Assembly: GCA_030159075.1 (NCBI GenBank)
Contig: BROG01000953.1
Span: forward strand, 1-64,000
Origin: Atrina japonica
Taxonomy: Eukaryota > Mollusca > Bivalvia > Pterioida > Pinnidae
Reading direction: 5' to 3'
Length of the DNA: 64,000 nt
In this document: positions 1 to 64,000 of the stretch, in pieces
Layout: each line of letters begins with the position of its first letter
Position numbering within the stretch: position 1 is the first letter of the stretch
The notes under the pieces: model-generated
Database searches by the model: none
What the model was told of the DNA's origin: nothing
The model's input: the letters and a program-made list of their open reading frames with translations, nothing else
Made by a program: the position numbers and the translations under genes

Positions 1-130
1 TCCCAACTCTGGATTTCCAGAGGTGCATGTTTGTCCAACTTTCACTTGATTTGTATATGTATCCTGGATATCCCGAATACTTGTAATACTTCGGTATCTG
101 AGATTTTATGTAGAAATGTTTGACGATATA
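1..130 (+). mobile_element. Dispersed repeat REP-A, partial copy
   Basis: The sequence around GGATTTCCAGAGGTGCATG, then TTTGTCCA, GATTTGTATATG, and CTGGATATCC followed by GGTATCTGAGATTTT, matches blocks in the same order at 29.70-29.83 kb, 53.8-53.93 kb and, inverted, at 12.0-12.15 kb. Only the 3' part is in the window, so the repeat probably continues to the left. The 29.6-kb copy sits directly after a Penelope-like reverse transcriptase, so REP-A may be that element's 3' end (inference). Confidence 0.6.
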
Positions 131-479
131 ACGGTATTTTCAAGGTAAACTTAATATATTGTAACTCATCTTTTCGTAATCTACAAAGGGTCATACATAC
201 ATACTTGAAAAAGTCACCGTTTTAACTGCAAATTATATAATTTCCTGTGAAATGGTCATTTCAGTAATAATCTGAAACAGTAAAGTGCGGATCCAGAATG
301 TACTCACAGGGAAATAAGTAACGGGTCCTGATACATTTGTAAACAATTTGTGATAAGTGGCGAGTAGTTTCCATTAACGAGTTGACCCAAGTTATGAATT
401 TGCGCATTCATTTAATTAATCAATTTAGTTGGCGAGTTGACGCTGGTTATAAATTAGAAGCTATAGTTGATGAGCTCAC

Positions 480-970
480 CTGAATATTGAGCTGACGCTG
501 CTGCTGATTAATAAATGTAGTTGACGTGGTTATTTAGTTAGTGGATTGATGCCAATGAAGAAAACAGTCAAAGAAGATGAATTGACATGATTATGAAGTT
601 GCTGTTTAAAAATGATTTTTATTTTGATAGCTGAAGTTGAGGTTATTTAGTTTGTGGTTTGACGCTAATAATCAGTTTACAGTTAGTTAAAAACAATGAC
701 TTGGCATGATTATGAAGTTGACTCTTATGCTGTTTAGTGTTTTGATTGCAGTTGTTGAGGTTATTTGTGGGTTGACGCCAATGATCAGTTTACAGTTAGT
801 TAAAGACAATGACTTGGCATGATTATAAAGTTGACTTTTATTGTTTAGTGTTTTGACTGCAGTTGTTGGGGTTATTTATTTAGTAGGTTGATGCTAATGC
901 TAGGTCAACGGTTATGGATGATGGGTTGACGCCATTGATCTGACAATGTGGCAATAGGTAATGAGTTGAC
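480..970. repeat. Diverged tandem repeat, about 110-bp period
   Basis: Blocks such as CAGTTTACAGTTAGTTAAA, ACTTGGCATGATTAT and GTTTAGTGTTTTGA recur at about 673-750 and 784-860. A weaker copy lies at 565-668. The short motif GTTGACGC or GTTGATGC recurs through the whole stretch. No coding signal is seen. Confidence 0.6.
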
Positions 971-1221
971 TTAAGTCATTTAGTTGACGCTGAAATGTGA
1001 AAATTTAATTGAAAATCTAATAATTACGCATATCCAAAATGGCGTGATAAACACAAGGATGAAAATCCGATTGAATATATCTTATACATCTAAAAGTATA
1101 AAATTATTTGTTTTGTTCTTATTAATCCTAGATTGGAGACACAGTTTAGATGCGGATGCTTATGGCTGGAAACTTTAAAGAATTATCAAGGCAATCCCCA
1201 TCTGAGATCTACAAACACATT

Positions 1222-2298
1222 TCAAAATTGTGAGAAAGTGTCAACACTCAGTTGTGGTAAGTATCACGAGATCTTAGCTCAGAATTGTAAGAAAGATGTC
1301 ATCACTCAGTTGTAGTAAGTTTAAGAAGAACTTAGCTCAGAATTGTGAGAAGGTGTCAACACTCAGTTGTGGTAAGTCTTACGAGGTCATAACTCACAAT
1401 TGTAAGAAGGTGTCATCACTCAGTTGTTGTAAGTCTCACGAGATCTTAGCTCAGAATTGTGAGAAAGTGTCATCACTCAAATGTGGTAAGTCTCACGAGA
1501 TCTTAGTTCAGAATTGAAAGAAGGTGTCATCACTCAGTTGTTGTAAGTCTCACGAGGTCTTAGCTCAGAATTGTGAGAAAGTGTCATCACTCAGTTGTGG
1601 TAAATCTCACGAGGTCATAGTTCAGAATTGTAAGAAGGTGTCATCACTCAGATGTGGTAAGTCTCACGAGATCTTAGTTCAGAATTGTAAGAAGGTGTCA
1701 TCACTCTGTTGTTGTAAATCTCACGAGGTCATAGCTCAGAATTGTAAGAAGGTGTCATCACAAAGTTGTTGTAAGTCTCACGAGATCTTAGCTCAGAATT
1801 GTGAGAAGGTGTAAACACTCAGTTGTGGTAAGTCTTAAGAGGTCATAACTCAGATTTGTAAGAAGGTGTCATCACTCAGTTGCTGTAAGTCTCACGAGAT
1901 CTTAGCTAAGAATTGTGAGAAAGTGTCATCACTCAAATGTGGTAAGTCTCACGAGATCTTATTTCAGAATTGTAAGAAGGTGTCATCACTCAGTTGTTGT
2001 AAGTCTCACGAGATCTTAGTTCAGAATTTTAAGAAGGTGTCATCACTCAGTTGTTGTAAGTCTCACGAGATCTTAGCTCAGAATTGTGAGAAAGTGTCAT
2101 CACTCAAATGTGGTAAGTCTCACGAGATCTTAGTTCAGAATTGTAAGAAGGTGTCATCACTCAGTTGTTGTAAGTCTCACGAGATCTTAGCTCAGAATTG
2201 CAAGAAAGTGTCATCACTCAGATGTAATTAGTCTCACGAGATCTTAGCTCAGAATTGTGAGAAAGTGTCATCATTTAGATGTGGTAAGTCTCACGAAT
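1222..2298 (+). repeat. 57-bp satellite (about 19 units) that keeps an open frame of 19 residues
   Basis: About 19 head-to-tail units of 57 bp. Because 57 is 19 codons, one plus-strand frame runs through nearly all units. The unit reads approximately KVSSLSCCKSHEILAQNCK, with varied positions (CC or CG, Glu or Lys after Cys, I or V). Each unit has Cys, Cys, His and Cys at fixed spacing. The frame is cut by a TGA near 1515, a TAA near 1812, a TAG near 2229 and a 1-nt shift near 1290. No start, signal peptide or splice context is convincing. It is either a relic of a repetitive Cys-rich protein gene or a satellite that is open by chance of its period. Confidence 0.8.
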
Positions 2299-2466
2299 AA
2301 AAAAAATTGAATTTTGTATCTGATGTAAACTAGATGGGGAAAATCAATAACTGAGCTATACATCAAACTTATCTAAACTTTGGTTTCTCAAATCGTCAAC
2401 TGACATCAGCAATTCCCTGATTTTATGTATCACATGTCAATAGCGACTATATTATATCATTATTCC

Positions 2467-2735
2467 GAAAGGGACGTCTGCGGTAATTGGTTAGAGCTTC
2501 ACACTTTAAACTATGACGTATCTCACCTATCATAAATGTGGGTTCGAGTCCTGTTGGAGCCTAAGATGATTTTGTGTGAAGATTTACCACTTTACTTGCG
2601 AAGGTGGTTGCTCTCTCTCTCCCAAATAAATTGTGACTAGGTTCTCTCCTCAACCATTAAAGACTGGCCACTGCCATATAACTGAGAACTTTTTAGTGTT
2701 GCATAAAACAATGTTCAAATAAAATACTCCAAAAT
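2467..2735 (+). mobile_element. tRNA-derived SINE
   Basis: A degenerate tRNA-like head with an A box (GGTAATTGGTTAGAGC) and a B box (GGGTTCGAGTCCTG) is followed by a body and a tail reading CTGAGAACTTTTTAGTGTTGCATAAAAC. That tail resembles the end of the SINE at 60.76-60.96 kb. The tRNA fold is not intact, so this is not a tRNA gene. Confidence 0.65.
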
Positions 2736-2739
2736 GTTA

Positions 2740-3535
2740 TTCCTGCTAAACGTGCGATAATTTCATACATGGGAAGAACTACGTTTAAATAGAATTCTTA
2801 CACCTCCATGGCACTTGATAATATTCCTGGGACTAGAGTCAATAAAATTTACTCATTACTCAAGCTCAGCTATAATTGTTTAACATTTTTAAGATGAAGC
2901 GCATAGACTTTACGTTTGCAACTGAACATCTATATTCATTCATTTGTTGATGACGTTTTACTAAATTATTGCTTACTTCAATGAGATTTATACTAGTATT
3001 TGACCCAATGTTTTGTATGTAAATTAAAAGAAATACAAATAGTAGTAAGCTCAAGTATTGAGTATATATTATCTTCAGGCTCTGGCATCAGTCTTCCTCT
3101 AACCTTCCTCATACTTAAGTTTGCAATGGCGCAACAGTAAATTAGTTAGTTTCCTGAAATCATTTGAATAATCTTCTGTTAAACAATTAATATTTACCAT
3201 TACGCCATTGTGTTGCTGCAACACTTCGAATGACTATTTTGTAGCATCGTCACCAGCATTTTGCCCATAATCCCGAATAATCACACAATGACCCAGGCTA
3301 AATTCGGAACAGTAATTTACAAAACCCCGACCGGAACGCGTAGTTTGAATCTACTGTCATAAGAAAAAGCTACATATTTCTGAACCATTATGAATAAGTA
3401 CTGCATCATGATGCTAATTGTACAGGCTGACAAAAAAACCAAAAAACCAAACAAAACAAAACAAAAAAACAAACAAATCGTTTTAACCATTTTTTTTTTT
3501 TGGCCTTTCATGCAAACATATATTTTTATAATCCC
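2740..3535. other. Non-coding, nothing recognised
   Basis: AT-rich sequence with short unsupported ORFs on both strands and an A-rich run at 3430-3478. No repeat family or splice-consistent exon was recognised. Confidence 0.4.
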
Positions 3536-3539
3536 CCGC

Positions 3540-3970
3540 TTTCGCCGATTTTATTCAAACTTTGTAACAAGGTTGAACGCGTGAAGGGCTCGGCCAAGTT
3601 CGATCGCCACTTTTAGCGCACGTAATTTGGCGGAGTTATGGCCCCTTGATTAACGAAAATATCATTTTATGCTGTTCCCGTGCAATAACGGCAACAAATA
3701 TCCGATTTTCTTTTAACTTGGTAACAAGGTTAAATGCCTAAAGGGTTCGGCAAAGTTCGATCGCCACTTTTTGCGCACGGTATTTGCCGGAGTTAATATG
3801 GCCCTTTGAATTTCATTTTCTGTTGTTTCCGTGTAATAACGTCAACATATATTATCCGATTTCCTTTTAACTTGGTAACAAGGTTAAATGTCTAAAGGGC
3901 TCGACCAAGTTCGATCACCACTTTTGGCACACGTTATTTGGCGGAGTTATGACCCTGTGATTAACAAAAA
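3540..3970 (+). repeat. Three tandem copies of a repeat of about 160 bp
   Basis: Three successive copies share the blocks TTTGTAACAAGGTT or TTGGTAACAAGGTT, then AAGGGCTCG, CAAGTTCGATC, CCACTTTT, GCGCACG, and TTTGGCGGAGTTATG followed by GTGATTAAC or TTGATTAAC. Starts are near 3,545, 3,705 and 3,865. Copies differ by many substitutions and small indels, so the array is not recent. Confidence 0.75.
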
Positions 3971-3974
3971 ATGT

Positions 3975-5430
3975 CAAGTTACCACGGATCTGCGTAATAG
4001 CATCATTACAAGTATATGTTATTCAGTCTATGCCTATTTCAGCCATTTCTCTTTATTCCGTAATACATGTTCAATAACACATCTAACCTGTCAGGGTTTT
4101 CCTTGGGATTTTCAAATGAGGAGTCCATGGACTCCCACAACTACAAAATTAGGAGTCCATTTGGTAATTTAGGAGTCCATTCGCAGTCCACTTCAATTCG
4201 GCCAGAATTAAACTGAATGTCAAATGTGCACTTGTGTTGTTAATTAGACAAACCCTATAGAGAAAATATCAACAGTACACGTGGAGCATTTATTTTCTGA
4301 TCATAGCTTAATCATGTTGATAGAGTAATTAGTTTTTCCTGCACTCATATGTGAAACAAAACATCAGCGCCATTTTTATACGTTACTGTAACACGATTGT
4401 AATTTCTTGGTTTGTTCTTGAACCCTCAGTTCCCTTAATTCAATATATACATGTAGTTATTGTATACATACATGTACTAGAGATTAAAGGTTTATAAGAA
4501 ATTAAATGAAATATAGTTGTTTTAACTACATTTGAAATCATATGGAAAATTTATATTAAAAATCTATAAATTGTAATACAATTACATGTTTTTAGAAATA
4601 TGGATGCAAAACTGAAAAGTTACTAAATACATGTAGCCTACTAACTGATGCCTCAAATTTATTTATTTGAGAATTATATCTATTTTATCCATTTCAATTA
4701 AAGTATTAAAGTAAATAAATCTTTTATATAACATGTGTACATGCACTTATTATTATTTTTTCATAAACATAATTGTGTAAATATAATTTATATTTAAAGT
4801 GATAACTATCATTCGTACATGCACTTTTCATTATTATTTTTCAGTGATTTTCCATAAACATAAGAATTCAAAAAGGACATAAAAAAGGAAGCAAACTGAA
4901 AATAGTCGGGTTTGGTATCCCTTCTATAATTTATATTTTTTAGGCGTCATTTAGTACCGTAAATAAGAATTTTTGCGTCAGGGAAAACCCTGCCTGTGTA
5001 TAAGGCTTTAGTTTTTGTTCGATTTCTAGGCAATACATCTTGTGTCAACAGCATGAAAATTACATATTTCAACCTAACCCCAAAAGAGTTTACCTCCAAT
5101 ATGATACCCCTTAACGAAAGAGGAAAAGAGGGGGATATAAATTACACGAATTAGCTTGTATTATGCTGCTAATGTTTTCAACCAATTACGCGAACAAGGG
5201 AAAGGGCGGTTTAGTTATATTGATTTAGCAATTGATGTTTAAATAACATGATTGTATTTACTTTTGTTTTAAAATTTACTTTTTAACAACTTAGTAATAT
5301 TTTCAATGTAGAATTTTAAAAATCGTCATCATCATCATCATCGTCGTCGTGTCTTATAGTTTAGTATTCGAATATATAAGAATTAATTTTTCATCTTATA
5401 TAGCCTAGGGTTTTGAGACTAGCACACATA
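3975..5430. other. Non-coding stretch upstream of the first recognised exon
   Basis: It holds a short repeat of AGGAGTCCAT (4,115-4,180), a diverged local duplication with ATGCACTT and TTTCATAAACATA (4,740-4,865), and a short ATC/GTC run (5,325-5,350). A 5' exon of the membrane-protein gene could lie here, but no signal-peptide ORF with a good donor was identified. Confidence 0.4.
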
Positions 5431-5491
5431 ATGCAGTCAATTTCAGTTCATGACTGTCATTTATATCTAAATGAGGCGATTCATTTTACAG

Positions 5492-5752
5492 ACAGATACC
5501 ACGAAATTCAAAAGGCAAGGTTCTCTGGCAGCGAGATAAAACTAGGAAAGGGAGTAATCGATATAAATGATCCAAGATGGCTACAAAAATTCTCCGCTAT
5601 GATTATAAAGTTAAATAGTAAAGTAGATCAACTGAAAGATCCGACTAAACGAAAGAAAGCCAAAATTACGCTGGCTCGTAAAATATCGGAAGCAGTGATG
5701 AAGGCGAGGAAAAACACCACTAAACCAATAAGACGTGATGGCAAAAATAAAG
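5492..5752 (+). CDS. Unrecognised membrane protein, exon 1 of 8 recognised (domain copy 1)
   Basis: The acceptor chosen is TTTTACAG at 5484-5491 and the donor is AAAG/GTAATT. The frame is also open upstream to an ATG at 5431, so the 5' boundary is uncertain. The exon encodes about 87 residues. The segment RYHEIQKA, then GSEIKLGKGVIDINDPRWLQKF, then a basic helix aligns with exon 2: G-x-x-I-x-x-G-x-x-V, DP-x-WL-x-KF and a following R-x-K/R-A. It starts and ends in phase 1, exactly as exon 2 does, which fits exon duplication. I do not recognise the domain. Confidence 0.6.
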
Positions 5753-6307
5753 GTAATTATATTTGAATGTTGGATTATTATTTTTAGGAAAATGAATGCA
5801 GGAGCTCGTTTAATCGAATCGTTGTAGATCCTTAGTTGTAAATCTTATGTGAAGTGTACTTAAATCAAGGTACAGGACCCTTTAATTAAGCCTACCATAA
5901 GTCCAGTCTTAAAGCATATTCGCAATTCTGATATTTTATGAATAATTACACCTGCTACAAATTGTTTCTTGGTAGTTATAAAGAGAGAAAGTGATTAGGT
6001 TGTCAGTTACAAGTCCCAATTCTTTATTTAAATGTCAAGAGTTTGGAGTGTGATCCAATAACCAAATAAATACTTAGTTAAAAGGTCTTTTGTAAAACAG
6101 TGTCTAAGTATGTTTAACAATAGCTAAATTCATGTTCACATTTTGCTATAATTTACAATTATTTAGTATTGCTTTCCTTTTGTTAACACATCATGAAAAT
6201 ACTTAAATATCCATTATATTGCATTTGTTCTTATAAAAATGTCTTGTCTTTTTCTGTCGTTTTGTAAATTAATTTTGTTTCCTGATAGGTTATTTATTTT
6301 AAGATGG

Positions 6308-6337
6308 ATATATATATATTATATATATATATATATA

Positions 6338-6394
<57 letters not shown>
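6308..6394. repeat. (AT)n microsatellite
   Basis: An almost uninterrupted AT dinucleotide run with small breaks near 6,320 and 6,339. It lies inside the first intron of the membrane-protein gene. Confidence 0.95.
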
Positions 6395-6396
<2 letters not shown>

Positions 6397-6514
6397 AAAA
6401 ACTTTGAATTACCTTAGCTAATAATGAGTAAAGATTTCAATAATACAAAGGTTTTGAGAATGACAGCATGTAAATTTAACCCGTAACCTTCAGTGAGTTG
6501 TCATGGGTACCAAA

Positions 6515-7470
6515 TACGTGCTATTAGCTGTGTTTTTTCTTTCCAAAAAATCCTCCTTTATATTTTAAGATTGGTTTACAATAACAAAAAGATATAAACA
6601 CAGGCGTAAACATTTTCAGGCCTGTGTATAGCTCTTATTTGTTATTGTACCCTAAGGATAGGTTGTAAAAGTAGAAAAAAGTCCAGTGTGTTTTTAGTAA
6701 AGACAGATAATGCCCCTCAAGCTCTTTATGCCTGTGTATAGCTTTTAGTTGTTGTCGTAGTTCAATTACAAGTTGTAAAAGTAGAAAAAAGTCCAGTGTG
6801 TTTTTAGTAAAGACAGATAATGCCCCTTAAGCTCTTTATGCCTGTGTATAGCTTTAAGTTGTTGTTGTAGTTCAATTACAAGTTGTAAAAGCAGAAAAAA
6901 GTCCAGTGTGTTTTTAGTAAATACAGATAATGTCCCTTAAGCTCTTTATGCCTGTGTATAGCTTTTATTTGTTGTTGTAGTTCAATTACAAGTTGTAAAA
7001 GTAGAAAAAAAGTGGAGTGTGTTTTTAGTAAATATAGATAATGCCCCTTAAGCTCTTTATGCCTGTGTATAGCTTTTATTTGTTGTTGTAGTTCAATTAC
7101 AAGTTGTAAAAGTAGAAAAAAAGTGGAGTGTGTTTTTAGTAAAGATAGATAATGCCCCTTAAGCTCTTTATGCCTGTGTATAGCTTTTATTTTATGTTGT
7201 AGTTCAATTACAAGTTGTAAAAGTAGAAAAAAGTGGAGTGTGTTTTTAGTGAATACAGCTAATGTCCCTTAAGCTCTTTATGCCTGTTATAGCCCTTGTA
7301 AATTATAAGTTGTAAAAGTAGAAAAAAGAGTGTGTTTTTGAAATAGTAGGCCACAGCTCATGCCTGTGTATAGCTTAGTTTTATGTTGTAGTTCAATTAC
7401 AAGTTGTAAAAGTAGAAAAAAAGTGGAGTGTGTTTTAGTGAATACAGCTAATGCCCCCTTTAAGCTATTT
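6515..7470. mobile_element. MITE-1 copy with its right arm amplified in tandem
   Basis: The left end (GCTGTGTTTTTTCTTTCC, then ACAATAACAAAAAGATATAAACACAGGC) matches the left arm of the complete MITE-1 at 24.45 kb. The right-arm module follows (CCTGTGTATAGC, then ACAAGTTGTAAAAGTAGAAAAAA, then TAATGCCCC). It repeats about seven times at a period near 122-126 bp to about 7,470, with later units shortened. MITE-1 is otherwise present once per site, so this is local amplification. Confidence 0.7.
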
Positions 7471-7474
7471 AAAA

Positions 7475-9252
7475 TATGCGACAGAAAGAAGGCCTGAAAA
7501 TGTAGGCCACAGTCAATATTAGTATTTTCTATTTTTAAATACAAACCCCTTTCGCTAAGATGTCTAATCGCCCAGTCATTTTACAGTTTGAACTTAAACT
7601 AATTGCAAAAGAAATAATTTTGATGGTTTACGTAGAATAAATATCAATTAAGAACATACAAAAGTCTACAAAAATCTACGTGGTGGAAAAGTTTGAATTT
7701 TGAATGTAAACTATTGTAACAATGTCGCAGTATAACATTACGTTTACGGCCACAGTAGTTGCAAAGGAAGTTAATTATGACAACAAAATCACAAGTAACC
7801 CGAACCTGTATTAGCAATCATTTCTATAAACAAGCAAACAGAGCCTAGACTTCAAACTACCACGAACTTAACATTAAATATTTTAAATTAATGTATCTTG
7901 TTGATTAAAGGTATATTCAATAATTTCCTGGAACAATTATAAGTCACTAATCGATTAAATACTTTTTTATTTTATCATTTTGATACTCGAGAGTCAAGTC
8001 GTCGAGGAGGTTTATTTTGTTTATATTTAGTACAAAAAGATAGATATAAGTCAGCAGGTAATTGTTTATGGTCCATACTTTATAATTTTGGGCAACAATA
8101 GGCATAATCACTATTGAATATATATACTTGCCTCATGCGAACATGATAAAAAGTTTATGACACGACCATTTTTATATAATATTCTGTATCAACTCTGGAC
8201 CTTATAAATCACAATATGAGAGCCTCAGATTGATATGGGAATATGATATAAAAATAAATGGTCATCTTTATTTATTATTTGATTGTATTTTCTGGTTACT
8301 TCATTTTAAAGAAACATGTTTAGTGAATATTTTTTGTAAAAAATGGCTGGATGTAAGACAACAAAAGTATGACGTCATTTCTAATATCGGCATCACGGTG
8401 AACGGCCGAGGTGAATATCACTCTTCTTTGGGTTGATAAATCAAGGTCTCAACTGGTATTAAAAGTCAGGAATTCTTTTATAAAAGGATTGTCTTGGCTA
8501 ATTCATATTAAAGAGATATGAAAAGGATTATGTCATATACGTTCAATGATTTGTAAAAAGTATTAGGATGTAAAACAACTACAATAATGACGTCATTCGT
8601 ACTATACTGTAAAGTCTTATAAATCCGCATGTTATTGTTGTTCGATTGTTATATCAACCTATAAAGTGATTATGAGGGAAATATAACGATTGAAGAAGAA
8701 CTGAAAGTATGTTTTAATCGATCATCAGCTATACGATAAGACAGCTACTAGTTTGACTTATGTAATGAAATATTATAGACTCCTGTCGGTATTTAAGGGA
8801 CATAAATGTAATTGTGACGTCATAATTACGTAAAACATTCTGAAATTATTGAAATAGATATAAAATAAAATATTGGCAATATTTGTAGATCTATGAATAT
8901 TTGATATTTTCATATATATTGCGTAAACTGATAAATTGATCAATTTAATAACCCTACCCACTTGTTTTTAATCATAATTTTCTGCTTTCAGTCCTTATAA
9001 AAAAATTAAAAATTTTGTAATGTTCAACCGAACTGATACTGGTAGACTGGTACCATAATATACACATAAAAGTTTGTAAAAATCATGAAATAATTGCATT
9101 TGCAGTTAGTTTATGTTTTGGCCTATTTTTGCCATAAATTGACTGGACTATAAGAAACGTTACGAATGCCATTGTTTCAACTAGTTTCAAGATATAAATA
9201 TATTTATTCTATTCATAAAGATACAATGCAATGTTGTGCTTCTCACCTACAG
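7475..9252. other. Intron sequence, nothing recognised
   Basis: AT-rich intronic sequence between exons 1 and 2 of the membrane-protein gene. Several TGACGTCA-like words (8,370, 8,589, 8,816) are scattered through it. No further exon with matching phase was found. Confidence 0.4.
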
Positions 9253-9897
9253 GTCGTCGGAGAGGACAGCAAACACTTAAGATTGCGAACGAGATGCGAT
9301 ATTTTGTCGTACACAATCAGACCGGCCATTACATAACAATGGGGGAACATGTCTTTAATTTGAGGGACCCAAGTTGGCTAGACAAATTCACTGGCTTTAT
9401 CAGAAAATTTCGAAGAGCAATACATAAACTCAACTTCAAGAATGATAGGCATCGCGCATTGAAAGCCCTGGAGGAAAATGTTAATTTATTTATAATGGCA
9501 GTCGAGGAAGAGAGCAAGGAGGATTCAAAAAGTCAAACTACCACAAAAAATGACTCAATTGAAAAGGTTGACCAGCCAAATTTCCGAAATAACACAACAC
9601 AGGTAAAACCAAATCAGTCGAAGAAAAAAGATCCAGGAGATGGGAAAATTCCTGATAGAAAGTTACATACGCATCTAAATGAAACCAATGCTGGCAAATC
9701 CCTTAAAGGGAAACATGAACAAAAAGTGTTACGTTGCAAAAGATGTTCTCTCGTGTCTGGTTCAAAATCATTCTCCCACATAATCGAATCTGTAAGCACA
9801 AATAAATCACGGTCCCTAGAAGTCAAGAAAAAGAGAAGAAAAACAGTGAAACAGAAGAAAATTTCGTCGAAAGTTCATAAGAATCATGGATGGGTTG
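9253..9897 (+). CDS. Unrecognised membrane protein, exon 2 (domain copy 2 and Lys-rich linker)
   Basis: The acceptor is CTCACCTACAG and the donor is GGGTTG/GTACGTC. Both are phase 1, which matches exon 1 upstream and exon 3 downstream. It encodes about 215 residues. The first 80 repeat the exon-1 domain (MRYFVVHNQTGHYITMGEHV, then NLRDPSWLDKFTGFI, then a basic helix). The rest is Lys/Ser/Asn-rich and low in complexity, with a CKRC pair and the cluster KKKRRKTVKQKKISSK. The intact long frame, splice sites and domain repeat support a real gene. The function is unknown. Confidence 0.7.
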
Positions 9898-10232
9898 GTA
9901 CGTCAAACATACATTATGTCGGTAAATCTTCGCCCTTTTACAACAGAAACCATTCACCCCATCTTGAATTCTCCCTAAATCACTTAAGTCTCGTTGATTG
10001 CACATATGTCCACGCTGTAATTCGCAATCACACATTTATAAGCATTTAATATCAACACGACATGAATAATGTCTACATAATTTGATAGGGATTTAGGATA
10101 TTTCAAAATATTTGTATACCATTATGACTTGTGGAATAATGTCTAAATAAATTTAAAGATAAATTGTTTTTGATACTTCATATCCTGCATTTTGAAACTA
10201 AGATAAAGATATTTCGAATCTTCTGTATTCAG

Positions 10233-10313
10233 CAAAAGGAACAAAGGTACAAGACAGTAAAGAGACGTTTACATTGAAAGGGATTAAAGAAGCTGAAATG
10301 GCAACTGTTAAAG
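10233..10313 (+). CDS. Unrecognised membrane protein, exon 3
   Basis: A short exon between acceptor TTCTGTATTCAG and donor AAAG/GTAGTT. It starts and ends in phase 1, as its neighbours require, and encodes about 26 residues (KGTKVQDSKETFTLKGIK and on). An earlier donor at 10,246 is possible. The call rests on splice sites and phase only. Confidence 0.45.
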
Positions 10314-11299
10314 GTAGTTATCATGACTTGCATTACATTTTATTTACCTCAGACTTTCAGTAACTTGTTAACTTCTATTTCATAGAATGTTGTTGTTAAT
10401 TTTATGTTATAGAATGTTGTTATATATTGTGGATTATCATGCTTTGAAATCAAATTTTCGAACTGGCACTGCGTCTACTGTCTTGATATTCTATTATAGA
10501 ATAATTAAATTTTGATAAGCTTGACCGCTTGGTATATTAACTACAGGAAACTAATATGGAGTTATTTTATAGGTTTGCATTTGGCATTTGACCGTTAGGC
10601 ACTTGTAATCCTCTGCTGCGCCCTGATTAACAATACAATTAATTCCTAATACCACCCTCTAAGGAATGTTCTAATTTGTTGATTCACTACATTCAAAAAC
10701 ACACACACACACACACACACGAACGCGCGCGTGATAAAAACCTGTTATTGCATAACAAGTTGTTTCAAAGTCAATTAATTATGATGAAAGTTAAGACTAC
10801 GGTTGCAAAAATAACAACAACATTGATGATCAGAACAGAGTGGTGTACAAAAGATGATACGCTTAAACACCATTAAGCCCGATTACGTGTGTCAGTTTTG
10901 TATTAACTGATAATGTACTTCTTGCCACTGATTACACTCTAAGCAAATCTCTGTTTCCAAGAAGATAAAAAAATCATTGGGACCGACAATAGACATGACG
11001 GCGTTGTGTAATATTTAAGGCTACCTCAGATAAATAAGTTCATGATATGGGCTATGATCAGCTCGTACCGATCACAACTCGTACTTAAGTGAATGTACTG
11101 ACTCGTACCCATGTTTTAGTTGACTCGTGTCCAACGATTTACTGACTCGTGTCCATCGCATGTTTGATTGTATATTTATCAAAATATACATGTACTTACC
11201 AATTAGGTAGTTACAATGATGCTGTTTGATGTTTGAAATGACATACACCTGTTTGTTGACATCAATTGCCTTACGAATTACTTCGGTGACAGTGGTTGT
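10314..11299. other. Intron with a short (CA)n run
   Basis: A CA dinucleotide run lies at 10,697-10,720. Around 11,065-11,160 the word GACTCGT followed by ACCC or GTCC recurs several times. Nothing coding was recognised. Confidence 0.4.
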
Positions 11300-11525
11300 T
11301 GTTGTTGTATTGTTGTTTAACGTCCCAAGAAAAATATTTCACTCATATAGAGACGTCACCTAATGCCGATGAAGGGCTTCAAATTGTGATCTATGCTCGG
11401 CACTTACGGTAATTGGGCAGTGAGTGTTATTTAACGTGCCGACACCTACTGTCCAATCTAAAGGACAGGAAAAGCCAGCCGCCACCGCCGATGCCCGAAC
11501 CCGTGACCCTCCGGTTGCTGACAGA
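11300..11525 (-). mobile_element. Old truncated SINE of the Deu/Meta-like family
   Basis: The minus strand shares order and sequence with the full SINE at 45.71-46.00 kb: GTTGTTTAACGTCCCA, AATATTTCACTCATAT, GGAGACGTCACC (here AGAGACGTCACC), GAAGGGCTTCAAAT, GCTCGGCACTTACGG and TTTAACGTGCCG. The tRNA-like head is strongly diverged. It lies in an intron of the membrane-protein gene. Confidence 0.75.
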
Positions 11526-11859
11526 CGTAGCTATCAAGTTATTAGTATATCTTGATAATTTTATAATCAAACATTCCAGGCGTTCAGTAAAACCATGGGT
11601 ACGACTTAGCAAAGTATTGTGTGTATGGCTCAGCCAAAAAGGGTACGGATGGAGAGGGGTACGAGTTGCAATTGATACGGGTTGACCAACATTCTACAAA
11701 AAAGAAAACAGGTCGCCTAACAGGTACAAAATATACCAACTGAATACCAAGGACCGAAAAGTAGAGAGATAGAATCAATAAAGATATTGCACTGCATATA
11801 GGGTAGAAATAGAGCGTTAAAATACTGTAAGGAAATTAATCTGAAAACGAAAAATTATT

Positions 11860-12605
11860 AGCCACCATACTTTGCATTCCCCATGAAGAGACCCCAATCT
11901 GTCAAGGTTATAGCTTCTGTTCTATCTCGAAGTCAAACTTGTCAGAGAATTCTAACACTTGCTTTTTTATCTTTAAACTTAAAAGTGGTTAAATTATATG
12001 CATAGAAATACAGTATCTGTAGTATAGATATATAAAAAATCTCAGATACCAAAGTATAAATCAATAGAATGTCCAGAACATAGATACAAATTTGGTAAAA
12101 ATGGACAAACACGGACCTCTGGAAACCAAGAGGTGGGATCAGGTGCCATGGAGGAGTAAGCATCCCTTGTCGACCTGTCACACCCGCCGTGAATCCAAAG
12201 TTAAGTCCATTGAAATACGTGAGGAGTGAATCCTCGTCACAATTGGTACAGACGTCTCAACAACCGCCAACGAAAAGGCAACTCAATATTTCACAACATT
12301 TCATGAAACAGAGTAATCGCAAACAAGACTATTATACCTTGCAGTTTTCGGTGAAATACTTTCCACAAATTGACATGCATCCATGTTTTTACGTAATTCG
12401 GTATGAATGAATTAGCCGTGAATGGTACACTGGCGATCGCTAGTTACTGGTGTTTGTATCTTGTTGTTTTTATCATTTCCTGACTAATTACAGTGCATGT
12501 GTGCACCAGTTTTCATTAGTGTGTCAATAAATTGTATAATGTATGAAACTAAAAACTTTTTTACGATATTTTGTGCATGAGTGTGAGCGGTCATGGGCCT
12601 TTAAT
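11860..12605. mobile_element. Dispersed repeat REP-B, interrupted by REP-A
   Basis: The two flanks, 11,860-12,010 and 12,342-12,605, match 59,090-59,545 as one continuous unit. Shared blocks include AATCTGTCAAGG, TTTTCGGTGAAATACTT, GCGATCGCTA, GTGTGCACCAGTTTT or GTGTGCACTAGTTTT, and AAATTGTATAATGTATGAA. The 59-kb copy lacks the central 330 bp, so here that piece is an insertion. Confidence 0.75.
12010..12342 (-). mobile_element. REP-A inserted into REP-B
   Basis: Antisense copy of the repeat at 29,575-29,840: CTCAGATACCAAAGTATAAA, GGACCTCTGGAAACCAAGAG, GTCGACC-GTCACACCCGCCGTG and CAACCGCCAACGAAAAGGCA. Borders are inferred from the uninterrupted REP-B copy at 59 kb. No target duplication was resolved. 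Confidence 0.75.
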
Positions 12606-12789
12606 CTGTGATATACATCTTTTTTAAAATTCTGATCAATTCCGTAAAAACACAAAATAAAACTTAATCATTTTGCATACAGCTGTGTTTACTTGTGTTA
12701 TCATGTGCAAAGTGTTAACCTAATCAGTGGTTACATCTTGAAGGTAAACTAATAAAATACAAAATATTTGTTAACAAATGGTTAGGATA

Positions 12790-13250
<461 letters not shown>

Positions 13251-13342
13251 CTCATTGATCAACTCTGTCCAGAATATTACTGACTCATTGATTTTTCTTT
13301 TTCTTTTTTTATTCATAACTATGGTAAACTATTCTTTTTCAG

Positions 13343-13374
13343 ATGGATGGATAAAAGTAGTGAACATGAGACAT
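13343..13374 (+). CDS. Unrecognised membrane protein, exon 4
   Basis: A micro-exon between acceptor TTCTTTTTCAG and donor GACAT/GTAAGC. It starts in phase 1 and ends in phase 0, so it joins exon 3 to exon 5 in frame. It encodes about ten residues (GWIKVVNMRH). It is supported only by strong splice signals and phase. Confidence 0.4.
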
Positions 13375-13957
13375 GTAAGCAGGTTAACTAAGTTTGTTTA
13401 TGTTTATCATAAATCTTTTTGCAATAAATCAATACCTTGTCGTTGTACCAGGCTGTAGCGGGTGTGACACATAGTATAAATTTGTTAAATAGTGTTAATA
13501 ACATAAGTCAAGTTAAAGTATGACATTTCACGGATCGTCTGCTTTGTTGCTGAATGAACACGATCCACTCACAATTCTAATGTTAAATTTAATGCGTAGT
13601 ATCTGAAATCAGTGATTTCGATTTCTGATATACATTGTATTTAAACCTCATATACTACATATTGACAAACAGATGATTAAAGTATGATAATACTATTAAT
13701 TCTTTTATTACACTATCATGGGCAGCGACCAATTTTCGCCAATAACCAATTCTCGCCAACTCGTTTTATTTCACCTGATATTTTCTGGTTTCTCAAAGAA
13801 TCATTTTTTCTTTTCGTTCGGCAATCGGAATATTGTCTTGTCCAGGTAACACAAAAAAAAATCTGTAAAAGATGCACGTGTTTGAACATTCACAACAGGT
13901 GGCGAGAACTGGTACTTGGTGAGATTCGGTCACTGACTAGTAATATTTTACTTTCAG

Positions 13958-14068
13958 CAAGATGGAAATTTCCTGACAGTATTACAAAAGAGGCAGAATT
14001 ATATCTTGATGTTCGGTGGCGGAATATTTGGTCTTTTATTCATTGTTATTTGTCTTCTATGTGCAAAG
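13958..14068 (+). CDS. Unrecognised membrane protein, exon 5 (transmembrane segment)
   Basis: The acceptor TTTTACTTTCAG and donor GCAAAG/GTATAA frame exactly 37 codons in phase 0. It encodes QDGNFLTVLQKRQNY followed by a hydrophobic stretch of about 22 residues with a GGG start (ILMFGGGIFGLLFIVICLLC) and then AK. This is a typical single membrane span. Placed after the two domains, it suggests a type I-like topology if an upstream signal peptide exists, but none was seen. Confidence 0.6.
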
Positions 14069-14765
14069 GTATAAATACAAAGTTGTATGATGAACAGATA
14101 TCAGATATTATGTTTCATTATTTTAATTGCTTTACAAATATCCACGTATGCTACGAACGTTTACCAATGCATTCGGTTTTTTAATGTGCCACGCCTACTC
14201 TGACTATGGACATCTGTATAAGTCTCATTGGAACAACCGGTGACTTTGACTCCTTATCCCGAGTACGTGGTGAAGGAAAGTTCTTCCACTACACCATTGC
14301 AGACCTTTACATAAAAATACACACACACGTGCATGCATACACAGACACATACAGGATCAGACACACGTGGACGCTCACGCTCACCCATGCACACACAAAC
14401 ACACACACACAATGTTCTCTGACAAAACCGCTCTTATTAACATTCGATTACGACGTAGATAATCGGCGAATAATGTGACGTCACATTCCGAGCACTTCTG
14501 TCACTATGTCTTGACAATAACAATAACTTCATACCTGTTTTATTATTATTTCCGGTGCAAATTTGTCTATAAAATTTACATTAAATGGTTAAAATGAAAA
14601 AAAAGAATTCTCACTTTGTTAAATTACCATACAAAGGTTTTAAACATCAGTCAGCAAAATGTATATCTCTAATTAAGGCAACAAGTTCGTGAGTTACAGA
14701 GGCGTTTGCAAATATTAAATCAAATTATTTCATTTAATATTTCATCAAGCATATTCCTATTACAG

Positions 14766-14857
14766 CAACGTTCAGACGAGAAAAATGTACACAGTATTGA
14801 TACGGAAGGCGATCTTGATTTAATGATGAAACAAAAAAAGAGAAGCACGTGTTGGGA
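14766..14857 (+). CDS. Unrecognised membrane protein, exon 6 (tail)
   Basis: The acceptor is TATTACAG, phase 0. The frame reads QRSDEKNVHSIDTEGDLDLM and then MKQKKRSTCW. It meets an in-frame TAG at 14,859-14,861, but a donor (GGGA/GTAGGT) just before it splices in phase 2 to exon 7 and regenerates a Glu codon. Two isoforms are therefore possible: a short tail ending ...STCWE, or a longer one through exons 7-8. Confidence 0.5.
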
Positions 14858-14979
14858 GTAGGTGTCTGGCTTTATAAATTATTCCATACCTCATTTTATT
14901 ACCGAGTTCATGTGACAATAACATTTTGTACGAACATAATCTCCATCTGAAACTGTTGTCATAGACAAAAGCTTTTTAA

Positions 14980-15300
14980 TTAAAGGAGCATTATTAGAAA
15001 TTTAGTTTTTCGACTTTTTCAACTTTTAATTGATCTACAATAACAAACAAGAGTTTTAAACAGGCATGAAAATACTTACCTGAAGATTATACTTTAGTAT
15101 CAGAGATTTTCATATTCCTATATATTTTTGTGAAAACCGTGTGGTATGCATATACAAATAGAAAGGTTGAATTAATTAATTTCTTTTCGAAGTGAATAAT
15201 TGCAAAAATGGATTTTTCAAATGATTTTCACAAAATATCTTTTAAGAATTTTTGTGTCTGTGTATATTTGTATATTTCTATAATTATCGTAATACTCATT
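14980..15300. mobile_element. Diverged MITE-1 copy
   Basis: AAAGGAGCATTA at the left, ATCTACAATAACAAACAAGAG, CCTATATATTTTTGTGAAAA and TGTCTGTGTATATTTGTA occur in the order seen in the 24.45-kb element, with many substitutions. The right end is not clear. Confidence 0.5.
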
Positions 15301-16777
15301 TTGAGTGGAGGACTTAAAAATGAATGAAAATTGCAAAGTCATGAAAGACTTTCCAGAGCTAGGATACATGTACAAAATATTTAGATAGTAAAATAAGTAT
15401 TTTGATATTAGCTTTGAATCCTATAAATACTATTTTAAGAGAACTGTGTCCAGCACCATAAAACTTAAGAATTACTTAAGTCTAAAAGTTTACTCAGTCT
15501 GGAATGATCCTGAAATCTGATTGGCTGAACTGGCCAAGCTGAGAGTATTCTCAGACATCAGTAAATTTTCAAGTTTATTTTGTGTGGGCCAGATGTAAGT
15601 CTCTTTTAGCCTTGTAGAAGTAAATTGTGTTTTTAGGTTCTTGACATTTTGAGGTCAAATCTCATATAACATATCAATGAACTAAACCGCTAAAAACAAA
15701 GCAAGATTAAAACAACCAATGAACAAATAGTAAAAAAAGAATACAAAATGCATTGCATGTAACTGCTCTCCAATGATTTAACAATATGCATAAAATACAT
15801 GTACATGTATTATATATTATTATACCTCACATATATAAAAGTATTTATGATTTACTGAATTAAATAACATGACCAGTTTGCAAAACATCATATTACCCGC
15901 CCCACGGAATGAAAAACATTATAACCCTGGATCACGTGCCCCCCCCCCCCCATTTGGAACATCGCTATTACATCAATCATAGTTATCCTTTTGTAGTAGT
16001 AGAAATAAAAAAAACAACAATGACAGACGATCGAAAACGTTTTCAGCTGGTAAATAAAGGTCAGATAATTTTATCAATCATTAAATATTGACACTGTTAA
16101 TCAAAGTTTTGTTAAGTAGGCATAATAATCAAATTATGTAACTGGATGTAGTATGATATGAATGTTAGATTACTCTCATCAGACATATATCCCCTCGATC
16201 TGCGCTCGCGGGAAAATATGACTGCTTCGGGTAAACAAATCTTCTCACCATCCTACAACCAGAGACATAAATGTATAATATCCTATTAAAATCTTTCATG
16301 GGAAATACTCTCAGTGAAATCACAACCACATTGAAGTTTCTCCTTAGAAAAACTAGTCGTATTGGCTGAATTTACAGCCGTTTAATGTATGTTTCCTCTT
16401 GAAAAATAAGTTCCATTTCCCCCAATTATGGATAAATTATCTCAAATCTGAAAAATAGGTATATGTTGTGAATATGATCAAGAAAATAATTCACTAATCT
16501 TGCAGGTAACATTCTATAAATAGCGTTTTACTTAGCCATGATTGACTTGCCTATTTCGAACGTTGTACATTAGTAGACTTTTAAAAAAAAGATAGCTTTC
16601 ATAAATTTGATGCATTTTAAATTATCAAGAGCATTTGAGATATAAATGAAATCTTATAACAGACGATTATGTACTATATACCGAAACGTATTTTGCACAA
16701 CAATTTGATAAAATCCATTACATGTTTTGAAAAATAGAAACCGATGTTTTATCTTAACATAAATATTTTCCATGCAG
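15301..16777. other. Intron sequence, nothing recognised
   Basis: AT-rich sequence between exons 6 and 7. A C10 run at about 15,941 and short ORFs are present without support. Confidence 0.4.
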
Positions 16778-16871
16778 ACAATTTCTGGAAAAACTACGAA
16801 AATCAAAGACTGACAAAATCAGATCTCAAGAACAAAAAATAATATACCCTGACTGCTGCATCACACAGACT
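16778..16871 (+). CDS. Unrecognised membrane protein, exon 7
   Basis: The acceptor TTTTCCATGCAG (phase 2) and donor AGACT/GTAAGT (phase 0) frame an open stretch encoding QFLEKLRKSKTDKIRSQEQK and then IIYPDCCITQT. The other two frames are closed. The phase match to exons 6 and 8 supports it as part of the same cytoplasmic tail. Confidence 0.5.
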
Positions 16872-17519
16872 GTAAGTAAATCTATGGTTAATGTTTTCAA
16901 TGGTGTTTTATACATTATTTGTTTAGATCATTTTTCATATCCGATAAGGATTCCTTAAATATATTAGTTGGAGATGTTAGGTTCCATAATGAAATTTTTG
17001 AATTTCAGATGCAAAGAATTTGTAATTGTTGGTTATGTGGAAGTATGGTATATTTTAAGGGGAAGAAGAGTACCCCGGGGTGTACAAAAACATATTGAAA
17101 TTTTCTTTATTTTGCATACTAAATCATTTTGAATGAAGAGAATAATAGAATGAATTATTTGGCACATTTGTGGGTATATAATGGATATCTATATATCCAA
17201 GAATTATGCCCCTTTCCTCAATATCGATTTTTGTAATCAACTGTCCTATTCATAATGAAAATATTTATTTTCAAAACTTATATTATTCTAGCTAACATCT
17301 TGGTAAAATTTGATCTCAGGTCTTGGTACCTATGTGATATTTTGATTTTATTACAGTTAGTGAATAAAGACGACATAATGAAACCTGTGATCCCCAAAAA
17401 TACCAAATTTCCATCACATTTAAATCTTAAATTCGATGACTATAAAATTTTAGTCATTTAATGATTAACAATTATTTAGATTCAATAAAACAAGTCGCAA
17501 AATACAAATCATCCTATTA

Positions 17520-17835
17520 TTAAAGTGGCTTTATCTGTGTTTACCAAAAATATCATTTCGATTTTTTTCTACGTTAATACTTGTAAAACAAATAACGGCT
17601 ATTCACAGGAAATAAAAAATCCAATATTCCCATCTATTTTGTGAAAATAAGTTCAGGTTCAGTGTGATATTCATATAAAAATAATAAGGTTGACCGAGTT
17701 TCTCGAGAAATTTTCACCAAATATATAGGTATCTAAGAATTTTTCTGCATGTGTATTAATATCTCTTTTAAGTTATTTTTAATCAATGAACTAAGTAAAG
17801 AGGACAAACATTTTTGAAATAGATACATCTTATAC
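17520..17835. mobile_element. Diverged MITE-1 copy
   Basis: TTTATCTGTGTTTACC, CGATTTTTTTCTACG, CACCAAATATATAGGTAT and CATGTGTATTAATATC follow the MITE-1 plan but are strongly diverged. The copy lies in the last intron of the membrane-protein gene. Confidence 0.45.
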
Positions 17836-18344
17836 CCCTTTGAACTTAATGACTTTTATTGAGACTTTTCACTAGTAGTTAGAGCATCACATTTGAGTTC
17901 ACAATGTCTCATGGAAACGATGATTCTAGTCTCAATTTTGCATGTTGATATTCATACACAAATAATTAATATCACTACCCTATATCATCAATATTATTAC
18001 TGTGAATGATATAATAGTATGCTTTCATTTTTCATGATCTATATCTTCGAAATCTAGTGCCTGAACCTTATTGCATTTGTGGTGAAATTGAACTAACATG
18101 TATGAATTGTCCTTTATAACAAATCTAAAACTGCTTATATAAATCGCCTGTAAATAGTGACCTTCTGCTTTACGGAAAATTTGACTTTAATAAAAACATC
18201 TTCTTATCTGGACTTCATAATTAGAAGCAGGAGATTTTGTTGATATTTTACATTAACTTGGTTATTTATCTTGTTATCATTGAAACACTCTGCACAAAAG
18301 TCCCATTATCTTATTTGAAGCCATTAAAACTGAGAATTAATTTA

Positions 18345-18590
18345 CAGTGAATCCTCTCTCTCTCTGGCGATGAAGAGTTTCTCTCTATTCTCTCTCTCTC
18401 TCTCTCTCATACTATTCCGCAGCATTTTACTGAAAAGTTATTGGGACTTAGCCTCAAATTTCTGCTCACTAAACACTTGGGAGAGGAATTTATATAAGCT
18501 TTAAGCTTTTTTTCTACGAAAATATAGGCTGCTGCTGTATATAGACCTATTGACAGAAATAAAATATGTTTAAACTAATGATATTTTATA
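18345..18590 (+). pseudogene. Degenerate duplicate of the last exon (exon 8)
   Basis: The words ACAGTGAATCC, GGCGATGAAGAGTTT, ACTGAAAAGTTAT-GGGAC, CTACGAA and GTATATAGACCTAT occur here in the same order as in exon 8 and its 3' flank at 18,705-18,830. CT-rich microsatellite sequence (18,352-18,410) interrupts the copy and removes the frame. It is a local tandem exon duplication that decayed. Confidence 0.7.
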
Positions 18591-18597
18591 ATTTTAG

Positions 18598-18810
18598 AAA
18601 ATGTATGAAGGAAACAAAAAACCTGATATATCGCTTAGTTGGGAAAATAATCATCGGAGGAAAAATGGAAAATCAAAGAAGTCCAACTCAAGCCATAAAC
18701 TGAGAAACAGTGAATCCGAAAATGGCGATGAAGAGTTTAAAATATTTCATTCCGCCATACTGAAAAGTTATGGGACAGAATTAGCAACAGACTTGCATGC
18801 TACGAAGTAG
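18598..18810 (+). CDS. Unrecognised membrane protein, exon 8 (terminal)
   Basis: The acceptor is TTTATAATTTTAG, phase 0, matching exon 7. The frame runs 70 codons to TAG at 18,808-18,810 and encodes a hydrophilic tail: KMYEGNKKPDISLSWENNHR, a K/S-rich segment, SESENGDEEFK, ending TDLHATK. With exons 1-7 the recognised protein is about 500 residues, excluding missing 5' exons. The family was not recognised. Confidence 0.55.
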   Translation, partial: KMYEGNKKPDISLSWENNHRRKNGKSKKSNSSHKLRNSESENGDEEFKIFHSAILKSYGTELATDLHATK

Positions 18811-18930
18811 GCGGTATATAGACCTATACATGTAAAGCCAAGGTATGATGCTGATATCAAATATGAAAAACATGGAATGATATAATTATATTAAATGATA
18901 TGCGCATTTCAATTCTTTTAATATCTTTTA

Positions 18931-18933
<3 letters not shown>

Positions 18934-19002
<69 letters not shown>
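18934..19002. repeat. (AT)n microsatellite
   Basis: A pure TA dinucleotide run just downstream of the terminal exon. Confidence 0.95.
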
Positions 19003-19006
<4 letters not shown>

Positions 19007-19470
19007 GTGTATATGTCAATTAAACCAATTGTTTATGAAGTCATCGACAAAAATATGTACTTCCATCAAATAAATAAACAAATAAAGTTTTCCCAAAATA
19101 ACACAAGAAACGATCATTCTGAATCAAATCATTCTTATCATTTTTGTAATTCAATATTACTGATATAAGCCTCCCTAGCAATTGATTGGCTACTGAATTA
19201 ATAAGTAAAATGAATTTAGAAGTAATCGAGGAAATAATGTTTACAATTATTTCAAATTTCTGGTATCAAGTTTGCAAACGAAAAATGAAAAACGATCAAT
19301 CTGATATGTTTATGAGCACGGCAAAATAATAATGCATTGTCAATGACATTGTACTGCTATTTCAGTATCAAAACTTTAATTTATCAAAACACCTCAACTG
19401 TAATAACGTTCAAGTATTAAAGATAATAATGCCAAAAGATCTTAGATATGGGATAAATTAAGACATTTTC

Positions 19471-19603
19471 ATATGCTGTCATTAGATATACGTGTTTTCC
19501 ATCCGAGGAGTCACAAAACTCTGTAAAACTCCAGGCTTGCTGAGGGTTTTACAGGATTTTGTTACCCGAGGGTGGAATAAACGTATATCTAATGACTGCA
19601 TAT
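19471..19603. mobile_element. Short foldback (MITE-like) element
   Basis: The left arm (ATATGCTGTCATTAGATATA, then CGT, TTTCCATCC, CACAAAA and TGTAAAACT) is the reverse complement, with a few changes, of the right arm ending TATATCTAATGACTGCATAT. The whole 133 bp can fold into one long hairpin. No ORF. Confidence 0.75.
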
Positions 19604-20989
19604 CAAAGTGTGTTTTTCTGTCATACCCGTTCATAAATACAAGCTCATATCATAATTGTTAATGTAAAAACGTCGCCATCTTGAAAAATATATCTTTTTT
19701 TATTTCGTTACGAATCATTGAAATGTTAACATTTCTGAAATCCCCGATCCTGTAAATAGCAACGTCAACGTCGTTGCAACAGAATATGAATACCAACCCG
19801 TAATTTTACCTCTTGAAGGAGTTATGCATAGTTGCTTGATAGCAGAGTAAAGCAAAATATTTAGGTCAAACATAAAATGACCAAATATTATTCAACAGAA
19901 AATAGTGCGAAACATAGCAGTTATTACTTTGGGACCACATGATAAGATTTATTTCAGCATTAATGCAATTAAACAATCTGGCTCTGATAAATAAAACAAA
20001 AACGTAACTAGTCATAGAGACACTAGTGGAGTTCAGTTCACAGATTTCATTCGGCGAGTGACATCACATCATACGTTTACGTATCTTTGGATTTGGGCAT
20101 TGTTTGTAATAAAGATGTTATTTGTACAATTGTTAAGGTATGTGGTTTCCTGTTGTAAATTTTTATGCACTGGAATTAAGATAGTTGAGAGTACCATTCT
20201 ATGCAACTCTTTTGAAGGTTGGTGATTAACCTGCTACTGACGTAATATAACAAGAACAGTACTGCAGTATATCATATAGCCGATGAAGGGAAACGGGTCG
20301 ACCTGTAATGTAATGCCGGATAACCCGACACTCTCAGTATCAAAGCCAAAGCCATTGGGCTAGAGTTTAGACTGACATATACTTCTGTATGACTTTGAAA
20401 ATGTTTCAGTGTGCAGAACGTGTAATTATTGACAGAATGTAACCAGTGGTTATATACTTTGTATTATTGGGGAAGTTGTTGTATCGGTGTCATTTTGAAC
20501 TAGCCAGCTTTACACGGGTCTTTCATAGAAAATAAATAATCATAGGCATATCACGTGATATTTATTATACATGTCACATGATATGTGCCTACTCCTTATT
20601 ATATAGGCAGCTTTGAGAGAAAAACCTGTATTCAAAATATTAAGGATGTGAGAAAACCAAAACACTACTATGTCATCTGTGTAATCAATTTCTGCTCTTT
20701 TGATGTTGAGCAGTCAAAAATGATATCTGTTCTAAAATATCAGACGTTGACCGCTATACTGGGACCACCATTAGAATTTTGATAAATAATATATAGAGGA
20801 TGTTTGATAATTGTTTTTGAATAACGTTTATTACATCGAATGAGGCAGGAAAATACATATCTAACACGAGTGCGTAATTGTCAAATATTCTATTTATTAC
20901 ATTTCCAGTTAAATTTCGTTAGGCCCTAGATTTACCCGATAGTCTGTAATGTGAAATGTAATGTGAAATGTAAACAAACCACGTTTTGA
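19604..20989. other. Intergenic, nothing recognised
   Basis: AT-rich, with no supported ORF or repeat family. A near-palindromic ATCACGTGATATT with a related word 30 bp further on occurs at 20,550-20,585. Confidence 0.4.
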
Positions 20990-21087
20990 CACAGGGGCTC
21001 GGAAATCTTTTTAGAGCGTAATATGCTCATTGAAAACTAGAGCCTTGAGGGAAATATTACACTCTAAAAACACTCCACGCCCCTGTG
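20990..21087. mobile_element. Short foldback element
   Basis: CACAGGGGCTCGG and TTTTTAGAGCGTAATAT on the left match the reverse complement of ATATTACACTCTAAAAA and CCACGCCCCTGTG on the right. Arms are about 40 bp with a short centre. Confidence 0.65.
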
Positions 21088-21585
21088 GTTTTGATTGAAA
21101 TACATCACTTGATGCCTCAAAGATCATGCCAAAGTTATCGATAGACCTGGACAGCAAACTCGCTTCGAAGTTCGCCCAATTCAATGTTCATTTATGTATT
21201 GTATCTCCTGTGTCACTGAATCTTTTTAAAAACCTTTGAACTGTTGACCTAGATAGTGGATACATTAAACATTTCCACTGCCTTTCAACCACTTAAGCCC
21301 ACTCCATGAAAGCATAATATCGCCTGCTTTTTAGTCGAGACAGTACAAGTCTGTACGGAGCTATTTTGTTTAGCTTCGATACGGCGTTATAAAGAGCACC
21401 CACGAAAATTCCTTCTCCATAGGTCATATCTACAGTAGGTGTTCAAAAGTTTTTACCAAGGCATCAACTTTTATTGGTATTTGTTAGCAGATATGATCAG
21501 TTTATAATAAAACAATGAATTGAAAATTATCATTTCATTATAGATGGAATTAAATAATCGGATTTTCATTAGTGGCTTGGCACTG

Positions 21586-21653
21586 TATTTTGATTGGCTT
21601 AATGAAAAATATCTCAGTTTACATTGATATTTTTCATTAAGCCAATCAAAATA
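21586..21653. repeat. Perfect hairpin, 28-bp arms and 12-nt loop
   Basis: Arms 21,586-21,613 and 21,626-21,653 are exact reverse complements (core TTGATTGGCTTAATG). Weaker complementarity (TTTTCATT / AATGAAAA) continues outside, so it may be the core of a small MITE. Confidence 0.85.
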
Positions 21654-21699
21654 CCGTAAAATCAATGAAAAATAACGGTGAAAATAAAGTTTATATTTA

Positions 21700-23120
21700 A
21701 TTGATAAATGTAATAATAATGTAATAAATATGTATCTTTATCATTAGCATGAACGTGAAAGGCATACAAGCTGTCAAAATAGATATTTTGTTTTTATTAA
21801 AAGTTTCAAATACTTGACATTAATTCTATACAAATCCTGGATTAAAAAAGATATGTTTTATGTCGTTTTTGTTTTTATGAAAAGAAATAGAATGTGAATA
21901 ATCGACGGGTAAACATTTGTATACTTACATGGATGGCAGGAATATCAATTGTTGGCGTATTTCGTTCATTCTGGGCAATATACGTAGTGATATGTTAAAT
22001 TTTTCTACGACAATATATATATTTTAACCTTCTTTAATCCAAGTTTTGGTCTAATCGTAAAATATTTTTATATCAAAATGACAGCCTGTATGCCTTTAAA
22101 GGCACATACGATGAAATAATGGACAGTTATTTTGCTATCCTTGTCATAGGATGCTCAATTGCAGTACATTCGTCAATAAATGCGGGTTAGCAGTTTTTTT
22201 TCCTGGGGATATGTCTATATATCAAAACAGTCAGGAGTTTCAGAAGACGGTATAAGATACGAGTTTTGGATAAACACAGACCTCTGATGATTTGACGTAA
22301 ACCGTGGTGTGAATGTATAGAAATATCGGAACTTTAAAATATATATTGATAAGTTTTTGCTTGAGTGTAATCAAGTTCAACCATGAAGAGAAATAAAAAT
22401 CCAAACAAATCTTTGTATATAGTGGTCACGTGATATCATTGTTTAACAATGTAATTATGAACACAATACTTATCATACATTGTTTTCATGACCTGAAGTC
22501 GGTTGCAAAATGTGTTGTTAAATCTAACATAGATTTTACATTAACTCGTAGTTAGTTCATGATTATGTTAAACCTGATGTAAACCTGTTGCATTAAGATA
22601 ATCAGTTGTTAATTCGTTGTCCAGTTCTGGTTAAATACTGAAGATTTAATCGTAATTTGGATCACAGTATGACCACTTCATTCTTTTTCGAAGTAAATTT
22701 TAATAATTTCGATCTGTCTTAAGACAAATGGATTGTATTTGTTATTTTACTTTACAAAAGTTCGGAATATTGATTCGCTTCCTTACTAATTGACACATCG
22801 CACTTTCGCGAAAGTTAGACGAATTCTTTGTTGTCACAATGCATTTTAAATGTTTGTTCGAGGTATGACCGAGGTGTAGAGTATTATGAAATCATCAAAT
22901 TTAAAAATTATTCACGCGTAAATGGAAAGGTCAATTAAGGTAAAGGTCAGTCCGAATCTAAAATAAACCGCACCGACTTAATTCGACTTGGGACCTAGTG
23001 CACTGTAATGTCATCCATTGAAGTATGAAAATTCACAAATAAATTGTAGTGTTGGTATTTGAAATTGAAAATAATATTTGGAGACCGGTTATTTGGGTTC
23101 TTCTTTTTCATCTTTTGCTT
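21700..23120. other. Intergenic, nothing recognised
   Basis: AT-rich non-coding sequence without supported exons. No repeat family shared with the rest of the window was recognised. Confidence 0.35.
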
Positions 23121-23123
23121 TTT

Positions 23124-23345
23124 GACACATTTTCCCATGTACCATATGACCTCTAGCGTAGTTGCAACTGATTGGTTTTTATATTGGATGGTTATTTAAC
23201 GAAGAAATTAATTTTAAAAAACATCGAGAGGGATGACACATTTTCCCATGTACCATATGACCTCTAGCGTAGTTGCAACTGATTGGTTTTTATATTGGAT
23301 GGTTATTTAACGAAGAAATTAATTTAAAAAAACATCGAGAGGGAT
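23124..23345. repeat. Recent tandem duplication, 2 x 111 bp
   Basis: GACACATTTTCCCATGTACC through CATCGAGAGGGAT occurs twice in direct succession (starting at 23,124 and 23,235). The only difference seen is one substitution in the AATTTWAAAAAAC run. Near identity implies a very recent event or an assembly duplication. Confidence 0.9.
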
Positions 23346-24131
23346 GTCTGTAATAAATGTTTTGTCTACATTTTGTGAAATCTACTCGGAGAAAAACATT
23401 AAGAACCATTAGCCATGTGCATAGCTATTGTCATGTATCGTAAGATCGTAGAGATTGTTGTACATGTTCAGTAATAACTGCATGTGTTTATGAGCGGTCT
23501 ACAGTCTCGAAAATAGCACAGAGTCCTTGTGTGCTACGCACGATTTTCAACAAGAAATATCCACAGATCACCCCTAGAAGCACACTCGAACTGTTGTAAC
23601 CGAGGTAGCTCTTCGCACTGATTAACTTTATGGTAATTTCTTCTGTTTTGAATGCCCTGGTAATTTGTAACCTGGCAAATTTAGTCACAATGTTTTTTTT
23701 GTGAACAAAATAGCATTTATACAAAATAGTATAAAAATGTTAGTTCCTAAACTAGAATTTAAACTCATTTGAGATATATTTGACATTTTAAATAATGCTG
23801 AAAAAACAATGACGTATATTTCTATTTTATTATTGCGTCACATCCCGCTAATAATCTATCACTTATATTGAGCTGTTACAAGTTATAGGTGAAGTGCCAC
23901 AAAATTTAACCAGTGCTATGGGTTTATTACAACGCAGTGACAATTCTCCAAGGTGTCACTCCTACCGTGATACGAACTCTCGGTGAAAAATACATCCCAG
24001 AGATTCGTGACTTTCAATGTCGATGCCGAAGTAGCAATCGTTACCATACAGTCATTGTTTCTTTACTGCATAATTAGAAAAGATCAGAATTCTAAGTTCA
24101 ACTCTTTGAAATACATTTGATGATCGCAGTA

Positions 24132-24137
24132 TTTATT
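24132..24137 (-). promoter_or_regulatory. Poly(A) signal of the intact carboxylesterase gene
   Basis: AATAAA on the minus strand, about 25 nt after the stop codon of exon 2. Confidence 0.55.
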
Positions 24138-24161
24138 TACTTATTTGTAACAATAGCATTT

Positions 24162-24378
24162 TTATCTTCCCACTATACTGGAAAACATCAATGAGAGATT
24201 CACGGGATTGGATCCAGTAGCAGAATGTTGAATGTTCGGTATATCTTTCAACCACAATGATACTCTGTCATTAATGTAATACATTTCCGCTCTGGTTGCA
24301 AGATCTAGTCGAAGGAAATATCGATTCAGTGAATCATATTCTGGCCAGGCCGCCATATTACGTCCGCCATTGGGATTT
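24162..24378 (-). CDS. Carboxylesterase/cholinesterase-like gene 1, exon 2 (C-terminus)
   Basis: The acceptor TTGTGTTTACAG precedes AAATCCCAATGG. The first base completes the split Gly codon left by exon 1, giving FAKYG/NPNGGRN, the usual esterase context. The exon continues MAAWPEYDSLNRYFLRLDLA and ends ...FSSIVGR before the stop. This is the C-terminal alpha/beta-hydrolase segment. The intron (24,379-26,735) carries a MITE-1 and a SINE. The exon is 217 bp, the same as in the paralogue at 53.0 kb. Confidence 0.88.
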
Positions 24379-24452
24379 CTGTAAACACAAGGAGTTAATT
24401 GTATAAAGAAAATATTTTATAATCATTTAAAAATGAGTTCTTTTATCTTTTT

Positions 24453-24808
24453 AAAGGGGCATTAGCTGTGTTTTTGTCACCCCCTTTTTACTACTTCGAT
24501 TGATATACAATAACAAAGAGATAAACACAGGCATAAAAATTCTTATATTTCCATATATTTTGAGAAAATTGCTTCAGAAACTCAGGTTTAAATTGACCCT
24601 TTTTCAATTGCAATGGATTAACTCAATTTTACTATTTGTATATGAATACCACATTGGACTTGACCTTATTTTTACAAAATATATAGGAATATTAGATTTT
24701 TACTCCTGTGTATGTATAGCGCTTTTTTATTTGTTATTGTACATCAAGTACAAATAGTAAAAGTAGAAAAAATCGAGATAATGTCTGTTAAACACAGCTA
24801 ATGCCAGT
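24453..24808. mobile_element. MITE-1, best-preserved copy
   Basis: About 356 bp with long imperfect inverted arms. The left starts AAAGGGGCATTAGCTGTGTT and the right ends AACACAGCTAATGCC. Complementarity continues inward through TGATATACAATAACAAA and CCATATATTTTGAGAAAA over about 120 bp. There is no ORF, so it is non-autonomous. Related copies lie at 6.5, 12.8, 15.0 and 17.5 kb. It lies in the esterase-1 intron. Confidence 0.8.
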
Positions 24809-25485
24809 TTAACGTCTAGTTTTTAGATGAATCATAAGTTCAGTTCCTCAGAATTATCTATCAAGTCCTAGAACATTTAAAGTTTAGTTCAAATATAAAC
24901 GCATGTTTTTCAATAGACAATTTTCAAGTTGTCTTGTTACGTCACGATTCGTCATAATAGAGTGCGGTTTCAAATAGCAAAGTAGGGCATCACTATATTG
25001 CGGATAAGCAGTTTATCGCCTCTATGACCGGGGATATTAATATCATGAAGTAATAGGTGCCAGATTTGCAAATTAGATTGCAGGAAAGTGATGACACTTT
25101 GTATGTTTACAAGAGGGATAATTTTACTCGAATTAATTCCTCGCAGATAAGGTGAAATAATATTGTCGAATATCATCAATGAAAATATTACATAACATGA
25201 ATCGACCTTGTCAAGCTTTCAGATGATGTCACGTAGCCTAAGTACAAACTATTGTGACGAAACTGAACGGAATCGGACAACTCGAAAATGGTCTGTTAAA
25301 GTGGATTGATCTATATGCACAGATATGATAATGAAAGACAAAACAATTTTTTGTATCAGTAAAATACATTATTGGTAAAAGTGTTCTTTCACATATTCTA
25401 GAGTACATGTTAACTTCATTTTGGTTATAACTTGATGTGTTGAACATACTCATATCGTCGTCAACAATAATTCTTTCGAATTTTG

Positions 25486-25715
25486 AAAAGTGTTTAACAC
25501 CACAGTCAACAATTTTGCAGTTATATGGTGGCGACCAGTGTTTTAATGTTGGAGGAGAGAGCTCGATTACATAGTTTTCCGCGAGTCAACTGGCAAATTT
25601 TCTCACAAAAACCAGCTTAAGTTCCATCGGGGTTAGAACCTGTGCTGACCAGAAGTGAGAAACTTCATGGATCAAAGCACGATGCACTAACCACTTGGTC
25701 CACGGAGGTTCCACT
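25486..25715 (-). mobile_element. SINE-B copy 1
   Basis: On the minus strand it has a tRNA-like head (GTGGACCAAGTGGTTAGTGC as A box, AGGTTCTAACCCC as B box) and a tail running through AATTGTTGACTGTGGTGTTA. Copies at 54.0 and 62.0 kb share the tail words. It is intronic in esterase gene 1. Confidence 0.65.
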
Positions 25716-26735
25716 TCATCAATACAAATACAATTAACCAAAAGCTATGCAAGTAAACATTTTCTGCTTACGTTTTTTATAGTTTATAAAAGAAACTTAC
25801 AAAGATCGTTGACAGTATAGTTACTTTTTCATCAAATGCATAGTAATAGGGAGCGTTCCAATTAACACGGATTACCGTTTTGATCCTGCATTTAGTTGCG
25901 CCTTTTAGATTTTGCTCCTCATGTATACTTTAAGTTTTCATATTTACCTTCGCAACGTATGCAACGTACTTGGAATATCCTTTTATTTTAGCACATTACA
26001 TTATTTTGCGTAAAAAACAGATCCAGGGGGCTTTTAAAACATACCACAGAGGGTAATTTAGTTGAACGCCAAAGGTAGTAGACGAGGATAAAAGTGCTGA
26101 TAGACCGGGAATCGAACCCAAGACCTATTGAACACTAGCACGACAATTTTACCAAGTGCGCTGTTGGGGCTATCTGTATATAATTGAAACCGGAAATAAA
26201 GTTGAGAAGCATTTTTTGACAATGCACGTAACTTGTGCGACTAAATGCAGGTTTATAACGGTAATCCGAGCTATCTTGAAACTTCTTTATTTGGGAGTTT
26301 CTTTTCCAATGCATTGCAATAAATGATATATTTATAGTTAATAAAATCAATTTAAGACAGAAAATGCTAAGTAAAATTAAATGGAATTTTAAACAGGCAT
26401 ATTTAAGCTTAACCATAATGCTTTCAACAATTAAAACGACCTTTTAAGACCTTATAGGAATAACATATCCTGGTACGTATAACATTAAACATAGATTATG
26501 CGACATGGGTATATATAATGATCATGTGGTTATTGTTCCCAACCGAAAACTTTTTGATGAAATATTTCCGAAACAGTTTAATGATTTACTTGGATACAGT
26601 AGTATACGCTCGTATTATATGCAATATATGTATTTTGAAAATTCTTCTGTATCAAAGATGAAGCACAAACCCAAAGTGATATTAAAAATTGATAGCTTTG
26701 CATATGCATCCCCCCAAAAAAATGAAATTCCTCAC

Positions 26736-28270
26736 CCGTATTTTGCGAAGTTTGTCCAGTAGGTTTTCATGTCATCTGCCAAGTGATATTCTTCAGGTGG
26801 CAACGTGATTTGCAAACCAGAAAATGTGATATCAAAAAGATCATTTAGCTCTGAACCGTGTCCTGATCCGGTGAACCATGGTGGAATTGTTTTTTCAAAA
26901 GGAAAGATAAATTGTCTAGAAAATATATATTGATACGTTTTTGCCTTTGTATTGTTCACTGAATGAAAGTGAAGGTTATATGCAGTGGGGGCGATGAAAA
27001 ATAAATCTCCGTACATGTTGATAACTTGCCTAGCTTGCTCTGTAATATTATTGTGAACGCAATATTTGTCACATATAGCCCTCTGGATCCTTTGATCACC
27101 GGAAAATAAATTTTTGACGAGAAAAGGCAGAATAGAATTATCAAATACTCTTATCGGAACTCCGTCACTGATATTAAAATGTAATCGGTGCTGTAAAGTT
27201 TCTATCTGACCCAAAGCGTCAGATCCCTCCGAATTACAATTTCCAATTATCATATCAAGGGATTTGAAAAAGTTAAGGGCATCGGATGGGGGGCCTGATA
27301 TAATATTTTCAGGTAACTCCATGAACAAATCCGAGTCCACAACTGGAGAAAAACTTATTTCAAATGAGTTTGATACATTTTCACTGCTTATGTAAGTCGA
27401 GTATGCTTCGATTAAAGTCGATATATCTTTTCCTCGCATACAGTCAATAAAATGGCTTTTGTTTTTTGTATCTAAAGTACACGAAACCATGGTTCCAACG
27501 TTGAAAGTATTCTGTGCTCCAGATTTTTTTATTGTTCCAGGACAAGTGGCTACACCACTTTGTGCGATGACTCGATGAAACAAATCTTTATTTGCTGGAA
27601 TAACGGAAAGTACACTTACACTCATTCCTCCGGAGGATTCACCAAATATTGTAATTGAATTAGGATTTCCACCGAAAGCTTGTATGTTAGATTTGACCCA
27701 TTTTAATGCTAACATCTGGTCCCAAAGTCCGTAATTACCACCGGCCTCACTACTACCCACTGTAAAAAATCCTAAAATACCTAATCTGTAATTGATGGTA
27801 ACGACGATAACATCTCCATGGAGTGCAAGTGATGATCCATCGTAGTTTTTTCCAGATCCATATTGATAACCTCCACCATGGATCCATACCATTACAGACT
27901 TATTGTTGACTGTCGATATGTTGTTTGGAACATATATATTTAGAAAGAGACAGTCTTCCGACATTGCCTCAACCTGAGCCTGTCCAGGAAATGAGGGTTG
28001 TACACAAATATTTTTGGCAAGAGTTGCATCCAGTGTTCCTTTCCAAGCTCCATGTGGAATAGGTTTTGCAAAACGTAGATTTCCTACAGGCGGTTTTGCA
28101 TAAGGGATGCCCATAAAAGTATGCACCATTTGTCTTCCATTCCGCACAGAATATTTAACCCCTTTTATGTTGCCCAGTGGTGTTGAAATGGTGATATCCT
28201 TTGATTTTGTTGTATCAAGAATGGAAACAAAAATTATCGCCCAATATTGAATCCGTTTTAAAGATTTCAT
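26736..28270 (-). CDS. Carboxylesterase/cholinesterase-like gene 1, exon 1
   Basis: Type-B carboxylesterase of the alpha/beta-hydrolase fold. With exon 2 it makes about 583 residues, normal for the family. The start chosen is the ATG at 28,270, because an acceptor (TTATCTTTTCAG) at 28,287 shows the further upstream frame is a 5' intron. The N-terminus is hydrophobic (WAIIFVSILDTT) and looks like a secretion signal. Visible family motifs are GIPYAKPPVGNLRF, EDCLFLNIYVP, the oxyanion HGGG (131-134), the nucleophile elbow GESSGG with Ser212, the acid Glu348 in NSEG and His471 in GSGHGSEL, so the triad is complete. It ends at donor ACGG/GTGAGG. The likely role is hydrolysis of carboxylic esters in the secretory pathway or outside the cell; the substrate is unknown. 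No neuroligin-like transmembrane segment is seen. Confidence 0.93.
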
Positions 28271-28619
28271 AATTTTTGTAGGATTTCTGAAAAGATAAAA
28301 CAATCATTTGCTATGGAATGGTTCAGATGAATACTGTCGTATTTTATATAACTGTTGACCTACTTCGATGTGCTTGTTAAGTTTGACATGTTTTGACAAT
28401 GTATCGAAACAATTTGCAGTGTCTAAATTGATTGTCTGAAATACAGGACATATTAACATAAATCGTATCCCAGTTATGCCAATGGATTGGATGTGATGGA
28501 CAACTATCTGTCTTTTTTTGTCCTATTTTCCGGGTGGTTTTAATTATATTGGTGTTCTGAAATTAATACTTAAAATATATAGTTAAATAAACGTCATTTA
28601 ATACGAATTGTACAGTTGC

Positions 28620-29585
28620 TTATTCCAGAAGCGGTGTAAATCAGATGTGGATACTTAAAAATTCTAAACAGCTTTTAGAAAATTTTAAGGCACATAATTT
28701 TTCTCGAATTCACAGTATCAAAACTTATGATTTCTCAACTCTTTACACTACTATTCCACATAAAAAATTAAATGAAAGGCTTTTTAGCATCATAGACAAC
28801 TGCTTTTTCACTAAAGGTGGTACCCGAAAATTTAAATATCTAGTGATTGGCTATCAGGATACTTATTTCGTCAAACACCACTCTGATTCTACACATAAGT
28901 ATACTGAAGTTGGTATAAAAAAACATGCTGGAATTTCTAATAGACAATATATTTGTGATGTTCGGAGACGTGGTCTTTCAACAAACTGTCGGCATTCCTA
29001 TGGGAACCAATTGTGCTCCTTTATTGGCCGACCTGTTCCTTTATTCATACGAAGCAGACTTCATTCAGAAACTGCTGAATCAAAAGAAGAAAAAGTTAGC
29101 GGTGTCCTTTAATTTGACATTTAGATATATCGACGACGTTTTGTCAATTAATAATGACAATTTTCATACATATGTCAATGCGATATATCCCAGCGAACTA
29201 GAAATTAAAGATACAACAGAATCAAGTACACACGCTTCATACTTAGACATTGTACTTAATATCAACACAGACCGGAAATTAGCAACCAAGCTATACGATA
29301 AACGCGACGATTTCGGCTTTCCCATCGTAAATTTTCCACATTTTAAGTAGTAATATCCCTCACTCACCTGCATATGGAGTTTATATTTCACAAATGATCC
29401 GATATGCCAGGGCGTGCACAACATATGAAGATTTCATATACAGAGGTAAACTACTCACTGACAAATTATTGACACAGGGATATCGAAAACCGCGTTTAAT
29501 GTCAACGTTCCGCAAATTTTATGGTCGGTATAATAGTCTTGTTTGCGACTACTCTGTTTCACTAAGTGAAATGTTGAGTTGCCTT
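28620..29585 (+). pseudogene. Penelope-like element reverse transcriptase fragment
   Basis: It runs RSGVNQMWILKNSKQLLENF, FSTLYTTIPHKKL, QQTVGIPMGTNCAPLLADLF, FRYIDDVLS (the YxDD catalytic box), YPSELEIKDTTES, ASYLDI, TKLYDKRDDFGFPIVNFPHF and STFRKFYGRYNSLV. This order is typical of Penelope-like RTs common in bivalves. The frame breaks near 28,920 (an A7 run), at a TAG at 29,348-29,350 and just after it. The N-terminal part and the GIY-YIG endonuclease are missing. It retrotransposes DNA when intact; this copy is dead. Confidence 0.85.
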
Positions 29586-29840
29586 TTCGTTGGCGGTTGT
29601 TGAGACGTCTGTACCAATTGTGACGAGGATACACTCCTCACGTGTTTCATTGGACTTGACTGTGGACTCACGGCGGGTGTGACCGGTCGACAGGGGATGC
29701 TTACTCCTCCATGGCACCTGATCCCACCTCTTGGTTTCCAGAGGTCCGTGTTTGTCCATTTTTACCGGATTTGTATCTATGTCCTGGACATCCTATTGAT
29801 TTATACTTTGGTATCTGAGATTTTTATATCATCATAATTG
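29575..29840 (+). mobile_element. REP-A copy adjoining the Penelope-like fragment
   Basis: Blocks TGCCTTTTCGTTGGCGGTTG, AGACGTCTGTACCAATTGTG, CTCACGGCGGGTGTGAC, CTTGGTTTCCAGAGGTCC and TTTGGTATCTGAGATTTTT are shared with copies at 1, 12.0 (inverted) and 53.7 kb. It begins where the RT frame ends, so it may be this element's 3' region. Separate copies without RT exist. Confidence 0.75.
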
Positions 29841-29844
29841 TTTA

Positions 29845-30345
29845 CTTCAAAAGAATTAGTTTTTCAGTAGATATGTTTACAAAATATTGTTGGAATTTCA
29901 TCATCACGTTAATTGAAAATCGTTAAAATATCGCATAAAATTCTTTTGTTAATTACCTTTCAGCTGTCTGTATACGTATCGTATTGAAAATTACATTACA
30001 TAAATGAACTGTACGGGCTGAAATTGTTGAGTTATCTGTCAAATGACATAAATTTACCTAACATCGGCCATATTGACCTATGTCTTGATAAAGTATCAAA
30101 AATTGGAACGCATACACAAACCACGTATGAATGCTTTTCAAACAATAATATGAAATTAATTAATGTCAAATTTAATCCAATGGGTGTTGTTTCAAAGTCT
30201 TATATTCGAAAATTATATGTTTGTATCTTAGTTTTTGAAAGTGATGAGTTGAATATCATAACAAAACAGGTTACTCAGCAACTTCAATTAAACGTTTTGT
30301 GTTAGTTTGTGTACGTACCTTGGACAAAAGTATTCGCATGGTAAA
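29845..30345. other. Non-coding with one unassigned 93-codon ORF
   Basis: An ORF at 30,024-30,305 (plus) starts MLSYLSNDINLPNIGHIDLC and contains NVKFNPMGVVSKSYIRKLYV. It has no recognised family or splice context and is probably chance or a repeat relic. The stretch 29,880-30,040 shares words such as GCATCATCACG (here TTCATCATCACG) and TTGTTGAGTTATCTG-like text with 61,280-61,440. Confidence 0.3.
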
Positions 30346-30346
30346 G

Positions 30347-30378
30347 AACATACATACATACATACATACATACATACA

Positions 30379-30427
<49 letters not shown>

Positions 30428-30440
30428 GTGTGTGTGTGTA
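30347..30440. repeat. Compound (ACAT)n-(GT)n microsatellite
   Basis: About nine ACAT units run directly into about 30 GT units with one GC interruption. Confidence 0.95.
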
Positions 30441-31440
30441 ATCTCGTGCACCAACGAAGAGGTTATATCTCTTTTTCACCTACGCACTTCTAAATTGAAG
30501 ATAACTTATGTTTAACCAACGAAAATAATGACTAATCTTAAGTTAATATAATTATTTATTATATAGAAAATCTGTTAATAAAACTTTATAAAATTCAATG
30601 AAAGAGAACCTATTAATTTCAGAATATCTTCTTGAATTTTTATTCATTCATGATATACATAATCCGTGTCCTTTACTTCGAAATTTCGATATACATTTAT
30701 CGACGACACTAACAATTTATTCGTACAAGTCTCAGTACAATTCTTAGATTTACATTAATGAAATTACGGAACACCCAAGCGACCAAAAAGTGTATATATT
30801 GTACGTATATGCCTAATCATTGTGAACCGTTAAAATATGACAATAAACGACATATGATGACTTACTGGCTGCGAGGCTTACATATATCAGATAGCTTAGG
30901 CTTTCCTATGTTTCGACACAATCGATCATGTTTAGAAATCATGACGGCATACATTTGGATCATTCTCCAATAAATATGCAAAAGATGTTGTGTAGCCGTT
31001 TATAGAGTCTATATATCATTCAAATAATTCGCTATATATTTTAAAGGTGAGGTGAGTACTTTTCGAACCAATCTCATTTGGGTACGATGTACTAACATAT
31101 CATTTTCCGATCATTTGTTTGGACCTGAAATTCTTGTTATTTTACTGTTAAAATTTCATACTTTTGAGTCGCATCTAAAGACGGAAACAACGCCCAGACA
31201 CACATACGGTTGTAAAAGCAAACAGGTGACATGATGTTTAACATCATGAGCATTAATTATTAACGCCACAAACACCCGCCTGTACATGTGGCGATAAAAC
31301 CTTCACTATTTTGTTGGTTAACTCTATAAAACCACTGTATAAACTACCCTTTGATAAGAAACATCCGCTAGATGCCACATATTTTTGCGGCAGCAATCAC
31401 GAAGTGTAAAGTATTTGAACGCTTTCATAGAAGCGGTTGC
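30441..31440. other. Intergenic, nothing secure
   Basis: AT-rich. The block at 31,185-31,260 (CCAGACACACATACGGTTGT, then ACGCCACAAA) resembles 63,365-63,450, so it is likely an old dispersed repeat. No gene was recognised. Confidence 0.35.
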
Positions 31441-31449
31441 ACTACTAAG

Positions 31450-31790
31450 TACGATAATAACAAGGGAAACGACATAGACCAGTGGGAAAATGACATGAGA
31501 AAATGACCAAATATTTTTATGGCGATAATTTCAATTATTTGGTGTCATCAAAAGCAGTAGATGGCGAGGAAATGAAGAACGTTAAGAGCTTGTAGAGTCA
31601 CAACTATATCCAAACTACCAAAGTGGATGTGTTGACCAAGTTAGCATCGATGAAGTAGAACTCAAGGCTGAAGTAAGGCCATCACAAACCGTGAACAACA
31701 GTGCAAATGTAGCGCGTGTAACCTGTCGGCCAAACGGTAGGACCGTATCAGCGTGCTGCACTTGTATGGCAGGTAAATATCATGCAGTCA
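31450..31790 (+). pseudogene. Remnant of a SWIM zinc-finger protein common in bivalves
   Basis: In shifting frames one reads NDIDQWENDM, NYLVSSKAVDGEEMKNVKSL, AEVRPSQTVNN and ARVTCRPNGRTVSACCTCMAG. This order (…VDGEEMKN…KSL…LKAEV-PSQ…CTCMAG) is that of SWIM-domain proteins, often linked to YqaJ-type nuclease domains in bivalve genomes. At least three stops or frameshifts interrupt it, and the last His of the SWIM Cys/His set is not in place. It may be a host pseudogene or transposon cargo. Confidence 0.55.
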
Positions 31791-31799
31791 TGTGAAAGT

Positions 31800-33670
31800 T
31801 GGAACATGCAGTCAGGAACAACATGACAGATAATGCCTTATGTTAAAGAAGGTTTTGAACTGTATCTATAAATATTTAACGAATGTCCTACAGACTGTAT
31901 TTTCATGGTACAGTGACATAGAAAGGAAATTACACCCCCCTCACACACTCAGCTTTTATAGCAAGGTCTCCTTGAAAGTTGTCCTATTGTTGTTGTCGGT
32001 TCCATACACTTCATGCTTTTTCGTGCATCTGATGTAAAAGTAAAGTTTCGGTTTGTATGGTATATGCTGATAGGAGTTGCCAAACAATTTTCATTTTTAG
32101 TCAATTTTGAAACATTAGTCAATGGTTTAATTAGCTAACGACAGGGTGAGCCCTGGGTAATCCATTGTCCATAGGGATTCGGTTGTCGGTAGTACAATAG
32201 CAAACGACAGCATAAGAAAATGCCCTGTTACAACTACCAAAAGCAAAGGAATAAGGGACAAAGTTTCATTTTAATTAAATTAAAGGCATTTATATATCAT
32301 TTCAAAATTTGTGGTGTGGTGATTAAAGATCACTATAAAAAAGTGTGATGAGGTAGGGCTATCACGCTATGTTTCAATGTGATGACCTATAATATTAAGG
32401 ATGTAACAGAAATCTAGACTTGAATCCTCAAGTAAGTATGCTACATGTAACTACTACCACGTTATATTTGGATAAAAAACTTAATTTTCCCCAACATTAT
32501 TGTGGTTTCCAGCCTTGGGAACCTGTTATTAAAAGAAAATCATATTCGGGATATGTCATATTTTCCATTTTAACTCATATAAACCAAGGACAAAAATGAA
32601 GTAATAGGCTACATCGTATACAATATGTATCATCCAATTAAGGCAGCAAACATTAACAAGCCAGTGACAAATGTTACTCGACTGCTTGAGTCAGTTGTCT
32701 TTCCCCAGATACTTCAATGCTTTATCCGCTCAGCCATTTGGGTAGACACACAGATATGTCACAGGTTCAATATCTGTCTTTTAACCATACAATTCACTTA
32801 AAGATGAATTTTTAATTTTGTTATTTATTAAAAATCATAAATTAAAAACAAAGTGTGTAAGGGCAGCATCGTGAGGTTTTCTGACAATATGTTAGAAAAG
32901 CATTATCAGACAAACATTTACCATTTTATGCTTCTGCATGTAGGGAATGACCCAGTTTACATATATCTGGATATACAATGTATGCCATGCACACAGTAAC
33001 CTGAAGTAGTCAATGTCAGATGAATGTACAGCAAGGTATTAAGTCTAGTACGGGGGTGTGCTAGGATGCAAGTGAGATGTATGTATAGTACAATATAGAT
33101 GTATAGATAGAGTTTGATGTTACCGCATACTTCTTCTAACACAGGAGTTAGGTAAGCTACTTATCAGAAGGAGTTAGGATAGCTCTTTATCAGAACAAGG
33201 TTACTTTTAGACAGTTTACAAAATCAAAATCTTGTTAACTATGCGCGTAGACAAAACTGGGACATTTAAATGAGGTTAGATTCATTAAAAACAGTAACCA
33301 TTCCGAAATTGTGTGCATGGTTGGTCATACATGTATCTGTAAAATGTATTTGCCGAGCGGAATTTTGGGGAATGTTTTCTTTAATTTTATAGAAAAATGA
33401 ATTATTTTATAAACTTAACGGACACGCTATCACTGGTTACTTCACTTTTATGTGTTAAATTTATTTTAATTGTGAGACAATATTTCATTTAATTTGGAAG
33501 ATCGAAGAAGCATTTTTCTGCACCTACGCCTAGTTATCTAGTAGAAAATCACATTCAATTTGATCACTACCTTTTTACAAGAAAAAGTTACTTTACTTCC
33601 AGACATTGACCTCTTTATCATTTAAAATATTAAGTTGATTGATTAATTCGAAAGTCTGATGAGGTATTAT
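31800..33670. other. Intergenic, nothing recognised
   Basis: AT-rich sequence. A weak tRNA-like block (CCGCTCAGCCATTTGGGTAG, then AGGTTCAATATC) at 32,728-32,775 may be a SINE relic. No exon was recognised. Confidence 0.35.
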
Positions 33671-33679
33671 CTTGCTTTC

Positions 33680-33910
33680 AGATACAAAATCATCGTTTCG
33701 GACTTTCCCCATGATTCAGTTGGGTTTGCTTTCCAGAAAAATTTAATTGATGCTTTAAAAAATGTCATTTTAATAAATCACTCAGAAATTCCAAATTTTT
33801 CTTATGACGGTAGTTGACTCGGACAAATTGTACATGCTAGACTCCGTATGATATGCAGCACTCTCAAACAACATCTTTTTGATACAGATATCGTATATTT
33901 TGTATGTGTA
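33680..33910 (+). pseudogene. LINE open-reading-frame tail fragment
   Basis: The plus strand reads DSVGFAFQKNLIDALKNVIL, NHSEIPNFSYDGS, stop, LGQIVHARLRMICSTLKQHL and FDTDIV. The G-x-x-x-x-QI-x-H-ARLR-x-x-CS-x-L-x-x-HLF pattern is that seen near the C-terminus of LINE-encoded polyproteins in invertebrates, before a Cys-rich end. One in-frame TGA is present and the Cys-rich part is absent. Confidence 0.45.
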
Positions 33911-34581
33911 ATCAAATAGAGTCAAATTCTCATTTTTGCTTTCAAGTAAACAATATATAATCCAAAACATCTGACTAAGAAATAAGATAAGTCGTCCCCT
34001 AACCCTTGATCTATTGTTATACGGAAATAGTTATCTTTCATATATGGAAAATAAACATACATGTATATTAATTGTGTCCAATAATACATAATTAGTACTA
34101 AGCGATTCACATATTTTGTTTCCTACTATTATGTCGAATTTATTAGGAAATTGTCATCAAATTCTATAACTCAACTCAGTTATTATATATATTATTGTAT
34201 AATTATTGTTGTTATATGACTTATGTACAATTTCTTCAATATTTAATATATTTGTTATAAAGAATCCTATTACATGGGTCTGCCAGGGTAGAGTGGCAAA
34301 TCTGGGGTCCGTTGAAAACCAAGACAATACGGCATTCTTTTCGAAAGTGGGTTGTACAATGAAACCTATTGCCTTGCACGGGCTTCTTGCGATACTGATT
34401 CATAATACTTTAGTGATGACAAGTGGCTTGTCACCCCTGTTATGGTTTGATTTTGGCTCGTTGTGTTTGTGGGCATGTGCCAATTTACCTTGGTACACTT
34501 GCACCTCATACTTGACATAATCAAGCTTATGAACTTTTTTTGTATAAATTTTATTATGGTATATGACCAGGTATCAAATAT

Positions 34582-34687
<106 letters not shown>

Positions 34688-35026
34688 AAAAATCAATAAC
34701 ATCAAACACACATTATAGAGCTACACAAATGTACAAGGAATAAATACAAATAACACTAATCATGTCAATGGTAAAGATCAATATTTAAATGTATTACAAA
34801 TATTATATTGCTCTCAAACAACAAAAATGGAAATGAAAGGCTCACACAGATGAATATACACACATGCATAATAATTATAAATAATATATAAGTTTTCCTG
34901 TATTAATTTTTCAATAAGTTCTAAATTCTTGGGAGATCTATTTTGATTTATTCCGATTTTTATCAAATTTTTAATTGCAGCTTTAGCTTGAATTACAGAT
35001 AGTGTTTTCTTTTTGTATTTTGTGTT

Positions 35027-35138
<112 letters not shown>

Positions 35139-35572
35139 TTATTGTTAAACTTATAAGATTATTTATCTCAGAGTATTGTGTTTTATCTGTAATACCAAAT
35201 ATTATATTTAATTCTGTGAACATAATGTTACAGTTAAAAATGCGTTGAGACAATGTTCAATTTCTGATATTAAAATTTTAGTTCTTGGACAGTTCTAGTT
35301 CTAGTATTTCAATGTCTCTGGTGATGTTTGGCATAGATCACACAAATCGTTGTTTGTTGTATTTACTTTTTGAGATATTGATTTGTGGCTAGTATGCAGT
35401 GATTAATTCTGTATTGTAACCATTTTATGTTTGAATTTATTGACAGTCGAAAAGACAGAACATATTTTTTTCCCATTCTAAATCAATTCTTTTTAATTGT
35501 TCCTCCTATTTTGACTGGCTATTTGATTATATTTATTCTATTTTTTATTATATATATCTTTAGTGCCTCTTG

Positions 35573-36158
35573 CATTTGACGTGATAGAGGGCGAAGCCCT
35601 CATATATGTAGAGAAGCTCACATTTTTTTTATTCCAAATCATCCGGGTACCCGTACTACTAATGGTAAAAAGTTTGCTCACATCGTGAATTTGCGCTTGA
35701 CATAAACAAAATGTCGGAAATGCAAACTCATTACTTAAAAGCGCATTGCAAACGAAGTTATAAACTACAACACTAAGAAACGTTTTGTAGACTGAGACTA
35801 GGCCATAACGACTAAGGTTGTACATCGAACCCGATCACAAAGCGCCTCCATTATTCTGGTAATGTGAACTGCACGAAAGGATGTACACGCTGGGATAGAA
35901 AAAATATACAGCATCAAAAAATGTTTGTGCATTTAATTCATGACTAATAAATACCACATAGATTCTATATAAGTTTTAACACCAAGGAAATAGTCAGCCA
36001 CTCAATATTTTATTTAAAACAATGAGTGAATGACATGGACATTCATGTGATAAAAACACTGAATATTAATCCCTTTTGGCGATTCTATCGTGTTGCCCCC
36101 TGCTGGGGATTAACTGAACATGTAAAACTGTTGATGAATGCCTTCGCCCTCTCCAAAG
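35573..36158. mobile_element. Small element inserted in the LINE remnant
   Basis: The LINE frame stops on one side and resumes on the other. The ends carry AGAGGGCGAAGCC on the left and GCCTTCGCCCTCTC on the right, which are inverted relative to each other. No transposase was recognised. Borders are approximate. Confidence 0.45.
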
Positions 36159-36783
36159 GTTTACCTATGTATTATTTATAATTGTTAAATTATATGGTAT
36201 AACTGGTCGTGTGAAATTGTATTTTTCTTGTAATTCAGTATAAGTTAATGTTTTAAGTGTATTATTTTCTGATTTAATGAAATCTTTGATAGTAAATATA
36301 TTTCTTTCAATCCATTTTTTAAAAATAATGATTGTCTACGTGGCTTATGAACTCTTGATGTTCGCTTGACTGTCTCTAAATATTACTACATACCATGTTC
36401 ACCATTCGTTTTCATTCTTTGATGAATCATATTGAAAATTATATTCTGTATCTTTATATTTCTAGTCTTTTTTTCTGCCTATACCTTCTTTATTATCATT
36501 TTCTCCTGACCATCTTGAAAAGTTAATGCATTTAAAATAGGAAGATGAATAAATTTAATATAAGCAGACTCGCCTTTTTTCAAATCCCTGATTGTATTGC
36601 ATAACTTGTTTATATGTAACAATTTCATTTTCGAATAAAATACTGTTTAAGCCAATTATACAATTTTAAAAACCCAGAGAATCAAATATCACATTACGAC
36701 TCGTTTTCATTCCAGCCAAATAGTTGATTAAATTGACAGACCTGTAAGGGGCTGATGGAGGATTTTCAAACTGAGAACTGAGT

Positions 36784-36900
36784 TTTTTTGTTTTTTGGTT
36801 TGTTTTTTTTTTGGGGGGGGGTTGTTTTTTTTGTTTTTGTTTTTGTTTTTGTTTTTGTTTTTTTGTTTGATTTTCTTTTTTGTTTTGGTTTTTTACACGT
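36784..36900. repeat. T-rich (TTTTTG)n region
   Basis: Repeats of TTTTTG and TTTTGTTT surround a G9 run at 36,813. It is low complexity. Confidence 0.85.
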
Positions 36901-37330
36901 GAAAATGGAGCAATAATTCATCGTTGATTTAATTGTATGTTTTTTAGACGCAAAATGGCATACACGTGAAAATAGAGCGTTAATTCTATGTAAAGAATTG
37001 GTTACCATTGTTGATTTAATTTTCTTTTTTTAAAGTTCTTTAGCTAAAAATAACACGAAAGAAAATCGTATGAATTTTAATCCAATGCAAATTGGTATAC
37101 AAATAAATTTTCATATTAATACATGCTAAATATTTTTGAAAAGGTTTTTCGTATTAATAAGTTCCAAGATTTTGAATGGTGTTTTTAAATTATATGGTGG
37201 CTGACAGTTCTTAGTTTGATTTATATATACGTTAATTTATTTGCAAATTATATAGCAAACGGATTAGGTACAAGCTTTCAAATTTATCAACTCCCTCGGT
37301 GTTGTAGCATAGACATTTCCCCATCATAGA

Positions 37331-37336
37331 GTCCCC
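37331..37336. repeat. Left target-site duplication of the Polinton (GTCCCC)
   Basis: The six bases directly outside the left AGTAGTTATAGG terminus are the same six found directly outside the right terminus (49,715-49,720), in direct orientation. A 6-bp duplication is the hallmark of Maverick/Polinton integration. Confidence 0.88.
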
Positions 37337-37680
37337 AGTAGTTATAGGCAGCTCCCTGGCACGATTTTGAATTTTGACCGCTAGGTGGCGCCATTAGTGG
37401 CGCTGTTGATGACGTCATCAGAATACAGGCTTTTGATTGGTCAATTTCGAAATCGTGCCAGGGAGCGACCTGTGACGCCATAACCGGAAGTGCGTCATAC
37501 TAGAAGTGAGGTCATACCAAAAGTAAGTCATACCGCAAGTGAGGTAATGTTGTCATGGCAATAAGGAAAAATCCCCAATGGGTTTTTTCCAGTTCTGGGC
37601 TGAGAGTGAATCTGTTTTTAGAACAGATTTTGAGTGAAATCAGTAGTAGGTATCGCCACAGTCGGCGAGAGTTAACGATC
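37337..37680. repeat. Left TIR of the Polinton
   Basis: About 340 bp align with the reverse complement of 49,215-49,714: AGTAGTTATAGGCAGCTCCC, AGTGGCGCTGTTGATGA, TGACG-CATAACCGGAA, AGTGAGGTCATACC, TGTCATGGCAATAA, GAGTGAATCT-TTTTTAGAAC and TCGCCACAGTCGGCGAGAGT. The outer part also folds on itself: 37,351-37,371 pairs with 37,446-37,466 (21 bp, one mismatch). Repeated CATACC-AAGTGAGG words lie at 37,495-37,550. Confidence 0.85.
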
Positions 37681-38069
37681 TTGCATCAAGTGCGCAAGCG
37701 CGAGAAGCGGAAGACCGGGCTCGCGTCAAGATTGAACATGTTATCTTTGTACTAAGACTCATAGAGTATGTACAAAGTAAAATTGAAGAAGTACCATTCA
37801 ATAATCAAAAGTCACGAAGAATTAGATGTGCAAATGGTCTCAACATAAACAGTTACGAATCGGGATAAGACCAGGTGTCCGGAAGGAGTCAGTGTCATCT
37901 GCTGGCATGCCACACACGTTGCAAATATTCCATGGAAACCTTTCTAGTTCGATGAACGGGTCAAATTCGCTAAAAAGGTCAAGTTTGTTGATGAAGTCAA
38001 GTTCAGTGAAAAGAATGATTGGTGAAACGGAGTCACTGTCTACGGCCGAGATCCAGAATACTATATAAT

Positions 38070-38945
38070 ATTTCTGAGATGGGGACTTAATAATGTTTAT
38101 CAAGATCATCGTATCGACCATAAAACTTCTTAAACGACGACTCCAAGCGTTCAACATCGTAATCTTGTGTAAGTTGTTTATTCACTAGTCGTTTAGATCT
38201 CAGAATAAAACATTCATAAGAAGAGCATGCCCTGGCATAACGTATACGTTGTGAAATGAAAACGCCAGGAGAAGATGGAATATTACTACTAAGAAACGGG
38301 TTTGTGATATGGAAATTGCAATCATCTCGTTTGTCACAAAGGGATGTGTGATGTTGGCCGTCATGGGTAAATCTAGGTACGAAGCAGATGTGTTGCTCTC
38401 TGTCGTCTCATTGATCTCTCGGTCAACAGGATACATCTGGCCGAGGTTATTCTGAAATTCTAGACAGAACATCGTCGATATACATGTAAGTAAAATTGAA
38501 CCGAGATGCTAATTTTTTTGTTTGTTTTGGAAAGCAGACACTGTGTTAATTCCGTTTCATATGTTTACAAACATATGTCAGCCAAGAGAGGTGCACAATT
38601 GGTACCCATTGGAATGCCGGCAATCTGTTGGAAAACTTTACGCAAAAACCACGAAGATATTGTCTCCTAGAAACCCCAGCATCTTCATAATATCGTCTTC
38701 AGTGTACTTGTTATTGGAATCAGGGTGTTCCTTCACTAAATAAGATTCTTCTTGAACTGACACCAAATATTTATATCGGCGATTTGCATTTGTATACAGA
38801 AGGGTTTTTGATGAGGTATTGTTGTGTAAAGGGTCGAAAGATCAAAAGACTTGATGCTTGTAATATGTTTGAAATTGGAAATTTTAAGTTCCAACAATTC
38901 CTTTGAATTCTTTAGGATCCACAACTGATTGACTCCGCTTCTTGA
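38070..38945 (-). pseudogene. Penelope-like reverse transcriptase fragment inside the Polinton left arm
   Basis: The minus strand reads RSGVNQLWILKNSKELLE, ITSIKSFDLSTLYTTIPHQK, then badly decayed palm sequence, REINETTESNTSASYLDL and LESSFKKFYGRYDDLDKHY. It is the same family as 28.6-29.6 kb and even more broken. The YxDD box is lost. It indicates that a Penelope-like element landed in the Polinton after integration. Confidence 0.8.
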
Positions 38946-38984
38946 GTAAGCCGTTATACAGTACTTCTGAAGACCTTGTGTTAG

Positions 38985-39320
38985 AAGTTAAAGGGTGATC
39001 ACTCTGTAAAGACTGTATGGACGGGACAAAAGGGAGATCATTCCGTATAAACTGTGTAGGTGGGACAAATGGGTCACTATGTATAGACTGTTTAGATGGA
39101 ACAAATAGGGAAATCACTCTGTATAGCCTGTATGAGTAGGGCAAAAGAGATATTACTCTATATAGATTGTATGGCTCGTACAAAGGGGAGATCACTGTGC
39201 ATAGACTTTATAGTGAAACATAGCTCTGTATAGACTGTAGGGTTGGTACAAAGGGAGGTTACTCTGTATAGACTATAGGGATGGAAAAAACGGGAGATTA
39301 CTCTATATGGACTCTATACA
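38985..39320. repeat. Diverged minisatellite, unit about 35 bp
   Basis: ATCACTCTGTATAGACTGTA, then GGGACAAA and GGGAG, repeats about eight times with substitutions and small indels. The ORF over it has no other support. Confidence 0.75.
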
Positions 39321-39536
39321 CTAAACCAGATAGAGAGAGAGGGCGGGTAGTGAAACCGGAAGTATAGTATAGCAAGGGTAGCCATCTTGGCTATGGAATC
39401 ATGGGATATCTAGTTTTCAGAGACTGACTTATCACACAACAGGAGAGATACATTGAACATGAAAGTGTGTAACGTACTCAAAGTTTGCAAAGTTTTCAAG
39501 TGCGTACCATTCTCAAAGTTTGCAAAAGTGATCAAG

Positions 39537-39540
<4 letters not shown>

Positions 39541-39602
<62 letters not shown>

Positions 39603-39604
39603 AA

Positions 39605-39641
<37 letters not shown>
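39541..39641. repeat. Homopolymer C60-A6-C35
   Basis: Sixty C, six A, then 35 C. The opposite strand is G-rich enough for quadruplexes. Exact lengths are unlikely to be reliable in any assembly. The poly-Pro and poly-Gly ORFs here are artefacts. Repeated (C)AAAGT-type words flank it at 39,470-39,530. Confidence 0.95.
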
Positions 39642-39643
<2 letters not shown>

Positions 39644-39654
39644 CGTTCTCATAT

Positions 39655-39770
39655 TTCAAAGTTTTCAACGTGTGCAAGTTATGAAGTCTCAAAGTGATAA
39701 AGTTGCAAAAGGACAAAGAGACAAAAGTGACAAAGTGACAAAAGTGACAAAGTGACAAAGTTATGAAGTA
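39655..39770. repeat. AAAGTGAC-type simple repeat
   Basis: Imperfect repeats of (A)CAAAGTGAC and GACAAAG directly right of the poly(C) tract, continuing the AAAGT-rich text on its left. No coding evidence. Confidence 0.7.
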
Positions 39771-39935
39771 TGACTAGTTTGAATTTCTATCTAATGAAAT
39801 TTATCGATTAAGTAAAAGAGCTAGGGAATGTTCACATTCACTTACTATCGGTTAGACTTACCACTGCAGTATAACATAACACATACAAAAAAACTGCATA
39901 CTTGCAGGTAAGGTTTCTTTTTGAGTAAGTTGGGT

Positions 39936-39951
39936 GGCCCTTAAAAAGGCC
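39936..39951 (-). terminator. Histone-type 3' stem-loop, left edge
   Basis: On the minus strand AAC precedes GGCCTTTTTAAGGGCC, followed by ACCCAACTT and a purine-rich TCAAAAAGAAACC. It has a 6-bp stem (one U-G pair) and a 4-nt TTTA loop, with the flanking AAC and ACC seen in metazoan histone mRNA ends. It lies 6 nt after the candidate minus-strand gene 39,957-40,172. SLBP and U7-type processing is inferred from the consensus, not shown. Confidence 0.72.
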
Positions 39952-39956
39952 GTTGG

Positions 39957-40172
39957 TTAATGAGTTAAAATCCTGTGCCTTATAGGCACCTGCAACACAC
40001 CGTCTTTTTCTTCTTTTTTGCTGTTGTATGGGCCGCAGCAGCTCTGCACCAGTGAAGTAGTCCGGTGTTTTGTTGCTCGAAATATTCCCAGTCCTGGGAC
40101 GCCGTCTGAAATATCTCTACGCTGTATTTGGGTTTATGAGCTCAAAAAGAATGTTCTATCAAGCACTGTCAT
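39957..40172 (-). pseudogene. Small minus-strand Polinton gene with one premature stop
   Basis: A TATA box lies about 40 nt upstream and a histone-type stem-loop directly follows. The frame starts MTVLDRTFFLSS, meets TAA at codon 13, then stays open for 58 codons (TQIQRRDISDGVPGLGIF and on, with SCCGPYNSKKEEKDG). Another frame over the same stretch (KPKYSVEIFQTASQDWEYFE, then KKKKK) is open for about 50 codons without an ATG, so the frame choice is uncertain. The family was not recognised. Confidence 0.45.
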
Positions 40173-40212
40173 ACTGCTTTGGTTTGTGGTAGTGAAAATA
40201 GAAGCGCACGGC

Positions 40213-40220
40213 TTTTTATA
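40213..40220 (-). promoter_or_regulatory. TATA box of the left minus-strand small gene
   Basis: TATAAAAA on the minus strand followed by GCCGTGCGC, about 40 nt before the ATG at 40,172. The shared upstream region 40,221-40,341 would serve as a divergent promoter for this gene and the plus-strand gene at 40,342. Confidence 0.6.
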
Positions 40221-40341
40221 TGAGCAGTATAGCGCACACGACGTACTCCGTCTCGTCATCTTTGACCCCTTTGATGACTAGTCAATGCGTCTAGAGTGAT
40301 AGAGGCCTAGGAGAAATTAGTCTAAGATAAAAAAATCAAAC

Positions 40342-40569
40342 ATGGCGTATGTTATGGAGTACACTATTGATCAAGAAAACGAAGCTGTGTCGAACGAACA
40401 TGTGCCAGTATATGATACCAATCAGATTATTCGTGCTCAAGAGAAGTTACGAAAGATTAATATGAACTTTCATCAGGGAAAAGATGTTCAACTGAGACGA
40501 ATTGTACTTCTCAATTCTGTTTTGTGGTTTGGAAGAGAAGAAAGAAATTTTAAGCAGATGGACGAGTAG
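40342..40569 (+). CDS. Small Polinton protein, 75 residues, unrecognised
   Basis: Intact ORF starting MAYVMEYTIDQENEAVSNEH, acidic first half, then basic and amphipathic (NQIIRAQEKLRKI), ending REERNFKQMDE. The start context CAAACATGG is good. The stop lies about 50 nt before a histone-type stem-loop, the spacing of histone mRNAs. It forms a divergent pair with the gene at 39,957-40,172. It is not a histone: there is no histone-fold sequence match by eye. The function is unknown. Confidence 0.6.
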   Translation: MAYVMEYTIDQENEAVSNEHVPVYDTNQIIRAQEKLRKINMNFHQGKDVQLRRIVLLNSVLWFGREERNFKQMDE

Positions 40570-40621
40570 TGTTTGCCGTTTAACAAGAGATTTTGTTCAT
40601 GACAGATATTAAAAAAACAAC

Positions 40622-40637
40622 GGTCCTTTTCAGGACA
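40622..40637 (+). terminator. Histone-type 3' stem-loop after the 75-residue gene
   Basis: AAC, then GGTCCTTTTCAGGACA, then CC. The stem TCCT/AGGA with a G-C pair and the loop TTTC is the canonical histone loop. The downstream purine-rich element is ACGAAAATAAACC. The outer G/A pair is mismatched. Confidence 0.78.
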
Positions 40638-40774
40638 CCTTATATCTTACGAAAATAAACCTTAAAGTGAATGTGTAGTGTATACTATGAACTGAGTTAT
40701 AGGGTTAATGGGATGGAGTGTTTTACAGAGTACTTAGTATATGTAGCATATCTCAATGCAGTTTAGATTACTTT

Positions 40775-40800
40775 TCTAATGAGTTTGGTGGCCGTTGGAT
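40775..40800 (-). terminator. Deleted remnant of a histone-type 3' end
   Basis: The minus strand reads ATCCAACGGCC directly joined to ACCAAACTCATTAGAAAAG. These are the 5' half and the ACC flank plus downstream element of the other sites, with the loop and 3' arm missing. It lies about 40 nt after the stop of the minus-strand gene 40,838-41,146, exactly where the intact sites lie relative to their genes. Confidence 0.55.
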
Positions 40801-40837
40801 AGGATACTAATATTGGCAGTAACATCGCCGTTCTGCT

Positions 40838-41146
40838 TTACACTAGATCATATTTCTTCCTCTTGATAGACATGATGATCGATATCTGTAGTTGACGAAA
40901 ACTAGCTCTAACCTGTTTTCTAGTACAAACATACTGAGCTGCCAGATTGTCTAAGCACTGTCGGTACTGACGGTCGAGTTGATCTCTGACTTTCTGTGAG
41001 GTTTGCTGTTGTTTCAGTTGCCTCCATCTCTGATGGAGTCTCGTCGGTAGACTCTGATATTAACGATCATACTGTATCGCATTCAACTTGGTCTTCTGTT
41101 GTAACAGAATAATTTTCTGAATAGCTTCTGTATAGATACTCTCCAT
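40838..41146 (-). pseudogene. Small basic coiled-coil Polinton gene with one in-frame TAA
   Basis: From ATG at 41,146 the frame encodes MESIYTEAIQKIILLQQKTK and on, meets TAA at codon 29, and continues open for 73 more codons (YQSLPTRLHQRWRQLKQQQT, then RQYRQCLDNLAAQYV, ending SIKRKKYDLV). Rich in Gln, Arg and Lys with heptad-like hydrophobics, so a helical DNA- or protein-binding role is possible. A single nonsense change separates it from an intact gene. A pure T run at 41,146-41,165 replaces the expected promoter. Confidence 0.6.
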
Positions 41147-41275
41147 TTTTTTTTTTTTTTTTTTTGTTGTTTGGTTTCTAAACGATGTTCGACAAGTAGG
41201 AGAAAAAACGCTCATGCGATGTGTGACGGCACACCCTACTGAGTATGTCTAAGAGTCTATAGTCATTGCTTGATC

Positions 41276-41460
41276 ATGGCTGAATGCGTAAACATGTGGG
41301 GTGAAGAAAAATAAAAAAGAAGAATGGATGGTGTTTGCCGATAGAGTGGGAAGAAAGGTGGGCTGGCTAACGAATATCGGTAAATGAATAGAGCTCGCAA
41401 AGTTTGAAAAAAAAAAGAGAAAGACGGTCCAAAATGCTTTTTATGTCATGGCATATTAAG
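41276..41460 (+). pseudogene. Decayed small plus-strand Polinton gene
   Basis: ATG at 41,276 opens MAECVNMWGEEK, then three stops (TAA, TAG, TAA) interrupt a Lys/Gly/Arg-rich frame (SGKKGGLANEYR, MNRARKV). It is followed by a histone-type stem-loop and forms the plus half of a second divergent pair with 40,838-41,146. The call relies mostly on context. Confidence 0.35.
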
Positions 41461-41469
41461 CCTAAACGA

Positions 41470-41485
41470 GACCCTTTTCAGGGCC
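41470..41485 (+). terminator. Histone-type 3' stem-loop, second divergent unit
   Basis: GACCCTTTTCAGGGCC followed by ACCTAACTT and ACGAAAAGAAAC. The stem CCCT/AGGG with loop TTTC and the outer G-C is close to the metazoan histone consensus, with one A-C mismatch. Confidence 0.78.
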
Positions 41486-41899
41486 ACCTAACTTTTACGA
41501 AAAGAAACATATGACTGTTTAGAGTAACAGCAGTTCTATAGTCTCAACAATAAAACATAGATCCTTTGTATATCCTTATTTTTTCTCTCGGTATCTCTTA
41601 TACTCTAAGTCACTAAGTGTTACACTATCACTCTTTGTATCCTGCTAGTCATATTTATAGTTTGTCAATGGAGTTTTACACCAGATCACTCTGTACATTT
41701 GTGTCTACCGTGTAGATACTATGTTTAAACTCTAAGTGTACACTAAACTCTAAGTGTACACCATATACCCAGACATAATACACAAACACCAGATCAATTT
41801 ATAATAAGTTTAATACCCCTCTAAACATAATTTTAGATAGTCGGTAAAGGAATAGGGTCGTTCCTCTGTGACTATGTAGAATACACGAGAATGAACTTT

Positions 41900-42000
41900 A
41901 AAAACACTTATTAACTTGAAAACACTTATTAACTTGAAAACACTGATAACTTTGAAAACACTGATCACTTTTGAAACACTGATCACTTTTGAAACGTTTT
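41900..42000. repeat. Short tandem repeat, unit about 18 bp
   Basis: AACACTTATTAACTTGAA, then AACACTGATAACTTTGAA and AACACTGATCACTTTTGA, repeated about five times. Confidence 0.85.
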
Positions 42001-42179
42001 GAAACAGTCTTCAAACACGCAAACAAACTTTTGTCACTTTGTCTCACTACTACGGTTGATATTGCCCAAACAGCACGGGGCAAAAGAACGTCTGCTTTTG
42101 TCCTAGATCGGTCGATTGGGATTACTGAACGCTATGACACTAAACTTATTTACATTATAACAGTACAAAAATCACATCA

Positions 42180-43083
42180 TCACTTCTGTTCGGTTTCCAC
42201 TTTCACTTTCTTGGTTGGTTTTCCTCCCTTCTTGAGCATCTAGTTGAGTTTACGCTTGGCTCCTGTTGAATTCTGTTCATAAGCATTCATAAGCCCAATG
42301 ACCTGACTGATGACATTTATAAAATTGGTATGATTGACGAGATCGATTTTCTACTTTGTTCTCAGGTTCTACTTTGTTCTCAGGTTCTATCCTTACTGTT
42401 GTCGTCGTTGTTGTTGTTGTTGTGTTGTTGTCGACCCGTTATTCTTAGGACATCTAGGAGACATATGTCCAATTTCACCAGAAATGAAACAAGGGTGAGT
42501 CTGTGGGGAAGGTTTATATTCTTAACTCATATACGACTTCTGACTGTAGCTTATCCTTCAATTCTTTCGGACTAGCTATAATGGTCGTAAGTTCACCAGT
42601 TGACTGAAAGCACAATATTTAGACCAACGTCGATGTTCTGTATAAGCATTATCGGACCATTCCGATTCATTTAAACAGGTGCCACAGCAAAAACACTGAA
42701 CGTGGTCACTGTTCCCTACATACATAAATCCTGCTCTGGCTAATTTTGTCTGTTTAGGTCCCGGTAAATATTTTTGGCCAATGATCTTTAAACATCGGGT
42801 ACCTGAATTAACACGTACAAAAATATGGCAAGGCTAAAGGTATACTTAATTTCTGATGAAACGATAACCCTCTGACGGTTGCAGGTCTTTGTTTAAAAGT
42901 GGGCACACCCTGTCTCCTTACCACTTCAATCAGATTTGCTCTCGGTACATTATCCATTTCTACCCGATGGGTTCGTGGTGCACTATCCATTATGTCTCGG
43001 CTCATGGGAGCACTATCTGTGACGGTCTGACTAGCATCCATTGTCGATGAAAATAAAGAATCCATACTTGATGTTCTTTCCAA
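42180..43083 (-). pseudogene. Polinton gene with BIR (IAP) domain and CCHC-like zinc knuckle, broken
   Basis: The N-terminus begins at ATG 43,083 with a repeated MDSAPR/MDNVPR-like motif. After a frame change near 42,800, about 42,750-42,603 encodes a BIR domain: LARAGFMYVGNSDHVQCFCC, then a Trp, EHRRW and a final Cys (C-x2-C…H…C zinc set). After a further stop at 42,576, the region 42,450-42,491 encodes CFISGEIGHMSPRC, a CCHC knuckle with the second Cys changed to Ser, then a Gln run and a tail rich in Lys. BIR domains bind caspases or IAP partners. Several large DNA viruses carry them, so an anti-apoptotic role in the element's life cycle is plausible but inferred. The gene has at least two frame breaks and several stops. 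Confidence 0.72.
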
Positions 43084-43168
43084 TATTTCTGAGAGTGAAA
43101 TGCCCCTGATGGGGATTCACACCCCCTTTTTATAAGGTCCATAAAGTCTATTTTAGATCAGATCAAAA

Positions 43169-43408
43169 TCATTCATATTTTTTACGTTTTTTGTTCTGAA
43201 AAACAAATTGTATCATCGGTACATCTACACAATAACCAAAAGGACCCCATGCAAGTTGTTGTTGTTCTTTATGCACATGATACATCATACCTGCCCGGTT
43301 ACCATTATTATCATTTAATTGTAAATGAAAAGTGTCCCCGTACATGGGAGACTTACGACAATCGCTTAACCATTTTCGTATATAAACATATAAACATAAA
43401 AATAGCAT
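43169..43408 (-). CDS. Unassigned Polinton ORF, 79 residues
   Basis: It reads MLFLCLYVYIRKWLSDCRKS, then MYGDTFHLQLNDNNGNRAGM, WGPFGYCVDVPMIQFVFQNK and a KKRKKYE end. The alternating hydrophobic pattern suggests beta structure. It may be the C-terminal part of a larger gene, because the upstream minus-strand frames (43,410-43,540) also look coding, with the AT-hook-like word KGRPRK. The family was not recognised. Confidence 0.35.
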   Translation of the reverse strand: MLFLCLYVYIRKWLSDCRKSPMYGDTFHLQLNDNNGNRAGMMYHVHKEQQQLAWGPFGYCVDVPMIQFVFQNKKRKKYE

Positions 43409-43536
43409 GAGGTATTTCTATGTGTTCTACTTTTCGTGGTCGTCCCTTCTGTCTTTTCACTCCTTCCATCTGTCCTTCTTCTCTTTGTTCTTTTATCTCT
43501 CTATTGATACCTTTCGTAGACGTCACCCCTTTCTTT

Positions 43537-43791
43537 TCACTCTCTGTCCCTGTTGTTCTTCTCCTTCATCTCTCTGTCCTTCTGTCTTTTCCTGTCCTTC
43601 TGTCTTTTCCTGACTCTGTCCTTCTGTCTTTTCCACCGTTTCCCTATTCTTTCTTTCTGTTCTTCTTCTTCTCTCTGTTTCTCTTCTCTCTGTTTCTCCC
43701 CTTTCAATCCCTTTGGTCTTTTCATCTCTTCTTTTCTAACGTCTTTTCTCATTTCATTTTCTCTTTTCGGAGGTTGAAACGATGTTGACAC
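43537..43791 (-). CDS. Highly charged Polinton ORF, 84 residues
   Basis: From MSTSFQPPKRENEMRKDVRK it continues as Lys/Arg/Glu/Gln repeats (KQREEKQREEEEQKE, then repeated RKRQKDR). It begins about 155 nt after the polymerase stop on the same strand, so it could be the next gene. The pyrimidine bias of the plus strand here could also create such an ORF by composition alone. A helical, nucleic-acid-binding protein is possible. Confidence 0.4.
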   Translation of the reverse strand: MSTSFQPPKRENEMRKDVRKEEMKRPKGLKGEKQREEKQREEEEQKERIGKRWKRQKDRVRKRQKDRKRQKDREMKEKNNRDRE

Positions 43792-43948
43792 AATGACCCT
43801 CGATCATAGTTTTATTACTAAAAAAACCTTTTTTTTCAAACCACTCTCATTCTTAATTTTTCAGTCTCACCTTTTCAATAAACATAAGAAAAAGTACAAA
43901 AGTTTGCAATGCGATGTCTCTTATCATACACTACACGCACTTGTTTAG

Positions 43949-46900
43949 TCATCGTCTGTGTTTTGACGTTATGCTGTTTCGTTGCATGATCTTACGAGGG
44001 TTCGGTACAAGCACTTTCTTTTGTTGACCACGTAACAACTGTTTCAATGTATCTACGTTGACCGTAGAAGTGGTACGACTATCAAAAGTGATTCCTTTGA
44101 CTTTACATACTGTTTTGTCCTGACGAGTCTTGTACGCATAATTTTTAGGACTTCCAGAGACAAAGGATAATGTAGAATCACCATCACAATCTAACCCGTC
44201 TGTCCATCCCACTAAACTGTTAACTATAGTGCGATTCCACTGGGTGGATCGTGTTGATAAATGATACCCTCTGTATCAAAATATAACACACGATCTCCCA
44301 AACGTTCTAAGGTGGCAGAGAGATGTAACTGTGCTAAAGATGTAGTAAAGGCTGCTAGCACTACACTGCTAAAACCATTTGGTTCATCAAAGTCATCCTT
44401 CGGTTTCGAATTCACCAGCAACATGTCTAGCATATCATGACCTTCATCATTTGGAATCAGCTCTAATTGTAATATATCTCGAGTGTCATCTTGAAGCAAC
44501 TGTTGTTTCGTAATTCTCCACATACTGTGTCTGAGGTAAATTAGTCCGTTGAGCAAATTCATTCCACAAACAGTTCAGAAACAGTTTAGCAATGGTACGT
44601 AAGATAGGATTCTTCTCGACATCTTCTTCTCGTATGATCAGTTGTTCTCTCGTTTCAATTTCTGTGAGGTACTGGCGACTGTTTTCCACTGTTGACAGGA
44701 AGCAGAAAAACTACTAACTTGTTGTTTAATATGGAGAAACTGATCAATATAGCTACGAAATAAAGTATTGGACTGATAAGGGAAATGACATACTTCACAT
44801 AGCCTTTCTCTATAGCTTTTTTTCAATTCACACTCGTCCATGTACCTAACAAACTTCTCTTTTGATTCGTATGACAACATCGATAATTAAATTCCAACTC
44901 CTTTTCGATTCCTTGTTGAGCACAAGTACGGCATAAAGGAAAAAGTATTTTCCCTCCTGCAAAGCGATGAGGTAACACGGGATGAAACACCTGACGAAGG
45001 GAAATAACTCGACATTGTACCACTCCAAAATATTGATCTAGACTTTTGAAATCGTGAGTAACCACATCTGGGTGTCCAATTGGAAAAGCCCCATGTTTCA
45101 AGATAAACGGGTACAAAGAACATACATCCACGGAACGAATGTCTCCGTCTTCACAACGCAAACTAGTAGCATTCGTTCGACCTCCAAAAAAAGCTTATTT
45201 AGGAACTAACGGGTCGAAGAAATCCGTTTTATCAATGAAATGTTGAAACTGTGAAAATCTGTCTTATACCTTTGACGATAGTCATATTCCACAACATTTC
45301 TACTTGATAGTATTGACGCAAATACTGATCTCTCTTGCTCTCTAAGGTCTTTTGATACACTTCTACATACGTTAAGGAGGTATGAAACGGATGTTTGTCT
45401 TGCTGTACATTCGGAAAACACAAGGGACATCCGTGCCAAAAACATCCATGAAACTCCTAAATGGTCCGAGAGTCTTCATGATAACCATCCACTCGATAAA
45501 ATCCTACTTAGACTCCACCTCCATGACGAGCATGTCTAATCGTTTGACCAGTTTTATGTTCTTTCCAACTCAACCAGCGTAATGCTAGGGTGGAATACTG
45601 TCGTGTCGAAGGATATCCCCGTAGACGTATGATATCAATCGTATCTTTTTGCATATGATTGCGACGATATTCTATATTCCCTATACTGGCAAACGTATTC
45701 GATTCAGTTTGTTTGTTTGTTTGTTTGTTTATTGTTGTTTAACGTCCCACTCAAGAATATTTCACTCATATGGAGACGTCACCAAATGCCGGTGAAGGGC
45801 TTCAAATTTTGGCCTATGCTCGGCACTTACGGCCATTGAGCAGTGAGGGTTCTTTAACGTGCCGCCACCTACTGTGACACGGGACTTCCAGTTTTTACTG
45901 TCTCATCCGAAAGACAGGAAACCAACCTGTCGCCGGCGGGACTCGAACTCACGACCTCACGATCCAGAGTCGAGCGCGCTACCGACTGAGCCAGGTCGGC
46001 TCTATTCGATTCAGCAAATCGGTCAACAGCGGTTAGTTTCAAACACATGCTTTGAAAATGCATACAAGCTTGTCGCAAAATAGTCACGTCCGATTCACAG
46101 TATTCTTCTTATTCCGGTTGCAAATGAAAAATAACACCCTTTCGAATTCGGCCTTGATACCACTCTTCAAAATCTCCAAAAGCTTTGGGTAACGAAACTA
46201 AAGGAAATGACAAGAAATTACACGAGTCTATAAACCTGATCTAGATCCATGATCTGTTTACAATGGCGACATTTTTTTCTTCTTGTCTTGACAACAGTGT
46301 TATGTGAATTGTTTCACACTCATCCATAATTGACAAGTAAGACATCGAGTCATTAGCTGACATGAAGTCCTGGTCGTATTACTACTATATGGTTTCAAAT
46401 AATTCTCGTAACACTGAGTCGATATGAATGTACCCTGACAAATGCGTACACTCTATAGATTTTATAATGTTGTCGGGAACACGGAGCCACGGTGTAAAAC
46501 AACGAAAAGAGCATTGAGGGCATCGCTATCTTCTACATGATTATAACCCACATCACAACGTTCAGAATAGTAATTATATTCCAAGAGTCCAGACATAGAT
46601 ACTATACAACTGCAATGATGGTCATCGTATAAAACATGAATGGGGACCCCGGATCCTATACCACTATACAGTACATTAAATGTCAATCGTTTTGTGTTTG
46701 TATTCAGTTCGTAGATTTTCAAATGGTAGTGTAGTAACAACACGGTCTGAAAACGTTGCCTTTCTTCAGGTCCACTCTCTTGTTGAGTATCACATCCAGT
46801 TTGTTGCATTAAGGCATGAGCTTCTCGTCGTTAAAGTGTATGTCTACTTGCATCTCCTGACTCAAAGTTTTCCAATATCGTTGCCAATTTTTGTACTTGT

Positions 46901-47561
46901 CTTCATCTCCAAGTCTAGGTTTCTGAAAATGAAAACGACCAACTACAAACGCACGAGCTAAACAGGTCTTGACTTTATTCTTGTTCAGAAAGACTTTTTT
47001 TTTTATCAAAACTGAGATATTAACGTTTTCCACCCCAGCTGCCTACAGGTTGCATGACATCGATCACCGACATGGTGGAAGACCTATCATCGATTCTAAA
47101 ATTTTCATTTCTCTGTTGTACGTTCTCAATTTTCCCCATGAGTAGATCATTCAGGTTTTTGCATCCGTAAATTCTACCCACACTTCACTTTTTAAAGATG
47201 GATGATGTATATTGACTCTCATCTTATCCCGACCCTCGCACTGTAGTTTGTTCTTGATAGAAGTCAACATATGATCTAATACCTCTGATACTAAGTGTGT
47301 GGTATCTTTAGAAAAATGTTTTAACTTGACCTGTTACACATTCGAGGCTGTTTTAAACTTACGTGAGTTACATTCACTCAGGGTGTCTACTTCATAATAA
47401 TCACTATAATTGTTGAGTTGTATGTTTGCATTAAATCCATCACACCGTTGGTCTCTCTGGTGAGCATGTCTTTGACTTCTCGCCTGTTCTTTTCTTTCAT
47501 TTAACATTAAATCAAAGTTGGGTAAATTAGTCATTCTCTGTGGGTATGCTTCCGTTGTCAA
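43949..47561 (-). pseudogene. Protein-primed family B DNA polymerase of the Polinton, multiply broken
   Basis: Domains in order on the minus strand: N-terminal region (47,561-47,035); KTCLARAFVV (about 46,960); a Cys/His region with YYSERCDVGYNH (46,530); exonuclease motif EEYCESDVTIL (about 46,090); the endonuclease-like EFHGCFWHGCPLC (about 45,435); FFGGRTNAT and palm motif A DVCSLYPF (about 45,120); motif B KLFLNCLWNEFAQR (about 44,580); motif C YFDTEGIIY (about 44,275); and FVSGSPKNYAY (about 44,150). Length fits Polinton/adintovirus polymerases of about 1,100 residues. In-frame TAA/TAG codons (near 47,335, 46,115, 45,520 and 45,455), several 1-nt shifts and a SINE at 45.7 kb break it. 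The usual DTD of motif C is DTE here. Confidence 0.9.
45708..46002 (-). mobile_element. Full-length tRNA-derived SINE with Deu/Meta-type core, inserted in the polymerase gene
   Basis: It is flanked by the 12-bp duplication TATTCGATTCAG (45,696-45,707 and 46,003-46,014). Minus strand: tRNA-like head with A box TGGCTCAGTCGGTAGCGC and B box GAGTTCGAGTCCCG, a conserved core TCTTTCGGATGAGACAGTAA then TCCCGTGT, the body shared with 11.3 kb and a CAAA-rich tail. The polymerase frame resumes on the other side after one duplication is removed, so it inserted after the element did. Confidence 0.92.
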
Positions 47562-47734
47562 ATCTAAAATGAAGTTACAGTAACTGTATACGTGTATTTA
47601 TAATAAAAATGAAATATCTGTATAGATACTCAAACGAAGTATCATCACGCATATATATTCATAACGCTGTTTTATTCTAGTTTTTTATGTTTACAGGTAC
47701 ATAAAACTAGAAATTAGTGACAGTATTTACCTAA

Positions 47735-47925
47735 AAACAGGTGGCCAGATGTCTAAAACAGGTGGTCAGATGCCAAGTGTCAAGATGTCAAAAACCGGTG
47801 GTCAGATGACAAGTGTCAAGATGTCAACAACAGGTGGTCCGATGACAGATGGCCAGATGTCAAGTGTCAAGTTGTCAAAAACAGGTGGCTAGATGTCACA
47901 AACAGGTGCCCATATGTCTAGACGG
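47735..47925. repeat. CAGGTGG/CAGATG tandem array upstream of a Polinton gene
   Basis: ACAGGTGGTCAGATG, AAGTGTCAAGATGTC and variants repeat about seven times with mixed spacing. Each has E-box-like CAGGTG or CAGATG cores. It lies 50-240 bp upstream of the TATA box at 47,978. Confidence 0.8.
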
Positions 47926-47977
47926 AAAAAATGAAACTCGTCCTAAAATCAATGCGTCACACGCACGTCATAAACTC

Positions 47978-47985
47978 TATATAAG
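47978..47985 (+). promoter_or_regulatory. TATA box of the right-edge Polinton gene
   Basis: TATATAAG, 32 nt before the ATG at 48,017, in a context (ACTC before, CTAGTACTGCC after) that suits transcription starting close to 48,008. Confidence 0.7.
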
Positions 47986-48016
47986 CTAGTACTGCCTGAG
48001 TCGGTATTAGTTCATC

Positions 48017-48322
48017 ATGGATAACTCTTTCGACAATGATATGCAACCTGAAGAGAGAAACATGAGAATCATTCTTACACGGAGAACACGTATTGTAGTA
48101 AGACCACGCACCCCGATAAATTCTGGTATGACCCTTGCGACACCTACTACACAAAACCAGGGACCACCTAGATCTGACCCTTCACTTCCAGTTCCTGTAC
48201 AATACGTACTAGCTCAGAAAGCATTAGCTAATCTCCGACAACATAAGACAGAGATAAATCGACTGATGATAGAGAAAGAAAGGGAAGTTCGTCGTTGGCG
48301 ACGTCTTTTCGACAGCTATTAG
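48017..48322 (+). CDS. Right-edge Polinton protein, 101 residues, unrecognised
   Basis: Intact ORF starting MDNSFDNDMQPEERNMRIIL, then TRRTRIVVRPRTP, a Pro/Ser/Thr-rich middle, then a charged helix (VQYVLAQKALANLRQHKTEI, then EREVRRWRRLFDSY). It has a TATA box upstream and a histone-type stem-loop 36 nt after the stop. The Arg-rich segment could contact DNA. The family is unknown. It is one of only two intact genes with this 3' signal. Confidence 0.65.
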   Translation: MDNSFDNDMQPEERNMRIILTRRTRIVVRPRTPINSGMTLATPTTQNQGPPRSDPSLPVPVQYVLAQKALANLRQHKTEINRLMIEKEREVRRWRRLFDSY

Positions 48323-48358
48323 AATCTCTCTCTAAATTAGCTTTTCGAAGCAATCAAC

Positions 48359-48374
48359 GGCGCTATTAAGGGCC
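48359..48374 (+). terminator. Histone-type 3' stem-loop, right edge
   Basis: TCAAC precedes GGCGCTATTAAGGGCC, then ACCCAACTTAT and TCGAAAAGAAACC. The stem has one G-G mismatch, so it is somewhat decayed, but the AAC and ACC flanks and purine-rich element are kept. About 100 bp from here outward are an inverted copy of the left edge (39,860-39,957). Confidence 0.7.
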
Positions 48375-48594
48375 ACCCAACTTATTCGAAAAGAAACCTT
48401 AACTAGCAGTATGCAGGTTTTATGTATGTTGTGTTATTCTGTAGCGACGAGTTTAAAAAATATTGTAGTGACTAAAACAATACCTATCAGTGTATATTCG
48501 CTAAACATTAATAGTTTTATTTCAATTGTGTTATTGGTATGACTGAAGTATTCACTTCATTAGATTAAAGTCTAATATAGTAAGTCATGTGACT

Positions 48595-48945
48595 AGAGAG
48601 AGGTTCAGTTAAGCTTGTGAAAACTCATTTGAGAACGGAAAAACCACTACTACTAGCATGGATGAGTGTTTCATTTTTTATTAGTTAGGGCTAGATTATC
48701 CCCCATGCATTAAAATGTCAAATATCTCAGAAGAAAAAAAGTCACATACCTTTAAAAACTAGAGTATAGGTTCAGATAGACCTCTGAGAGCTCATTTATG
48801 ACCCGGAGCTCGAAGAGTCAACATCATCAGAAAAACAATACCAGCATAGGGTGAGCGTTTGAATTATTATTACATAGGCTTAGTGTTTACCGTATGAAAC
48901 AGTAATTTTCAATATATTAGAAAAAATTTAGGAACTAGCAACGTT
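48595..48945. repeat. Two diverged tandem copies of about 171 bp in the right arm
   Basis: AGGTTCAG, GAGAGCTCATTT or GAAAACTCATTT, CTAGCATGG-TGAGTGTTT or CCAGCATAGGGTGAGCGTTT and TCAGAAGAAAAA-like words recur at the same spacing. No gene was found in this arm. Confidence 0.55.
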
Positions 48946-49214
48946 AATAAGGTTTTCATTACTTACAACTTAATTATTCTAACAGGGGAATACACATCAA
49001 TGTTCAACGCTATTCAACGTTAATCAACGTTCATTCACTCTAGACCTAAAAACTTTGAAAAAACCCAACTCCTGTTAGCATTACTAATATCGGCAACTGT
49101 GGAGACACTTACTACCGATTTGACTCCAACCTGGGAAAATTCCAAAGTTTCGGTTCTAAAAATAGATTCACCTGCAGTCCAAAACTGGAAAAACCCATCT
49201 CCTGTTAGCAACTC

Positions 49215-49714
49215 TCATCAACTCTCGCCGACTGTGGCGACACCTACTGCTTATTGCACTCAAACATGGGGAAACCCAAAGTTTTGGTTCTAAAAATAGA
49301 TTCACTCTAACCCAAAACTGGAAAAAAACTTTAGCCGTTGAGCTCTCGTGAACTCACGTGACCCATCGTGACCTCGTAGTTTTGTAACAAAGGCTATCAT
49401 TGGCTCGTTATTCAAGATGGCCGCCTACACAACCTTCCAATTCCTTCATAGACACACCTCCAAATTCAACGATTGGCTCTTTCTAATTATTGCCATGACA
49501 ACATCATCTCACTTCCGGTATGATGCTCATCCGGTATGACCTCACTTCCGGTATGACGCCTTTCCGGTTATGACGTCACAGGAGGCTCCATGGCACAATT
49601 TTAAAACTGACCAATCAGAAACCAGCATTCTGATGACTTCATCAACAGCGCCACTGATGGTGCCCCCTATCGGCCAAATTTCAAAATCGTGTCAGGGAGC
49701 TGCCTATAACTACT
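49215..49714. repeat. Right TIR of the Polinton
   Basis: Inverted match to 37,337-37,680 with internal indels; it is longer on this side. It ends GCCTATAACTACT and contains its own foldback (49,584-49,605 against 49,681-49,700). Its inner portion (GGCGAC, CAACTCTC, GATTCAC) recurs imperfectly at 49,085-49,215. Confidence 0.85.
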
Positions 49715-49720
49715 GTCCCC
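49715..49720. repeat. Right target-site duplication (GTCCCC)
   Basis: Identical and in direct orientation to 37,331-37,336. It is not part of the TIR, because the left flank is the same strand sequence rather than its complement. Confidence 0.88.
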
Positions 49721-51150
49721 CCGGAAGAACGGGTCCGGACCCAACTTTCTCTCCTGGAAAAAATTGGCCCTGAATAGAATTTTTCCCCTAGGAAGAATCA
49801 ACACGGGCCCAACACCCCCTAGGAAAAAAGCGCGACAGTATAGAATTTCCACCCAAATAACAGTCCGCCATTTCTCCCTTATCGCAGGTTAAGCTATTCA
49901 TCTGTTTCCAGTTCTATTACTAGAAATCTGTCGATCCATATAAGCCAAAGACTAAAAGATCAACTTTAAATTTACAAAATAAAATAATTCAAATCACGAA
50001 ATCTGGTATTAGAATTAATTAAATACACTGAAATCTTTGTCGAGTTATGTCATTAATAAATTAAAGCGATATAAGGTGTCACAATGACTATTTTGTCCCC
50101 TGACATATAGTGTTCAAATACATTATAAAACACGTTAAACGTTGTAAAAGAACTTCTTTTAGAAGTTAATTGTTTTATTAAGTTTTAGTTTTGGTATTTA
50201 TTATAAGTTTTCCGTACCTTAAAAACGCAAGCTGTATTTCCGTATGCAATGACCTTTCAGATAAACTCTTTCGCCATATTAAATGTACTTCGCAATTCGG
50301 TCCTTTAGGCGCTCGGACTGTTAAAGTCGGTCGATTTCTATGTGTTCTATATTTATTTTTAAAATACAGGTTGTGATCTTTATTGAACATTGCATGTATT
50401 ATGTGAAATATATGCTTTTCAACTTTATTTAAAATACTTAAGGAAAATCGGATGAATATATGAATAAATATATTCGGACCCAGTTGCACAACAGGTCGTT
50501 AAATTTAATGTGACGTTAACCAATGTTAAGCCAATGGGCTAACTGTACGTTAAATTTAACTGAATGCTGACGTTGACGAAATCAAAACAATATAACTGTG
50601 AAAAGTATGTTGACCTCATGTTTTACAATCGTGCCGCTATGTCTAGTGGAGTTGGGCAGCTCATGATCATATGTGTCAAGAATGATAAAGCCGAGAATGG
50701 GATAGGACAAGTTAAAAAGGGTGTCGAGATCACCCGATATACCCGTCACGTTGACAATTTCAGAAACGAATGTTTTGAAACGACGAAAAAGACCCACTTT
50801 ACCTGATTTAGGTATGAAATGATGATGTACGAAAATAAACGCAAAGGGTAATAAGAATAGAATGTATATTAAATGCAAATATCACGTGTTAAATGGTCAC
50901 TCGGTAATCTTCGTAAACTATTACGGATAGTTAATTTGCAATGATCAAAGTAAGGCGGACAAAAAAAAACTAACGACCATGTTTGTTCCCACATAGAATT
51001 GACGTTATGTCGAATTTTTCATTATAACGAAATTGATATGGTGGGCATTTTATAGTTAGCTCCCTTGAGTATCATTTACGCATATATAAATAAATAAAGC
51101 AGAAAGTCATAACGGTTCTCATTATGTTAATTAATTCTATTATATTAGAT
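49721..51150. other. Intergenic, no gene recognised
   Basis: A C/G-rich patch with repeated CCCTAGGAA words lies at 49,770-49,835. An imperfect palindrome around CGTTAAATTTAA occurs at 50,500-50,555. ORFs at 50,178-50,489 (minus) and 50,582-50,878 (minus, hydrophobic N-terminus) have no family match or splice support. Confidence 0.35.
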
Positions 51151-51154
51151 TGTG

Positions 51155-51265
51155 TAGATGGCCAAATGGTAAGGACGTCGTGCATGAGGGCCAGGTGATT
51201 GGTGCCGTAAGTTGAGAGTTCGAACCCCTGCCGGGACATGGTGAGTTTTTAGGTTCCTTGTTATT
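51155..51265 (+). mobile_element. tRNA-like SINE head
   Basis: GTGTAGATGGCCAAATGGTA as A-box region and GAGAGTTCGAACCCCTGCCG as B-box region, followed by GGGACATGGTGAGTTTTTAG. The acceptor stem does not pair properly, so it is a SINE or tRNA relic rather than a working tRNA. Confidence 0.5.
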
Positions 51266-51719
51266 TCTGAATTTGTGCTGTTTGTATGATTTATTTTCAC
51301 TAAATAATATCATTTCTTATTCAAGGTCCGTAGTTAATGTTTACTGTTGTAGTGATATTTGTGCTTTATATATATAATATTATATATGATGACATTACTC
51401 CATTTTTGCAAACCTATCAGTAAAAATATATATCAATTGCTGTAAATCATTTTAAAATAACCAAATTTTAAGTATGTATATGTAGCGTTGATTCATCAAA
51501 ACTTCAAAAACGTCTACAAAATAAATGTTTTTCAAACGTTCAAGAATACCATGACATATCTGTATGTAGACTGCTTTATGTCAGGCTATCAGCACATACT
51601 TTTTCTATTTTGAAATCCGGAAACAAGATATGTGAAATTCTACCCGGGGCAGTTGTCCGCCCTGATGGAAACTCTGTACTGACTTTGTGCATGGGAAAAA
51701 TAATATGATGGGGCGCTTT

Positions 51720-52245
51720 TTCTTCCTATGGGGGAGTCTAACCCCAACCTAATTAAAAACAGATTTCTTACCGCTCCCGTTTTCTGATGTGTCGCATAAA
51801 GGATCTAACACAATCCGCTATGGGTTCACGTGCGGGTAACCTCTAAAAGATATGTAATGTTCAACCAATTAAAATGCGACCTACAAAAATTAATGGCACA
51901 GCGATATCATTTATGTTATTAAAAAAGTAACCGTGAGTCCACAAAATCCAATCAGAATATGTTTTGTGATTCGGACCCATCCAGATTATGCATATAATTC
52001 TGTACTACCGTATTTGTGTGCTCATGTTCTTTATAATGTTAAAAATGTTAACTATCTTTGCTATTTGATTGCTTACAATATACTGTAAGTCACTTTTTTA
52101 TCGGTCGAAAATGACACACCTATGAGGTCATCTGCACGTGACTCAATGGCGGGTTGCGTAAGATCCTCTACGCGACATATCAGAAAACGGGAGCGATTAG
52201 AGATCGGTTTTTAATTAGATTGGTCTAATTCGGGTCCGTTTTTCC
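51720..52245. mobile_element. MITE with inverted arms of about 100 bp
   Basis: The left arm (CTAATTAAAAACAGATTTCT, CGCTCCCGTTTTCTGATGTG, TCGCATAAAGGATCTAACAC, TTCACGTGCGGGTAACCTC) matches the complement of the right arm with about 15 percent differences. It is about 525 bp, with no ORF in the centre. Confidence 0.8.
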
Positions 52246-52994
52246 GGGGGAAGGGGAGGCCTATGCTACAACACCGGTAGTCCAAATCCATAAAATCCAA
52301 GATATACAGACAAAGCTGGGTTGGATTTAGAATTTCGAGTTAGCGGGAAGTAAGAGTCTATAATTGAAAATTTCTTTAGGCCTAATTTATTGGCTCTGAG
52401 AAGTCTTTTTTCGGGATTCCATAATTGATAATAATATAAAATAAGTATTTTATTTTTTCATGCATTTAAACTGTCTTTTGCACAATAAATAAACGAAGTA
52501 AGTAATAACATCAGTACAGAATGTTAACTTGCCGACATAATGTGATGATTCTCGAAACCACTTTTTGCTATAATCTGGTAACACAATGTCGATATAGTCC
52601 ATATCAATATGTTGACATGTTGAGAAAAATATAAGGTTATAACCACATAACTTATGTGAATATGTTGTCAAAAAGTCATTTTGTCAATATAATATCAATT
52701 ATCACACCATGTCGACATAACTAATTAGATTATCTCAACATGTCAACATGGTACTGATTTGAACAGTCGGCCATTATAACAGAGGGCAGTATGTTTTCTG
52801 AAATTGAAAACTCAGTACAGGGAGTGCTTTATTCTTGCTTTCTGAAAAAAGTTGATTTGTTGATTAATAAGCACCAAAATAATAGAATAAAGCCTGATGC
52901 GAAGCCTTTCGTCAATTTAACTCGAATAGTCACTGGGTTTATATAAAGTGTTTAATTACGCCATTATTTATTTCGAAAAGATGACCACAATTAT

Positions 52995-53000
52995 TTTATT
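52995..53000 (-). promoter_or_regulatory. Poly(A) signal of esterase copy 2
   Basis: AATAAA on the minus strand about 40 nt after the exon-2 stop. Confidence 0.5.
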
Positions 53001-53038
53001 CAATGATTCATTATTCTTGCCATTGTAAGAGAAGCATT

Positions 53039-53255
53039 TTATCTTCCCACTATACTGGAAAACATCAGTGAGAGATTCACGGGATTGGATCCAGTAGCAG
53101 AATGTTGAATGTTCGGTATATCTCTCAACCACAATGATACTCTATCATAAATGTAATCCATTTCCGCTCTAGTTGCAAGATCTAGTCGAAGGAAATATCG
53201 ATTCAATGAATCATATTCTGGCCAGGCCGCCATATCACGTCCACCATTGGGATTT
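53039..53255 (-). pseudogene. Carboxylesterase-like copy 2, exon 2
   Basis: 217 bp, as in gene 1. The acceptor is TTGTGGTTACAG, then NPNGGRDMAAWPEYDSLNRY and on to ...FSSIVGR. Only a few residues differ from gene 1 (for example YYIND to DYIYD, LKDIP to LRDIP), so this exon is intact although exon 1 is frameshifted. The intron (53,256-54,571) is shorter than in gene 1. Confidence 0.8.
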
Positions 53256-53299
53256 CTGTAACCACAATAAGTTCATCGTATAAGGAAAATATATTTATA

Positions 53300-53350
53300 G
53301 TCATCTGAAAGAAAAGTTATATTACGTCCTCCATTCGGACTGCTGTAACA
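53300..53350 (-). pseudogene. Relict duplicate of the exon-2 acceptor in the copy-2 intron
   Basis: The minus strand reads TTTTGTTACAG then CAGTCCGAATGGAGGACGTA, then AATATAAC, a diverged copy of the exon-2 start (NPNGGRNM) and its acceptor, followed by the same intronic words TATAAGGA and AATCATTTAAAAA. A local tandem duplication left it behind. Confidence 0.7.
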
Positions 53351-53699
53351 AAAGTAATTTAAATGTATAAGGATACAATCATTTAAAAAAAAACATCTTG
53401 TCTTTTAAATGGATCATAAATCCAATTCCTAAAATCAGAATTGCCCAGGAAATCCTAGATCATATAAATTTACAATTGTATATAAAATACGATACTTTTC
53501 CAGTGCTAATAATGATTTTTAAAATACAAAGCAAAATACAAATTATAAACAATATTGTTTAAAGTTTTCTTGCAGATATTGAAGAGTCGATTCAAAATGT
53601 TATTTTTGCGTAAAGTTCAACTTCAACTTCAAATTTGGTTATTACTACATATGTAAATATAATCCCTTCGACTTACACAATTTAGTTCTGCATATTTTA

Positions 53700-53935
53700 T
53701 GTATGGATTGTGTAGTCTGTACCAATTATGACGGGAATTGATTCCTAACTTATTTCATTTGAATGTGAATGTGGACTCGCTGTGGTGTGATCGGTCAACA
53801 AGGGATGCTTACTCTTTCAACAGACCTGATCCCAATCCGTTCCGTGTTTGTCCAATTTTCACCAGATTTGTATATTTGTCTCCTGAAATCCTAAAGCCAA
53901 ATACTTTAGTATCTGTCATTTTTATAATATATAAC
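53700..53935 (+). mobile_element. REP-A copy in the esterase copy-2 intron
   Basis: TGTAGTCTGTACCAATTATG, GTGGACTCGCTGTGGTGTGA, AAGGGATGCTTACTC, CCGTGTTTGTCCA and TTTAGTATCTG follow the order of the 29.6-kb copy, with many changes. Confidence 0.7.
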
Positions 53936-53999
53936 GAACTGGCAAAGCGTCGTAGTTGATATATCTGTTTGATCTTTGTGCATACTAATTCAGTTTTCA

Positions 54000-54200
54000 A
54001 CACTCATTCGATTTTGAATATTATTTTACGCAACACTCAACGTTTTTGCAGTTCTTTGGTGGCGGCCAATGCTTCCGCAAGTAAATTGGTAAACTTTCTC
54101 CCAAAATCAACAGGGCTCGAACCTGCGCTGCCAAGAAGTAAGAGACTCAATGGCTCAAAGTGCGATTTTCTACTCGGTCACATAGGTCCCAGTTTTCAAT
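54000..54200 (-). mobile_element. SINE-B copy 2
   Basis: Shares AACACTCAACG-TTTTTGCAGTT, GGTGGCG-CCA, AAATTGGTAAACTTTCTC, GGGCTCGAACCTGCGCTG and AGAAGTAAGAGAC with the 25.49-kb copy (GGGTTAGAACCTGTGCTG). Intronic in esterase copy 2. Confidence 0.6.
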
Positions 54201-54571
54201 ACAATGCAATTGATAATATATGTGCAGTATATAGAATCATATTGTAATAGAAAAATGATGAACAGCAATTAATGAAATTTTGTAAAAGAGTACAGAATTC
54301 GACATTTTACTTGTGTCCATAGAAACTCGGATTTAGCTATTCTCAGGGAGATTTACAGATTGGAACGTAATCAATACAAATCATGCGACGGCATTTTGAT
54401 GAAATATTTACGAAAATTCTATTACAATTTACGAATTTTGGACACAAAAGTATATGCACATAAAATATGAATACCATAAATATTAATAACAGATACAAAG
54501 TGAATCACAAATTAGCGAATTCGGTAGATTTGCATGTACATTCCAAAGACCCGACATAGACCATTCCTTAC

Positions 54572-56093
54572 CCGTATTTTGCGAAGTTTGTCCAGTATGT
54601 TTTCATGTCGTCTCCCAAGTGGTACTCATCAGGTGGCAATGTCATTTGCAAACCGGGCAATGTAATATCAAAAAGATATTTTAGCTCTTTACCATGTGCT
54701 GCTCCGGTGAACCATGGTGGAATTGTTTCTTTGAACGATGAGATGAGAAGTTGTCTAGAAAATATATATTGATACGTTTTTGCCTTAGTGTTATTTATGG
54801 CATGAAAGTGAAGGTTGTACATAGAGGGAGCGATAAAAATAAAATCGCCGTACATGTTGACAAGTTGCCTAGCTTGTTCTGAAATATTATTATGAACGCA
54901 ATATTTGTCACATATAGCCTTCTGAATGCTTTGATCACCGGAAAAGAAATTTCTAACAAGCGGAGAGAGTATAGTTTCTAGAACACTGTTTGGAATTCCG
55001 TCACTGATATTAAAATGAAATCGGGACTGTTCTTTTTCCACCATTCCTATGATACCAAATCCCTCCGAATTACAATTTCCTATTATCATATCAAGGGATT
55101 TGAAAAAGTTAAGAGCATCGGATGGGGGGCCTGATATAATATTTTTAGGTGAAACCATAAACAACTCTGAATCTACAACTGGGGCAAACATAATTTCAGA
55201 TAAGTATGATGAATTTTCACTGTAAGACGCATATGCATTCAACAAAGACGATGAATTTTTTCCACGCATACAGTCAATAAACTGGCTTTTGTTTTTGGTG
55301 GCTGATGTACATGAGACCATGGATCCAACGTTGAAGGTGTGTTGTGCTCCAAATCTTGTTGTTGTTATGGGAGAAGTAGCTACACCACTTTGTGCGATGA
55401 CTCGATGAAACAAACCTTTATTTGCTGGAATAACGGAAAGTAGACTTACACTAAATCCTCCGGCGGATTGACCAAATATTGTAATTGAATTAGGATTTCC
55501 ACCGAAAGCTTGTATGTTAGATTTGACCCATTTTAAGGCTGGTCCCAAAGTCCGTAATTACCACCAGCCTCACTACTACCCACTGAAAAAAATCCAAAAA
55601 AACCTAATCTGTAATTGACGGTAACGACGATAACATCCCCGTGGAGGGCAAGAGAAGATCCATCGTGCGATTTTCCAGATCCATATTGATAACCTCCACC
55701 ATGGATCCATACCATTACAGACTTATTGTTGACTGCTGATATGTTGTTCGGAACATATATATTTAGAAAGAGACAGTCTTCCGACATTGCCTCAGCCTGA
55801 GTCTTTCCAGGAAAGGGGGCTTGTAAACAAACATCTTTGTCAAGAGTTGCATCCAGTGTTCCTTTCCAAGCTCCATAGGGAATAGGTTTTGCAAAACGTA
55901 GATTTCCTACAGGTGCTTTTGCATAAGGAATGCCCATAAAAGTGTTCACCATTTGTCGTCCGTCCTTTAAAAGACGCTTTTCTCCTTTTATGTTGCCTAG
56001 TGGTGCCATAACGGTGATATACTCTGAATTTGTTATCTCAAGAACAAAAAAGGAAATGATCACCCAATTGTTAATCCGTTTAAAAGATGCCAT
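54572..56093 (-). pseudogene. Carboxylesterase-like copy 2, exon 1 with a 7-bp deletion
   Basis: Paralogue of 26,736-28,270. The start chosen is the ATG at 56,093 after an acceptor (TTTTTTTTCAG) at 56,118, with a hydrophobic leader (WVIISFFVLEI). EDCLFLNIYVP, HGGGYQYGSG, the elbow GQSAGG, NSEG and GAAHGKEL are kept, so all triad residues remain. After GGNYGLWDQ, 7 bp present in gene 1 are missing (about 55,537-55,545) and the frame shifts just before the nucleophile elbow. Unless this is a sequencing error, the product is truncated to about 185 residues. Donor: ACGG/GTAAGG. Confidence 0.85.
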
Positions 56094-56261
56094 TATCAGC
56101 AACGTGTTCCAGGATTTCTGAAAAAAATAAGATAAATAAATAAAATGCTATATCACGTTTTATGGGGAAAACTCTCAGTTGTGTTTTAGTATACTTGTCC
56201 TAAATCATTGTGCCCTTAATTGCTTTAACTCTAAAACGAATTTGGCATATGTAATATTGAC

Positions 56262-56332
56262 ACACAATTTAGCCCTATGATTTCTCCCGTAAATCATAAT
56301 TTAGCACTATGATTTCTCCCCTAAATCATATC
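56262..56332. repeat. Tandem pair of about 36 bp
   Basis: ATTTAGCCCTATGATTTCTC, then CCGTAAATCATA, is repeated as ATTTAGCACTATGATTTCTC, then CCCTAAATCATA. Confidence 0.85.
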
Positions 56333-56334
56333 AA

Positions 56335-59085
56335 TACTATAAATGCATTTTTGACAATCAATAGCTTTAAAAGAGAAAAAAAGGGTTAATTGTTGATCAG
56401 ATAGAAGACCGAGAAAAGTAATCTAGGAATAAGAGTCCATTAGTAAGAGACGGAAAACTGTTAATCCCATCTCCCAACCGACCAACTTTGTTTGTCAGTC
56501 AAGTTAAATTCTTCATATAACTTGTTTCCTTTTTTGTAATTTAAATTTAGACCATATTTTTAGAACATATTTTTCTACCTCATAATTCAGTTAATTCAGT
56601 GTATGAATATTCTAAGGAGAAACGTTTTCACCGTACCTTTTATTTTCATCTTTCCATGTGTAATTGGTTTTGCATCTTGTTTATATTTTACAATTACATA
56701 TTAGTTTAGATATTTGTGTTCATAGGTTATGTTTTGTATTGATATGTCATTTATGTTAATATATGATCAATTTCAATTCTATTGCATCGTTGTAGTTATG
56801 TTTTGAAAATCAAACAAGCTGACGTCAGTATCAGCGGGGAGTTGACAAAACATGTTTGTGCATTTTTCGGGTGTGGTGTGATATGTTCTTGTCGGTGGAA
56901 CAGTTAAACAATCAACTCACATAAGCCTACGGATATATAAAACGAATATATTCATTTGGAACTCTAATTCGCTCTATACTTTCAATATATTCTGTCGAGT
57001 CCCCTTAGTGATATGCAAATACATTACGATGAAAACAACCATTATTTTCTTTTATAAAAAGAATATTACGCGTCGCGGTCATTTGATCTGGCCAGCATGG
57101 AAATCACAACGTATTTAATGTTATCATACTTTTTCTGTCGAGTTAGGCGTATATTGTATTAAATACCGAAATATCAAATATCCACCCTTGTTGCGCATAG
57201 ATTAATACCATACCAACGTGAAAAATGGTATATTTCTACTTATATGTGGCGAATTCACCTAAAACTATTGAGGAATCACTCCTCACTCCATTGCTTTAAA
57301 CGTCATATTTCCCCAGCATTTTCTAGATCCTGCAGCACGTGGATACTCTAGGATTTTGTTCATTTGAAATTATTTCCTGCAAATCACTTTGATCATTTTT
57401 TTATCGGGATGTCAACTTGCGAGGGATTCATGTTTTACTGGATGCACGTATCTAACCCCACTTTTCTCATATTTTGCGTATTGATATTCTTATCACAACT
57501 CCCAACGCTTGTTGGAGTGCACATATTGTGAATATGGATTCCGTTTGGGTGAAAGATAAAAAGAATAGCACCTGTTAGCGCTCCATAAATATTTATCTGT
57601 CACCAAAACGGCATCCATATTATCAATAAATGCACTCCGATAAGCTCTCATTCGTTATATTTACATATCATTCTATTGATATTGACAAAGAAAATAATGA
57701 GAATGTAATATCCCGCCTATATCTTGATCGGTCTTATCTTAATGGAACAGCGGTGTTCAATTTCGCTTCATATGAGAAATGACAATTTTCTTTTTAGGAG
57801 CTAAAATTGCATTTTTTTAATTTTAAAATTCTCTCACAAACAGAGGAGATGCGGCAATATTGCTTGTGTAATTTTTGTGTATCGATATGTATGCTATTTA
57901 TCTACGACATAAACTTGGTATGACGTCATGTCATGTGACGAACTTCGATTATAGCTCATATAAACGTCGTCTAGATTTAAAGGCGGCCCATGAACGGCGG
58001 TTTATGCTCAGCAAGGTTGTTAATTTTGTTTTAAATGATAATTGCTTTGCAAAATGCTTATATAAAGTTATTATCTTTCCTTTAATTACGCTTCACTGAA
58101 TTAAGTGATCGGCAAGGGAAGGTTGATCTAATACATTTCTGAAATTGTTTAATAGCTTCGATCTGATTAGCTGACTAATGCACGAACACCGTTTACTCAC
58201 ATTGGCTGAGGCTTCACGAATAATAAAACAAATATATGCACGAGTGATTTCAGGCACATGAAACCACGGATAGGAAAGAGCATGGCGATTCCGAACCGTG
58301 GTTTTACGACGATGGGACTCCGATGCATATACTATTATTTTTACAGTTTATTGCATATTTAGGAATCACTATATCGGAATTTTCAATTGTTAATATGACA
58401 GGACAGACAATTGTCGTGTCAATTATTTGTTGTTTTAGAGGAACCTTTATGGAACATACTATAAGTAGGATTGTCATTGACCGTGGTAAACCGTCTTATA
58501 GGGATATTGTTGGAAGTAGTCTTTGAATTATAATTACTTAAATAATTACACAACTATGCTATGTGCCTGTGACATAACACCCCGTCTATATTAACATATT
58601 CCCATTAATTTTGTATAGCAAAAACTGACATAAACATCTTACGCCATCGAAAACGTCGAAATTTTCAAACGAAATTGCACTGCTTGCGAACACCACACAA
58701 TTGCCATGTATATAGCTATAATTAAAACATACTAAAACACGTGTAACTTGTACGACATGAGCATTATCTAGTTTTTTTCTTTTGTGAAAATATACTTGGG
58801 TTATTTTTCTTTGGTAGAAAATGTACCTGGGTCATTTTTCTATGGTGAAAAAGATTCACGTGCCTTTTCTATATCATTAAAAAGGTCATCTGGAAAACGG
58901 GTAATTTTTCCTAATGGTATGGGTCAATAGACCTTTTTGGAGTTGATTCTTTCTGTTACCGTTTGTCACAACACTACAAGAAAGTAATGACACTTATAGT
59001 CGTTACAGGAAATAATTCAAACATCTTTCAACAATTAAAATTCCGTTGAAATGCTTTGAGGAAGTAAATGAAGCTGGAAACAAAT
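56335..59085. other. Intergenic, nothing recognised
   Basis: AT-rich. The three-fold word GGTGAAAA or GGTAGAAAA near TACTTGGGT, TACCTGGGT at 58,785-58,900 is a weak local repeat. ORFs at 57,875 and 58,323 (plus) lack support. Confidence 0.35.
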
Positions 59086-59089
59086 TAAT

Positions 59090-59545
59090 AATTTGCCACC
59101 CTTCTTTGAGTTTCCCCTGAAGAAATCTCAATCTGTCAAGGCTATTTATATAACACTTCTGTTCAATCATGGAGTCTCAAACTGGTCGGAGAATACCAAT
59201 ACTTTCTTTTGTTTTTATCTATTTAACTTGAAAGTGATAGAAGTATATGTATATAAATACAATCTTTTTATTTAGAAAAATGAATAATTTTAGTTTTCGG
59301 TGAAATACTTCCCAGAATTTGACGTTCATTCATGTTTAACATGCTCTCCGTAGCGATGTGACAGCAATGACTGGTACATGTGCGATCGCTAATGAGGAGT
59401 GTTTGTATCGTGTTTTTTTTTCATTTACTGACTAACTGCAGTGTATGTGTGCACTAGTTTTGACTAGTATGTCATTAAATTGTATAATGTATGAATCGGA
59501 GAACTTTTGTAGTTCAATTTAAGAGGTCATGGGATGGGCCGTTAA
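59090..59545. mobile_element. REP-B, uninterrupted copy
   Basis: Matches 11,860-12,010 joined to 12,342-12,605 without the 330-bp REP-A insertion. Shared blocks include AATCTGTCAAGG, TTTTCGGTGAAATACTT, TGCGATCGCTA and AAATTGTATAATGTATGAA. Confidence 0.75.
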
Positions 59546-59682
59546 GGATTGATTTTCAATTTTCAAAAAGCATGGAGTATATATGGAAAGGATCATGGAA
59601 AAAATCTGTGCTGCATATTATTTTTTCATGATCCATTGCATATATACTCCATGCTTTTCAAAAAAGAAAATGAAGAACAATC
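59546..59682. mobile_element. Foldback element, arms about 60 bp
   Basis: GATTGATTTTCAATTTTC and AAAGCATGGAGTATATATGG, then GGATCATG-AAAAAAT, are mirrored on the right by ATTTTTTCATGATCC and ATATATACTCCATGCTTTTC, then AACAATC. It directly adjoins the end of REP-B. Confidence 0.8.
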
Positions 59683-59699
59683 ATTATATTTATATATAT

Positions 59700-60750
59700 T
59701 ACCGTTTTCTGTGAATCTGTAGTCAGCTGGTTACGAAATGCATTCTATATAATTGGCTAAGCGGTGGGAGTTTCTTATATGACGTAACAGCTAAACAGCT
59801 GTGTGAGACGAGAAATATAGTTCCCCTTTTCCGCCCGGAAATACTAAATGGAATTAAGGTTGATTAAAAATGTCTTATTTCCATATCATTCTGAAAGAAA
59901 CTAGTGATATGGTAAATTTTAAATACCTGTCAGATCTGTTTTGATGTTATTTTAAAATATTCGACTGCCTGGTGCAGAAAGGTAAAATGTGCGAGAAGAG
60001 AATTTAAAATGCACATGGTTGCGCCCATAGCTATGCTGTATAATGTATTTACAACGAAATTGCGTTTGATTTCTAATATATTATTAATAGGATATACCAT
60101 AGGATGTTTGAGTGTGACCTACGAGAAGGGAGACAGCTAATATTCATTAATGACAACTGAAAAAAGCTGACTGATTCGTACGTATTTCATACGATGCGAG
60201 TGACGAATTGTTTCTGACAAGAATATCCGGTGAAGGCAAACAAATCGACCTGTTTGTAATAGATGTTTGACACTAGGTCTAACTCTATTTTTACTGTTCA
60301 ACAGTTACACTTGTAACTACGAAGTGAACGTTCATTCCTGTGGTCTGTGGTTCTGGTCGCGATATAGACCTGTAGGCTGTACAGTGTGCTACGGATGTAA
60401 ATCTAGTCTTGTTTTTCTGATTTCTTTCGATGATTTTTGTTTGATTTGTTGTAATGTATCGCTTTTACGATTAAATAAATAAGTGATATTCTATTTTTAT
60501 AGATTCGTTCAATCATACATGCCTACGCCAAAAGGTAAAGCGGTTAACATTCGGGTCACGTAACTTCAATTACTTGCGTATGCATTACATCGTTCTACAT
60601 ACTTGCGATAAAGGGAATTGCAGTCGGTATGTGAATATTTACGCTGAATTAAAGAAAAATTGCTGCGGAAAATGTAAGTATAAATAAAGACATGTTAAAA
60701 CATAAAGGAAATCATAGTATTGAATTAATATATTCGTGTTCTTGGAATTA
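59700..60750. other. Intergenic, nothing recognised
   Basis: No supported ORF, exon or repeat family. Confidence 0.35.
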
Positions 60751-60756
60751 TAACGG

Positions 60757-60960
60757 GGGCCTCAGTTGTCGAGTTCTTAAAGCATTGCTCTTTCAAACTG
60801 ATTATTGTGATAACGTTTGCCAATTTTCTTGCAGATGGCTGGTGGTATTTGCAGGTAAATTGTAACCGCGATCCCTCCTCCATGATCTAAAACTGGCAGC
60901 CACAATTTAACTGAAAAATCATTGAGTGTGGCATAAAACACCAACAACACACACGAACAA
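60757..60960 (+). mobile_element. tRNA-derived SINE (Ser/Leu-like head)
   Basis: A degenerate head GCCTCAGTTGTCGAGTTCTT, then AAAGCATTGCTCTTTCAA, a body ending CCATGATCTAAAACTGGCAG, and a tail CTGAAAAATCATTGAGTGTG, then GCATAAAACACCAA. The tail is the one seen at 2.7 kb. Confidence 0.6.
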
Positions 60961-61544
60961 ACCAGCAATTTAGAGTAACCCTTTCACGCATTAGTATTTA
61001 AGTGGAATGTTCATTTTTATTATTTAGACCAATCTATTATGGTCTGTAGGGTTGAAAGGGTTCAAAAAGAATATTCACTCTCTCTAAAGGTAAGCATTTT
61101 TATCAGTGTTTTGAAGTTCGGTAATGTCATAACGATGTAATTGAAAAATTTGGGTTTGGCCTAAAACCCATTAAAGCAAATGTTATTATGCAATATTACA
61201 GACAACGAAAATATATGTAATCTAAAACCAAATATTATTGACTTATTTCAAAAGAATTCGTATCTTTGTAATTGTTTGTGAAATGGAATTGAATTCGCAT
61301 CATCACGTAAGGTAAACATTGAAAAATATTAATTGAATTTCTGTTGTAACTTACCTTCCAACCTTCTATACTTTATCTTATGGGCAATATATGATAAACA
61401 GACAGTATAACATGAATTAGTTGAATTATCTCCCCATTGACATGAAGTCAGTCAATGTCGTCACTTGACCTTTTATCGTTTTAGTGTCAAAAACTGTAAC
61501 GTAAGCTCATTGATGCCAAATGTAATATGTTAATAAAATACAAA

Positions 61545-61678
61545 ATTGCGAATACACGCAATACTTTTGCGAATATACGCAATACTTTTGCGAATATACG
61601 CAATAAATATTGCGTATATACGCAAAATAATATAATTGTGAATATACGCAATACTTTTGCGAATATATGCAATACTTC
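61545..61678. repeat. Tandem repeat of a near-palindromic 21-bp unit
   Basis: TTGCGAATATACGCAATACT is repeated about six times, and one unit is inverted (TTGCGTATATACGCAAAATA). The core TTGCGTATATACGCAA is a perfect 16-bp palindrome. Confidence 0.85.
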
Positions 61679-61724
61679 ATTTTTGTTAACATCTATTTTT
61701 AGACTAAAAGGGGTACGCGTTGCA

Positions 61725-63065
61725 CTAGGAAAACTATGTTTAACTGCATTAAAATCACACAGAAAATGAAACCTAGTTTTTCTCGAAAACAGCCCAGTTT
61801 AAATGAAAGAATAGGTTTAATTGTGCCAATCACATTAATGAGTATCAATGTGATTTCGGTGCAGTTATTTATAGTTTTTCTAAGTTAAGCCTAGCATTTC
61901 TTTATTCAATGTGGTATATGAGAAAAACTAGGAGTAATTGAACAAATAGTAGGTTTAACTGAGAAAAACTAGGTTTATCATAAGTGAAACTAGACTTAAC
62001 TCATTGATCTCTTTGGAAAACACATTGTATATGAAGAATTTAAATTTGAATATTGTTTTACGCTACATTCAACAATTTGTCAGTTATGTGGTTGCAGTCA
62101 GTCTTTAACGGTGGAGAGAACTCGGTTGTACCCGGAAAGAGACCCGCCTTCCGCACATGATAAAGACAAAGTGTATTCAAGTAGAAAATATATATATATA
62201 TATATTGGGGGTAATTATAAGAATAAAAAATGTGAAAATTGACGGATATAGAAATATTATATATTTTATCACAATTTGGAATATTGCGTATGGATAAAGT
62301 TGAATAACATGAGTTTAAGGGTAATAAATTAAATAATAATTAAAGTACCAGCCACGTTGTATAATCAATGTGAAGTTATTGAATCCAAATTATGCAATTG
62401 TTATTTGAATGTTAAATGACTTTTAAATTGAGACGAATATATCACAGAGTTATCTCTGCCAATGATTACAATTTTATATAATAATTCGAATGTCGTGTTC
62501 AACACCAATGGGATAAGAATTTAAAGGTCAGAAAAGTTCAGAATTGGACATAACTTTATTGACGATATTGATAATAATTCGTGTTAGGTAATTTTTGTGT
62601 GATAATACAAATGTCATGTTTGCTGTAGTATTAGAATTTAAAGTTGGAATCTGTTTAGAGATAAACAAAATATTGTCGACGTGGATACCGCGGATGCGAG
62701 AACCAACACATTGTCAAGTAGTTACGATATTTCCACAATAAATGATTGTAATCTAAACGTTTCCACGTTCTTCAAATATTTTAAGGTCGTAAAACCATTG
62801 GCTAAGACATGCCAGCTCTACCATCAAACATCATTTGACAGAAGATGAACATATAAAAAGAAAGCAAACAGACATACAATAATTATCTGACAAGTCGGAA
62901 TGCTAATGACAAGTTTTAATGAGAAATATATCACACCAAACTCACATAAATGAGTTAAACCTAGTTTATCTCAGTTAAAACTTGTTTTTCTGAGTTACAC
63001 CTTGTTTTTCCACAGTTAATGTGGGTTACGTATTGAACCTAGTTTTTCTACAGTTAATCCCAATT
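61725..63065. mobile_element. Foldback-like element with inverted sub-repeats
   Basis: The left part carries GAGAAAAACTAGG and GGTTTAACTGAGAAAAACTA, ending ACTTAACTCATTG. The right part (62,945-63,060) carries the inverse: ATGAGTTAAACCTAGTTTAT, CTCAGTTAAAACTTGTTTTT and CCTAGTTTTTCTACAGTTAA. The centre is non-coding and includes SINE-B copy 3. Confidence 0.5.
62030..62165 (-). mobile_element. SINE-B copy 3, partial
   Basis: TTTTACGCTACATTCAACAA, then TTTGTCAGTTATGTGGTTGC, GGTGGAGAGAACTCGGTTGT and ACCCGGAAAGAGACC follow the order of the 25.49-kb and 54.0-kb copies. The tRNA-like head is lost. Confidence 0.55.
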
Positions 63066-63069
63066 TTTA

Positions 63070-63660
63070 TCATAACCACATTATTTGGAGGACAAATCGA
63101 CTGATTATATTATATTTATACATACATTTTTTTGTTTTTGTTTTGTTTTCAATAGGCGATACATTCCACAGCGGTTTGCCATAGTGCTCCACCGGAAGGA
63201 AGTGCACTATTTCAAACTTACACTTTATAGTGGCAAGGTGGATTTACACACAACAATATAATCAATTTATTATCAAATTTTCAATCGTTTTATTCGTAAG
63301 TACTTATTTTTCTAAACTGTAAATTGTCCATATTTCTGTAAAACGCACCTTAAGACGTTAACAACACTCAGATACACATGGTGTTGTAGAAACAAACAAA
63401 TGGGCCTATAATATCTGACATCACATGCATCAAAGATGAACGTCACAAATCTCTACATTAACACGTGAAAAACGGCATTATGAACGTTCATTTTGGTAAA
63501 GAAAGGTTATAATTTCGCTAAACAGGGATTACCCACTGTATTAAAATATTTTTACAGAAAACATGATATTTCAAAGCAACCGACTTACCACGATAAGAGA
63601 TTATGGAGAATACAAATCTCTTAAAACTTCCGAGGTTAATTAACATTATTTGAAGGCGTC
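63070..63660. other. Intergenic, nothing secure
   Basis: Contains the block resembling 31.19 kb (CAGATACACATGGTGTTGTA). No gene was recognised. Confidence 0.35.
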
Positions 63661-63669
63661 ATTCATATA

Positions 63670-64000
63670 CCAATTGTCAGTAATTTGTTGTCCATTTTGG
63701 TAGTGCATAGTTAGGCCTACACCAGCACAGTCAGTAATTTGTTGTCTATTTTGGTAGTACATAGTTAGGCCTACAACAGCACAATCAGTATCTGTTGTCT
63801 ATTTTGGTAGTACATAGTTAGGCCTACACCAGCGCAGTCAGTAATTTATTGTCCATTTTGGCAAATCATAGCTAGGCCTACACCAGCACAATCAGTATCT
63901 GTTGTCTATTTTACTAGTACATAGTTAGGCCTACACCAGCAGTCAGTAATTTGTTGTCTATTTTGGCAGTACAAAGTTAGGCCTGCACAAGAACAGTCAG
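63670..64000 (+). repeat. Tandem repeat, unit about 55-60 bp, running off the window end
   Basis: CAGTAATTTGTTGTCTATTT, then TGGTAGTACATAGTTAGGCC, then TACACCAGCACAGT recurs about six times with small indels and substitutions. Confidence 0.9.

Follow-up and report, generated by a model that had tools for sequence, protein, structure and literature searches.

Histone-type 3' ends on small non-histone genes in a Polinton-related mobile element suggest borrowing of the host histone-message machinery

To our knowledge, 3'-end processing by SLBP and U7 is considered exclusive to histone mRNAs. Mimiviruses follow a hairpin rule, in which termination and polyadenylation are directed by a palindrome and involve neither SLBP nor U7, and Polinton/Maverick elements are defined by terminal inverted repeats (TIRs), AG/CT ends and a 6-bp target-site duplication. 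Here we describe, in a window of 64,000 nucleotides from Atrina japonica (the whole stretch of DNA that was analysed), a Polinton-related element in which at least five small genes, none of them a histone gene and each with an orientation of its own, appear to carry SLBP/U7-type 3' ends. We assign this reading a probability of roughly 0.88, and it suggests that the element borrows the histone-message machinery of its host. A literature search confined to open-access sources, and weak for that reason, found no description of histone-type 3' ends on Polinton genes.

The mobile element is 12,378 bp long (37,337-49,714), is repeated across the host genome and contains all five of the histone-type 3' end sites described below; an earlier reading made from the sequence only had given it a shorter extent. 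Its termini are inverted, with AG...CT ends, and the 6-bp target duplication is perfect. These features, together with the other genes of the element, are:

37331..37336, no strand: left target-site duplication, GTCCCC
37337..37579, plus strand: left TIR, outer part, starting AGTAGTTATAGGCAGCTCCCTGG..., 84-85% to the right end, inverted
42280..42438, minus strand: remnant of a zinc-knuckle (CCHC) gene, below the Pfam cut-off in the window and above it in locus L054
42579..42833, minus strand: piece of a BIR (inhibitor of apoptosis) domain, PF00653 5e-17
43952..47597, minus strand: type B DNA polymerase (PolB) gene, broken, with limits inferred from ORF pieces; relatives exist
49220..49714, plus strand: right TIR, terminating ...CTATAACTACT
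49715..49720, no strand: right target-site duplication, GTCCCC

The polymerase gene was recognised by a PF03175 match (6e-12) on 45,194-44,826, and neither its pieces nor a PolB alignment found relatives in viral_contigs. A SINE-like insert lies near 45.7-46.0 kb, inside the region of this gene. Pfam scans of 30 ORFs or pieces (20 from the window and 10 from copies) recognised no RVE integrase and gave no match to a major capsid protein, FtsK-like ATPase or protease; gene spacing in the element copies leaves little space for an integrase gene, and an element protein of 302 aa, which has 21 relatives, could be of capsid type. The sequence-only reading had called the element a Polinton, which agrees with the PolB, the TIRs with AG/CT ends and the 6-bp duplication, but not with the unrecognised integrase, major capsid, ATPase and protease. 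Because no integrase was recognised, despite PolB and Polinton-type ends, 'Polinton-related' is the safer label.

Four hairpins had been noticed in that reading, at 39,951-39,936 on the minus strand and at 40,622, 41,470 and 48,359 on the plus strand. All four were found at these positions, but a fifth site (40,799-40,758, minus strand), whose hairpin is lost, had been overlooked. The covariance-model search proposed at the time gave matches to RF00032 (Histone3) for each of the four, at 21.3-35.6 bits, and we also scored the sites with a model, R1, built from 31 family sites that include four from the window:

39904..39957, minus strand: gene A 3' end, RF00032 35.6 bits, R1 66.7 bits
40616..40669, plus strand: gene E 3' end, RF00032 21.3 bits, R1 60.2 bits
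40758..40799, minus strand: gene B 3' end, degenerate, R1 36.3 bits; intact in relatives
41464..41517, plus strand: gene C 3' end, RF00032 23.4 bits, R1 57.5 bits
48353..48406, plus strand: gene D 3' end, RF00032 28.3 bits, R1 69.8 bits

With all 4227 families counted, the RF00032 E-values were 3e-7 (A), 1.6e-4 (D), 0.011 (C) and 0.067 (E), and the gathering score of 34 was reached in the window by the gene A site only. The R1 scan of the window yielded five strong sites (36.3-69.8 bits), the next-best match scoring 13.9 bits. The hairpins are of RF00032 type, with a 6-bp stem, a 4-nt loop and AAC/ACC flanks, and are followed at about 10-15 nt by a purine-rich HDE. At the gene A end the hairpin GGCCTTTTTAAGGGCC (39,951-39,936) is followed by ACC and then by CAAAAAGAAACC, and the gene C end reads GACCCTTTTCAGGGCC ACC ... 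CGAAAAGAAAC. The 3' arm is one base short in the gene E end (GGTCCTTTTCAGGAC ACC), five relatives of which exceed the RF00032 gathering score, and the gene B end of the window has its hairpin deleted and its flanks and purine word retained.

The sites recur in related copies of the element, where the sequence-only reading had suggested looking for them. An exact GGCCCTTTTNAGGGCCACC word occurs 778 times in the host assembly, some of these occurrences belonging to host histone genes, and the reversed control occurs 0 times. When 75 genome matches were scored with Histone3, 72 exceeded the cut-off, and 27 of the 28 places fetched from these 75 belong to the element family by their flanks. Eighteen genome stretches hold 42 Histone3 matches above the cut-off, distributed over classes A-E, and no other Rfam family reached its own cut-off there. 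Among sites that were not used in locus finding, pairing was perfect in 10 of 16 for gene B and 10 of 17 for gene E. The lone genome match of GGCTCTTTTNAGAGCCACC turned out to be gene D of the element family. In viral_contigs the stem pattern was present in 22 stretches; Histone3 was above its cut-off in none of the 15 checked, and inspection of the 22 by eye found the layout of ACC and purine word in none.

The host's own histone genes, a comparison likewise proposed beforehand, include an intronless H2A gene (locus L089) with an identical hairpin and GAAAAG word. Its end, AACGGCCCTTTTAAGGGCCACCC...TAGAAAAGT...CCTTAAACT, lies 24 nt past the stop, shares the AGAAAAGT word with the element, and scores 39.0 bits with Histone3 and 56 bits with R1, a model of element sites alone. 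PF00125 matched 12 of 18 host candidates, and of the 7 matches that we examined this gene is the one with a histone-type 3' end; AATAAA and ATTAAA are absent from its stretch, and the six other histone-fold stretches have no Histone3 match and one or other of these signals in each. An H4 query of the host found nothing. The host search for U7 gave one match, weak and unlike U7, and a U7 pattern search gave 21 matches versus 31 in the control, with none of the 14 examined resembling U7. The H2A match raised our support for the histone-type-end explanation from 0.83 to 0.88, and that for the S-phase regulon reading discussed below from barely above even to a modest lean in its favour. The covariance model and the element copies, both named in the sequence-only reading as able to refute it, and the host H2A comparison came out in its favour, and the observation of the sites is borne out more strongly than first claimed. 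The three of four window sites that fall under the Rfam gathering score could speak for a chance resemblance, but the joint pattern of hairpin, ACC and purine word, composed after the sites had been seen and present at three of the four, occurs 0 times in first-order Markov sequence totalling 2.56 Mb. Together with the 72 of 75 genome matches above the cut-off, the number of copies, the reversed control and the match at the host H2A gene, this refutes chance in effect and leaves it next to no probability.

The histone-type ends stand behind five small genes, which are mutually unrelated:

39980..40197, minus strand: gene A remains, frame broken; limits approximate, from flank homology and ORF fragments
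40342..40569, plus strand: gene E, 75 aa in the window
40838..41059, minus strand: gene B coding remnant, from ORFs and flank homology
41276..41460, plus strand: gene C, broken; end approximate, 58-64 aa in relatives
48017..48322, plus strand: gene D, 101 aa, open, with a TATA box upstream

Pfam scans recognised no histone among A-E, in line with the original statement that the genes are not histones, and a homology search found no homologues of protein D. Genes A and C are broken in the window, where gene E stops earlier than its relatives and a TATA box precedes gene A. Copies of gene A whose hairpin lies 26-31 nt past the stop encode 65-80 aa, and the gene D relatives at L038 and L073 are of 101 aa. 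The gap between stop and hairpin is 13-37 nt in intact copies: 26-31 nt for A (6 of the 8 listed ORFs), 13-26 nt for B (5 of 13), 16-18 nt for C (8 of 13), 23-26 nt for E (6 of 13) and, for D, 34 nt (L038), 36 nt (window) and 37 nt (L073). In the window the gap of E is 52 nt (versus 23-26 nt in six relatives) because of the earlier stop. Among the listed ORFs many are truncated or shifted, and hairpins have decayed in several cases. The dN/dS values of A-E were 0.20-0.51, indicating purifying selection, in a sample that comprises 31 of the 50 listed ORFs (A 6/8, B 8/13, C 8/13, E 7/13, D 2/3) and omits many of those that are truncated or shifted. If the motif served the element at the DNA level, in replication, packaging or recombination, and merely resembled a histone end, this would suit the A and D ends, which sit at the inner edge of the inverted repeats and have about 95 bp in common. 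The B, C and E sites, however, are internal, every class has its site on the sense strand behind its own gene, and the same signal is present at the host H2A gene; we consider this alternative extremely unlikely.

Conservation between genes, calculated from 25 of 31 aligned sites, is concentrated in two blocks: identity is 0.88 in the hairpin, 0.87 in ACC and 0.86 in the HDE, versus 0.55 in the spacer, 0.26-0.29 upstream (0.26 at -40..-7) and 0.27 at +71..110, and removal of the A-D pair alters this little. At +39..48 it is 0.48, the likeness extending past the HDE. In 6 of the 31 sites, all of gene E, the column pair 9-20 changes from C-G to U-A, probably in one event, and a second compensated pair occurs in one gene D copy. 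Two of five covariation measures fail against shuffles (reached by 411/500 and 408/500), and pairing in the 31-site alignment is 97.3%, a value biased by hand-picked sites with mostly good hairpins. A mimivirus-type rule, by which the hairpins would be 3' ends formed through termination and polyadenylation without SLBP/U7, would account for hairpins directly behind stops, but not for the fixed sequence, the short stem, the second conserved block at HDE distance or the host H2A gene with identical hairpin and word, and is very unlikely. The five ends may derive from one end through duplication, and a histone gene end captured once from the host could have been copied along without function; the likeness past the HDE, where the H2A end shares CCTTAAACT as capture predicts, and the many decayed copies are compatible with this. 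Yet both blocks remain at about 0.87 between classes while spacer and flanks have diverged, the gene E stem is compensated, and the ends are retained by five coding genes under purifying selection, so that lack of function is disfavoured and such passive copying has only a slight chance of being the explanation. Capture may nonetheless be how the ends originated.

Under the preferred reading, SLBP/U7-type ends on the element's small genes, the hairpin would be bound by host SLBP, the GAAAAG word would pair with the host U7 snRNP, and the pre-mRNA would be cleaved a few bases past ACC, giving short poly(A)-less mRNAs whose synthesis and stability would be largely restricted to S phase. What is established directly is the sequence, structure and placement of the ends, their repetition over genes and copies, the selection on the coding regions and the near-identity to the H2A end; from these we infer SLBP/U7 use, absence of poly(A) and S-phase timing of the element messages. 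The wider proposal, in which a virus-like element would have a whole set of its genes under the host histone-mRNA 3'-end system as a non-histone SLBP/U7 regulon, with poly(A)-less messages only during host DNA copying and hence a selfish S-phase timing, seems to us somewhat better than an even bet. None of the 15 larger ORFs has a hairpin within 400 nt, so the polymerase would not be covered by the proposed timing; AATAAA or ATTAAA lies within 400 nt in four of these ORFs.

If this is true, a mobile element with five such genes outside the histones, and with hairpin copies by the hundred, would break the histone-only rule for SLBP/U7, element messages would be missed by poly(A)-selected libraries, the host SLBP/U7 pool could be loaded by the element, and S-phase timing by a selfish element becomes a directly testable question.

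Compared with known systems, the element resembles Polinton/Maverick in its PF03175 PolB, AG...CT TIRs and 6-bp target-site duplication, and differs in that the scans recognised neither an integrase nor a major capsid protein, FtsK-like ATPase or protease, and in having BIR and CCHC genes as well as five small genes that carry histone-type ends. With mimivirus hairpin-directed 3' ends it shares a palindrome directly behind the gene, whereas its fixed sequence, short stem and HDE set it apart. Unlike metazoan replication-dependent histone 3' ends (RF00032), those of the element belong to non-histone genes in a mobile element and are known here from sequence; they share with them the hairpin, the loop, the AAC/ACC flanks, the short gap after the stop and a purine word at equal distance.

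We located the histone-type 3' ends of the element with two covariance models. The four hairpins that the sequence-only reading had placed in the window were confirmed at their positions, and all four match the Rfam Histone3 model (RF00032) with scores of 35.6, 28.3, 23.4 and 21.3 bits, although only the first reaches the curated cut-off of 34 bits. R1, a model built from 31 hand-picked sites of the element family (4 of them from the window), gave five strong matches across the 64-kb window, each of them inside the same element, against 13.9 bits for the next-best match:

48,353-48,406, plus strand, histone-type 3' end, R1 69.8 bits
39,957-39,904, minus strand, histone-type 3' end, R1 66.7 bits
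40,616-40,669, plus strand, histone-type 3' end, R1 60.2 bits
41,464-41,517, plus strand, histone-type 3' end, R1 57.5 bits
40,799-40,758, minus strand, fifth histone-type 3' end, not in the R1 training set, R1 36.3 bits

The fifth site has lost its hairpin and retains the flanks and the purine word (HDE). The outer ends of the element read AGTAGTTATAGG... at the left and ...CCTATAACTACT at the right, both flanked by GTCCCC, and we therefore delimit it at 37,337-49,714. Its inverted repeats pair as follows:

37,336-37,564 with 49,715-49,487
37,583-37,673 with 49,327-49,220
39,864-39,958 with 48,444-48,352

A type B DNA polymerase gene, broken in this copy, lies within these limits (PF03175 match; 66 relatives, some of them entered under the names Araneus, Trachymyrmex and Tenebrio). 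The element also contains a BIR domain, the remnant of a zinc-knuckle gene, the small genes and, in its left part, a retroelement piece. The polymerase gene is interrupted at 45,725-46,000 by a SINE-like insert with a tRNA-like part, whose tail is similar to 11,302-11,452. A fragment at 38,463-38,744 matches, inverted and at 70%, 28,862-29,145, which we take to be a reverse-transcriptase piece. Two gene stretches that are 84% alike, presumably carboxylesterase-like, lie one on each side of the element (26,727-28,293 and 54,563-56,124).

The hairpins follow five small genes, A-E, in which a Pfam scan found no histone, as the earlier reading had held. Lengths refer to ORFs whose hairpin stands at its usual distance from the stop:

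Gene A, 65-80 aa, stop-to-hairpin gap 26-31 nt in 6 of 8 listed ORFs
Gene B, 91-121 aa, gap 13-26 nt in 5 of 13 listed ORFs
Gene C, 58-64 aa, gap 16-18 nt in 8 of 13 listed ORFs
Gene D, 101 aa in the window and in the fetched host stretches L038 and L073, gap 34-37 nt in those three
Gene E, 83-89 aa, gap 23-26 nt in 6 of 13 listed ORFs

Two more gene E ORFs extend further upstream, and the remaining ORFs are truncated, read through or have an altered hairpin. Pooled dN/dS, from 31 ORFs chosen out of 50, was 0.20 for A, 0.46 for B, 0.41 for C, 0.51 for E and 0.49 for D (two sequences). Proteins A, B, C and E are mutually unlike, yet most have a basic, cysteine-rich C-terminal tail (KKRRCYCQY, KRTKCFLCHGI, CLPFKKRFCT and VCCRACCCCCL; L051-L064, window 40.0-41.5 kb). 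A TATA box stands upstream of gene A and of gene D, and a CRE-like GTGTGACGTCACAC lies upstream of the divergent genes B and C in many copies (window 41,140-41,280). Close to the end of gene A, about 100 bases (39,541-39,641) are 98% C.

A profile search of the whole assembly with RF00032 (832 Mb, 2347 contigs) scored 75 of 155,611 candidates, 72 of the 75 above cut-off. Hairpin, ACC and A-rich word are present in all 28 places fetched from these 75, which were chosen as model matches; flank comparison assigns 27 of the 28 to the element family of the window, and the alignment of the 28th (L032) to the family is limited to the motif. An Rfam scan of 18 stretches (142 kb) gave 42 matches above cut-offs, all Histone3 and all of classes A-E. 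The exact string GGCCCTTTTNAGGGCCACC occurs 778 times in the assembly (reversed control 0), mainly in repeat copies, judging by the places that were fetched, with at least one occurrence belonging to a host histone gene (L089). A recurrent layout among the listed places (e.g. C12, C34, C42, C43 and C5) is D, 8.5-9.2 kb, C, ~0.7 kb, B, ~1.0 kb, A; the order in the window copy is A, E, B, C ... D, and its middle part is shorter.

Across 25 sites of the five classes aligned in register, mean between-class identity was 0.88 for the hairpin, 0.87 for ACC, 0.55 for the spacer and 0.86 for the purine word (0.87, 0.85, 0.55 and 0.86 with the A-D pair left out), and in the flanks 0.26 at -40..-7, 0.70 at -6..-1, 0.48 at +39..48 and 0.27 at +71..110 (0.27, 0.69, 0.46 and 0.27). 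The two conserved blocks sit where histone pre-mRNA has its stem-loop and HDE, as described in PMC2781718. The gene E stem contains a compensated pair, C-G to U-A, in 6 of 31 rows, and one gene D copy has another, found with a pattern requiring such a pair. In the 31-row alignment, covariation score and number of doubly changed cells exceeded 500 of 500 shuffles; two further counts, changed pairs and pair types, did not. Among sites not used for finding their locus, pairing was perfect in 10/16 for B and 10/17 for E.

As a host control, PF00125 gave 12 matches, and the 3' sides of 7 were fetched. One of them, L089, holds an intronless H2A gene (L089:50-620; protein ending ...SSQSQEY) whose stop is followed by 24 nt and then GGCCCTTTTAAGGGCC, ACCC, TAGAAAAGT and CCTTAAACT. 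This end scores 39.0 bits with Histone3 and 56.0 bits with R1, which contains element sites only; its hairpin recurs without a single difference at many A and D sites, and its TAGAAAAGT is also the purine word of gene B. The 3' ends of the element are therefore of the same histone type as those of its host. The other six stretches (two H2A-like genes, other histone-fold or split genes) gave no Histone3 match; each contains AATAAA or ATTAAA, and L089 contains neither. Past the HDE, the L089 end still resembles the element ends (CCTTAAACT), a hint of capture from a host histone gene, and such an origin would fit the sequences.

Motif, position, conservation, coding context and match to a host histone gene are direct observations. 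In the mechanism that we propose, SLBP would bind the element hairpins, U7 would pair with the purine word and the pre-mRNA would be cut after ACC, giving mRNAs that would lack poly(A) and small genes that would be expressed in S phase. Evidence against it is that a search for host U7 did not find it and that no hairpin lies within 400 nt of the 15 larger ORFs examined. In our limited reading of the open-access literature we found no report of a Polinton or any other transposon with histone-type 3' ends, and we rate the finding as a known RNA signal in a location where it was previously not known; the biology behind it may be new.

The name Polinton, used in the sequence-only reading, holds for the ends and the polymerase, but a Pfam scan of 30 ORFs or pieces recognised no integrase or other Polinton protein besides that polymerase. 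In L073 the 5 kb adjoining the D end are occupied by gene D and the polymerase, and in L054 the stretch towards C is occupied by 302-aa-type, BIR, CCHC and small genes, which, given the D-C spacing of 8.5-9.2 kb, leaves little room; we therefore call the element Polinton-related. The 302-aa protein adjoins the polymerase (L052:130-1035), has 21 relatives and no Pfam match, was not seen in the window copy, and may, from a resemblance that we presume, be of capsid type. The likeness to Polintons lies in the PolB, the terminal inverted repeats, the Polinton-type ends and the 6-bp target duplication; the 3' ends have the sequence features of the histone type and differ from it in the genes that carry them, which are non-histone.
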